This document shows positions 1 to 64,000 of a stretch of DNA of 64,000 bases, piece after piece. Each line of letters begins with the position of its first letter. Position 1 is the first letter of the stretch. This stretch comes from Membranipora membranacea (taxonomy: Eukaryota > Bryozoa > Gymnolaemata > Cheilostomatida > Membraniporidae): positions 14,451,001 through 14,515,000 of the forward strand of contig OU612067.1 of NCBI GenBank assembly GCA_914767715.1. The letters run 5' to 3'. The notes under the pieces are model-generated. The model searched no databases, was not told where the DNA came from, and worked only from the letters and a program-made list of their open reading frames with translations. The translations under genes were made by a program, and so were the position numbers.

Positions 1-339
1 ATCCTGGTTGACTGTTCCAGGAATTTTGATGAGATATGTTGTCAACATGTTCCATTCCAATAGGCTCTGGCTCAATGATTTATGTCGCCACCACCACGAC
101 CACCACCACCACCACGACCACCACAACCACCACGACCACCACGACCACCACGACCACCACAACCACCACGACCACCATGACCACCACGACCACCACATGA
201 TTTTCCAGGAACTGCAAATATCTGTTTACGTAAACAATCCTATTTTTAAGTTAGCTCACCTCACTGTTTACTTTTGCTGAGTACTTCACGAGAGCAAGGA
301 TTTTTTTCTCTCCGTACATCAGGTCTTATTTGACCGCCC

Positions 340-450
340 CACTTAACGGGCCCCCTTTAGCTTGGGTGGCTTGTGTGGGGTAGATGACCTATACCCTTGC
401 CCGCCGTTGTCGGCTACTCTTTTTTTTTGAAGAGGCGGAAGGGGATCTAT
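340..450 (-). mobile_element. 5'-truncated SINE fragment (same family as 36430-36680)
   Basis: CCTTGCCCGCCGTTGTCGG, then GAAGAGGCGGAAGGGGATCT, matches the reverse complement of the SINE body around 36585-36640 (GGCGGGCAT, CCTCTTCGTAGG) with scattered changes. Confidence 0.6.
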
Positions 451-1369
451 ATACTGCATGCAAACACACAGTAGACCTCCTGTAATTATGATCCTCCTCT
501 AAACAGACCTGGCTAGGACGACCGGCTTGCCAGTGCCAAATACTCCTTGACAAGAGGCTTATTTAAGAATAGGACACATTAAAAGGTTCTCCATAGACCA
601 CATTTCATCTATCATGATGAGAGCTGTGTGAAACTTATTGTGACTCAATGATTGTCCATTCAAATGGTAATTTTGCTGGATCTCTTTTGGTTGTTTTTCT
701 GGAATGAGGTTGTTTTTCTGGAATACGTTCTATATTTTCACCAGTTATAAAACTGAAATCTGAATTCAGCTGGCCTCCATGCCCTTTAGGTTTCCCGTCA
801 TGCACTAGAGCAAACCAATCCAGTCTGCCATATAAATGGAGTACCTGACAGTTGTTCAAATAGGATGACTTTAACTTGATATCGTATATGACAAGTTCCC
901 CTATTTGGCAACACAAGATACATGGGCTAACAACTCTATGATGCCTGATGACACTATAACCACACCAATTTTTCACCCAAGTGATATTTAAAAAACTGTA
1001 TTAACTGAACCAGGATGAGAATGAAAACAAGATACGATGGCTATTTGCTAGGCTCGCTGCCACAAGGTCCGGTTTTCATCCGAGAATAACAACATTTTTG
1101 CCTAACAATACTCTTGGTTATAATTTTCGTTAGAATTGAAAGTTGTTTCATAATATAACAAAATATAAATCAAAGATTCAAAGTGCTCTCAAATTGCTCC
1201 AGCTAGGTTTAGTTACAAAATACAAAGTATGCTCAGGTGGCTTTGGTACTGCTTGACGTGCTTGGGCGCTGGTTCCCCGCACTGGGTGGGCAAAACACTA
1301 CAAGATATGGAGCCCAGTCAACATGGAATGAATGCTTGACCTACCTCAAAAGAGCACAGTGTATTCTCA

Positions 1370-1410
1370 CAATTCACACATACTACATAATATGTAGTAT
1401 GTGTGAATTG
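1370..1410. repeat. Perfect 41-nt palindrome (hairpin)
   Basis: The arm CAATTCACACATACTACATA at 1370-1389 is followed by its exact reverse complement ending at 1410, with a single central A. It is not near a recognised exon and is probably a very short fold-back (MITE core). Confidence 0.85.
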
Positions 1411-1530
1411 ATATATTATATTGTAATATATAAATTTTCTAATAAATGGCGTATTCAGAGAGTTATGCTTCTGTTATCAAAGTGAAGATAACTCATGTCA
1501 TTATGTACATTCCTTGCTTTTTTTCAACAG

Positions 1531-2477
1531 GAAATTCTGAAGAAATCATACTCTGACCAGGCCTTTCCCTGGCTACTGAAATTTATCAGCAATCAACTTC
1601 AGGGTGATAGGACGTGGCTAGTCGGAGATATAGTCCACTTTACACATATTTTAATCCTTTCTACCACAGATACCTCATTCTATGTATAGGAGGCCAATGT
1701 GTTGGTAGCTGATTGGCTGGTGGTGTGAGAGAGCCAATGCCAGAGAAGATGTCTATTTTTTTGAACTACTTACTGATATATGGTGAATGTGAAAGTAATT
1801 CAGTTTCTTTTTCACTATAATATCTCAATAGGTGCTTTCATTCAGGGACCTGGCATCGGCTATCTTTCTCCCTCAACAACCCAATCAGATCAAAACCAAC
1901 ACATCAGCTGTATATAGACTGCTGTATGGAAAGCAACATCTAACCAGGGTTCCTAGGCAGTTCACAGGTTAATTACCGGGGGTAGTGATACTTGCGTAAC
2001 ACTACCCTTAGTTCATGTGTTTGAATTTTATACTATATTTAAGAAAGCTGTGACTATCGCAGATATATTAGTTTTAATCTTCCGATATATAGCTGATAGT
2101 GTAGAGGGAAGAATATTGTAAGTCCACCTTCTTGTGAAGTCGGGTATTATCTCATTAGCTGCTCCTTAATCTTTAGCGAATGGACCATGAAGGCTGGTTT
2201 CTTGATTAGCAACGATGTGGTGATGTGGTATCAACTCCAGCTTTACCCTTCTAATTGACCATTAGAGAATCTAAAACCTTCGCTTTGTACTCATCTTGTC
2301 TATTTTTAGCTATCCGTGGCAGATATTGCTGCCGCACAATTCTTATATGATCATGGAGAACAGGAACACCAAGACATTATTGAAGCTGACGTAGCAGCCA
2401 CAAATCTAATCAAGTCGGTCACACAGCAAGACAGTATAAAGAGATGGCTCGAAATGAGGCCGGAATCATACTTCTAA
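1531..2477 (+). CDS. Glutathione S-transferase, sigma/HPGDS-like, 3' exons only (C-terminal helical domain)
   Basis: Two exons are supported. 1531-1632 follows the acceptor TTTTTTCAACAG and reads EILKKSYSDQAFPW... to ...RTWLVGDI. 2310-2477 reads LSVADIAAAQFLYDHGEQ... and ends IKRWLEMRPESYF, stop TAA at 2475-2477. Both are phase 0 and join as GDI-LSVADIAAA, matching the 'WL.G..(V/L)t.AD' helix of cytosolic GSTs; the 'W(I/L)..RP.(S/T).F' ending is typical of sigma-class GSTs and haematopoietic prostaglandin D synthase. The family conjugates glutathione to electrophiles or isomerises PGH2, in the cytosol. The N-terminal thioredoxin-fold exons carrying the catalytic Tyr are not visible in 1-1530 and presumably lie upstream of the window. 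The donor after 1632 (GTCCAC) is weak, which is the main doubt. An AATAAA lies at 2907-2912. The family is fairly sure; the exact class is less so. Confidence 0.65.
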
Positions 2478-2999
2478 TTCAAACAGATCACATGATATAC
2501 TATTGCATGTATATATCTGATCGATAGAGAGTGAATTAATTCATTTAGTAAGAGTACCATCACAAGGAATTTGGTGTGACGACCCGCGTTAATTTTTATT
2601 AATTAGGGGTGGGTACATGTTAGGTACTGCTACTTAATTGACTCTAACGATCAGAGATACACATTAATTGTGTGATCTCGATGTCAGTGTGGTTAGAGAT
2701 TGGGTTTTTGCAATCCATTAAAAACTGCTCAGGAATGAGTGTATTGACTCTTCGATGTGTTTGGTCACTGAAAAAGTGAAAATTCGATATTTTACATGTT
2801 GCGCAGTTTGAAACGGACCTTTTACAGTCAAAAGTTTAAGCACTGCTCTTGACTAGCCATGTGTTACTACTTGAGGTCTGGTCTGTTACCAGAATTTTGA
2901 GCACAAAATAAACTGGTCATGTTGTATATACCATTTAATCCATAATGTTGGCTTTCCAAAAATACACAAACGGCTTAGGTCTCATTAAAAATAACGTAG

Positions 3000-3125
3000 C
3001 TCAAAAAATCTATTTTGCAGGTAATTTAACATTTCAGGCATTAAAATTATTGAACGTGGATGAGCTCAAAAAATCTATTTTGCAGGTAATTTAACATTTC
3101 AGGCAATAAAATTATTAAACGTGTA
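3000..3125. repeat. Two-copy tandem duplication, unit about 62 bp
   Basis: A unit beginning GCTCAAAAAATCTATTTTGC and ending near TTAAACGTG occurs twice head to tail (about 3000-3061 and 3062-3123), with only a few differences. It lies in intergenic DNA and looks recent. Confidence 0.85.
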
Positions 3126-3664
3126 TGAGATGAATTAATAAACAGAAATTTTTTTTGCTGTTCATAATTCAATCCCTGTATTGATGGGGTACAGCTCATC
3201 CATCAGCAATCGTTTCCTACAAGAGAGGAGATTTAATTAGATGGAGTTGGGAGTTGCCCCTCATTCTAGCCTGCACTGTGAAGACGAAATAATGAATTTC
3301 CGAAAAGAACATTACGTCATATCCTGAAAAAGGAGCACAGTAAATCAACAACTGATGATACACCGACTCCAATTTCTTGATTTTGTAATTGTTTCCCTGA
3401 CCTCGCTGGGAATTCCAGAATGTTGCATTGTGGGATGCCGATCAACACGCCTACTTTGACTTTTTACATAGTACTGCTTCGATTCAAACTAGACTGAATG
3501 AGCTGTATTACTACATTAAATATAGGTATGTACTAGACCATGTTTGGTCCATTTGCTTGCACTTCGAGTTGTTCCCCCTCCGCTGCTCTAGCTGTAGACT
3601 AGTGGGAGGGAGCAACTGGAATTCAGGCAATTGGATTGAACTTGATGTAGGTAAGTACCTACCG

Positions 3665-3878
3665 AATGAACGCAACGGCATCTATCAGTCAAAAATCTGA
3701 AGAGGAAGATGAAAATAGCAACCAAAAGCAGTACGATCACAGCCACAGCTATCGGTATAACTATTGTGTGGGTGCTCAAAGTTTTGTTCATTACATGGAG
3801 CCTCCCTAACTCCTCACTCACATTTTCTCGAAAGTTATTGAAGTTTCCCTCCTGAACGCTATTCAAGTTATCAACCAT
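3665..3878 (-). CDS. Candidate single exon encoding a membrane-spanning segment (unassigned)
   Basis: On the minus strand the acceptor TTATCTTGCAG precedes an open stretch starting MVDNLNSVQEGNFNNF and running into a strong hydrophobic helix (THTIVIPIAVAVIVLLLVAI then FIFLFRFLTDR). A donor (GTAGGT or GTACTT) lies near 3655-3665. No partner exons are visible upstream (3900-5270) or downstream, and a fold-back element directly abuts its 3' side. It could be one exon of a small type I/III membrane protein or chance. No family recognised. Confidence 0.25.
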
Positions 3879-5279
3879 CTGCAAGATAATTGAGTTACGG
3901 TTACTGTATAAAAACATAATTATGCTCGGATCGCAAATTTTGGTGCTTATTCACAGAAGATGGATGGATCTAGTTCAAGTCACTTTGTATCAACCGTAAA
4001 GAGAGATCTAATGTTGGGACAAACACAGTTTGAGCCCCTCCAAAAACCTGGCCCCAATCCCTGTATATCATTTCAAAAGACAAAATTCCTAGAACGACCA
4101 TAAAATGATTTGTTAAAACTTCACACAATTATTTTATATTCAACTTCTATTTACCTTGTGCGATGCGATTTACTTATTTAACTCACTTTGAGATTTGGCT
4201 GCACGGATGAGGCTATTTCGGAGATTTGCTGATTCATGCGATAATATTTCTCAGGCAACTACATAGTTTAAAATATGCGTGATAGCATTAATCAACATTG
4301 TCCATGAGTGATCTCCCTGCTGTTTTCTTGAGCATTGAAAGGAAGTAAAAATTCACCCACAGACCTCAAACAATTACATACAGTGTTGTCGTCATAGATG
4401 TATACCCCTAAGTGTTAGCTAGCATATTATATAACAGTACTGTACTACTGATGTTAAAATGATGTATCAACAAACTGTTTTGTAAAGGTCACAAAACATC
4501 TGGAACAGCGCTTTGAGCGTAAGCAGCTTTTCTACTGTAAACTTTTGTTTAGATTAAGGCCCTCAGGTCTAAAAATAATTGCAGAAATTCGCAAAACTGT
4601 TCAGGAAACTTTATCTTTGAAGAGAGCAAGAGCCAACAAGCTTCACTACAATTAACAAGTAACTTGGTCGACATGTGGCATATACCCAGATTGGGTAAAA
4701 TTCGATCCAGTTTGCATGTATTTTGAGTTGCTCCCCTTTGATATAGTTTGGGGGGGGGCAACTCCAAATAAAATAAGAACATTATCAGCCTACATTTCTT
4801 ACGGTACAGCACATAATAGGACGGTAGGTTGCGTGGTTAAGCTGATCTAACTTTTATTTGAAAGCGAATAAATAACTGAAACAAAACACAGGTGGAACTG
4901 AGCAAAATAAAAGACCAAGAACAACTCTTACGTAAGCGCAAAATACGTAAAACTTGATATTTCAACATACCAACTATCTTTTGCCAATAAATGTGTATTG
5001 TGACTGAGACATTGAAGGAGGAAAAACGGTACATGTGTGACAATTTATCTTTTTCCTCACACTTACACAAATAGGCGTTTTTAAGTCTTCATAAGTTGTC
5101 GAAAGACAGAATGTTTGACTAGATGTTTATTTGACATGACTTATAAGGTAAGGCCAAAAGGTAACCTCCTTTTATAGGTGAGAACTAAACGAAAAGTGCC
5201 CTTCCTAGTTGCTATTGCGTTGCACAAACCATTTTAATTTATCGATCATCTCTATTACAGGTTCTCAGAGATGGATATT

Positions 5280-8200
5280 TTATATACCGTCAGGGAACAG
5301 GTTCCATATTTGTGATTCAGCTGGCACTGCCGTCATGGCTGATTGAAATCTCTCTGGTTCTGTGTCCCTCATATCTTTAATCATATGTGCCAGCTTAGCT
5401 GAGCTGCCTATAAAATCAAAAACCATAATTCATCATAACTGATACATTTCAATTTGGTGATTAAAAAATAGGGAAAGTTTTGCTGACATTACTAACCTAG
5501 CCACGAAAAACATTCCTTGTGATGGTACTAATGCTAAGTGAATTAGTTCACTCTCTATTGATCAGAGATATGCATGCTATAGTATATCACGTCATCAGTG
5601 TGATTAGATGATACAAACTGATATCAGTTTAAAGTTGACCATCCTAAGGTTAGAACCATTCATAACAACTTCACAGTTTATTAACAAAATCCTTCTCCTC
5701 AATGTGAGAGTCAAATTACCAAATTCTGGAATATTTTTGTGAATGGCGCAGTTGTTTCTCATCTTGCAGGTTAATTGAGAGATCTAAATGGCGCACTCCA
5801 ATGGCTTACTGACTCCGTGATCTGACTGGGCATGTAGATCACTGATAAACTAGGCTATCATTACCACAAAGCAGGTGCCGTAAGGCTTAGTATGCATCAT
5901 GCGTGACTTGAATTTGCGCATGTGCAAGAACAATGAGTTTAGTTTGGGTTCTGATTGCAACTTTGGAAAGGGGAAATGGGATACCCCCTGCATAAACTGT
6001 CAATCAAAATCAGCTAATAATGACAAGAGAGGATAACTATTAATAACAAATCCGCACGCTTTGAGGAGTATGTCACTAGAGCAGGTAGCCAATCAGATGG
6101 CTTTGGAATTCCGAGACTCAATTTTGCAGAGATCAGCTCATGCCCAGAGCTGAGCATGCGCAGAATGCTCAAATGGCTAACGTTAACTCACCAGACGAGA
6201 GTTTGTCTGTCTTGAGTGCATCTGTGATAATCATCAACGATTGTGGTAAACTTTCGACAACCTAAAATTAATAAGGTATCATAATAAATACCAAACTTCT
6301 TCTGTAGACAATAGTTGTGCTACAAAATGTGTGTTATAATTTCGCAGTTGTTCTCTACTGAATAGTAGGTGACAATTCCAACTACAGTGAGAACAAAAAA
6401 AAAACCTGCTGCTGATTCTATTTCAAGCACATGAAATGATTAATCCATTAGTAGGAGAAAAGGGGTTTGAATATTGATGATGAACAATTTTTTTGCCCTA
6501 ACCATCAAATAAACACCAATACTGCTAATATGGATATAGACAGCGGCCTATCGGCAAGTAACAGTGCCATTAACATAAAAATATTTAAATGTCTATGGGT
6601 AGTGCGCACATACTCACCATCTGTTTATAGTTGGGATACAGCGTTTCCACATAACACATTATGACAGTTTCATATTCGCCTAAATCCTGAGTGATTGGTA
6701 ATAGATCCACCAGCAATGCATAAACCTGTCCAACAAAAACACAAATCTTTGTAAGAACTATGTGAAGTTGGGAGCAAGGATAACGATTTTAATAAATCTA
6801 AGACACTAAGCCAATGCCCTAATGTACCTCCATGCACAATGACTTCAATGTACACATAATATGCACAATAAAGTCGACCTTTTGCACCAGAACTCTTAGC
6901 TTTCCAAATTATCTGTACCTGCGCTCTTTTCTACACCTTTTTTGGTCTTGATAACTTGACCAGGCTTACTTGGTACCAGCTTGGTGATGCGGTATATCTC
7001 GTTCAACTTGCCAAGTTATTTAGTTATTTGCTTGTTTTGTCTATGAACTATGAGGGAAGTTGTGCCCACAGTGTGAGGTATCGGGGTTCCTATTAGGACA
7101 TACCTCTTGTACGGGTAGCTGGGAGTGTCCTGCATTCAGAATTCTGGCTGTAGAAGCACAGATATTATCTCTGACTCTCGCTGATTTCTCTCCCTTCACC
7201 AAGTCATGAAACATCTGTAGTATCTCTCCATATTTACTGAGAAGCGACCAGTCAAGGGAAAACAGAAGGTGTCGCGGAGCCAAAATAATTTGATTCATTT
7301 AAATTTTATCAGATGCAATTACAATTAACAATTTCATCACCAAATTAGATAGAAAATAATACGAATATCTTAAATTTTATAAACAGTGTGCAAACAATGG
7401 TTGGGGTTAAGAAGCTAGAGGGATCGCTCACTTGTCACCTGGCAAATGGGCATGGCAATGAAAAACAATGGCTGATGATTTTGTAGAAAACATTTTTACA
7501 TGAAGTAATACATCGGCCATAGTACCAAAAAAAGCTACAGATTGAAAGCCCTTGTACATGTAGAATGGTCATAACACATACAATGATTTTAAAATTATTC
7601 ATAGTTATAAACGCTAGTTAGCGACGATAGAGCTACTCCTCTCACGCTTGGATGCTTAATAGCGGAGCAATAAAAAATCAAATTACAGTGTTATTGATTC
7701 TTGTCATAGGAAAGGATACTATGCAAGAGCCCCGTTACTCGTAGTTACAAGCACTCCGAGAGCGAACACGGCGTTATTCCTGAGCTCGTCGTCTTGGTCT
7801 GTGGCCCCTCGGGTGAACACTGGCGTCAGCTGGGAGACATACGGCGCCCCGCTATCCTCTCCCATCATATCAAGACACTCTGCTATAGTCCCGATAGAGT
7901 AGGCTCGTTCCGTCGGACTACACTGTCCTTTCTGTGACAAAAGAGAAGGTGAAATAGCCACATGATTGTCTTGATATAGACATTTCTTTGCTCACTTCTT
8001 GATGGAACTATGTTTCTCTTGAGATAACAATCTATCAATTCGTCGCATTAACAATAATGTATTATATCATATTAGTGGCAGAGTTAAGAATTGGCGGGTG
8101 GATGGAGGCTTACACTGCACCAAATGTCTGGCGTCACTTTTATGCACTACCCCTTGTGACTTTGAAAATTCTAGAACTAGTTCTTGACTGCAGTCAGCAA

Positions 8201-11200
8201 ACCTGATGATTATGACGGCAATAGCTCTGAAATTAGGAGTTTCTTAATTGTCCAAAACGTTTGTTTGATCAGTTATTTCAGAGGGACTGTGCCTTTCAGG
8301 CCATTATCTTCATAGTAAACAATCAGGAATGCTGGAAAACTAAAACAGCAGGGAAGTTAAACAAATAATTGTAAATTTTTGGCTCCAAGAGCCTCTATCT
8401 TTGTTAGTCACCTGGCTGGGAACAGTAGGGCACCTCATTCATTCTTCAGTTAGAATCTAACTTACACATTTCTTGAGCAGATGAGGCATGAACTCTTTGA
8501 GGTAAGGAGTGAAGACTTGAGGTCCGGTTATCTTAGCTAGTAGAGGTAGAGTACCAGCGGCGTACTCCAATAGGAATGTGTCGTACTCCGCCTGCTCCTC
8601 ATCATCATCGTCATCATCCTCCTCATCCTGACACGCTGTCTGTCAGCACAGAGGTCAAAAGGTCAACAGAGAGGTCAAAAGGTCAAAGATAGGTCAAAAG
8701 TTCAACCATGCCAAACAAGCAAAGCCTAGCCATGTTCACACGGCCACGGGTTTTGGTTTTTTTGGTGAAAAACCAAAAAAACCAAAACCCGTGGCAGCGT
8801 GAACAAGGCTGAGCAAAGCCCATTACAAAAAATGAGCTGACTGTCAAGGGACAACAGAAGCTGCTCATCATGAAGAAGTATGGCACAGAAAAGTAATGCA
8901 TCGAACATAAAAAGAACTTGTAGAGCCAGTTTAGGCCTTGCTCATATACCACAAACATCATATGAAACTAGAATAAATTAGCCGTCAGGGCTGTCATGAA
9001 AATGTTAAACCGAACACCAGACCTCAAATACAATGAGAAGCGCAAATAGATATTGGGATTGGTGCCAATGTGTATAAGCTCCAATAAAACAATGGTCATG
9101 TAGAGATCAAGTTTAATCCAATCTCACTGTTGTTCAGATTGCCACCATTCCACTAAAGAGCTGCCGCCTGTGAAAAAGGGAGCAACTCAAATAGCAGGCA
9201 AATTAGATAATCTGGGTCACGTACATATCTTAATCCGAGCAGGCACAAAAGTAACTCCTGTTACTTCTTGATTACATATAAGGGAATGTCTTGCTGACAT
9301 TACTAACCTTGCCACGTAGAACATCTTTGACGGCTGACACGATACTAGTAAAGGTGTCATCACTGACAGCCAGAACAGGTTCTCCAATACTATCTAACAT
9401 CTCCTGGATACAGTGTAAGGCTGTCATAGCCAAGCTTCGGTCCTTCTCGGATATAACAATCTCTATGTATTTGGGTGTCAGCTCCTTCAACATTTCCTTC
9501 AGAGCTGCATGAAAGAAATGAAGTCTGGACTGTGGTGTTTGACAATGAGCTTTGAAAGTGCAGTAGGCTTTGGAATTGATACACTACTTTTCATGTCTGA
9601 CCACTGATGTTGCTAAATGTGTACGTTGTAAAAATATAATTTTCTGGAATTTTAGAGGTGAGCAGGGGATTCCGCCAAAAAAAACCCTGACAGTCACTAT
9701 GAGAAAGTTGCCATTTTGGCCTAGAGTAAGGCATAACTTTAAGATTTGAGATCATACCAACTTGCTTAAACTGGTATCATGCAGAAATAGAGCTGACAGA
9801 TTGATTCATGATTGATCAACCCTTCTTTTATACCAAATCGATACTATACAATACTATGGTAAATATGCACCCCAATCCACTTGACACCAAAATGAAACAT
9901 GCGGTGAAACTGAGCATGTAATTCGTCATTGTCGGATTCGCCAGGGAGATCTAGCCAATGGAGTCATATATAACTTCAGATCTCTCCGGGGATTCCTGGA
10001 TCAAACGGCATTGTTGGAATTTAGTTGACATTGTCTTGTTGAGTATGGCAAAGCCTAGTAGTTGTTAGCCTGTCTTGACAAGCGCACCATGTTTATCATT
10101 GGACGGAGGACAACGGGCGCAAACTATATTCAAAGCCTTGCTCACTCGTCTCCGAACTTTCGAACGATATCCTGCCAGGAAGCAAAGAATAACCTTGCAT
10201 GCACAATATCATTCTTTAGGCTCAATAGCAAACCTAGTCCAGAATCTTTCATTCCACGTCTCAGCATTTAGAAGTATCATGCAGCAGAGAGCAAGAATCG
10301 CCAAAAAATAATGTGCAGTCAATGTAATGTACTTAGCTAGATATAGGTAACTCAACAATTCAAGTGACGATTTCACATTCAAGAGAGCAGCAAGTGAGAA
10401 ACCGAGGAATCAAAAATTGAGTTTGATCCCATACGTTGTAGTTTAGTCATTGAAGACTGCCCAAAGACCAATACATGTTATAGTCAGGCAGTTACGTATG
10501 ATACAGTTTTAAAATTAAATGCTCTACTTGGCACAAATTATTGATGGTGGAGAAAGTGCCTCCCATAAGGGAAGGTAACTGAAGGTACTGAAGGTACTGA
10601 AGCACTTCACGGAGACTGTGACATCATAATGCAGAGAATGGGAGTTACCTTCCCTTGTGGGAGGCACAAAAAACAAGATCTCTCCCTACCATCAGTCGAC
10701 GGTTGATCGTTCATCTTTGAGTTGTAATCGTAGACAGCAATAGCGAAATTAGCTAAAGCTTTTAATGAGCTCTTAGTAACATCAGAAGATCCAAAGTCCA
10801 GTAGCTTTGTCGTTTCCTGGTAACATGCCTCAATGTATGGCATAAAGTCTTCACTGCAACAAATAAAGTAAGATGGTCAATGGCCATGAAAGGAATACAT
10901 CTCCGATTCCGAGAGTAAAATATTCTCCTCAGCCTTCCATGTAGTACGCAATATGTACCAATTCTTATTTCTCAGTCATGCTGTTTAAAATCTACTTTAC
11001 AGAGAATTCTATCGCCATCAGAACACTTAATGCAAGCTTATCTAAATGCACACATAACATAGACTACAAATGTCTGCCGTCACATTTGTAAAATAAGTAT
11101 CAATCGTTTTATTTGTATATGAGCTAGTTATGCGTGACAGTTGATTTAAAGTTTCTGAGATTGATGATATTCGATGTTTTAAAACTTGTTTTTTTTCATT

Positions 11201-14200
11201 TTTCCACTTCCGATAATTTGATAAGGTGAATGTGAGCTTGTATCTTACTAATACTGTAGAGCCAGATCTGACAGCGCTGTGCAAGCATCTTCTTTCTCTT
11301 CCAAGTAAGCATTCTCTATAGAAATCCTACAACAACACAAACATGATATACATTGGGATTTGCATATTTGACTGAAGATTGAAGATTTCCCCATTTCAAG
11401 GCAAGTTGAGGAGAAGATCATCTTCATTTATTTTTAAAATTTTGACCAATGCTAGCCCAGTTCTTCAGATAAAGGTCTGTTACACCCACAAGTGTAATAA
11501 TTTTCAAAACTTGTAATAACACCCACAAATGTAATAATCTCTTCCCTCAAATGTAATAACCACCCACAAGTGTAATAACTTCTTCCCTCAAGTGTAATAA
11601 AATGCTTCACCCACAATTGTAATAATCTCTTCCCTCAAATGTAATAAAAAATAAATCACCTACAAGTGTAATAATCTCTTCCCTCAAATGTAATAATTTT
11701 ACTTGCCGGCAATTGTATTGGAGAATAGAGAGGTCAGATCATCTGACAGCGCTATTAATGTGTTATATGCGCCTATATGTGTTTTTTTACACTCCAAATT
11801 GTCATAATAGGGTTTTAAATGTAAATCCTATGAAAATCCATGCAAAGGCATTGAGTTGTGTAGGGGAGACAACTTAATTATAAACTTTGAAACTGATAAG
11901 AAGCTTCCACTTAGAGAGATCATCTCTAACAAATTTTATATGGGCATTAACAATCAATCTCATTGTACTCTACAATATTACCAAACTTTATATGTCTAGT
12001 AGGAAGAGTCATGGTATTGATTAAGCCAGCCAGAGCACATCAAGATTCACGATGGTCAAACTATGATATTACTGATGCTTCCCACCTTATTATTTTTTGG
12101 AGCCGTCATTAAGGGTGGCTAGGATTTACATAAACTCGGACAATCATGTGAACTATTTTTACGGAGAGAGTTTCAAATAGTTGTAATGAAAGAGATATAC
12201 AAGCTTATGTGTGAAAAACGTTGTAGCATAGGATAGTCACAGTTGACTTTGATCGTTCTAATTCTACTGTACATTCAACCAGGGAGAATGGAAGGGGGAG
12301 GAGCCTGCACTCGAAAGGCCACACCTCGTTTTATAACATGATCTTACTTACGTTTTGGAGTTGTGCCCTCACAACGAAACCATGATTAGTGAATGGAAAA
12401 GTGTGGGTTGACAACTTCTCAAGTGACAAATCTATGACTTTCCAATGGAAAGTTCAAAAATAAAATATCATTTTTGTTGTATTATAGAATGAAATTATTC
12501 TTTATTATTCTTCTTATGGCTGAAGAACACATGTGAAAGGGTAGTGAAACAATTCTAAGAGCTAAAAACAATCATCTTGATAAACAAATCTTACAGGGCA
12601 AGGTACCCATAATAGTATCAATTTTTCGAGTTGTTTCATTGAGGAAAAGAAACTTAGCTTGTGAATCTGAATATTGTTTCAGCACATGTGGTTAGGGGGT
12701 GTTGAGAGCTGTCCAACAATATCCCATTTACATACCTGCTGTCACTAGAAGGCTGGGAATCTTACAGAATGTGGTGGTTTAAGGAGTAAAATATGTCGGC
12801 ATGGGCCTTTCATTGATGATTAATGAGTGTTATTAGCACAATTGTGTTGTAATAACTTGTCCAGTACATAATTCAAGTGTTCTGGATTAGTTGGTGACAA
12901 TAATTTTTAATGGATTGGTATATTTCATGGCTATAACATAAAAAAATGAGTGTGATGTATCTATTAAAATACTTTTTTCAGCCGTAATCAACATCTATTC
13001 ACCAGTACTTGTCTGTGATTGGCCAATACTACTAGTGCAAGCTCCTCCCCCTTCCATTCTCCCTGATTCAACCAATTAATAAATACGTGTTAATTTTACC
13101 TCTCTTTTTATGCACAAAATATCAATCATAATGTTTCATAACTTGAACAAAAGCTTGAAGTCAAAAATAAACAGACACAGCTGGACATTATTACCCCAAT
13201 ATATCACAGTGTAAAAGAAAGTAGAATATTTCATCAGTTATTGCTATTCATTGCAGCGACCAAGATGTCAACTTCACTCCTCAGGTGAGCAAAAACAATC
13301 ACTATCTCATTTACATCTCATTTACATCTCATTGTTTCTACAAGCATTTTAAAGTTACTGCCTGTCATTGGCATTCCATCATCAATCCTGGCAAGGAACT
13401 GACAATAGTTACCAGGTTTCGGATGTTAAGCGGTTCGGCTACAAATAATAGTATTATACATGAAACCAATGATCTAAGTCATTGATGAAACCTATAACTT
13501 GAATTGTCATCAATGAAATTTCTTTATTCTTTTTCAGAGTGATGTTACTACTCGTCTTTTCGATATCCATATGCTGCGACAGTGTGTATGCTAGAGGAAA
13601 GGGAAAGCCTACTGTGATGAATGATGGCATATATGATGTGATTATGAAAATAGAGAGTGGAAACTTTAAATCCGCAGTCAAGGACCGCAGTAAATTGGAG
13701 CGTTCTGCATACGTTCATCACTGGCGTTACAGGGGACGTTGGAGCGTGGAAATCAAAGACTCAGAACAGATTCTTCTCCTTGGTAAACAGAGCCTATTTC
13801 ACAATGTACTCATTGAATATTTCATTACACACAGCCCAATTTGTAGCACAGCATTTTCGAATTACCTGTCTCTCCGGGTAATGTTTATTTTTGGTAACGC
13901 ATAACTATTAATTGTCTTCATTAGGAATGAGAGGCCCCTCCGTTTCGAGATGGGTTTTGAGGCGGGGTGACGCAGTCTCGTTGACACAAAACTAAGTTCC
14001 CCATTCTTATTTTCGAAGCGGGAAGAAAATGATAGAATTGTTCCTACTTTGTCCTTACTTCATGCTGTCCCTTCTCATCTTGTTTTGACTTTCAAAAACT
14101 GTCTCATTCCAACCCTAGTGTTAATTGGCTATTACGCTGAAGTAAGATCAATTGTGATGAATTTTCTTGTCTCCACATCCTCATTCATGAAACAAGAAGA

Positions 14201-17200
14201 TGGCAATGAAACTTAATTGAAATAACCTTGGTGCATACACTATGACTTTACTCATTCATACTGCATTCATATCAATAGCAGTAGCTAATGTAGTTTGTGT
14301 GGAATATTGGAGTTGTCCGCCCTTTTTGTTGGAGTCAATTGATATCAAAATACATAGAAGACAACTCCAGGTGTATGAAATTTGGTGTGAATTTGAACAA
14401 GAACATATCTCCATGACTTTGATTGGAGTCCCTAGGTGTTTAATCACACAACACAAAGCATCTGCATACTACATTGTCAATATGTCTCAGACTGTAATGC
14501 CATATTTTACTGATTTTTTGCAGATGGATTACGAGTGATACGACAATCCGAGAAGGCACCGGTGATTGCTAAACACTTTGATATTGAGAAGGGTCTTGGA
14601 CCACGACGCTTGCAGTTAAAAATGAAAGGCACATACGTAGGATTCTCTGAGGCAACTATTGCATCTGCGTTACAACACTCAACCACCCGGCAAAGACTGT
14701 CTGCTAGGTTCAGCAACAAGGCTCCCATTACACCGATATGCTGTAGGACCGTCATGTGGCGAGTACAAATCGACTTAGTTGACTTTCGTAACAACCCGGC
14801 GTATCATAATGGTAAAGAATATCGATATATTCTGACTGTGCTCGATGTCTTCTCTAGATACACCTGGCTGAGACCGTTGACCAGAAAATCTTCAAAAAAT
14901 TTGGCAAAGGAGCTGAAGGCGATATTTGACACGTTTGGTAACCCAAAGATAGTCCAGAATGACCAAGGTACAGAATTTAAGCAGGATGTGTCCAGACTGC
15001 TGAAGGCAAGAGACATTCGACAAATATTCAGCAGCCCATATCACCCAGAGTTGCAGGGGAAAGTAGAGAGGTCCCACCGTACGTTGAAGTACAAAATGCA
15101 GTACGACCTCATCTCGAATCCCAATGGTACAAACTGGGTAAATGAGCTTCCTACATATGAACTCCAGTTGAACGATATGCCACGAGGAGAACTAGCCTGG
15201 TGGAGTCCACTAAATGTGTATTACGGACGGGAGAAGTTCCTCACAACATCCGAGAACACAACTGAGAGAATTCGAAGTGAGGCAAGAATAGCCAGTGGAA
15301 AGGAAAATGAGAGAGTTATAAGACGCTCAATCAAGTCATTAAAAACACCGACATATGAAATAAATGACAGAGTCCTGATACGGCTAAGGACAGGCAACAA
15401 AAGAATATCCAAGGCAAAGGTTGTGATGGGAAATGTAATCCAGAGATATGAAAAACTGTACATGTATAAAGTAAAATATCACTTAAATAACAATGCCAAA
15501 ACAAAGTGGATTTCAGTCAGGGACCTGACTGGCAGTACACTTAGTCTCCAAAAGAAACGAATGCAGCAAACCAGATTGGACGTGCTGATAAGCAACAGCT
15601 CTCAACTCTTTGCCTCGCCGACCATTTTCAACCCAGCACCGGATGGGAACTGTCGATTTGCAGCCATAGCGTACGCTATTCAACAGTTAGGAATACACCG
15701 TTCGGCGGACACACTCAGAAGTGAGGTTATTGAATATCTCATGAGAAACAGGTATGTCGGAATCCAAAACAGCGTGTTGTGGACTGAAGCAATTGGGGAG
15801 GATGAAAACGAATACATCACACGGATGAGCCAAAATGCGGAATTTGGCGACCATCCAACGCTCCAGGTAGCTGCAGAAATCTTCAATGTGCAGATACTCA
15901 TTGATTCTACTATTCAACATGGATCAACAATACTAACACCAAGTGGAAGCAGAGCATTTAATAGAGCGCTGCCCACGATTGTACTTGGCCATCAAGACGA
16001 GACAAGAGGTACCCATTATGTAGTCCTTAGGAATGACATGAGGGACATACATCAAATCGTTGAGAGTTCAAGGCAGATTACGACAGATTCCACAAGACCC
16101 TCCCCTACAACCAGGTATTTAATTTTGTTTCCATTGATTCATTCTAATCGCATGATCATTAATGTTCAAACCCAAACATAGTAAAACTTATTTTGTGCAA
16201 GCCACGATGACTCAATTATACAGTATATATGGCATGTGATACAATGAGTAGTGGACAGGAGACAAACTAGAGATGCTTCCTGGTTTACAAATAACTTCAA
16301 TCACCTATATGAAAATGTTGCAAAATTAAGACTGTGTAAACCGGGGCAGTGATAGAACCGATGATTAAGTTTTCTTTTTCTTTGAATGGTTGTAGCGCCA
16401 GTACATCAGAAGCAACAGACATTCCCATCAATCATACAATTATCGAGTCTAACAGCAGCCGCATTAAAGCACAGAATTCAGCATTTCATATCAGGTAAGG
16501 CCTAAATATATGGAAGGATAACCCCTATTGTCGCTTCCAGCTTTCAGGTTCAAAATCTTGGTAGGTTTTCCTTGCCAAGTCAGAATAACAGTGAATAAAT
16601 TCATCAAGCTCGGTACAGGAGCTTGAAAATATGGTAAGCTGCGCGGCCCCTGAAAACATACTTATCAAAGTCAAAGAGCAAAGTAAAGACTATTTATTCT
16701 GACCGTCATTGCCTATATATTGTCGATACGTGTTTCTTGATCAAGGGCAAAGATGCATTACGTTCTTGATAACATGTATTTTGATTTCTACCATTGTAGT
16801 ACTAGCACTGTAGAAGTGAAGCGAAAAGCAACCTGTCTGCCAAAGACCACTGACAGTGATAAGGAAACTCCATCATCAAAGGAGTCAGCTGAGGAACGGT
16901 ACGTAAATGGCACTATTCATTTACAATATCTATACCGAATCCACTTGATGTTATATTGCTACTTTTAAAATTACCATCAGGGAAATAAGAAGATATATAG
17001 TAGGAAGTGATATATTTTGTGTGTATGTAGGGCCTACTTCATCATTGTGATTAGGGTTATAAGAATGCATTTCACTGAGAGGGAGATTTATACCGATCTG
17101 ATTACGATATGAAAGTGTGATTCATCTTTTCTGTCTAATATTTTATAGATCTCCACTTCATATCGATGAACTGCCTCTACTAGTGATTATGCTCCTACTT

Positions 17201-20200
17201 CAGTTGTGTTCCGTCGATCTCAGAAGTCTGACAAGGATACGAAGTGTGTGTCGGCTGTGGCGTGATTTAGCCCTCAACATGCGCCGGAAGCCTCGTTGCA
17301 AGTTTTCCGACTTGAAATGTGCTGATATTGAGCGCATATTCCGGTATGCTGCCAGAGGCAGCAGCATACCGGAATATGCGCTCAATATCAGCACATTTCA
17401 AGTCGGAAAACTTGCAATGAGGCTTCCGGCGCATGTTGAGGCAGCATATATGATTTCCTCAATATAAAGACCGTCTTTGGAACTCAATTTCCTGTGTGTG
17501 TGTATGAATCCCGTAAGTCATGCCCACAGGTATATTTCAATCTAATGGATGAGAGAGCGCTGAAGTTGGAACTAAACCCAGTGATCGGTGTTAGAACGAT
17601 CATGCAACATTGTGGAAGAGGCAGTGGAGTGGCGATAGAATTGCGAGAAATTTTGCAGGGCTACGGCACTGGCTGGATAAACGGTTACATTACTTTGGAG
17701 AAACTAAGATTCGGGTGGTATCGAGTCATAAACATACACTGGAATTAATTAATCTAATTAAATCCGATGTATGTTTTTTCCCTTATTCGATACTATACAT
17801 TTAGCTTTCTTACTTCAATCATTATATCATGCTGTGTGCTTGTGTGGATTAAACTGTAGATTAGTTATTAGTAGTACTGACTTTCTGTTCATCTTTTAAA
17901 ATAGAAGTCAGGTCATAGGTCTCATACATCATGTAGCATTTATTTTCATACTCTTATTACCGTTCCATAATCAAAAATTATGTGTTAAATTTCTGTACTG
18001 GCCTGTCCAACACCTACTCGTCTATATTCCTGTATTTTTATAAGCAGCAGTCTTATGTCAATAAAGGTACAATGTACATATGTATATATATATAAATTAT
18101 TAGATGAATTTTTAGTCTATTTATAGTCTTCGGTGGTGCTGTCTGGTGAGCTGCCAGCACATAATGTTCATTCTATTTCTAAATCATCAGGTTTGTCACC
18201 GCTTACCCTTGACACCAAGGACATGCGCAGAGATAGCTAGGAAATTTATAGGTTCCATTGCTTGATTAAAAACTATTGCAAGCATTTGCAAAATTAATGT
18301 TATTGGTAATGAGCAGTATATAAAAAAGTACCGTTGAGACTTTTTGCCTTACTACGACCATGACTGGGTGCCGGCGCAGCCTTTGATAAAAAATTGTGGA
18401 CATATTAACTCATCACTAAAACTCAAGTTGTGCTTCATCCACTGACAGTGGGTAGTGTAATTTTTATCAGCTTTGTCTTCCTTGCACTAAGCCTATGCCC
18501 ATGTTATTCCAACACATTCCAAACAAATCTGGTTATTTTCACACCTGCTTATGATACAAATCAATAGGTTTATAACTAGAATGAGTTAGGCCTATAACTC
18601 ATAACCTTTTCCTCCGGCCCATTGCGGTGCTACTAACTAGGTGTGCTCCACTGTAGGTCAAATTTAGGAGATTTATTGAAAGCTAAGAAAAAAAATGGCC
18701 CGCTAGCTGCAGAATAGGTATGGTGAAAAATGATTACATGGATGGATGAATGATGGATTGATTTTCATAGGATTTAAATTTTTAGCCATTTACAATTACG
18801 TTGTCTCCCCTATATACAACTCAAACGGATGGATTTTCATATGATTTAAAGCCCTATTATGACAATTTGGAGTGCAAAAAAAACACCAAAAGGCGCATAT
18901 AACACAGTAATAGCGCTGTCAGATGATCTTACCTCTCTATTCTCCAATACAATTAACGGCGAATAAAATTATTACATTTGAGGGAAGAGATTATTACACT
19001 TGTGGGTGATTTTTTTTTTATTACATTTGAGGGAACAGATTATTACACTTGTGGGTGAAGCATTTTATTACACTTGAGGGAAGAAGTTATTACAGTTGTG
19101 GTTGGTTATTACATTTGAGGGAAGCGATTATTACATTTGTGGGTGTTATTACAAGTTTTGAAAATTAATACATTTGTGGGTGTAACAAGGTCCAGTTTAT
19201 GTTTTATGTTGTTTGTAGAATTCATTCTGAAAATGCCAGTTTTAAAATTAAAGACAGCTTTTTGTGCAGGGTGCCCCTATAATATCGTTAGCATGTCTGG
19301 CACTGGCAGTCAATCAGTTGTGCTTCTAGCTGGTATCAAAAGGGGGCGCCGATATTTGTAAACAATAATTTTAAAACTGCCAATGATTGTCATCAATGAA
19401 TACATTTGAGGAAGATGGGGAGGTAGAGGTAGGGGCTAACTACTAGATATAGATCTTCGCTTGTGATGATAAGATTATTCTTTGTGTGAGAAAATGATCA
19501 GATGCTACAGTGACCTTTAATAAGATCTTATCTGCATTGAAAGCGCCTGTCAACAACAAAATCTGGAAATAGCCCTAGCTCCAACTGCGTCTTACCCGTA
19601 GTCTTCATCGTCGTCATCACCGTTCCCCGTCTCATCGACATCAAACTGAGCTAGAACTCCGCTAGCTCCAGATTCCTCGTCCGTATAATGGACCTTGACC
19701 CCCTCGGTGGAGCGTAGAGACTCCAGCATGTAGTTGACCACTTTGGGTAGTTGAGGTACCATGTCTGTAGATTTAAGAGTGGATAATGACGACAGGAGGC
19801 TGTATCTGTAAATAAATTTTAAATTCGATTGAAGTATTAAAATCGAATCAAATTAAATCGAAATTAATTTGTAATCAAATCAAATTGAAGTATTATCAAA
19901 CAGTAGGCCTATACTGTTTGAGATAGGTATTTTCGAATGTAAAATGTAACAAGGATTTCCCATAATAAGTTGTACCACTTTTGGTATGACTGGAAGATGT
20001 TCTATGAAGGGGTTGCACGATTGTCACGTTGACAGGAATAATAACTTTGAACTTTCATCATGCTGCTTTTAGAATGAGGAAAAAAAGGGGAAAATATTTA
20101 TCTGATGAGGAAATGCACGAAATCTCTGAGATATACATAATAAACACTGAATTTTGAAACATAATATTTACAATACCACATGAAGGATCCTGGTAATGAA

Positions 20201-23200
20201 CATAGGATTGTGTTGAAATTACGGATGTGGGCTTTTGTTCATGTGTCATGATCGTTGCAAAACATATTATTGCCATATAAAAAACGATGTGTACTTAGAT
20301 CGTAGATAAGGTTTGAGCAATGCCCCCCCCCCCCGATAGAGAGTATAAAATCCCCCACTTCATATCACAATACACACATAGCACAATAATCATCTCAGTG
20401 AGGAGCAACAGCAATCAGACATGAACTCAGGTCAGTCCGAAAATTTCACTGGTCGCATAATTTCGAAGTTTTTTATCTTACAATCCTTCTACTTATGTGA
20501 CTCTAATTTTTATCTATGATTTCGATAAATTTTAGCTGAAAATTATATTGCAATAATTTTTTGCACGGGAATTTCAGAGCGGATATCGAACAATGAAAAG
20601 CCTTTACCTTTAGTAATAATTCTATCTTAAAACTTTTTTTTAGCTAATCTACTAGTATGACATTTGGTTGTGGTGACGACAGCAGCTGTCTACGGATGGA
20701 TTGAGACAGGGGAATGTCAGGATTGTACAGATGAATTTTATCAGACAAACATAACTCCAATCTGCGCGAGTGATGGAAAAACCTACGGTTAGTAAGAGAA
20801 CTGATTCAAAAGACCTGTAATGTAATTGTTTCAATCTTGTTGTCTGGGTTCCTGTTAAATGAGTTCCATTATCAACCACTGCCCCTATCACATGGCATTA
20901 CTTCTGGAACTCATACTAGAGGGCAGACATTGGTAATTTGTTTATTACAAATGTGCTGTAAGGAAGGTTAGCTGGTTTCAAGTGAGCCAGCCCTACTAAA
21001 ACAGCGTACAAGTTTGCATTGGTTATTAAACTGGTGGAGATATTTTCAGATACCAATTTTCAAAACATTCTGTTTAGACAATAGAAAATTTTTCGATGTT
21101 TGTGAAACTTTTAAATTTGAAAAATCTTGTTGCAGCAAGCTTTTGCCTGTATGAGGCTGCCCGATGCCGTGCTATAAAACAAGGCAAGTTTCTGAAGTAT
21201 CTACACGAAGGGGACTGCAATGCAGCCTGCCCACAACATTCTGCCTGCACCGATGCCTTCAATCCTGTCTGCGGCAGTGACAAGACGACCTATTGTAAGT
21301 ATGAGATCGCTTAATTAGAGTTTACTTATTGGCAAATTTGTTAGTAAAGCTATAGTTGCGCCTCCCCATATTTGGTGTCATATTGAAGGTCTCAGGCTAA
21401 TTAACATCACCGTGGCAACCTTTTAAATGGCCCATGGACACAGTTCGAACTATTAGGATCACTGGAAAGAAAATTCTTCTCAACTTTTCTCAACCGCTTA
21501 AGTTATCACTCTACAACACATAATTGTGTATGAGATGCTCGATTAGCAATGTTCCGACTGTCCAAATGTGAACAGTCGGTTTAATCATTATTGCTGACAA
21601 TGAGTTGCACTAAGTTGCGTGAATTGGAAGAGTATGGCAATTTTTCCACTACAAGCTGTCCCTTGTGAAGCAGATATCAAGTTTGATCGACCACTCCCTT
21701 GCTTGCTGACTGAAATTTGCTACCTTTCAGGGAATAGCTGTGCGCTGGAGTTATCGGCCTGTCATTGGAGGGAGCAGTGGAGAGCAGATATCAAACTCAA
21801 TCATGAGGGAGTTTGCCCAGAGTACGAAGAAGAAGTCAGGTTTCTCAGTTATTTGTACAACTTAGACTGATCAATGGCCCCTCAGGCAGATATCGAAGTA
21901 CAGAACTGGGGTAAAGACTACTTCCTCGGACATTTGATTTTAATATTGCAAGATATTTTTTAATCCACTAGTAGTCAGACTTTACTTTACTCACGTTTTA
22001 TATATTTCTTTTTGTTATTCCCTACTCATGTAACAGTATTATCACTCAATCTCGCAACATACCTAATGTTTGTGACAAATGAACCGACCGACCGACCGAC
22101 CAGTCAATCGCCTCTGAATCTTCTATTTGTCATAAACAAATATGAAGATGAAAAGACTGAAAATTAAAACTGATGACATTTCTGATTTTATTATCATTTT
22201 TGCACTCATTTCCTTGACTCCCATTCAAAGTTATATGGGAAGAATCCCTTCAGAGGTTTTCTAACTGCATAAACTCTTTGAGTTGAAAGCTTAAGTCAAT
22301 TACCTTGAACAATACAGCTCATCATCGTACTATCAAAATCAAAGTCTAACTTCTGTTGTTCAATCTTAACTGTGAATATTTTGAGCATATTAAAAAATCG
22401 CCGTTATGATTTGAGCAAGATGAGAAGTACCAATATGACAGTCCATTCCACGCAGATTGTAGTCAAAGCAACAGTTACACAGAACTGGAAGGGTGAGGGG
22501 GAGAAGGGTGGGAGAAGGGTGGGAGAAGGGTGGGAGAAGGGTGGGAGAAGGGTGGGGGGAATAGGCTGGGAGAAGGGTGGGGCCCGGGGGGAATAGGCTG
22601 GGAGAAGGGTGGGGGCCGGAGGGGGGATAGGGTGGGAGAAGGGTGGACTTAGTTGCCTGAGTAAATACTCACACACAGCGCCTGACATCCGGATCATCAA
22701 ACTGAGTTATCAGAGACAGTCCTAGGTTGACACATGTGTTAGCTATTTCTGGTGTGAAAGTTTCCTCGTCCATCTCCCTAGCCATCGAGCTCAGAGTTTC
22801 TGTGGTAAGAGTAAAATTAGGCTTCCAGTATAAGTATCAGTGGTAAGGAAGCGGTCTTACTTATGATTTTGCAATAGGACATGATGCAATCGATGACAGT
22901 GGCACACCACATTACTGGATTTCACCAGGTAAAAACCTGGTGAAATATGGGTAGGGTGGAGTGTCACCAAAAACTTTATGACTAGTATTATTGTTTGCCC
23001 TAGATGCAAGTCCCAGTAGGGCTCTGCTAAGCAAAACCTCAGGCTAAAACTACTGTATTGCAGGTTTGAACAATATAAGAGAAGAGAATTACCCAAAGGC
23101 CAATGCATGTTATAATCAAGCAGTTACTTATGATAAAGTTTTAGAATGGGTATGAGAGTATGGGAGTTACCTCCCCTTATGAAAGGTACTTTTTCCACAT

Positions 23201-26200
23201 CAATAATTCACGCCAAGTAGAGCAATGATTTTTTTACCATGCAAATCTGATAAAACTTTATCATAAGTAGCCTGACTATAACATGCATTGATCTTTGGGT
23301 AATATTGAGTTTGAGCCTGAGTGCCACTGTAATAAGATTACTTGATATCGAGTGCAAGCAACAACTGACTGCATATCTCAAATGCAAGCGATCGAATCAG
23401 CCTTCTAGTCATAGTTTTGTTGAGCCCTGATTTGTTTCGAAGCACAAAGTAAGGGACTCACCGAGAGCTTGTAGTTGAATCTCTTTCATCTCGGTGGAGT
23501 CGAATCCAGAGAGGTACAATTTGAAGTGGTCCATTATTTGTGTGAAGTAAGGGTTGAGATTTGTCTTTGCTGCACATGCTTCAGAAGTAAAGAGAGAAGT
23601 GAATATGTGACAATCCCAACGGCATCTAAACTACATATTCCTGAGCAAACCAGACTCACAACACAGACTACAATATATGGTACAGATTAATTATAATAAT
23701 TATAATTAATCTATATCATATGTTGTAGTCTGTGTTGTGAGTCTGGTTTGCTTAAGAATTTATTATAAATGATCAAAGTATAGATAAAATTATTGTAAAA
23801 AGTTGTTTGCCCAATGATAAATAGGAGACAATCCTTGAAACTGAAGTTCTATGGCAAAACTGTGCGCCGTTCAGTGCATAAACTATAGTACAGAAAAATG
23901 TAACTTGTTCTTACCTATAGATGCTATACAACTGAATGAGAACTCTTTAAGTTTCATCGAGATTTCTGATGTATCTGCATTATCTAGCAGACTTAGTAAA
24001 TGTGTCATCAGTTCTGGAAGGAATGGGAACACGTCTTTCTCTGCAAAGTGAAAAAAAGTGTCAGAATAATATCATATTATTTCTCAATCAAAATGATTCT
24101 TGAGGGACAGCATTTACCTTACCGAGATTCAAAGGAATAGTTTCAGCAAAAATGGACAATATAGAATTAATAGGGTTCTGTACAATATAATGGAAATTTG
24201 AGTTATTGAGAATAAATAATTTTTCAAGTAATTTTCCAAGAGTTACATGTTATATAGTCGGTCATAAAAAAGGTTTGATTTAATTCCGGCTGTAAAAAAG
24301 ATCATACCTAGATTTTCTACATATGCCTCTAGTGCGTAGTATGTTCTGGTCAGTGTAGCTAGAGACGGGTTAGGGCTGTCTCGCACCTGTCAATAGAAAG
24401 TAGTATGATTAAATCAATCTATTGACTTGTAGCATTCCTGCTCTCGGTAGCTTATGCATGTAAAATACCGTAAAGTACCCTAAAGGTTTTTTTCCTCGCT
24501 ATGTCTACAACAAAAACGGAACTGACAGACTATTAAGATATTATCCTTACCATACACATATAATTACGTTTTGTATGATGATTTCAATATATGCATTTTT
24601 ATTTTAAGATTTCATCTGATATGATTTTTTATATTCATGTTTTCTTATATGCTTATGATATTTACATACAACTGTAGATGAGAATGCAATTTTTAAGTAT
24701 TTATGTATAACCCATCTGGATGGAGGGCGATGATCACCTTGACAGCGTAGTTGACTATTAGTGGAATGAGTTCGTTAGAATATTTAGTGATCCCTGGTTG
24801 TAGATGTTCTGAGAATTGTCCTAAAGCAAACATCGCTCCGTTCCTGACTCCAGAGTGTGGGTCCTCGAAACCTTTTATTACCCGCTCCAAAAACTCCTGC
24901 AGATATCTAGAAAAACATTCATATTTTCCTATGCAGCATTTACAGAAGATGGAACTGCTTACAATTCTATGATATCGTTTGAGCATGTCACATTTATATC
25001 CACTGGATTGTCAATCGAAGCCTGATGTAAACAGGTGCAAGTTTTTAGCTATATTCATTTACTTCATGGAAGATCGAACCTAAGAAAACTTTTTTCACAT
25101 TTAAACTATGTAAAATTTCACTGATCTCCGTATCGATTCAATGTTACACCTACTTGCTAGTGATATGATCCGAGCAGCCCTCTGCTATTATACCTAACGC
25201 CACATAACCTGCCTTTCGCTCACTAGGTTTATCACTGATTAGAGCCTGTGAGGAGTTCTTTACTACGTGTGTCACTATCTTTTCTGGAGGTAGGTGTAAC
25301 GCCAGCGAGTCCATTATCTGGTAATTACATTATGGTGTTTACACACTGCTTGCAGATCAGCTCTGTGATACAAGTCTCTCCGCATCGTAGTGTTTGAATT
25401 AATCCAAATGTGCTTGAGTTCTCAAAAGGAAAAGTCACCCCAACCGAACTGGATATTGAGAACTCGAGCACATTTATATTAGTTCAGTTGCTATGGTGCA
25501 AAGATAACCAACCTGAATTGATTTGTGCACATGCTCAAAGTGTGGTGTTAAAGGCCAATGCCAATAAGTTCTAAGTGTTGTCATGTTTTACTTTAGGTGA
25601 TGAGCTTTCAGGTGAGCCATTGGACAAGATTCTACACCTACCACAACCAGATCTGCTGATGGTCAAAGATGACATCTCCATCAAACAGTAAAAAAATTCA
25701 GTCATATTGAGAAACCATTTAAATGTCCTTGACCTTCTGACGTCATAGACAGTGTTTAACATTTGCCACTAATGGTTTTTACTGTTTGTATTTCCATTGT
25801 TATTTGATTGTTCCTAGCAAAAATATCCAATAAAAATTAAGGTGATTGTAGCCTGATATCTTATTCACTCATTCCAAAGTTTTTTGAGGGGATCTGTACC
25901 ATCGCTCCCCTAATATTTGGATTGAAGCAATACCACTGGCAAGCAAAGTTGGCCAGCCGTAATGTATTTTAATGAATAGGAGCTCAGACTAAAATTTTCT
26001 CATTGGCCCTTACATGGAGCTAAGATATGTAATTGGTCACCAAAGAATCCTACATTCTAGCGAGTCCATTTATTCACGTCCGGTATCACAGTAATTTAAG
26101 AAAACACCGCTTGTGACATCATGAGCTGGGACCATGACTGTTTTCATCAAGCATCAGCTTTGAGCATCAACAGATCTGCCTGTGGTAGGTGTAGAGTTTT

Positions 26201-29200
26201 GTCCAATGGCTCAAATGAGAGCTTAAAACCTCATGAAAAAATTACAGTAAGTTAGAACCTCATTTGGTATCCACTTTAATGCACGCTTCATCTTTTGATA
26301 CTTTTCAAATCATGCATGTAAATAACTTATATATACTTGTAGCAGTGTTGTTTTACTTTGATACAATTATGGGCACACAACTCCAAATAATCAGGTGCAT
26401 GGTGTCTGATATTCCAAACTACAAGTATTCACCGGAGTGAGGATCTGTTATTTTGTGTGGGCTGAAATATAGTAAAAATTATGGCTAGTTTATATTTACT
26501 TGATTCCACCCCATTAGTTTTTTGGGTGTAGTGAGAGTTTCGTCTAAAGAAGGAGAAAGTAGGTGAGAGTAACCTAAAGTGAGAGTGGCTTGGAATATCA
26601 GATTAATATCCAAATTTTAACCTTATGCAATAACGGTAAGTTAAATTTGAGCGCTGATTAAAAAACACTTACCCTTACTTAAATTGTAAAAAAAATTATA
26701 AAATATATTATACAAAGATTATAAAATAAATTACAAAAAGATTATAAAATAAATTATAAATAAAATCTAAATATTATAAAATTGCGCGCTGATTTAACAC
26801 ACTTACCCTGGCAGCGTAGGATGCAGCTTTCTCAGTCTCTTCACTATCCTCCAGATCCTCTTCATCATCATCACAGTGACACATGAGAGAGAAGACCACG
26901 TCTAGTATCGGCTGTATCATATTCATCTTCTGTATCGCCTTCTTCTTCATACTAACTAGCCAGCTCACTCCTTCCAGTGACTTCACTCGTACAGAGTTAG
27001 GCGCTTCCTCTGTGGCTGCAAGCTAGAGCAAACATAGAGTTAAGAGTTTATTACCGTAATACCTCACCTATAGGCTTGAGATCACTAACACGAAGTTGCG
27101 AGTTTGAATCCCTCTGCGGGCAGTTTTTTCCCAAAGGGGTGCCTTATAGCTGTTGGGTGCCTTATAACTGGAGCAAATTAATTTTTTTCCGAGGGGGCGC
27201 TTCACTTATAAGTGGCTTATAAGTGAGGTATTACGGTATATCTACCATCACAGTATCACTCATGCAGATCATGTAGATTGAATCGAGTGGTCTATTAAAA
27301 ATACAAGTTATGCTCTCTATTGAATATAAATATTTCTGTTGTTAGAAAATCTCGTAAAAAATTGAAGAAAGCTCTTTGCCCTTTTTTGAGATGGGCTTTA
27401 TCTAGATGGAGTTTGGTGGATATGTTGTGACATCAGAGATGGTGCATTTTATAATAAGTTGGTGGCTTTACTATTAGCACTGCTGCCCACTATGACTTAC
27501 ATATACTCCTCCTGTAACGTTTAATTGCTCATTATTGTTGATATTGGTATTAACCTTCATGCAACCAACACACCCTTTTATGAAGTGTTTATGACCATCC
27601 CACAATGCAATTATATTACATGAGGTGGTGACTGTATATTGAGTACAATTGAACTGTATAGTATGAACTGTACTGTATTTTTTTTCTCAACTCTCCGGCA
27701 TGTTTTTTGCTGCCACTAATGTTAGCTTTGGTATACCATATGCTTCCATGCAACTTACATAACCAAATAAGGCATGTTGAAGAGTATCCATAATTCAATT
27801 TTGAGGAATTCCCACATAGCAGATACAAGACTGAGAATCCCGGATGAATGGGGAATAATCTGAGCGATAGCTTATCAGGCATAGCGAGCTACACTAAATG
27901 TTTGTGCAACAAAATGTTTAATTTTTCTGCACATTCAAGTTGTTCAATTTTGCTGGTAGTAGAGGGAACCACTTTGAGAGCAGAAAAATAGCTACATAGT
28001 GCAGGAGGTCATATCGCTATTTTTGCCGAAATAGCGAATCTACCAATCAATAAGTTCTACAAAGGACAGAAATGTTTGAATGCTAAAGTTTCTAGAGCTG
28101 CGGCTAACATGTTAGTGTATTTACTATTCACTTACCCCCAGACAGAAATCAACAATAGTTTTGACATGAGGATGGAGAATCGGTACCTCACACTCCACCA
28201 GGGAGTCAAAGATCTCCATAGCTTCACAAGCCTGCTCCTGTGGCAAAAATAAATTAATCAATCAAAGTGAGTTGATAATAAAAATTGCTCAGTCAAAATT
28301 TACTTGAGTTCTAAATTTTGATCTCTGGGTAGTCATAACTTTAGGGCATCACATACTATGTTTTCTTGCATACACATCTACAATTTTAAAGTATTGGTTC
28401 AACCGATTTGGATAAAATGATAAGAGTCAATTGTTTTTTTATAAACCAGTTTTCATTAGTTAGAGTATGAGTTTATAATATAATGTTAGGAATTTGCGTA
28501 AATGTTAGCAGGTTAACTTGTTTAATCTTGTGCAAACTTTTACTCTTCTAAGGTATAGCAATCACATATAATTTAATAGTTCCACTCTAGATCAAGCTTG
28601 ATCCTTTTGCCTGCGCTTAGAGTTGCCCCCATCCACTGGTCATGGCACGTGACCATTGGAGGGGGCAACTCTGAACACAGGAAAATGGATCAAACTTCAT
28701 CTAGTTCTACTCATACAAACCTCATCATGAAGAGCTAGCAGTTTGATCACTTCCAGCACTCTGGGTATAAGTTCTGAGTACTGCTTCTGAAAAGTGAGAA
28801 GAATTTTTAGAGTTAATCAATGCAATTAAAAACAAATAAATGGATATATAATAATCTTGATAAGTTCTAATAATACCACAAAGGTAAACTCCTGCAGCAG
28901 TCACAATGCAATCAAAGGCTAGTTTGAGACAATTATTTTGCTAAAGATTCGCTAAACTTCAGACAATCCAAATAAAAATAGTGCCAGCCAATATATTAGG
29001 CACATTTCTCAAAGCTCATGCTCACCATTTTTACTTTGATGAAGTTTTTTCATTATCAACTAGCAATATATTGTTGATTTTTAAACCTACCATTTCTACT
29101 GAGGAAACTTCAAAAACCATGTTGTTCAAAACTCTGTAAAATAAAGATGAAATACATATTATAAAAATTTATAATAGACAACCAAGGCCAGGCTCACTGT

Positions 29201-32200
29201 ATGTTACATAACTGTTTGCATGGGTAGTAATATGCATGTATAGGGTGAGGTTGCGGTTTGCATGTAAAGCCGGGCAATTTCAGCTGGTTTACACATGATT
29301 ATGATTTACATTTTGAAACGGACCTCACGGTTGGCTTAGCTTTACTAATAATAAGTATTTAAGTTAACATAGCGAGACAGATCAATACTGTTAGCTTACA
29401 TATAGAGAGACATACTTTTAGACAAGCCATAATAACTTATGAATGACAAAAATTCTACAATTATATGATTTGGAGTTACGCGGTATGTGGTACCATGCGA
29501 TTTGACAGTGGTCATGTGCGGAAGGGATAGTATTCCCGTCTTTCCCAATTATTATCCCAACTACTTTTCCCGCCTTTCATCATCATCACGCGCTTACATG
29601 TACATAATCACCATATCAGATCTCAGAAGCTTTATATAGGGTTAATATCTGAATTTCTAAGTATGACCAGGTCAATGATAACACATAAGAGATAATATCC
29701 CACAAATTCCTGGCTTAATTTGCATTGTGGGATTGTTGTTGACATATCCTATATAATAATACCACTGAATTAAATTTTTCTCATGGAACGGAAATAGTAT
29801 CATATAGTCATACGCTTAGAACAGTCAACACTGGGACTCATCTGACATTGATCTGATTGACTATCCCTAATAGCATGAATATATAGCCTGGGAAGATGTC
29901 TTGTTCTTGTTCACAAAACTGCAAAAAGTAATAAAATGCCTTCAGCGTCGATGATTTGGGCATTTCTAGAATGCTACTAGGGACTGGCTATTTTTGCAAG
30001 CCCATTGTTTGGCAAAAGACAGCTAACGATGCCATTCTAGATATGGAATTCAATGAATAATACACTCACAGAATGGAGTAGTATGGCACTATAAGGTTTT
30101 CATCATACAGTGTTTGAGCACACAATCCGAGTATGGTAGCCAGTAGAGGCTGAAGGTTCTCAGGTGCTTCTGATGATACAGTCTTCAACACCAGCATTGA
30201 TATCTACAAAACATTTAAATGAAAATCAATACTTCACCTTGAATATCATAGTATGAAATAATAGGTGATGATTCATTTTTTAGTTGAATGCACAACAGCT
30301 GTCTTCCCATTGGAAGAGTTTCAAATTTTCCAATTCTGCACTAAGGAAAAAAATGTGTGCTGGAATTAGAATGTGACTTCCCCAGTAAGGATGTGATAAA
30401 TGGAAGGAAAATGAACACCTGGAGGGCTTGAAAGATCTATCTAGGATATACTCCTCCAATCACCTGGTAGCAACTAGCATGTAAAAAGCTGCTCGTGCCC
30501 TGATACCAGCAAAAAAACCTTTATGGCAATAAGAATTGAGTGTCATATGAAACAGCACACGCAACGCCAGCTTCTAGTGCCCAAACATGACAACAAAAAT
30601 CGATTTGACATAGACAAAATGAGCATAAACCATTCAACCAGACAAGCAAACCGAGTTTGAGACCTACCTGTCTTTCCAGCGGGTTCTCACTCTTCACAAA
30701 CGTCTCAAGGAAGGCCAGAAGCTGCGGCCATTCATTAATATCATCACAGTGATGTGCTACTGTCCCAATCAGCTGGGCGAGAGAATTCCGCACTGGAGAT
30801 CTACATATGACATTACATGTAAACCAAGTTGTGACAAAATATAAAATTACTTAATATCATTAGCTGTGGGACACCAAATCAAAGTATTAGAATCTAGGTT
30901 CAGAAAGTCTGGCGCATAGACACCTGTAGGGATATTTTATGGCACTTGGCTATCAAACACTGTGATGACAGAGATGCCCGGCAACTGAACAAGGCCATCT
31001 GGGCAATAGAGACTAGATAAGATTCAGCCCTTTCAGAATATGGATAATATTTCTCTATGTACCCTAATGCCTTTTGGTAACATCACAAAAATCTTTATAG
31101 ACCAAAAGGACTGTTTGATAACAATTTGCTTTATTCTCAAGGGGATTTACGAAAGTCATCCTGTAATAATCATAACTTACTGTTCTTCTTTCACTAGTAT
31201 CTGAAAGATACTTTCCTTCAGCCTGAAAAAGACAACAACTATGTACATCCAAACCTGCATGAAGTAGATGTAAGTAAAAATCATATATACTAGTACAAAG
31301 CTTTTTTAACTATTTTATGATGATGTCACGATATGATATGTCATGATAATGGTCTTGTGTATCGTACATGTCCGTACCTAACTGCAGTATATCCTTTTAG
31401 TTATGTATTTTTATTTTTGCAGCTACCAGTTTTTTAACCCACACTTACGTACATTCGATATCATCTCGTATACAAGTATATTGAGTATGGCAGAATGTAA
31501 TACAATACAATTACAATAACCACAGGTGACTCAAAAGAATAAAAGTGTAAAAACAACTTAATATCCTAGACTTATCCAAGTAGCGACTTGGTTAAAGACT
31601 ATTGTTCAGAATATTATGTACTAACATACCAAATGCAAATTACTACCTTTGCCAAATACTTTTCCTTTGAACAGCTTCACACAAATTTTGCCAAGGGATT
31701 AATCTCATGAGCCCACTAAGAAATACTAAGATGAGCATTTGACAGGTATATTTTCCAAAAATTTTGCATGCTCGGTGTGATTCTTTCCACTCAAACTGAC
31801 TCGAGCTAAAAACTCAGACTCACCCATCCTTGACCTCATCTGCCAGATTTATCCACTGTCTGTGTTTGGATATCTTCCTTCTGAGCAGCACTGCAGCATA
31901 CTGCCTAACCTAGTAAATATTCGACATAAACTCTTAAGACAATATATGACATAGATAATTGTTTATTACTTTTTTTTTGTCCTACTCCTGCGCATTTCTA
32001 TGACAGCTTGTTGCATTATTGTCTGCTTGGCTACAAAGCTAGATAGCAGGTTAGCTTGTAATATGTAGAGCACATCAGATATTACATATTGGCTTCCTAT
32101 ATCTTTGACATATTCCCAGTAAGGAATTCCAAGACACAAAGAACTAGGTCTTTTGAGTTTGAATTTATCCACAACATAGTGGGTAACTTGGCTCCTTCCG

Positions 32201-33889
32201 CAGATGATTGATATTCTATCCTTTCTGCCAAGCCATTAGAGCCCCAAAAGTTGCTGATGTCCCCCATTTTGAAATATTCAAATTAAGATGTGATTTAATT
32301 CATATATGTACCTGGGAGCTTTGGGAAGAAGTCAACACGACGCAGAGAGCTGGAACAAAGCTAGGATCTGGCGAGATCTTTTTCAGTTCTTCTGTGGCCT
32401 GTAAATGAAGAGCAGAATATTTGAGTAATGATGTAAAGAGTAAAGATTACAACCAGGATTCTATTGGACACACTAGTAGTAGGAGTTGGTGCATGAGGCA
32501 TAATTTTCACAAACCCCGCTACTGGATGATAGACCATAGCAGGGCCTGGGATGTTAGGCGGTTCGACTTCTGATGAGTAGTTGTGCGGCTTGTCGTGAAG
32601 CATTGCAACTCCTACTCCACTGTGAGGCTGTATACTAACGAGGGGTTTTAGTGAGGCTGTTTTACCTATTTAAGCATCTGCCTAGTAGCGGGTAATAGAG
32701 CAAGATTGGCTCATGTTGGGCTTTGCCACACAACAAACAGCAAAGCAAAAATTTGAAGAAATATACTAAGACTAGCTAGTTAGTTAAAGACTTTGATTTA
32801 GGCTGCTCTTTTGTATCACATCTTATTCTCCATATTTTATTCTATCATGTGAGCGATTTTCAGCTTTAGAATCCAAATATTGAGGAAGTTATGGCCTCTC
32901 AAACTTCCAAGGTGACGGCAATTTATCGGCAGTAAAAATCAGTCGGCAATCCCTAGGGTACGTCACGACCAGCTAACCTAGTTGGTCCAAGTGGCGTGAT
33001 GGTAGCGTCGTTGCCTATAGGTATGGTGACCCGGGTTCGATTCCCACCCAGGTCTGAATTTTGATCATCAATTATTATGTGATTATTAGTGTATTAACTA
33101 ATAATTCATAATGTCGATGTCACATGTCTATGGTTGTGACATACCCCAGGGGAAACATCCGCTTATTCCCAATGCCGATTGAAGGCAATCACCCTGGAAG
33201 TTTGAGAGGCCATAACTTCCTCAATATTTGGATTCTAAAGCTGAAAATCGCTCACATGATAGAATAAAATATGGAGAATAAGATGTGATACAAAAGAGCA
33301 GCCTCAAACAAAGTCTTTAAGTCTAAGAGCACTACTACTACTAGTACTGTAGTAGAGTAGTACTAGCAGCCTATTCCAGACTCCTGTCCCATCTACAATA
33401 GGTTTGCTAATTTCTCTGCCTGTTGGGGCAACATAGAAATAGACTGATGATAGATGGCATCTATTTCTACATGTTGCCCCAACAAGCAGGGAAATTAGCA
33501 AACCGTCGTTTGAAAAGCACAGATTAGAATGACCATTTCCAGACTAATCATACTGTAAGTTTGGGTGTATGTTGTGAATCACAGACTTTTTCAAACTAGT
33601 TATCATGTTGTTGTCATACTCAACTTCAACTCAGGCTGTTGATCATTGATTGAGTTGAATTGATCTGACAGTGACTGACACTGATTCGATTGATCTGATT
33701 GATTGATGGGACACACTAAAAACTCAATTCACTATAACAACAAATCACCTGAATATAGCTATGAAATTAGTCATCAATATTACTGGGGACTTTAGCTGTT
33801 TCTGAAAAGCATACCTTTTGGATGACATCATTGTCAGGGGTGAGAAGCTGAGCCAACAAAGATTCAATCACAGTCGCTTGCTCTGCCAT
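5280..33889 (-). CDS. IPO4: Importin-4 (karyopherin beta, HEAT repeats), complete, 26 exons
   Basis: Nuclear import receptor of the importin-beta family; in other animals importin-4 carries histones H3/H4 and ribosomal proteins through pores under RanGTP control. Exons in transcription order: 33889-33815, 32398-32312, 31909-31824, 31222-31181, 30800-30668, 30203-30070, 29133-29091, 28786-28721, 28237-28136, 27022-26807, 25317-25154, 24906-24738, 24386-24308, 24040-23915, 23578-23462, 22799-22673, 19805-19596, 11326-11249, 10853-10690, 9504-9308, 8627-8466, 7931-7720, 7236-7104, 6725-6618, 6261-6192, 5407-5280. All junctions keep phase; the total is 3,228 nt, about 1,075 aa, close to the ~1,080 aa usual for the family. 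It starts MAEQATVIESLLAQLL, then the importin-beta N-terminal helices (VRQYAAVLLRRK). HEAT repeats include HSGVRNGAMFALGQF, AYLEEKEDACTALSDL and ELRNNAVFALGVL. Acidic loops occur in exons 10, 17 and 21. Stop TAA at 5280-5282. Introns 16 and 17 host opposite-strand genes. No break was seen, so it is probably functional. Confidence 0.97.
5472..5516 (-). repeat. Relic copy of importin-4 exon 20 end plus its donor site
   Basis: GCTGACATTACTAACC followed by an approximate GCCACG..AACAT repeats the sequence at 9294-9330, which is the last ~25 nt of importin-4 exon 20 and its GTTAGT donor. This second, diverged copy lies in intron 25. It is too short to encode anything and could be a decayed partial exon duplication. 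Confidence 0.5.
8652..8702 (+). promoter_or_regulatory. Cluster of AGGTCA half-sites (nuclear-receptor-like)
   Basis: Five AGGTCA motifs occur within 50 bp, two pairs spaced as AGGTCAAAAGGTCA (direct repeat with 2-bp spacer). This matches the core half-site of nuclear receptors. It lies in importin-4 intron 20. It may be a simple tandem repeat (period ~22) rather than an enhancer. Confidence 0.35.
8733..8804. repeat. 72-nt fold-back hairpin
   Basis: Left arm GTTCACACGGCCACGGGTTT... is repeated in inverted orientation ending AACCCGTGGCAGCGTGAAC, with only one or two mismatches and essentially no loop. It lies in importin-4 intron 20, next to the AGGTCA cluster; probably a minimal fold-back element. 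Confidence 0.85.
10436..10680. repeat. MITE-like element, family shared with 23088-23304
   Basis: The string CCAATACATGTTATAGTCAG then GCAGTTACGTATGATA and, further on, the CTCCCATAAGGGAAGGTAAC portion recur with similar order at 23088-23304. Both copies lie in importin-4 introns; this one touches the exon 19 donor region and is interrupted by a short GAAGGTACT tandem repeat. Confidence 0.55.
11478..11885. repeat. Left terminal inverted repeat of the Ginger-like element
   Basis: Outer ~230 bp: imperfect tandem copies of a unit like CACCCACAAATGTAATAATC plus TCTTCCCTCAAATGTAATAA. Inner part: ACTCCAAATTGTCATAATAG through GGGGAGACAACTTAATTA. Both parts recur in inverted order at 18785-19187. 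Confidence 0.88.
12280..13065. mobile_element. Non-autonomous hAT-like MITE, 786 bp, with TIRs and TSD
   Basis: Ends: CAGGGAGAATGGAAGGGGGA then GGAGCCTGCACT at 12280, and the inverse AGTGCAAGCTCC...CCTTCCATTCTCCCTG ending at 13065; one mismatch in the first ~30 bp. Flanks carry ATTCAAC on both sides (12273-12279, 13066-13072), a 7-bp perfect duplication. The CAGGG terminus suits hAT elements, which usually make 8-bp duplications. No ORF inside. It sits within the left part of the Ginger-like transposon, so it inserted later. Confidence 0.8.
13265..17467 (+). CDS. Transposon gene: DDE integrase - OTU protease - F-box fusion, 3' end frameshifted
   Basis: Exons 13265-13284, 13538-13782, 14524-16114, 16396-16494, 16800-16898 and 17149-17467; all phases match, about 790 aa as it stands. 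Residues 24-88 resemble the N-terminal part of Gypsy/Ginger integrases (IYDVIMKIESGNFK), followed by the DDE core: D in VQIDLVDF (~172), D in VQNDQGTEF, E in GKVERSH, with 34 residues between the last two. A linker follows, then the OTU protease: PAPDGNCRF (Asp, Cys ~461) and THYVVL (His ~585). A Ser/Thr/Lys-rich linker leads to an F-box at ~690-730 (HIDELPLLVIMLL, then IRSVCRLWRDLA). The transposase would cut and join the element; OTU domains remove ubiquitin; F-boxes bind SKP1 in SCF ligases. An 83-nt inverted duplication (17363-17445) shifts the frame and ends translation at 17467; the original frame stays open from 17446 to TAA 17746-17748. Residues 1-22 are hydrophobic, odd for a transposase; the true start may be further in. 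AATAAA at 18060-18065. Confidence 0.85.
17272..17441. repeat. 81-bp inverted repeat inside the F-box exon
   Basis: Arms 17272-17352 and 17361-17441 are reverse complements with one mismatch (80/81) and an 8-nt loop. The inserted arm plus junction (17363-17445, 83 nt) lies between two GGCAGC copies (17357-17362, 17440-17445). Removing it in the mind restores one open frame across the site, so the right arm is the newer, inverted copy. Confidence 0.93.
17446..17748 (+). pseudogene. Out-of-frame C-terminal remainder of the transposon F-box protein
   Basis: After the 83-nt inverted duplication the original frame runs open for 100 codons (IYDFLNIKTVFGTQFP... ending ...WYRVINIHWN) to TAA at 17746-17748. 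It includes a mid-section with GRGSGVAIELREIL. An alternative is splicing around the hairpin: donor GTATGC right after TTCCG and acceptor CCCACAG at about 17529 exist, so some transcripts could skip it. No domain recognised. Confidence 0.6.
18785..19187. repeat. Right terminal inverted repeat of the Ginger-like element
   Basis: Inverted partner of 11478-11885, again with the short-repeat array (TTATTACACTTGTGGGTG and TTATTACATTTGAGGGAA units) on the outer side and the unique block inside. The repeat number differs somewhat between the two ends. Confidence 0.88.
20342..20349 (+). promoter_or_regulatory. TATA box of the nested Kazal gene
   Basis: GAGTATAAAATCCC lies about 75 bp upstream of the ATG at 20421, a good distance for a TATA-driven start with a short 5' leader. 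It supports an independent promoter inside importin-4 intron 16. Confidence 0.55.
20421..21870 (+). CDS. Two-domain Kazal-type serine protease inhibitor, nested gene with a leader stop codon
   Basis: Exons: 20421-20430 (MNS plus one base), 20644-20787, 21136-21294, 21731-21870 (stop TGA); phases match from exon 2 on. Two Kazal domains are seen: domain 1 from CQDC with ITPICASDGKTY, closing at YLHEGDC; domain 2 from CNAACPQHSAC with FNPVCGSDKTTYWNSC, closing at NHEGVC. The spacing C..VCGSDG.TY..C...C is the family signature; such secreted proteins block serine proteases. The leader HLVVVTTAAVYG looks like the end of a signal peptide, but TGA at 20658-20660 interrupts it in frame. Later acceptors (CGACAG, CAGCAG near 20682-20685) keep the frame and skip the stop but lose the hydrophobic core. 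So this is either a null allele/young pseudogene, a base error, or an intracellular form. It lies in importin-4 intron 16 on the opposite strand. Confidence 0.75.
22081..22101. repeat. Short (GACC)n microsatellite
   Basis: GAACCGACCGACCGACCGAC in importin-4 intron 16, downstream of the Kazal gene. Confidence 0.8.
22490..22647 (+). repeat. G-rich minisatellite, unit GGGTGGGAGAA
   Basis: About a dozen imperfect copies of the 11-mer GGGTGGGAGAA, with two longer interspersed units containing GGGGGGAATAGGCT. Runs of three or more G recur every 5-8 nt, so intramolecular G-quadruplexes are plausible on this strand; on the importin-4 transcript it is C-rich. It ends 26 nt before the exon 16 donor boundary. 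Confidence 0.9.
23088..23304. repeat. Fold-back MITE-like element (about 217 bp)
   Basis: Left part ATTACCCAAAGGCCAATGCA...GTTACTTATGATAAAGTTTTA and right part TAAAACTTTATCATAAGTAG...TGCATTGATCTTTGGGTAAT are inverted repeats of about 55 bp. A diverged relative lies at 10436-10680. Importin-4 intron 15. Confidence 0.8.
23644..23752. repeat. 109-bp near-perfect palindrome
   Basis: Arms from AGCAAACCAGACTCACAACA at 23644 and its inverse ending at 23752 meet in an AT-rich centre (ATTATAATAATTATAATTAAT). Only a few mismatches. It lies in importin-4 intron 14 and would form a long stem in the pre-mRNA. Confidence 0.88.
25405..25480. repeat. Short inverted repeat
   Basis: AAATGTGCTTGAGTTCTCAA and TTGAGAACTCGAGCACATTT flank about 30 nt in importin-4 intron 10. 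Probably a small fold-back element. Confidence 0.65.
27052..27238. mobile_element. MITE with TACCGTAATACCTCAC termini
   Basis: TACCGTAATACCTCACCTAT at the left and AAGTGAGGTATTACGGTA at the right are inverted repeats around a ~150 bp middle that itself holds repeated GTGCCTTATA motifs. 187 bp, no ORF, importin-4 intron 9. Flanking TA may be the target duplication. Confidence 0.8.
28587..28704. mobile_element. Fold-back element of the GAGTTGCCCCC/GGGGGCAACTC family
   Basis: CTAGATCAAGCTTGATCCTT then GAGTTGCCCCCATCCACTGG is followed by the inverse ACCATTGGAGGGGGCAACTC and ending CATCTAG. Similar but more decayed copies are at about 3540-3645, 4690-4780 and 9130-9200. 118 bp; importin-4 intron 8. 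Confidence 0.75.
32784..33320. mobile_element. Fold-back MITE with ~140 bp arms and an internal tRNA-like promoter
   Basis: The left arm (from TTAAAGACTTTG, including AGGCTGCTCTTTTGTATCAC and CAAATATTGAGGAAGTTATG) is repeated almost perfectly in inverse order at about 33175-33320. The middle carries a good A-box-like string (GTGGCGTGATGGTAGCG, 32991-33007) and a perfect B-box (GGTTCGATTCC, 33034-33044). A true tRNA is unlikely: no acceptor stem pairs and the T-stem has only 3 clean pairs. It sits in importin-4 intron 1. Confidence 0.8.
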
Positions 33890-34126
33890 GCCTTCTCCTC
33901 TAGATTGACAAATGGTGTTTGACTTTGTGACCTTCACAACGCAAGTGAATTGACATAATTTTTTATTACATTCTTCATCAAAGATTCTTAGCGTTGTCTG
34001 TGGTGGTAGTTTCTCAGGCTATGTTGCAAGATTTTTACAACAGTAGCAGACAACTTGTGATTTGGAGACTTTTATTCATCTCATGTCAAGGAGCTGTGTC
34101 CCTAATCTTGTCTACCTCACCCCGTC

Positions 34127-34205
34127 GGTAGCCTGGGCAGGCCGCCTGTGGGGACTGGGGTGGTGTCACCACCACACCCACCACAGACAGCCTACCCAGG
34201 CTACC
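34127..34205. repeat. 79-bp GC-rich fold-back
   Basis: GGTAGCCTGGGCAGG and CCTGTGG at the left pair with CCACAGACAG and CCTACCCAGGCTACC at the right; the centre GGTGGTGTCACCACCAC also pairs. It lies about 240 bp upstream of the importin-4 start codon. Confidence 0.75.
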
Positions 34206-36429
34206 TTCCAGGGGTGTGAAGAATCCCATGCCTCTTCTATGCCTTTGGAAACCCCTCTACCTTTTGCCTTCATAAATACTGTCTCAAAAGTGCTGTCTGC
34301 AGATGCAGTCTCCCTCTTATTCTTATTTATCATGATAATGAACAAACAATATTTTTAATATCATATTAAGGAGGTCAGTCTTTCATAAGTGAACTGTTCA
34401 AACGTGGCTCTAGTATGGTGCTGATATTGAGTCGCCGCTTATAGTGATCTGAAACAAATTGTAATTTCATAACCATATATCTGGGACAGTCATTACTCAT
34501 GTATAATGTCATTATCGCAGGTCAGCCTAGTAGTTGACAGATAGGATGGGGTTTTCAAAGGCAGGACTGAGACAAAACCATGGCAGGGTTTTCTTAACAC
34601 TCCTCGGCTGAACTACTCCAAATCAACAACACAAGTCTTGGAGTGATGTTAGGCAGTCTCGAAAAATCGGAAGGCAGTCTTAAAAAGAAGTTACACTAAT
34701 TATTTTACAAGGGACCAATAACAGAAATATGATTCAATGCGCCACGGTGACTTAACAGTTTGGAGTTGTGTACACATGGATGATTATCGAACTGAATAGT
34801 CTTAGGGCTTTATTCTGTGGATACATTCATAGTAAGACAGGATTACAGCCAGATCAAACCATACATTAAAAAGGGAATTTCCGTCTCACATCCCACACAA
34901 AAAGAACATGCCTTGTGCCTCATACGCCCTGAATCTGGTTGCATGCCGCCTGCGTATAACTGGGTTGATTGTGTAATGCGTGATGGGATCAATCAAAGTT
35001 TCGAATGTGTTTTTTCAATGTTGTCCATATATCTGTGTATGGGTATTAGAAAAAATAGAAACATATATTGTGTTATCCTGCAAACATCAGCGTAAACAAT
35101 ATGTTTGTATGTTATATTAATGCATATCAGATCAAGCAGGTAAATTCAAGTTTACCCGTATATAATCTTTCATCCTAAATTGAGTATTTTATAATCTGAT
35201 CAAAAGGATCAGTAACTGATGATCCAATTCCCTGCCATCCAGAATCATTTACTGCAAAACAAGTAAATTTAGCATGATTGGGATGTTAATCTTCGGTATC
35301 CCTTCCATGGTTTAGCTTGGCTCCATTGAGCCTTTCATAGAAGATGAGCACTGAGTCTTTCCTTTGCCTGTAGGTGTTATGCTCGTCAATCAGATTCACA
35401 CTTTTCTCTTATTTCCCTACACAAAATCTCATTTTTTTAATCCCAAGAGTTAACTAATCACAAAACGCCAGTATGTGAAATACGCTTAAATAAAATCCAG
35501 TCTTAGATATGTTTGTTTTTACAATTTTATTAGCAGTAGACTGAAAGACAATGCTTTACCTTTAATCTCATCTGGTATAAAGTGAACACTCACAAAACGG
35601 TAATACTGTATTTTATAAGCACTAAATAATGCGCAAACTCAAGTTCAGCATTGTGTTATGATGCAATGAGATTAATGAGTTGTCCCCTCAGCGACTTGTA
35701 AGAGATAACTCCTAAACTAATGAGCATATTTTCCGGCTATATGTGTGTACGAGTATGTACTCAAGGGCTGCATCCACGGGTTTAAAAGTGGTAGGGCCAG
35801 GCAAGGTGAATGCGGGAGGTGCGCTCTAGCACCTTCCCGCCAGGGAGTATTTTTAACACTTACAGCAATTCCAGGAGTTTTTCAATACCGACCTCCTGAA
35901 AAAGTGGTAGGGCCCTGGCCTCTGAATACACCACTGATGGTACTTCCTGTTTATACCAGGGAGTTTAGGAAAGGAACTCAAACTCCCTGATGAAAATGCC
36001 CTTATCTGTCTTGACTATATCAAAGCCAATCTAATATCGATATGCCACCAAATATCAGGAAAGAAACAACGCAATCCCTTTGTTTCAGCTTTGCTTCACT
36101 GGAGTCATGCATGTAAGTTGACTGAAAAGTCATTTTGAAAACAGGTTCACAATTGCTGTGATATTTTACTATGCATTGAAACATTGAGGCTTAATGTTTA
36201 CACGCATGTGCTGACAGGAAACCAGATTTCCCTAAGTAGCAGCATGATGCTTTGTAAGAACACCCTGACGCTACAGGAAATAATAAAAATATTATTCAAG
36301 AAGTAAAGAAAACAATTTAACAATCAACTGTTGGGAGATGGGATGTGAAAGTGACCTAATTGTTATATATGTCTGTAGTGATCAAGCTGGTGAGCTTTTG
36401 AGTCTCACGGTTTGCGTTGCGCCGATAAT

Positions 36430-36680
36430 TAGTCGCTTTGGCGCAGTGGTAGGATCTATGCCTCTTGTTCGCCAGCCCCGGGTTTGATTCCTGGTGGGGG
36501 AAAAATTAAGAAGAAATTCTCTGGCTAACCACAATCCCTTCGGATGAGAACTACAAAAACAATGTGGGCCCGGGTTGTGCCTAGAGCAGCACTTTATAGA
36601 CACCCCCTCTGCCTCTTCGTAGGAGCAACCGTACACGGCGGGCATGGCTATAGGGAAAACTGAACAACCTAACCTAACCT
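36430..36680 (+). mobile_element. tRNA-derived SINE with (AACCT)n tail
   Basis: The head has an A-box (TTGGCGCAGTGGTAGGATCT, 36438-36457) and a B-box (GGTTTGATTCC, 36481-36491) whose T-stem pairs CCGGG with CCTGG. The body is ~170 bp, then the tail AACAACCTAACCTAACCT (36663-36680). No acceptor stem, so not a tRNA gene. A body fragment in opposite orientation at about 340-450 shows it is a dispersed family. Confidence 0.8.
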
Positions 36681-38033
36681 TGTCAGGACACTATATGGAG
36701 GAGTAGCGTTGATGTACTGAGACATTTGATTGTGAATGATGTCGTTGAATTGTGTAGTAGCATTCGCCCACAAACAACACTTACAGCAGTTTAGGATTTG
36801 ACTATACAGCCGTATCCATCGATATGAATATATATATATCAGTGGCCGTATCATATCATAACAAATTTGACTTGCCGTTGTTATCTGCATCTAGATTTTA
36901 TCTCATTTATTGTCACAAGGTTAGCCGGGTGTATATGTGCTTGTCAAAGTCTGTAGCAGGAATTACATAGGGACAGGGTACATAGAGCACACCCTATATC
37001 GATTAAGAAACTCAGTCTTGATATCCCATTAAAACTAGATCTCTCATTATATTTGAACCAACATAAATCAAAGCTAGATGACAGCTAGCAGTCCAATTCT
37101 GTTAAATTGACGTGGTTGTTCATGTGTAAAATTCTTTGTAACGATTTATCAGTAATAATAGGCTCATAAATAAGCCACTTCCTTGTTCTAACCACTGCAC
37201 CGGCAGCTATAAAAAAATTACTGCATGACGAGATGGATATTGTGTGTGGATAGTGTGATTCAAGAGGATACTATTCAACAAATCCAAAGCTAGCCTGACT
37301 GGTTGGACGATTAGGAAACTGAATATCAACTGTCAGACTGAGACTAGATTCATTGAATGTGAGTAACTGTTCTTGGCAGTAAACTTAGGAAATTAATGTG
37401 TGTATCAATCTTTATTTGCTAGTGATCAGTGTAAATGTAGCAGTAGTACAAACAAACAAAACACCTTCTCAATACCATAGATGACATGTTGGTTGGGTTC
37501 TATATGGGGTGATATATCACTTGCGGGCTGGGTTCGTCTAGGGCCACCATGAACCCCCCCCCCTCTTGCGGCACATGCTGCGGCCCCAAGCCAAGGTTTT
37601 ATTTTTTTGTTCTTATAATATGAGATGACTACAATTTGCATAATTCTAGCTAGTGATACGCAAAGTGTTATTATTTAAAAGCGTTTAAACTAGACCTCAT
37701 GACAGTGGACGAAGCATATAAAGTTTCACTAGGTGCAAAAGTGGGGTGGTTGTAGGGTCTTCTGTTCTCACAGGGTAATATGTCTAAATATCTGGCGTTA
37801 CCCTACCAAATAGGGCTACTTGGCATGTATGCTCAATCCCCAATGAGCTGAGTTCATCACCTAAATCTCAACGATCATATACAGAGCATTTCAGCGTTTT
37901 GTTGATGAACACCGTGGGAACGGATAAGAAGAAATTGCTAATGATGGCGGGTCACTGTCGGCCAGCAGAAGATACCCTCATTCTCTCCCAGGAGCACAGC
38001 AATAAAGTTGTTGATTCCTTTTATTTTTTACAG

Positions 38034-39330
38034 ATTCAGTGATTGAGTTGACAATGTCGGGAGAAGAAGATGAGACCTCTCCTGAGATACAAGAGACATC
38101 TCAAAGTGAGGCTTGTAGAAGTGCTTTATGAATACAGGAATATTTAAAAGTTTGCAGATTGGATAAATGTGTGGCCTTGTGACCTCTGCTCTGACTTGAA
38201 AATTGCCAAAGAAAGCATCATGATACCTCAAGAAAAAATTCTGTTTTATATGGTGCATATCTGAAGTCCGATTGTATGGATTATAAAGATGGACTGGTCT
38301 AAAAGTATTGCTCAAAATTTGGTCTTTAATGGACTCAGTTTTAGGTATTATCATGTTGAGTCCTTTCTGGGATAATTGAATATTAATTTAAACAACTAGG
38401 AAAAAGAATATCAATTTGTGTCTAATTGAACCACTCCAAGTATCATTCATTCCAAGTCAGTAGATGTCTTCCCTTCCCCAAAACAATTGCCTCATATCAG
38501 ACTATTTGTTTGGTGACGGTAACATCCTCAAATCAAATACACAGCGTTATCTTGCTTTCAAAAGAGCAGCGCAGCAATGGTGAACCATTGCCGCTCATTA
38601 TATCAAACAACTTGTCTGGCAGTCCAAATAGAGGGCACAGATATTTATCATAGAATGACTACCGTACAAAGATATTCATTTGTGACTTTTTCACACGACA
38701 ACCCTCATTTTATCTCTCATCAACGACCCTTTTTGAATTGCAGCTTGCATATATTTGCGTTGTTAGCAGATGTGATAGAATATTTCTTCAGACTGGCAGA
38801 AATGCTCGGACAGTTGTCACTCTAGGCTCCGTAGCATCTCCCTTGCTGTTTAGACGGTTTTTTTCTATTTTATTTTTTCTTCAAATAGTTTTATTTATAT
38901 TCATCACGACTTTTATAATCAGTATGGAATTAATAATGATTTATTCTTTTCCGCGCCCATGATAGATAATCGGTGAATATTTCGAATTTCATTTGTATAT
39001 GACAAAGTATATACAAAATAGATTGGTCGATTCTCTCTTGTTCTAGGTATCTACCATTTACATTCTGTTTTCTCATATGCGTTTATGTTATATTTCAGAT
39101 TACAGTGTCTGGTTTAGACATAGCTTGGAACCTGAGATCATCGGCTTCCCAGTAATTTATGACAACCTGCTTAACCGGTTATCCTTGTCCGATCTGACAG
39201 CTGCTACAAGTGGCCTCCATATCTCACACATGATCATCAGAGGTGATATCCCACCTACTCTAAGTCAGTTAGCTCCTGATCTGAAATGTCTCAGACTGAC
39301 TGAGATATCGCATGCAGATCAGCTTGGGAG
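38034..39330 (+). CDS. 5' exons of the LRR-Roc-COR-caspase gene
   Basis: Exon 38034-38105 follows TTTTTTACAG and holds the first ATG (38054), reading MSGEEDETSPEIQETSQ, an acidic, disordered start; donor GTGAGG. Exon 39099-39330 reads YSVWFRHSLEPEIIGFPVIY then DNLLNRLSLSDLTAATSGLH and ends at ADQLG plus two bases. The start was chosen because the ATG follows in-frame stops in the exon and the exon phase fits. The second exon has a leucine pattern (FPVIYDNLLNRLSLSDLTAA) faintly like an F-box; not assigned. Confidence 0.75.
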
Positions 39331-42300
39331 GTGAGTGCGCTGTTGGTTCACATTGAATTTTAAAGTCTTGTTGGCAATCTGGGTAGAATGCATGGGTTTC
39401 CAAGTAAAATGACTGGACTAAGAACTATTTTCCTACAGTATGGTGTCTTGAGGATGAAGACAAGCGCTTGTCAATGATATCAATTAAGATGGTGACTAGC
39501 AGCTTCTCTTTGAAAAATTAAAAAAAAAAAGTATATAACAGTGTCTGGTCTCTGACAGCACTAGAAGTGTTAAGATTACAAGGTAATGAGAAACTGCAGG
39601 CATAACCTGATGTTATATAGTCATGATGGAGGTTGTGGATTGTCAATCTTTGGTACAATACCCCTATTTGACCAATGATGGGCCTGTTGAACCACTGCTC
39701 AAAGTAAAACAAACTACAAACTTGATCAAAAACAAAATAGGAAAGATGAGTTATGGTATGTATGTATGTATGTATGAGGTATGGGTAAAGGGCTCTGTGT
39801 GAGGACAACAGTGGGGAGGGGGAACCTGTGACCAGGTCAAGAGAGCTCTCTCTGCATCAAAGATCAGATGACAAACAAACTTTTGAAGACTTTTTAGCCT
39901 GGGTAAATCCGTTTGACTAGAGAAGATAACTTGAAAATAAATTGAAATATTGTTGAGTTCAGAATAAAATAAGAGTTGTCCTGTTTTATTCTATGGTCTA
40001 TTGGTCATATGTTCGATGACTACTTATTCCAATGCTGAATTTAAATACATTCTACTTCACTCCAGCCAGGCTCTACTAGCTAAGCCTAAGTAAGTAGTAG
40101 TTTTACAAACAGTATGGCATACCAAATGGACAAGAAATCACATAGAATAAGAAGAAGAATCTATAAGTCGAACCGAGGACTACTCCTTAGTCAAACTAAC
40201 AAAGATTTTTGGGATGAGTGGGTCTTTATTGTAAATCCGAATTTATTAGAATGATAGACAGGTCTGTGTTGTGACCTTGGAAATGTCATGGCGGATTTAC
40301 CCAGGAGTGTTACTTGCCATATGTAAAAAAGTGGTATCCTCATCAAACAGCAGAGAATATTCTCATTTATGGCAGTTAACTTTAGGTATCTTGATGTCAG
40401 TAATACGATTTTGAAGTGTGAAATCAAATTGTTATCTGTTAGAAGCAGTTATATCATCATCCTACCTCATCTTGTCTATATTTATATTTCAGTATTTGTT
40501 CACTGACAGTACTAGAGGAGTTACATGTGTACGGTAACAAGAAGATACAAGCATTACCTGATGATATAGGTATGATAAGTTCGCTGACAAAGTTATATGC
40601 ATGGGGCTGTGATCTGTCTCATATACCTGACAGGTGAGAAAATTTTCTGTCATCAGATTTGGGTGAGTGACGACATTATTTATAATTATTAACTATGTAG
40701 GAAGTGGAATCTTCGTTGCACAGCAAAGTTTATTTCACCTTTGAAAGATTTATCTTTAGGTCCCTCTATGACTGAAGTACATTTTTTAATTGATCTGTCT
40801 CATATACCTGACAGGTGAGTCATTTCTCTGTTATCAGATTTTGGTGAGTGATGACGGTAATACAATCATTAATAATATTTTTAAGTGTGATGTCGAATGT
40901 TTTCTATGATAATCAGTTATCAGCGAAATCTATTTACCCGTTGATAATTTACCTATAGGTATCTTGATGTCAGTGATATAATTTATAACTACCCTATAGG
41001 AGTTTAATTTAGCTAGAGTTTAATTTCGCTATCTGGACCTGGTACTAAATTTCACTCATACTAAATTTCGCTAGTAGGCTTACTAGTGAAAATTAAAAAT
41101 TTTCCATCTAATTGCAAGGCAGACACTTAGACCACTAAACCACGCTAGCTTGTATGCTTAGGTAAGGTGTATTCCTGTATAATTCTACATCGTTTATGAA
41201 ACTATGGTGAGTGAGTTTAATTTAAGATACACTAAATTTCGCAAGCTAGGCAACAACGGGAAAAGCGAATCCTAAATGCCGCGAAAACAAAACTCCTATA
41301 GGGTATGCCAATTAATTGTTCTCTGTCAGAAGCAGCTATATCCTCATCTTTACCTCACATTGTCTATATTTTTTTTTCAGCATTTGTTCACTGTCAGCAC
41401 TAGAGGTTATATCTGTAAGAGGTAATAAGAAGCTCAAATCATTACCTGATGATATAGGTATAATGAGTTCACTGAAGGAGATAGATGCATCATGGTGTGA
41501 TCTGTCTTATATACCTGACAGGTGAGTTATTTCTCTGTTATCAGATTTTGGTGAGTGATGACGGTGATACAATCATTAATAATATTTTTAAGTGTGATAT
41601 CGAATTGTTTTCTATGATAATCAGTCATCAGCGAAATCTATTTACCCGTTGATAATTTACCTATAGGTATGTTGATGTCAGTAATACAATTGTTAACTAT
41701 GACACCTAATTGTTATCTGTCAGAAGCGGCTACATCCTCATCTTTACCTCACATTGTCTATATTTTTATTTCAGCATTTATTCACTGTCAACACTAGAGG
41801 TAATATCTGTAAGAGGTAATAAGAAGCTCAAATCATTACTTGATGATATAGGTATAATGAGTTCACTGAAGGAGATAGATGCATCATGGTGTGATCTGTC
41901 TCATATACCTGACAGGTGAGTTAATTTTCCGTTACCAGATTTTTGTGAGTGATTATGAGCCAGCCGCCTTATAGATAATCTCAAACTGTGCAGGAAGTGG
42001 TATATTTATTTCACAGCAAAGCATATTTTCTGTTAATAATTTTATGACAGATATACAATTACTATTTGTGATATCAAAATGTTATCTGGGAGTAGCAGTT
42101 ATCTCCTCTTCTTACCTCACCTTGTCTATATTTATATTTCAGTGTCTGTTCACTGACAGCACTAGAGGAGTTACATATAGACGGTAACGAGAGGCTACAA
42201 ACATTACCTGATGATATAGGTATGATAAGTTCGCTGACAAAGTTATATGCATGGGGCTGTGATCTGTCTCATATACCTGACAGGTGAGTCATTTTTCCAT

Positions 42301-45300
42301 TATCCCGTGATAGCAGTAATACGATTTTACATTGTGGTATCAAATTGTTATCTGTGAGAAGCAGTTATATCCACATCTTACCTCACCTTGTCTATATTTA
42401 TATTTCAGTATTTGTTCACTGACAGCACTAGAGGAGTTATATATAGGCGGTAACCAGAAGCTACAAACATTACCTGACGATATAGGTATGATGAGTGCAC
42501 TGACAAAGTTATATGCATGGGACTGTGATCTGTCTCATATGCCTGACAGGTGAGTCATTTCTCTGTTATAAGATTTTGGTGAGTGATGACAGTGATACAA
42601 TCATTAATAATATTTCTAAGTGTGATATCAAATAGTTTTCTATGATAATCAGTCATCAGCAAAATCTATTCTCTCTTTGATAATTTACCTATAGGTATGT
42701 TGATGTCAGTAATACAATTGTTAACTATGACATCTAATTGTTATCTGTCAGAAGCGGCTATATCCTCATCTTTACCTCACATTGTGTATATTTATATTAT
42801 TTCAGAATTTGTTCACTGTCAGCACTAGAGGTTATATCTGTAAATCGTAATAAGAAGCTCAAATCATTACCTGATGATATAGGTATGATGAGTTCACTGA
42901 AGGAGATAGATACATCATGGTGTGATCTGTCTCATATACCTGACAGGTGAGTCATTTCTCTGTTATCAGATTTTGGTGAGTGATGACGGTGATACAATCA
43001 ATCATCAATAATATTTTTAAGTGTGATATCGAATTATTTTCTATGATAATCAGTTACCAGCAAAATCCATTTACCCGTTGATAATTTACCTATAGGTATC
43101 TTGATGTCAGTGATATATTTTATAGCTATGCCATTTAATTGTTATCTGTCAGAGGCGGCTATATCCTCATCTTACCTCACATTATGTATATTTATATTTC
43201 AGTATTTGTTCACTGTCAGCACTAGAGGAGTTAGATATAAACGGTAACAAGAAGCTACGCACATTACCTGATGATATAGGTATGATGAGATCACTGAAGG
43301 TGATAAAGGCATTGGACTGTGATCTGTCTCATATACCTGACAGGTGAGTCATTTCTCTGTTATCAAATTTTGGTGAGTGATGACGGTGATACAAACAATC
43401 ATCAATAATATTTTTAAGTGTGATATCGAATTGTTTTCTATGATAATCAGTTATCGGCGAAATCTATTTACCCGTTGATAATTTACCTATAGGTATCTTG
43501 ATGTTAGTGATATAATTTATAACTATGCCATTTAATTGTTATCTGTCAGAAGCAGCTATATCCTCATCTTACCTCACATTGTGTATATTTATATTTCAGT
43601 ATCTGTTCACTGTCAGCACTAGAGGAGTTAGATATAGGCAGTAACAAGAAGCTACAAACATTACCTGATGATATAGGTATGATGAGTACACTGACAAAGT
43701 TATATGCATGGGGCTGTGATCTGTCTCATATACCTGCCAGGTGAGTCATTTTTCCGTTATCCCGTGATAGCAGTAATACGATTTTTCATTGTGGTATCTG
43801 TGAGAAGCAGTTATATCCACATCTTACCTCACCTTGTCTATATTTATATTTCAGCATTTGTTCACTGACAGCACTAGAGGAGTTATATATAGGCGGTAAC
43901 CAGAAGATACAAACGTTACCTGATGATATAGGTATGATGAGTACAATGACAAAGTTATATGCATGGGGCTGTGATCTGTCTCATATACCTGCCAGGTGAG
44001 TCATTTCTGTGTTATCAGGTTTGGGTGAGTGATGACGGTGATACAATCAATCATTAAAAATATTTTTTAGTGTGATATCAAATAGTTTTCTATGATAATC
44101 AGTTATCAGCGAAATCTATTTTCTCTTTGATAATTTACCTATAGGTATGTTGATGTCAGTAATACAATTGTTAACCATGACATCTAATTGTTATCTGTCA
44201 GAAGCGGCCATATCCTCATCTTTACCTCACATTGTGTATATTTATATTTCAGCATTTGTTCACTGTCAGCACTAGAGGTTATATCTGTACGTCGTAATAA
44301 GAAGCTCAAATCATTACCTGATGATATAGGTATGATGAGTTCACTGAAGGAGATAGATACATCATGGTGTGACCTGTCTCATATACCTGACAGGTGAGTC
44401 ATTTCTCTGTTATCAGATTTTGGTGAGTGATGACGGTGATACAATCAATCATCAATAATATTTTTAAGTGTGATATCGAATTGTTTTCTATGATAATCAG
44501 TTATCAGTGAAATCTATTGACCCGTTGATAAATTACCTATAGGTATCTTGATGTCAGTGATATAATTTATAACTATGCCATTCAATTGTTATCTGTCAGA
44601 AGCGGCTATATCCTCATCTTACCTCACATTGTGTATATTTATATTTCAGTATTTGTTCACTGACAGCACTCGAGGAGTTACATATAAACGATAACAAGAA
44701 GATACAAACATTACCTGATGATATAGGTATGATGAGTTCACTGAAGGTGATAAAGGCGTGGCACTGTGATCTGTCTCATATACCTGACAGGTGAGTCATT
44801 TCTCTGTTATCAGATTTTGGTGAGTGATGACGGTGATAAAATCAATCATTTATAATATTTCCAAGTGTGATATCCAATTTTTTGCTATAATAATCAGTTG
44901 TCAGCAAAATCCATTTACCCTTTGATAATTTACCTATAGGTATCTTGATGTCAGTGATATAATTTATAACTATGCCATTTAATTGTTATATGTCGGAAGC
45001 AGCTATATCCTCATCTAACCTCACATTGTGTATATTTATATTTCAGTATTTGTTCACTGACAGCACTAGAGCTGTTACATATACACGGTAACAAGAAGCT
45101 ACAAACATTACCCGATGATATAGGTATGATGAGTTCACTGAAGGTGATAACGGCGTTTGACTGTGATCTGTCTCATATACCTGACAGGTGAGTAATTTCT
45201 CTGTTATCAGATTTTGGTGAGTGATGACGGTGATACAATCAATCATTAATAATATTTTAAAGTTTGATGTCGAATTGTTTTTTATGAGAATCAGTTATCA

Positions 45301-48300
45301 GCGAAATCTATTTTCTCTTTGATAAAATACCTCTGTGACTGTGATCTGTCTCATATACCTGACAGGTGAGTCATTTCTCTGTTATCAGGTTTTGGTCAGT
45401 GATGACGGTGATACAATCATAAATAATATTTTTAAGTGTGATATCGATGTGTTTTCTATGATAATCAGTTATGAGCGAAATCTATTTACCCATTGATAAT
45501 TTACCTATAGGTATCTTAATGTCACTGATATATATTTATAACTATGCCATTTATTTGTTATCTGTCAGAAGCAGCTATATCCTCATCTTACCTCACATTG
45601 TGTATATTTATATTTCAGTATTTGTTCACTGATAGCACTAGAGGTGCTAGATGTAAAAGGTAATACAAGGCTACAAAATTTACCCGATGATATAGGTATG
45701 ATGAGTTCACTGAAGGTGATAACGGCGTTTGACTGTGATCTGTCTCATATACCTGACAGGTGAGTCATTTCTCTGTTATCAGATTTTGGTGAGTGATGAC
45801 GGTGATACAATCAATCATTAATAATATTTTTAAGTTTGATGTCGAATTGTTTTTTATGAGAATCAGTTATCAGCGAAATCTATTTTCTCTTTGATAAAAT
45901 ACCTCTGTGACTGTGATCTGTCTCATATACCTGACATGTGAGTCATTTCTCTGTTATCAGGTTTTGGTCAGTGATGACGGTGATACAATCATAAATAATA
46001 TTTTTAAGTGTGATATCGATGTGTTTTCTATGATAATCAGTTATGAGCGAAATCTATTTACCCATTGATAATTTACCTATAGATATCTTGATGTCTGTGA
46101 TATAATTCATAGCTATGCCATTTAATTGTTATCTGTCAGAAGCGGCTATATCCTCATCTAACCTCACATTGTGTATATTTATATTTCAGTATTTGTTCAC
46201 TGACAGCACTAGAGCGGTTACATATACGCGGTAACAAGAAGTTACAAACATTACCCGATGATATAGGTATGATGAGTTCACTGAAGGTGATAACGGCGTT
46301 TGACTGTGATCTGTCTCATATACCTGACAGGTGAGTCATTTCTCTGTTATCAGATTTTGGTGAGTGATGACGGTGATACAATCAATCATTAATAATATTT
46401 TAAAGTTTGATGTCGAATTGTTTTTTATGAGAATCAGTTATCAGCGAAATCTATTTTCTCTTTGATAAAATACCTCTGTGACTGTGATCTGTCTCATATA
46501 CCTGACAGGTGAGTCATTTCTCTGTTATCAGGTTTTGGTCAGTGATGACGGTGATACAATCATAAATAATATTTTTAAGTGTGATATCGATGTGTTTTCT
46601 ATGATAATCAGTTATGAGCGAAATCTATTTACCCATTGATAATTTACCTATAGATATCTTGATGTCTGTGATATAATTCATAGCTATGCCATTTAATTGT
46701 TATCTGTCAGAAGCGGCTATATCCTCATCTAACCTCACATTGTGTATATTTATATTTCAGTATTTGTTCACTGACAGCACTAGAGCGGTTACATATACGC
46801 GGTAACAAGAAGTTACAAACATTACCCGATGATATAGGTATGATGAGTTCACTGAAGGTGATAACGGCGTTTGACTGTGATCTGTCTCATATACCTGACA
46901 GGTGAGTCATTTCTCTGTTATCAGATTTTGGTGAGTGATGACGGTGATACAATCAATCATTAATAATATTTTAAAGTTTGATGTCGAATTGTTTTTTATG
47001 AGAATCAGTTATCAGCGAAATCTATTTTCTCTTTGATAAAATACCTCTGTGACTGTGATCTGTCTCATATACCTGACAGGTGAGTCATTTCTCTGTTATA
47101 AGATTTCGGTGAGTGATGACAGTGATACAATCATTAATAATATTTTAAAGTGTGATATGGAAATGTTTTCTATGATAACCAGTTATCAGCGAAATCTATT
47201 TACCCGTTGATAATTTACCTATAGGTATCTTGATGTCAGGGATATAATTTATAGCTATGCCATTTAATTGTTATCTGTCAGAAGCGGCTATATCCTCATC
47301 TTACCTCACATTGTGTATATTTATATTTCAGTATTTGTTCACTGTCAGCACTAGAGGAGTTATCTGTACAGGGTAACCAGAAGCTACAAACATTACCTGA
47401 TGATATAGGTATGATGAGTTCACTGAAGGTGATAATTGCATCTGACTGTGATCTGTCTCCTATACCTGACAGGTGAGTCATTTCTCTGTTTTATCAGATT
47501 TTGGTGAGTGATGACGGTGATACAATCAATCATTATTAATATTTTTAAGTTTGATGTCGATTTGTTTTCTATGATAATCAGTTATCAGCGAAATCTATTT
47601 TCTCTTTGATAATATACCTGACAGGTGAGTCTTTTCTCTGTTATCAGAGTTTGGTCAGTGATGACGGTGATACGATCATTAATAATATTTTTAAGTGTGA
47701 TATCGAATTGTTTTCTATGATAATCAGTTATCAGCGAACTTTATTTACCCGTTGATGATTTACCTATAGGTATCTTGATGTCAGTGATATAATTTATAAC
47801 TATGCCATTTAATTGTTATCTGTCACAAGCGGCTATATCCTCATCTTACCTCACATTGTGTATATTTATATTTCAGTATTTGTTCACTGACAGCACTAGA
47901 GGAGTTACATATAAACGGGAACAAGAAGCTAGAAACATTACCTGATGATATTGGTATGATGAGTGCACTGAAGGTGATAATGGCATGGGACTGTGATCTG
48001 TCTCATATACCTGGCAGGTGAGTCATTTCTCTGTTATCAGATTTTGGTGAGTGATGACGGTGATACAATCATTAATAATATTTTTAAGTGTGATATCGAA
48101 TTGTTTTCTATGATAATCAGTTATCAGCGAAATCCATTTACCCGTTGATAATTTACCTATAGGTATCTTGATATCAGTGATATAATTTATAACTATGTCA
48201 TTTAATTGCTATCTGCCAGAAGCGGCTATATCCTCATCTTACCTCACATTGTGTATATTTATATTTCAGTATTTGTTCACTGACAGCACTAGAGGAGTTA

Positions 48301-51300
48301 CATATAAACGGTAACAAGAAGCTACAAACATTACCTGATGATATAGGTATGATGAGATCATTGACAAAGTTACATGCATGGGACTGTGATCTGTCTCATA
48401 TACCTGACAGGTGAGTGATTTCTCTGTTATCAAATTTCGGTGAGTGATGATGGTCATACAATCATTAATAATATTTTTAAGTGTGATTTCGAATTTTCTC
48501 TATGATAATCAGTTACCAGCGAAATTTATTTACCCGTTGATAATTTACCTCTAGGTATCTTGATGTTAGTGATATAATTTATAACTATGCCATTTAATCG
48601 TTATCTGTCAGAAGCGGCTATATCCTCATCTTACCTCACCTTGTCTATATTTATATTTCAGTATTTGTTTACTGAAAGCTCTAGAGAAGTTACATATAAG
48701 CGGTAACAAGAAACTACAAACATTACCTGAGCATATAGGTATGATGAGATCACTGACAAAGTTATATGCATCGAACTGTGATCTATCTCATATACCTGAC
48801 AGGTGAGTGATTTCTCTGTTATCAAATTTTGGTGAGTGATGACGGTGATACAATCATTAATAATATTTTTAAGTGTGATTTCAAATTGTTTTCTATGATA
48901 ATCAGCTATCAGCGAAATCTATTTTATCATTGATAATTTACCTCTAGGTATCTTGATGTTAGTGATATAATTCATAACTATCCCATTTAATTGTTATCTG
49001 TCAGAAGCGGCTATATCCTCATCTTACCTCACCTTGTCTATATTTATATTTCAGTATTTGTTCACTGACAGCACTAGAGAAGTTATCTGTACGAGGTAAC
49101 AAGAGGCTACGTACATTACCTGATGATATAGGTATGATAAGTTCACTGACAAAGTTACATGCATGGGACTGTGATCTGTCTCATATACCTGACAGGTGAG
49201 TTATTGTTCCGTAATCCTAGAATTGTTTTCTATGATAATCAGTTATCAGCGAAATCTATTTTCTCATTGATAATTTACCTAGGCATCTTGATGTAAGTGA
49301 TATAATTTATAACTATGCCATTTAATTGTTATCTGTCAGAAGCGGCTATATCCTCATCTTCCCTCACATTGTGTATATTTATATTTCAGTATTTGTTCAC
49401 TGAAAACTCTAGAGGAGTTATCTGTACGGGGTAACAAGAGGCTACGTACATTACCTGATGATATAGGTATGATGAGATCACTGACAAATTTACATGCATG
49501 GGACTGTGATCTGTCTCATATACCTGACAGGTGAGTCATTTCTCTGTTATCAAGTTTTGGTGAGTGATGACGGTGATAAAATCATCAATAATATATTTAA
49601 GTGTGATATCTAATTTTTTCCTATGACAATCAGTTATCAGCAAAATCTATTTTCTCATTGACAATTTACCTCTAGGTATCTTGATGTTAGTGATATAATT
49701 TATAACTATGCCATTTAATTGTTATCTGTCAGAAGCGGCTATATCCTCATCTTACCTCACATTGTGTATATTTATTTTTCAGTATTTGTTCACTGACAGC
49801 ACTAGAAGAGTTATCTGTGCGAGGTAACGAGAAGCTACAAACATTACCTGAGCATATAGGTATGATGAGATCACTGACAAAGCTACATGCAAACAACTGT
49901 GATCTGTCTCAGATACCTGACAGGTGAGTTATTGTTCCGTAATCCTAGAATTGTTTTCTATGATAATCAGTTATCAGCAAAATCTATTTTCTCTTTGATA
50001 ATTTACCTCTAGGTATCTTGATGTTAGTGATATAATTTTTAACTATGCCATCTAATTGTTATCTGTCAGAAGCGGCTATATCCTCATCTGACCTCACATT
50101 GTGTATATTTATTTATATTTCAGTATTTGTTCACTGCCAGCACTAAAGGAGTTACATATAAACGGTAACAAGAGGCTACAAACATTACCTGATGATATAG
50201 GTATGATAAGTTCACTGACAAAGTTATATGCATGGGACTGTGATCTGTCTCATATACCTGACAGGTGAGTCATTTCTCTGTTATCAAATTTTGGTGAGTG
50301 ATGACGGTGATACAATCATTAATAATATTTTTAAGTGTGATTTCGAATTATTTTCTATGATAATCAGTAATCAGCGAAATCTTTTTACCCGTTGATGATT
50401 CACCTATAGGTATCTTGATGTCAGTGATATAATATACAACTATGCCATTTAATTGTTATCTGTCAGAAGCGGCTATATCCTCATCTTACCTCACCTTGTC
50501 TATATTTATGTTTCAGTATTTGTTCACTGACAGCACTAGTGGAGTTATATATAGGCGGTAACCAGAAGCTTCGTACATTACCTGATGATATAGGTATGAT
50601 GATAAGTTCACTGACAAAGTTATATGCATGGGACTGTGATCTGTCTCATATACCTGACAGGTGAGTCATTTCTCTGTTATCAAATTTTGGTGAGTGATGA
50701 CGGTGATACAATCATTAATAACATTTTTAAGTGTAATATCGTATCGTTTTCTATGATAATCAGTTATTAGCGAAATCTATTTTATCATTGATAATTTACC
50801 TCTAGGCATCTTGATATTAGTGATATAATTTTTAACTATGCCATTTAATTGTTATCTGTCAGAAGCGGCTATATCATCATCTTACCTCACATTGTGTATA
50901 TTTATATTTCAGTATTTGTTCACTGAAAGCTCTAGAGGAGTTACATATAAACGGTAACAAGAAGCTACAAACATTACCTGAGCATATAGGTATGATGAGA
51001 TCACTGACAAAGTTACATGCATGGGACTGTGATTTGTCTCATATACCTGGCAGGTGAGTCCTTTCTCTGTTATCAAATTCTGGTGAGTGATGACGGTGAT
51101 ACAATCATTAATAATATTTTGAAGTGTGATTTCGAATTGTTTTCTATGATAATCAGTCATCGGCGAAAGCTATTTACCCGTTGATAATTTACCTATAGGT
51201 ATCTTGATGTCAGTGATATATTTTATAGTTATGCCATTTAATTGTTATCTGTCAGAAGCGGCTATATCCTCATCTTACCTCACATTGTCTATATTTATAT

Positions 51301-54300
51301 TTCAGTATTTGTTCACTGACAGCACTAGAGGAGTTAGATATAAACGGTAACAAGAAGCTACAAACATTACCTGATGATATAGGTATGATAAGTTCACTGA
51401 AGGTGATAATGGCATTGGACTGTGATCTGTCTCATATACCTGACAGGTGAGTCATTTCTTTGTTATCAAATTTTGGTGAGTGATGACGGTGATACAATCA
51501 TTAATAATATTTTTAAGTGTGATTTCGAATTGTTTTCTATGATAATCAGTTATCAGCAAAATATATTTTCTCTTTGATAATTTACCTCTTGGTTTCTTGA
51601 TATTATTGATATAATTTTTAACTATGCCATCTAATTGTTATCTGTCAGAAGCGGCTATATCCTCATCTTACCTCACATTGTCTATATTTATATTTCAGTA
51701 TTTGTTCACTGACAGCACTAGAGGAGTTACATATAAACGGTAACAAGAAGCTACAAACATTACCTGAGCATATAGGTATGATGAGATCACTGACAAAGTT
51801 ACATGCATGGGACTGTGATCTGTCACATATACCCGACAGGTGAGTCATTTCTCTGTTATCAAGTTCTGGTGAGTGATGACGGTGATACAATCATTAATAA
51901 TATTTTGAAGTGTGATTTCGAATTGTTATCTATGATAATGAGTCATCGGCGAAATCTATTTACCCGTTGATAATTTACCTATAGGTATCTTGATGTCAGT
52001 GATATATTTTATAGTTATGCCATTTAATTGTTATCTGTCAGAAGCGGCTATATCCTCATCTTACCTCACATTGTCTATATTTATATTTCAGTATTTGTTC
52101 ACTGACAGCACTAGAGGAGTTACATATAAACGGTAACAAGAAGCTACAAACATTACCTGAGCATATAGGTATGATGAGATCACTGACAAAGTTATATGCA
52201 TGGGACTGTGATCTGTCTCATATACCTGACAGGTGAGTTATTTCTCTGTTATTTAAATTTTGGTGAGTGATGACGGTGATACAATCAATAATAATATTTT
52301 TAAGTGTGATTTCGAATTGTTTTTTATGATAATCAGTTATCAGCGAAATCTATTTACCCGTTGATAATTTACCTATAGGTATCTTGATGTCAGTGATATA
52401 ATTTTTAACTATGCCATTTAATTGTTATCTGTCAGAAGCGGCTATATCCTCATCTTACCTCACCTTGTCTATATTTATATTTCAGTATTTGTTCACTGAC
52501 AGCGCTAGAGCAGTTATCTGTACGAGGTAACAAGAAGCTACAAACATTACCTGATGATATAGGTATGATCAGGTCACTGAAAATATTGGAAGTCTCGTAC
52601 TGTCAGCTGTCTCAATTACCAAACAGGTGTGTTATTCTTATCTGTTTGGTTCTGCTTTTTCTTGGGGCGATGATATGTTTTGTTTATCTGATATGATGTC
52701 CAGAGTTATTTATCAGGCGTCACCTTGTCATAGCAGGATGACACATTTCGGAGTTTATTGTGTCATTGGTGCATATCTAATTAAGAAGATAATGTCCCGA
52801 TTGAGCAAAACAAGTAAGAATACACCCTAGAATAAAGAAACTGTAGCATAGTGCATTCTCAACCGCTAAAATCATTATGATTCTATCAGCAACTGTTCAA
52901 AAGTAAAACTGTATTGCATCTTCAGCATTTATGATGGTTGTGATATTTCATCATGTATTTATTATCACGTAATTAAAAGTTAGTTCCTCGTGATCCTTGT
53001 GTGTTGAGTTGAAAGCTTTCAATTGATACTGATACTGATATTGAAATTTCTTAAAGGCTTTATGACAGCTGTAATTTTTCTTATATCATTGTAAAGCTCA
53101 CAATCAGACTACGGGAACCAGAGGGACCTTATGAGCGCTATTTCTGCCATGAATTAAAGCAGTATGAAAGTTCAAGAATTTATGGGGTAAATAAGGGGTA
53201 AATCCAGGCTTTAGCTGCTTGAGCAGAGCAGAGGACGTATGTGTATGAGGCATGCGCAAGAAATAAACAGAGCTAACATCCTAAAATTTAATCAATATGA
53301 GTGGATTCTGTACTCCATCCAGGCCATCCAAGGTCAGAGGGGAGGTATAACTTTAGTGTATTGGTTTATATATACAACATGGTAATCATCAAATTCTAAC
53401 AAACAGGGTCTATGTCAACTTAAAATAAATAAACTTAAATCTGTTTTCAACAAGCAGAAGTTCTCAAAAACTTGTGCAACTCTGATCTCCAGTGCTTTTA
53501 TAACCTGCTATTAAATAAGGTCAGCAAATCAACCGCATTCTTCGACTGTTGCTTTCATGTCTTAATCACGGGAACACCATAACAAATCCGCTTGGCATGC
53601 TTTTGGTAAATATTTTAAAATATCAAGCCTTCTCTGTGACATGTTATTTGAGAAAATCAGCGGTCATATACAAATTTTGCCAGGATCTGATCTATATGTT
53701 ACACAAGGTGTACAGCTTTCCTACTGGATCTTGAATCTTTAAGCTATCGCTTCATCACCATATCTCTATTTATATTACAGTATCTGCTCACTGTCAGCAC
53801 TAGAGGCATTAGCTGTAGAATGTAATAAGAAACTCAAGACATTACCTGATGATATTGGAATGCTCACATCTCTTAAGAAGATATATGCCAGTTCCTGCAG
53901 TTTGACTCATTTACCTGGCAGGTGAGTGACAGGAGGGTGATGAAAATGACGGTGATTAAGATGATGGTGAAATCATGGTCTTTTGATGTCGTGGGATGGT
54001 GATTGGTGTTGCATTGGTTATGCAATGGTGATGATGCTGGTTATGTGATGCTAATGTGATCTGTTATGGTGGAGACGGCGATGTCATGTTGATCGCGTTG
54101 GAATATGATGCTGATGATGAGGATATACCGATGTTACAACGCTGTGGTAATCACATCAATCACATAATATCATTACAGTTATTGCCTCATTTTCCCTAAC
54201 AATATACTTGTGTACTTCACAGTGTCGTCACATTGACAGCTCTAGAGGAGCTAGCTGTACAAAGTAACAAAAAGCTAAAAGCATTACCAAAGAATATTGG

Positions 54301-57300
54301 CATGATGAGATCGCTGAAGAAATTAGATTTTAGCTCTTGTAGTATGACTCAAATACCTGCCAGGTTAGTAACATTACAAATCATAGCTCATTTTTAATTC
54401 CGGTCATATGTCAGGCAGTGGTGTACAGCAGTGTACAAATGGCATGTATGATTGCAGGCATGTGAATGAGTGATTTTTGTATATAAGCTAAATAAAAGCT
54501 TCGCCTTGCTTCCGTGTACAAACTACACGGCATCTGGCATTGATAACTTATAATTGTTTTGCCAGCAAGTAAAGTCAGCCTTGACAGTGTGCTTATGTTT
54601 TATCATGCATCAAATTTAAAACTTAACTCAATCATTACAGTATATGCTCACTGGCAGCTCTAGAAGAGTTATCAGCATACGGAAATAAGAAGTTAAAAGT
54701 ATTATCTGATGACTTAGGCAAGATGAAATCACTGAGAAAGTTGGATATGGGTTCTTGCAATTTAACTCATCTACATACCAGGTAAATACTTTCACCTTGT
54801 ATTTTTACATTTACTCTAAAGCTGCGTTTACATTGTCAACTAATCTGCCTATTTGAACAACACCGACATTCAACACCGATAAATCTTCTAATGTAAATAT
54901 TGTGTCGTGCAGACTAATCGGAGTTTAATGAAATTGTTGCTCTGTGATCATGTCACAGAATGAAGGACACAGGGTCCGATTCCATTGATACATAGCCAAT
55001 TAAAACACAGATATTACTAGCTGTAGCTTTAGTACAGGGGTAATATTGTCGCAAAATGGTAGCTGATTGGTCAATATAGTTGTTAGGGTAGAGTTATTGG
55101 ACCGACAAATCTAGTGTAAAAGCAAAATCGTTATAACCTATATTACACCGACATTTACCGCCGACAGTATTGTGGTATATCGGTGTTGTTCAATTATGCA
55201 GATTAGTTGTATTAGTACACGGAAGAAAGGCGAAGCTTTTATTTAGCTTATATACAACAATCACTCATTCACATGCCTGCAATCATACATGCCATTTGTA
55301 CACTGCTGTACACCACTGCCTGACATACGACCGGAATTAAAAGTGAGCTATGATTTGTAATGTTACTAACCTGGCAGGTATTTGAGTCATACTACAGTTC
55401 TAGCTTTAATTCAAATTAATTCTTCTGACACATTGGCTAAATTATCAACATTTTTCCCAAAGTCAGCCAGAGATTGATATCAATCAATTATGAAAACACA
55501 GCCTGAAAACCATAGGCATTATTATCTGAATGGGGCTACTTTAAACTCATTGACAAATAATGTGTGCATGGGGGACCAAAAGAATTACTGATGATAACAA
55601 GAGTATGTTGACAAAAGCTTGTGATTTGTATGAAGTTTAGAAAGTAGTGTGAAGCTAGATGGGGAACCTAGATCTATTATTCCATTTGCCTATATGATCA
55701 AAGAGTCTCTGCTTTACTAGCTCCAGCATATAGTCAGTGGCGCTCCAACTGGAACAAAACATATGTGGACGCTTGACAAGGCTCCCTGTTTTGTGTTGGT
55801 TCTCATGTAATTTTAACTGTATGCTGATTTCTCATCTCTTGCAGCATTGGAGAACTGACTAATCTTATCACCCTGGATGTCGAGCACAATCGCAAGTTAA
55901 CCACCATACCTGAGAGTCTTTTCCAACTTGGAGCATTAGAAGAAGTCAAATGTAAAGGCTGTCATGCGTTAACATTTCCACCTCTGGCTGTCTGCAAACT
56001 AGGAGTTGAAGCTGTGAGAAAATATTTCTCCGCCCTTCACGTGGATGAACCAAGTAATCAACTGCTAATCCCAGTCACTGTAATTGGACAGAGTAGGGCT
56101 GGTAAAACAAGTCTTGTCCGTAGTGTACAACAAAATGAGAGAGTGTTGACAAAACGAGATTCTGATGAAAGCACGTTGGACGCGGCCACCAAAGTTTTCC
56201 AAGTATCTGAAGCTGAGGTGGACAAGGCCACAAAACTTGTCTTTACTGACTTTGGAGGACAAACAATATACCAGTTTTCTTACCAGCTAACCTTTAAGAC
56301 TCAGTGTGTCCCACTGCTGGTGATAGACATTGCTGAGTTTGACAGGTTAGTTGGAAAGAATGGGATGGAGATGGCCTGCAAAGAGCTGTGTATACAATGG
56401 CTGTCACAGCTCTACATTTCATCTCCTCAACTCAAACGGCCAGTAGTAGTCCTCACTCACCGTGACAAAGTTAGTGATGAGTGTTTTGAACGCAGAAGAG
56501 AGCAACTGATAGAGGTCACTGAAGTGTTACGTCAGCACATCATCGAAGCTGAAAGAAGTGTGTCTCCAACATCAAATCCTGTTTTCACAATGACAAGCTT
56601 TACTGATCCCTCAGAAACTTTTATAGGAAAAAGTAACATTCTTGTGTTATCAGACACATCAGATCAGTTTGACATTGATGCTGTGAAAAACGCCATTGCC
56701 CTCACTGGTTCAGAACTAGTAACAAAAATACCAGGCAACTGGTACAAAATATTCATCAGAATCACTCAGCAAAGTGATAAACTGTTCATCACCCTGTCAG
56801 AGGTAGATAAGGAATTTCCCGATGATAAAGACCATGTAGCCCTCGAGTATCTCCATGAGTCAGGACGTATAATGTGGTTTGGGAAAATAGAAAAACTCTC
56901 AAGTTACATTTTCCACCGAGCGGAAGTTCTGACAGGCCTCATAGAGGTGCTATATAGTCACACGATAGATGATACCTGGGATCAACGGCTACATCACTTT
57001 TCTCCGTTCACCTGTGATGGAAGAACCTTCACCAAAAGTAAATACGCTGACATGATTGACAATTTCAATGAGACTGGAGTAATGGAGGGTCCTTTGCTTG
57101 TTAATCTGCTAGAGAAAGAAACAATACTCCCAACTGACATCTCATTGGAAATCTTGAAGTTGTTTCATCTTATTCATTCATGCGGACCATCTGATGAGCT
57201 AAGAAATGAGAAGTACATCATACCCTACTTCGCAAAGCAGAGGATAGAGGCACCAGAAGTGTATGATCACCTGATCCCGCTAAGGGTAGATCTGTTCCTA

Positions 57301-59873
57301 CGCGGTCTCCCTCTACCGAACTACGTATACTCCCTCATCACAGCAGCTTACCTAGACATGAACTCAGATCCCTACAACATTCCTCAGGCTGGTATGAATG
57401 GTGCAACAGTAACAAAGGGGAACAAAAGAGTGAAATACCTCCTACATCAAGCTAAGGAGCAGCGTGTTACATTAATCGCTCTCACCCCTCTGAGAAGAAT
57501 ATGTGAAGCTTGGCAAGATCAACTAAGTTCACTGCGACAGATCATCTCAGAACTGAAATCTGTGTGGAAAGGCGTTCGGTATGAGACTGGCTTTGTTTGC
57601 TCCCATTGCTTACTTGCAAATAAATCAACCCCAACTACAGTTGCTGATCCTGATTGGTTCAATCTAGAATATGCAGCCAGTGATGTAAATATCTGCTATA
57701 CGGGAACCGAAATAACTGTTTGCGGGAAAGACCTCAGTGCTATAGAGAGTGAATCTGTTCCGTACCCACTGATGAATCCATGTAAGTAAAACAACACACA
57801 ACAAAATGGTGTAACAAAAAATGGGAATCTACCAGCAGTGGAAAATACCAAACATTCTATGAGTATTGTTACAGTTTCCTCCCCATATACATTGTTTACC
57901 AAAGTAGGCAGTTGGTATCAAGAGGTGAGATAATATTTTTTCATGTTTTCGCAGGTACTGAAATATCTGACTCTGGATACGATGTTCTCCAAGATTACAT
58001 CTCAGCCCTCAGAATTTTGTCAGGCAAGAACTTTATCACCATATCACGTTGTTCTCCAAAAAATTAATATCAGAACTACCTTTTGCTTCTAGCTTGGGGA
58101 GGACTCTTCGAATGCAACTAAAAACCCTAACTATGAAGCACATAATTTTGTAAGAAATCTCTGATAGAATAGACAGTTTTCTGAGCTCTGATTTAGGCCT
58201 CAATTCTGAGTTGTCCTCCTCTCCAGTTTGGTACTTTTAACCCACGCCGCATAGGAAAAACGTGCTGAAAAGAGGGTTATCTTGAAAACCGCTTATAAAA
58301 GGATAAAAATTGTTTTTGATTCTGAATCTGCAACATTGAAAACTCATATGGACATAGTTTGGGAAATAGTTTCAGTAATTGGATAGTCAATTACAGCATT
58401 TTCTGCCTGTTTTGCGGACAATTTGGCAGAATTTTTCATGAATTTCGTCACATAAATTAAGATTTATCAACATTCAAGCCTCCAATGATTTGGAAACCCT
58501 GTCTCACAGGATTTTCAGTGGAGCAGACTCAGAATCAAAAATCATTTTCATCCTATCATAAGCGGTTTTCAAGATAGCCTTCTTTTAACAGGTTTTTCCT
58601 ATGCTGCGTGGGTTAAAAGTACCAAACTGGAGAGAGGACAACTCCGAATTGAGGCATAAATAAGAGTTCAGAAAACTGTCTATTAGAATGTAGAGACCTA
58701 ATAAGAACGACATTGTAAATCTGTTTCACTGAATCTCACAATTCAATCACAGCATTTTGTGGGAGCTGGGGAAAATCGTTTGACAGTTACACATTATTGT
58801 AAAGCTTGCAACTGAGACATATCTTTCCTAATGTGTTCACAGATAAGTCACAGACGCTAAAGGAGCTGATAGAGAAACATCAACTAGAGGCGAATGACAT
58901 CAAGCTGCTGTTCAATCAAAGTGATCAATACATCATACCTTATCAGCAATCTCATGTGAAGAGATGTGGATTAGTGCTGTTCAACTCTGAGAAAAGGGAC
59001 GGGGCCAGAGAAGAAGCTGATACAATGCAACAAAGTCTTGCCAAATCTGGATTTTCGTCTAAGTCCATGGAATGGAAGATGGACCATGACATGTTTGGTA
59101 AGCTCAAATCTGAGATCAGCAGGTTTACTGATGGATTGTCACTGCTCGTCGTCTCCATCATGTCTCATGGTCAAGCAGGAATACTGACCGGGAATCACGA
59201 CTGCAAAATACCTATTACTGATATTCTGCAGGAGCTGAGAGCTATTCTCCCTGAACATGTGCCTTTGGTAAGTTGACTGGACTTGTTCCCGTAGTCTTAA
59301 TGACAAAGTTTACCTACATTTTTTTGTTCAAGATTCTAAATTGATGACACAGACAAAGATTAAATATGGAGCACAAAAAAAGAAAGAATTCCATGTAGCA
59401 AAATCTAAGAATTGAAATTTGGTCGCAGGAGTCTTAAATATTCGGTCGATTTTGCTTTTCAGATTCTTCTGATTCAGGCCTGTCAACCATATCGTCCAGC
59501 TGCTAAGCGTAAACAATATGACGCTGGTGCCGTAGATCCTTCCAAGAAACCTTACATCAAGCTAGAAAGGCCACATACCCTGCTACTGATGTCATCAGTT
59601 GTTGGAGGGATGGCTGTCAGAGGAGCGTTCACATCTGCCATTGCTAGACAGTTTGCTAATGCTGATGGTAAAACAAATATCAATGATATGGTCACCAATG
59701 CAATAATCGACATGAAGAAGAACGAAACAGACGGGCACAATCAGTCTCCAGAGTCACGAAATACTCTTCAGAAAAGTCTAGTGCTACCACCAGGTGTGGT
59801 AAGCACAGATCTGCCTCAAAGTCAAGAGAGACTTTCTAAAGAGAGCCTCATGAGGAAGCTTGGTGTCCTGTAG
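38054..59873 (+). CDS. LRR - Roc - COR - caspase-like fusion protein, about 2,546 aa, 38 exons
   Basis: Exons: 38034-38105 (ATG 38054), 39099-39330, 32 LRR exons between 40493 and 54781, 55845-57781, 57955-58023, 58843-59267, 59463-59873. Every junction keeps phase, giving one 7,641-nt reading frame. Order: ~95 aa N-terminus of unknown fold; ~64 LRRs (residues ~96-1600); a last LRR pair; Roc GTPase (P-loop GQSRAGKTSL ~1683, DFGGQ, THRD); COR; linker; caspase-like domain (~2270-2546) with SHG and QACQP. Roc-COR modules act as dimeric GTP switches (LRRK, MFHAS1, DAPK1 families); caspases cleave after Asp. I infer a cytosolic sensor joined to a protease. No signal peptide and no membrane helix are seen. 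AATAAA at 59880-59885. I do not know a named gene with this architecture. Splice models are by eye, so individual LRR exons may be skipped or alternative in life. Confidence 0.92.
39542..39630 (+). pseudogene. Dead LRR exon relic with in-frame stops
   Basis: After AACAG the text reads SVWSLTALEVLRLQGNEKLQ, the first half of an LRR cassette, then TAA instead of the usual TTA codon, and later TAG and TGA. It matches the cassette start of the array (SICSLTALEEL) and keeps the acceptor. If spliced in it would end translation, so it must be skipped. Confidence 0.8.
40493..54781 (+). CDS. Array of 32 tandem LRR exons, each two leucine-rich repeats
   Basis: Exon starts-ends: 40493-40633, 41381-41521, 41775-41915, 42143-42283, 42409-42549, 42806-42946, 43203-43343, 43600-43740, 43855-43995, 44253-44393, 44650-44790, 45047-45187, 45619-45759, 46190-46330, 46761-46901, 47332-47472, 47877-48017, 48270-48410, 48662-48802, 49055-49195, 49390-49530, 49783-49923, 50124-50264, 50517-50660, 50913-51053, 51306-51446, 51699-51839, 52092-52232, 52486-52626, 53781-53921, 54223-54363, 54641-54781. 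All are 141 nt (the 24th is 144), phase 2 at both ends. Consensus: SICSLTALEEL.I.GN.KLQ, TLPDDIGMM.SL.., then C.LSHIPD. This is the LxxLxLxxNxxLxxLP pattern of LRRs, whose concave side binds ligands. The first 29 introns are themselves similar; the last three exons are more diverged and have unrelated introns. Confidence 0.93.
45047..47090 (+). repeat. Recent tandem amplification, unit about 571 bp (4 copies)
   Basis: LRR exons starting at 45047, 45619, 46190 and 46761 are spaced 572, 571 and 571 bp. The units contain one full exon plus a 3' exon relic near 45330, 45903, 46476 and 47046. The 46190 and 46761 exons look identical, as does most intron sequence between them. Confidence 0.9.
45331..45366 (+). 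pseudogene. Truncated LRR exon relic keeping a donor site
   Basis: CTGTGACTGTGATCTGTCTC..ATACCTGACAG followed by GTGAGTCA is the last ~36 nt of an LRR cassette with donor but no acceptor. Equivalent relics are at 40788-40815, 45903-45938 (donor changed to ATGTGAGT), 46474-46508, 47046-47080 and, shorter, 47612-47624. They are not expected to be spliced as exons. Confidence 0.85.
52627..53780 (+). other. Long intron between LRR exons 29 and 30
   Basis: This 1.15 kb intron breaks the homogenised array: the sequence on its left belongs to the array, the exons on its right are older and more diverged. No exon or repeat was recognised inside. Confidence 0.6.
54328..55412. repeat. Large inverted duplication (arms ~190 bp) enclosing LRR exon 32
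   Basis: Left arm ~54328-54519 (end of LRR exon 31, its GTTAGT donor and the following intron) is repeated in inverse orientation at ~55215-55412, with only a handful of differences. The right copy thus carries an antisense piece of exon 31 (GGCAGGTATTTGAGTCATAC). Exon 32 and ~690 bp of unrelated sequence lie between. Confidence 0.9.
55845..57781 (+). CDS. Roc-COR GTPase exon (with last LRRs)
   Basis: One 1,937-nt exon. It opens with two less regular LRRs (SIGELTNLITLDVEHNRKL, then IPESLFQLGALEEV). The Roc domain follows: P-loop GQSRAGKTSL (56092-56121), switch II DFGGQTIYQF, and THRDK in place of the usual NKxD base-recognition motif, as in several Roc proteins. COR starts near 56690 (IPGNWYKIFIRITQ, then LEYLHESGRIMWFG) and continues to near the end of the exon. 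Catalytic Lys and Thr of the P-loop are intact, so GTP binding is expected. The COR part would mediate dimerisation. No kinase domain follows, unlike LRRK proteins. Confidence 0.93.
58024..58842 (+). other. GC-AG intron containing a fold-back element
   Basis: The donor is CAG|GCAAGA, a rare GC type; choosing it is supported because the phase (1) then matches the next exon, whereas reading on meets TAA at about 58064-58066. The intron holds an inverted repeat with arms about 58168-58320 and 58535-58683 (GACAGTTTTCTGAGCTCTGA; AAGCGGTTTTCAAGATAGCC). Confidence 0.7.
58168..58683. mobile_element. Fold-back/MITE in the intron before the caspase exons
   Basis: Arms of about 150 bp pair at roughly 85-90% by eye: TTCTGAGCTCTGATTTAGGC, CCAGTTTGGTACTTTTAACC and GAAAACCGCTTATAAAAGGA at the left each have inverse counterparts at the right. 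No ORF. Confidence 0.8.
58843..59873 (+). CDS. Caspase-like protease domain (p20 + p10-like), C-terminus of the fusion
   Basis: Exons 58843-59267 and 59463-59873. p20 part: CGLVLFNSEKRDGAREEADT (first beta-strand and the R-x-G-x(4)-D helix start), LLVVSIMSHGQAGILTG with the catalytic His, then VPLILLIQACQPYRP with the catalytic Cys (~2417). QACQ recalls initiator caspases such as caspase-8 (QACQG), but Gly is replaced by Pro. An Asp-containing linker (QYDAGAVDPSKK) is followed by a p10-like part: LLLMSSVVGGMAVRGAF, an amphipathic helix (SAIARQFA), and PESRNTLQKSLVLPP, like the 'S.L.K.l.FP' end of p10. The canonical SWR of the S1/S4 pocket is not evident. About 280 aa, normal for a caspase catalytic domain. 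The dyad is present, but specificity may be altered. Confidence 0.85.
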
Positions 59874-62800
59874 GCTTCTAATAAACACCCAAGAAGCCTC
59901 ACTCTACTATATCCGCTCATGCTGGGTGGACGTGCATCATTTTGATCACATGATGTGGAGTTTATTTGTTCACATAATGTAGTCTGAGTTTTTAATTCTC
60001 TCAAAGTAGTGATTGGACAACACACGCTCTTTAGGTTATTACAAGGCATCATTAATTTTATTTTGGTGCCGATGATAACTATGTATATACGTTCATTTAA
60101 TTTCACTTTTATCAAAAATGTAGTGGCCACTATTGTACTTTTTGTATATTTTGTATATTATGTGTCTATGACATCATCTTACAAGTTCCATTTTGTTGTG
60201 AATGTTTTGTGATCTCAAGACTAAAGATAAATTGTGGCTTGCGCTGATAGGAGTAGTGTTTGTGTGACATCATTAATTCATCAGTTTTTATTCAAGTTTT
60301 AAATGTTTATATTTATAACATAGATAGACTAATATAATCAACCTTATCAGGAAAAGGTATAGGCTTCTAAAATTGAGGCACTGAGATGCACATACTACGC
60401 AACATTCCGTAATGTTTAGATTATACAAGACCATTAAGGGCAGTTTTAACGGTTTTTGAACTTTTTTGCAAACAACTATTCAAAATTGTTAAAACCGATA
60501 AAAACCGTCAAAATACCTCCTAGTATAAACTAGCCTCAACAGACCATAACCGAATATGTAACAAATAGCAAAGACTGTTGAACTATAGTTTTCAATGTGA
60601 TTTACGAGTTTTAGACATTTGGTAATAGTCTAATCCAATTAGAGCAGAACATCATTATAACTTCGATTGGGAGTAGTCAAATTTTGTTTCGAATAGACTG
60701 AAAAATATTCAGTGGGAGCGAGTACAGTACTGATAGTTGACGATGACGCAATGATGTGTTGACTTAAGATTGTAGAGATACTAGACAACTTTATCGGACA
60801 GGGATTCATACCGAGTTATTTTGTGTCTGTCCGATATTTTTACACCTACTGGTACACCTAGCCACAGTGATGGTCTCTCCATGTTGTCTTACTAGATTTT
60901 ATAGCAGACAGTAGTTAGTATCGCCACCGCCAGCAGTCAGCTTTTTGCAGATGTAAGTTCTGCTTCAAGGTTTGTAGGGAGGGGTGGACAGCTCAGTGAA
61001 TGATCTATCCATGAGCACATCGAAGGTAAGAATAATTTCATTGGTTAGGCTCTTCAAGTGTACTATTATTGTTGAACACATTTGATTCGGATTTTGGATA
61101 ACAATGATGTGGATTTGTGCAGTCTTCAGTGCTCTATAGTCAGAGTCTGTAAATGTAATGAAGAATCCTTTCAAGTTATTATCTTTAATTTATGTGTTGA
61201 ATTTTGTAAAAGTCCTGAAGGTAGAAGTTTGGGTGATCCCTACGTTAATGTTAGGAGCAAGTATTTTGTATGACATCAGGTGTGTTTTCACCACATTCCA
61301 ATGTGATTTTTGGAATAAAAATCGATCGGGCATGTGTATCACACAATCCGCATCAGCATAACCCATTCCCATTAACAAATCTCTCTACTACTCCTCTTAT
61401 TTACGAAAAAATAGGCTGCTAACCCCATTTGAATTTGATATGGCTGTTTGATCTCTTTACATTATTACTGGGTCTTTTATACCCGTCTTCGATCTTTGAG
61501 GACTGTTCAATAATATTGTTACCTGCTCCAGCAAGCTCTGTCTCGGTACAAATCTATCAATGGATTCTAAAGTTTTAACCTAGCTGTCCTCCCGAGTATA
61601 AATGTTGAACAGTATACAACTGTTTTCGATCCTGCTTTCTTGTTTTTGTAGAATTATTTTTTGTGATTTTTTTGCTGGATTTTCTTGTTTAAGGTTACAT
61701 ATTGTGGCAGGTGGAGTATATGAATATTATGATGTAGTATGTCCAAAGATAAAGTATGATCCCTCAGTAGGCCTACAAAATATCATAGGGTTCCAGTCTG
61801 CACTATCTGGTTCCTACCATGGGGCTGACTAGAGTGAACTAGTGCTTATAATGTGAGAGTGGGCATGATGTCAGTTAGAAGTTGGAATATATTATTCAAT
61901 TCTACATCTTTCAACATTGTGCACATTTATAAAGCCCTGCGTAATATATCCCTCCAAAACCCAGTCAATTAATCTTTAAGGGCCCTAGATTGCTCAGGCT
62001 TGGGCAGGCGGGCTTATACACTTTGGCCCTTCTTACCATAACCCCAGCTATGTTTACTCCGGGACTTTGCCCTCGGTGTGCGGCCACGCTGCACTGGATG
62101 GTCAGGGATGGCAGGGTCACAACTGAAAGCTGGAAATCCTCCCTGCTCAAACTATATTCAACACGTGAGTTGCCTTCTCCAATGTGTGAGAGGGAAACAC
62201 GTAAATGTTATGTGATGGCTGTGGGAATTTGGCTAATTGGACAATAAAACCAATGAACTCTCCATTGAGTTCAGTGATACAACGTCCGTCTTTAAACATC
62301 ACATTAAAAATTCCTGTATCATTATGTTCACCCGGGCGATTGATTGATGATTACTTTATTAATCGATCTGAATACATTGAAAATGTTTATAGTTGATAAA
62401 CATTTGGTATTGTCATAAAAATTGATTATAAAACTAATTAAAAGTAATTATAACAATTTGCCGAACTTTACAAACAGACTTTTGCTAGCAAGAGCAGTGT
62501 GGGTGAGGGAAAATCCCATCCTCTCTTGTTCGATTGATCAGCGAGGATGGGATACCTTCCACACTCTCTGACTATCCTCCCTGCTCTGACCAATGAACTA
62601 AACCTGCTGACCAGTTGTGATAGCAGGGATAGGGATCTGCTTCAATTTTCATGGTAGTCATCCTCTCTTGACTCGAAAGTTTTTGGAAATAATGACCATA
62701 GTGGATGAAATTAGGCTATACTTCCTGTTAAATATCACAGCGGATATATTATTTGCATTTGAAAAAAATTCTGAGAAGAAAAAAAGCTCAAACACTGTGT

Positions 62801-63230
62801 TGAGAGAAAAATACCTACACAGCTGTTGGCATTAGGGTTCTCCCAATAAAGTAAAGTCATCGTTTAATTTCTCAGATCTCCTGTTAATAATCAAGGTCCA
62901 AGAAGTACTGCCCTTTACATGATGAGAACTCATCTCATGCAACAAAGTTTTAATAGTTATGTTAAGTTACTGAGTAGAGTAGTACAGTAGGAGTAGTAAG
63001 TAGGGTCGTCATACTTTTTTGGATTGATTGTTGAGTGTTTGAATACAGTTTCGTTATAGTATGTAATAGTGTCCAATAAATCACATAGCCTAGAAGAAAC
63101 AAAGGGTTTGCAAGCATGTTTACTTTGCCACCAATGTCCATGGACATTGCGACTTGGATTGGCATACATACATACAAGCTTTTGTTGTTGTGGTGGCTGG
63201 ACAGTCCAGTCATCTACTCTAGCTTTCATT
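59874..63230. other. 3' flanking DNA, no recognised gene
   Basis: AATAAA lies seven bases after the stop (59880-59885). The rest is AT-rich with only short, unconvincing ORFs (for example 61990-62247, Cys/Pro-rich, no family). No tRNA, rRNA or clear transposon was seen. Confidence 0.5.
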
Positions 63231-63238
63231 GCAGAAAA

Positions 63239-63982
63239 AGTCCAGTTCTGTATATGTATGGGCGATTGCCAGTTTTATAAAAAAATCATAGTAGAGGGTT
63301 TGTTGGTGCAGCCCATCTTGCAATGTAAGACAACGTTTAGGTACTTAGTCTGATCCAACACAGGAGTGTTGTAAGACATGTCGTCATTACAAAATAAAGT
63401 GCAGTTCTAAATGAGCAATAAAAACCGTCGCTGGCGACGGGTGTTGCATGAATGGCAGCATTATTGTTAAATACAATACAGCATTGTTGATAAATACAAT
63501 ACAGCATTGTTATACAGCCAATATCGTTAGAAATCCTTTGTTGGATCAGACTAAGTACCTAACATTACAAAATAAAGTACACCTATGCTGTAGGATGTTG
63601 GATAGGCCCTGGGGGCCGATGTCAGGGAGACATGTCCCAAGAGACCTACGAGAGCTGTATAACAAAAGGCCTTTTGTTTGGTGAACAAAGGAGTACAATG
63701 GCAGGCAAAGTTTGCATGTCTGATTACATGTTGGATGTGTGTGCTTGCATGCTGGGGAATTTGTATGGTAGCCTCAATTCCCCACTTTTGATACACTCAA
63801 TTGTGGGTATACTCAATCCACCCACTGCTACAATATGTAGGAACCACTGGTAAAGGGTATTTTACAACTGTATTTTATTTTGTAATGAACTATGCCTTAA
63901 CATGCAACATGGGCTGCACCAACAAACCCTCTACTATGAATTTTTCATAAAACTGGCTATTGGCCATTTAGAACTGGACTTA
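63239..63982. mobile_element. Nested inverted-repeat element at the window's right edge
   Basis: AGTCCAGTTCT...GCCAGTTTTATAAAAAAATC...GTAGAGGGTTTGTTGGTGCA at 63239-63330 recurs inverted at about 63893-63982. Inside, TTAGTCTGATCCAACA (about 63345) is the inverse of TTGGATCAGACTAAGTACCT (about 63541), and ATTACAAAATAAAGT occurs twice. It looks like a MITE with an internal copy or rearrangement. Confidence 0.75.
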
Positions 63983-64000
63983 TTCTGGAACGATACAACT

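Follow-up and report, generated by a model that had tools for sequence, protein, structure and literature searches.

A predicted bryozoan gene that joins a long LRR array, a Roc-COR module and a caspase in a single chain

A locus in DNA of the bryozoan Membranipora membranacea probably encodes one intracellular receptor-protease, composed of an LRR sensor, a Roc-COR switch and a caspase effector and working by the mechanism proposed below. Within the 64,000-nt stretch that was analyzed (the window), assembly of exons from splice sites yields one open frame on the + strand from position 38054 to 59873, comprising 38 exons, 7,641 nt and 2,546 amino acids, in which the sole stop is the terminal one and internal stops number zero. 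An earlier note on this DNA had proposed a single frame-consistent gene model at these coordinates, which the assembly confirms. The introns are of the GT-AG type in 36 of 37 cases, the remaining one (after 58023) being GC-AG, and the exon order is a short N-terminus (two exons), 32 LRR exons, a Roc-COR exon, a small exon and two caspase exons. The sensor, switch and protease that the note had placed in a single chain are thus well supported at the level of sequence, by the frame, by recurring splice borders and by the domains. Prokaryotic contamination was rejected on account of the phase-consistent introns that split the gene.

The N-terminus is the least certain portion of the model. Exon 1 (38054..38105, + strand; MSGEEDETSPEIQETSQ) was placed on the basis of its open frame and GT donor, with a tentative start codon, and an upstream exon is possible because the ATG at 38054 sits ~20 nt 3′ of a site that by eye is acceptor-like. 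Exon 2 (39099..39330, + strand) carries in the gene model an N-terminal stretch running into the LRRs, and joint translation of exons 1 and 2 with the first two LRR exons gives an LRR_14 match above cutoff at residues 79-178. At the 3′ end of the gene, the stop codon ends at 59873 and an AATAAA sequence lies shortly downstream of it (59880..59885, + strand).

The ~64 LRRs counted in the earlier note correspond to two repeats in each of the 32 intact LRR exons, and the start of the Roc-COR exon contributes, counted by eye, ~2 further LRRs. All 32 exons are in phase 2 on both sides, 31 of them being 141 nt long and one 144 nt, so that any could be skipped or duplicated with the frame preserved. 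The first 29, which include the 144-nt exon, are similar to one another and extend over 40493..52626 (+ strand), followed on the same strand by three diverged ones, exons 30 (53781..53921), 31 (54223..54363) and 32 (54641..54781). A broken LRR exon relic that contains a stop (39546..39628, + strand) was left out of the model. The nearest copy is a non-neighboring one for 19 of 31 LRR exons and two adjacent units of 571 nt are 99.6% identical, which together indicate that the array is turning over. Repeat units of 393, 397 and 571 nt are near-identical, and the length of the array could for that reason be partly an artefact of assembly, although this is improbable given that only one identical pair was found among the equal-length exons of the first 29, whose mean pairwise nucleotide identity is 0.847. 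Intronic relics of LRR exon 3′ ends, which indicate exon birth and death within the array, occur at 40791-40814, 45327-45365, 45899-45936, 46470-46508 and 47041-47079. A 185-nt inverted repeat at 54338-55396, with 97% complementarity, is a recent inverted duplication; the last part of LRR exon 31 falls within its left arm, and exon 32 is enclosed by the repeat.

Variation between the LRR exons falls mostly on the predicted ligand face. This was examined by pairwise pN/pS comparison of the first 29 LRR exons (406 non-independent pairs), taking the ten solvent-facing positions of LxxLxLxxN as the concave set. At concave positions pN was 0.365 and pS 0.296, compared with 0.090 and 0.120 at the other positions; in 100,000 random draws of ten positions the concave mean was never reached, and all seven of the positions with the greatest variation belong to the concave set. 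Over all 46 codons of all 32 LRR exons pN/pS was 0.82. The ratio at concave positions is only ~1.2 because pS is also raised at these codons, which would be unexpected under selection alone and may have its source in recombination between repeats. The variation could accordingly reflect neutral turnover of a recombining array in place of selection for new ligands, a reading to which the raised concave pS and low ratio lend themselves, as do the near-identity of the neighboring 571-nt units and the presence of broken exon copies inside introns. We consider it unlikely, however, since amino-acid variation is concentrated at the concave positions and since, in the 13 pairs whose flanking introns are most similar (0.047 divergence on average), pN at concave positions was 0.201 (pS 0.143), as against 0.055 elsewhere in the exon. 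In the more diverged pair classes concave pN is steady at 0.35-0.42 while intron divergence climbs to 0.10-0.26.

Downstream of the array, a single exon (55845..57781, + strand) encodes the last LRRs, the Roc GTPase, COR and a Cys-His motif, as judged from Pfam matches and 33 close relatives. The intact P-loop reported in the earlier note is present as GQSRAGKTS (56086..56112, + strand), with A85, G86, K87, T88 and S89 at least 90% conserved in alignment A1, and in the window Roc (PF08477) scored 31.1 bits against a cutoff of 27. The domain search that the note had proposed therefore recovered Roc, and likewise the caspase (PF00656, see below), but COR in the window alone fell below the Pfam cutoffs (COR-A 13.5 against 35.3 bits; COR-B 13.0 against 27). 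COR-A was nevertheless matched in the family. In an alignment of the window with 28 of the 33 close relatives, the short P0015, P0019, P0025, P0026 and P0030 being omitted, Roc was matched at E ≤ 0.1 in 28 of 29 members and COR-A in 27 of 29 (best 6.6e-7), whereas COR-B was matched in 4 of 29. On these family-member matches COR directly follows Roc, as is characteristic of the Roco family. A profile of the family aligned with the solved Roco structures 3dpu, 6hlu, 8r4b and 4wnr in the PDB, which are prokaryotic, at 3e-17 to 7e-16 over the Roc part only.

The Roc-COR exon served as the protein query that yielded the relatives; scoring covered the 7,999 candidates with the most shared words and gave 105 matches at E ≤ 1e-3. 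Thirty-three of these are close (29-68% identity, most of them spanning most of the query) and look like lone exons called as ORFs on metagenome contigs. The other 72 are more distant, with query coverage of 18-58%, and their named sources are prokaryotes or mammals, the latter represented by MFHAS1 (E 2.6e-10). At the end of COR lies a C-x-H-C ... C ... PC motif (57598..57781, + strand), a possible metal site, that is complete in 27 of the 33 close relatives and in none of the 72 other matches; the six close relatives without the full motif appear truncated or out of register, and P0027 has CSHC only. This family-specific motif is possibly a zinc site. Membership of the NLRs (STAND-type NTPases) was rejected, as the NTPase of the window matches Roc and neither NACHT nor NB-ARC gave a match in the window up to E 1; NACHT was weakly matched in 2 of 29 family members (best E 0.023). 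The receptor may be NLR-like in its working, though not an NLR.

The caspase is split between two exons on the + strand. The first (58843..59267) encodes the large-subunit part and the second (59463..59873) the catalytic Cys, the linker, the small-subunit part and the TAG stop; PF00656 was matched in 6 of 6 sequences of alignment A5 for the former, window included, and in 11 of 12 of alignment A4 for the latter (E ≤ 0.1), the second exon of the window alone scoring 20.5 bits, slightly below the cutoff of 21.4. Taken as separate ORFs, the two cover complementary parts of the profile (15-106 and 120-232), and when spliced they give a single match over 15-232 of 233 positions (48.4 bits, E 1.3e-12), so that the spliced translation contains a complete caspase domain (peptidase C14). 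Both of the motifs by which the earlier note had recognized a caspase fold, SHG and QAC, are present, and the catalytic His and Cys expected of peptidase C14 are conserved. The His codon (59166..59168, + strand) aligns with caspase SHG and, like the longer SIMSHG, is unchanged in 6 of 6 sequences, and the Cys codon of QACQ (59481..59483, + strand) aligns with caspase-8 IQACQ, which is found in 7 of 7 sequences spanning the site (window included in each case). An Arg codon at 58995..58997 (+ strand), 56 residues upstream of the Ser of SHG and invariant in 6 of 6 sequences including the window, aligns with the TRNGTD Arg of an ancestral effector caspase (HMMER, E 0.002). A predicted second S1-pocket Arg, that of VRGAFT, is encoded at 59619..59621 (+ strand); RGAFT, Arg included, is invariant in 12 of 12 sequences, the window among them, and we take its Arg, by eye, to be the equivalent of the caspase SWR Arg. 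The intersubunit linker is highly variable in both sequence and length, but an Asp-Ala pair (D20 and A21; 59520..59525, + strand) is kept in 12 of 12 linkers, window included and five of them starting inside the linker. This is the pattern expected of a caspase self-processing site, and the pair is likely, judging from its conservation, to be one.

Relative to caspase-8 and effector caspases, SHG, IQACQ and the TRNGTD Arg align and a C-terminal TLxKxLVxP stretch does so weakly; the difference is that LRR-Roc-COR here replaces the prodomain and no death-fold domain was matched by Pfam beside the caspase in the spliced translation. The domain is diverged from solved caspases, as against PDB profiles the best match of the large part has E 0.002 and the small part has none up to E 10. 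In vertebrates cFLIP is a non-proteolytic caspase scaffold, and such divergence might suggest that the caspase domain described here is likewise a scaffold, but the catalytic His, the QACQ Cys and the two candidate pocket Arg residues show no variation among the family members that extend over them, which makes this role very doubtful. An active protease remains the favored interpretation. In phmmer searches matches to carbamoyl phosphate synthetase (E 0.02-0.05) ranked above those to caspases (best E 0.06-0.1); they were disregarded as weak and without bearing on the profile matches. A predicted structure of caspase exon 1 alone was of low confidence (mean pLDDT 48.5) and was left out of account.

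Whether the Roc-COR and caspase exons belong to one gene depends on the region between them, which contains a small exon (57955..58023, + strand; 69 nt, phase 1-1, GC donor) that leaves the frame intact with or without it. The gene model is a prediction from sequence, the small exon has a GC donor, and the intron ahead of caspase exon 1 (58024-58842) is 819 nt long and houses a foldback repeat at 58168-58684. These features would accommodate two adjoining genes, one for LRR-Roc-COR that stops close to 57.8 kb and another for the caspase, which we nevertheless regard as highly improbable because splice borders recur, there is neither a standard first exon nor a poly(A) signal in between, and two relatives appear to carry both halves on the same contig. 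The Roc-COR exon closes at a phase-1 donor and caspase exon 1 opens at a phase-1 acceptor, with its first in-frame Met (59025) lying downstream of the conserved Arg. Between 57790 and 58830 there is no stop-free ATG exon with a right-phase GTRAG donor, the one donor type scanned, and AATAAA and ATTAAA are both absent from the + strand between 57782 and 58842; an ATTAAA is located at 59359, between the caspase exons. The foldback repeat itself has arms that are 85-92% complementary and has the appearance of a MITE-like insertion in the intron.

Relatives of the two halves bear on the same question. The C-terminal PC of the Roc-COR exon is found in 27 of the 33 close relatives and is followed by E, K, M or R in 26 of these 27 (P0021 ends at PC, and the residue after PC in P0005 was read by eye), which is compatible with read-through of a splice donor at the position and phase seen in the window, the donor being deduced from the residues. 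With the spliced caspase as query, 16 matches were obtained, all of them single exons, five corresponding to exon 1 and eleven to exon 2; the independent lineages are fewer than 16 because P0107 and P0108, and likewise P0115, P0117 and P0118, are nearly identical. Those relatives that reach the exon borders agree with the window, having Asp at the exon 1 acceptor (P0107, P0108, P0121), Val after the last Leu/Met of exon 1 (5 of 5) and Gln preceding the initial Ile of exon 2 (P0109-P0113). Roc-COR relative P0001 and caspase relative P0108 are both from jgi and have a contig size of exactly 8216, and P0006 and P0121, also both from jgi, have a contig size of exactly 5183, so that, by size and source, each pair appears to be on one contig. 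Under an assumed Pareto law, two or more such size matches arose in 0.0003 of simulated draws and one or more in 0.028. A quick unrooted tree places P0001 as sister to the window sequence, with P0006 separated from it by several nodes. Counting against the fusion, only two of the 15 Roc-COR contigs that reach 4.7 kb share their size with a caspase match; the other 13 may carry a different effector, or their caspase exon may lie beyond the contig or have gone undetected. A 946-residue Roc-COR-caspase query, of which the last 307 residues were scored, gave no match at E ≤ 1e-3 among 2,564 candidates (~520-1,655 amino acids), no relatives with DNA context were found in the viral or genome contigs scanned, and PADLOC gave no match.

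A single-chain product of this kind would be expected to work as a receptor-protease of the cell-death or immune type. Initiator caspases are activated by dimerization. In the mechanism proposed here, the LRR array would act as the sensor, its concave face detecting a ligand or damage, and Roc-COR as a GTP-dependent switch and dimerization module whose nucleotide or oligomeric state is altered by sensing. This change would bring two caspase domains together, the paired caspases would undergo self-cleavage at the conserved Asp-Ala of the linker that joins large and small subunits, and the processed, active protease would lead to cell death or inflammatory cleavage. Ligand binding, Asp specificity, self-processing and a role in cell death or immunity are accordingly all putative properties of the protein. 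Roco proteins, as outlined in one article, are thought to alternate between a GTP-bound monomer and a GDP-bound or nucleotide-free dimer (PMC6337361), and nucleotide-driven dimerization of Roc-COR in the bryozoan protein is suggested by analogy with these.

The sequence names no ligand. Caspases are active in developmental cell removal, in self/non-self recognition and in anti-microbial roles, and the protein could therefore serve in developmental cell removal or in recognition between individuals instead of against microbes. This is conceivable, though we lean against it, as brown-algal LRR-Roc-COR genes with variable LRRs have been read, in the account given of them, as candidate immune receptors (PMC11378527), an argument by analogy. 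An immune or cell-death receptor is the reading retained here. More tentatively, and with a better chance of being wrong than right, the gene might represent a form of single-gene modular recognition in an animal, in which interchangeable phase-2 LRR exons (through recombination, possibly alternative splicing) feed a GTPase-gated caspase and bring about death without adaptors.

Cell death and inflammation in animals are usually drawn as a relay from sensor through adaptors to caspase. The earlier note knew of no named protein in which a protease is the C-terminal domain after Roc-COR. This was too strong, because bacterial proteins with LRR, AP-GTPase, COR and a C-terminal caspase are stated to exist; proteins with N-terminal LRRs, an AP-GTPase of the Roc type and COR are there credited with at least 24 types of C-terminal domain, caspase included (PMC8195603, eLife 2021). 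The bryozoan protein shares with these AP-GTPase-COR conflict proteins, as they are described, fast-evolving N-terminal LRRs, a GTPase with COR and a C-terminal effector in one chain, so that it corresponds to the bacterial AP-GTPase effectors in architecture only; by the same description it differs in its exon-split gene, animal-like caspase, 64 repeats and family-specific Cys-His motif. Among animals, the sea-anemone protein NG1 is reported to have LRR, Roc/Ras, low-threshold COR and TIR_2 (PMC5094078), and hence likewise joins LRR-Roc-COR to a domain of effector type in one chain, but the domain described is TIR instead of a caspase. Trichoplax Roco proteins are described with CARD and death domains, a figure legend also listing TIR (PMC4104024), and Aplysia TIR proteins with Roc-COR domains (PMC9334734). 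MFHAS1, LRRK1/2, DAPK1 and the Trichoplax Roco proteins have the Roc-COR core in common with the window, and the accounts seen do not name a caspase for them. For NACHT-LRR receptors of the sponge Dysidea avara, CASc (caspase) and COR appear among the domains named in a figure legend (PMC12909245); by that account they too are of the intracellular LRR type but have a NACHT switch.

The closest parallel to the LRR array is in brown algae, where LRR-ROC-COR genes are reported to have LRR exons of constant length and phase 2 that are repeated and shuffled, and the sites under selection are reported to lie on their concave face (Teng et al. 2024, PMC11378527). Constant-length, repeated phase-2 LRR exons and concave-face variation are common to both; the algal exons, however, are given as 72 nt with one LRR, whereas those of the bryozoan gene are 141 nt with two LRRs, also in phase 2, and the algal proteins are described in that account as plain LRR-ROC-COR, no further domain. 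No animal LRR-Roc-COR-caspase protein was found among the open-license literature matches listed. An animal member would be surprising within a logic known from bacteria, and the combination of LRR-Roc-COR and caspase in an animal was not found described. If the predicted arrangement is true, a Roco receptor that bears its own caspase would be an animal counterpart of the bacterial single-chain conflict proteins, and would allow a test of how much older, bacterial-type wiring animal cell death has retained. Whether receptor diversity in an animal arises through exon repetition, as has been proposed for brown algae, could be tested directly on the LRR exons.

Several other features were detected elsewhere in the window. 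Scattered ORFs on the - strand between 7719 and 30850, with weak sub-cutoff HEAT-repeat matches and one TPR_IPO5 match above cutoff, probably represent an importin-4/5-like gene. An ORF of 555 codons on the + strand (14514-16181) combines an integrase core (rve) with an OTU cysteine protease domain and is a probable retroelement or transposon ORF. Another + strand ORF (17102-17467) has a weak, sub-cutoff F-box match, and a region of low complexity at 22309-22706 yields repetitive ORFs, rich in Gly/Glu or in Pro/Ser, on both strands.
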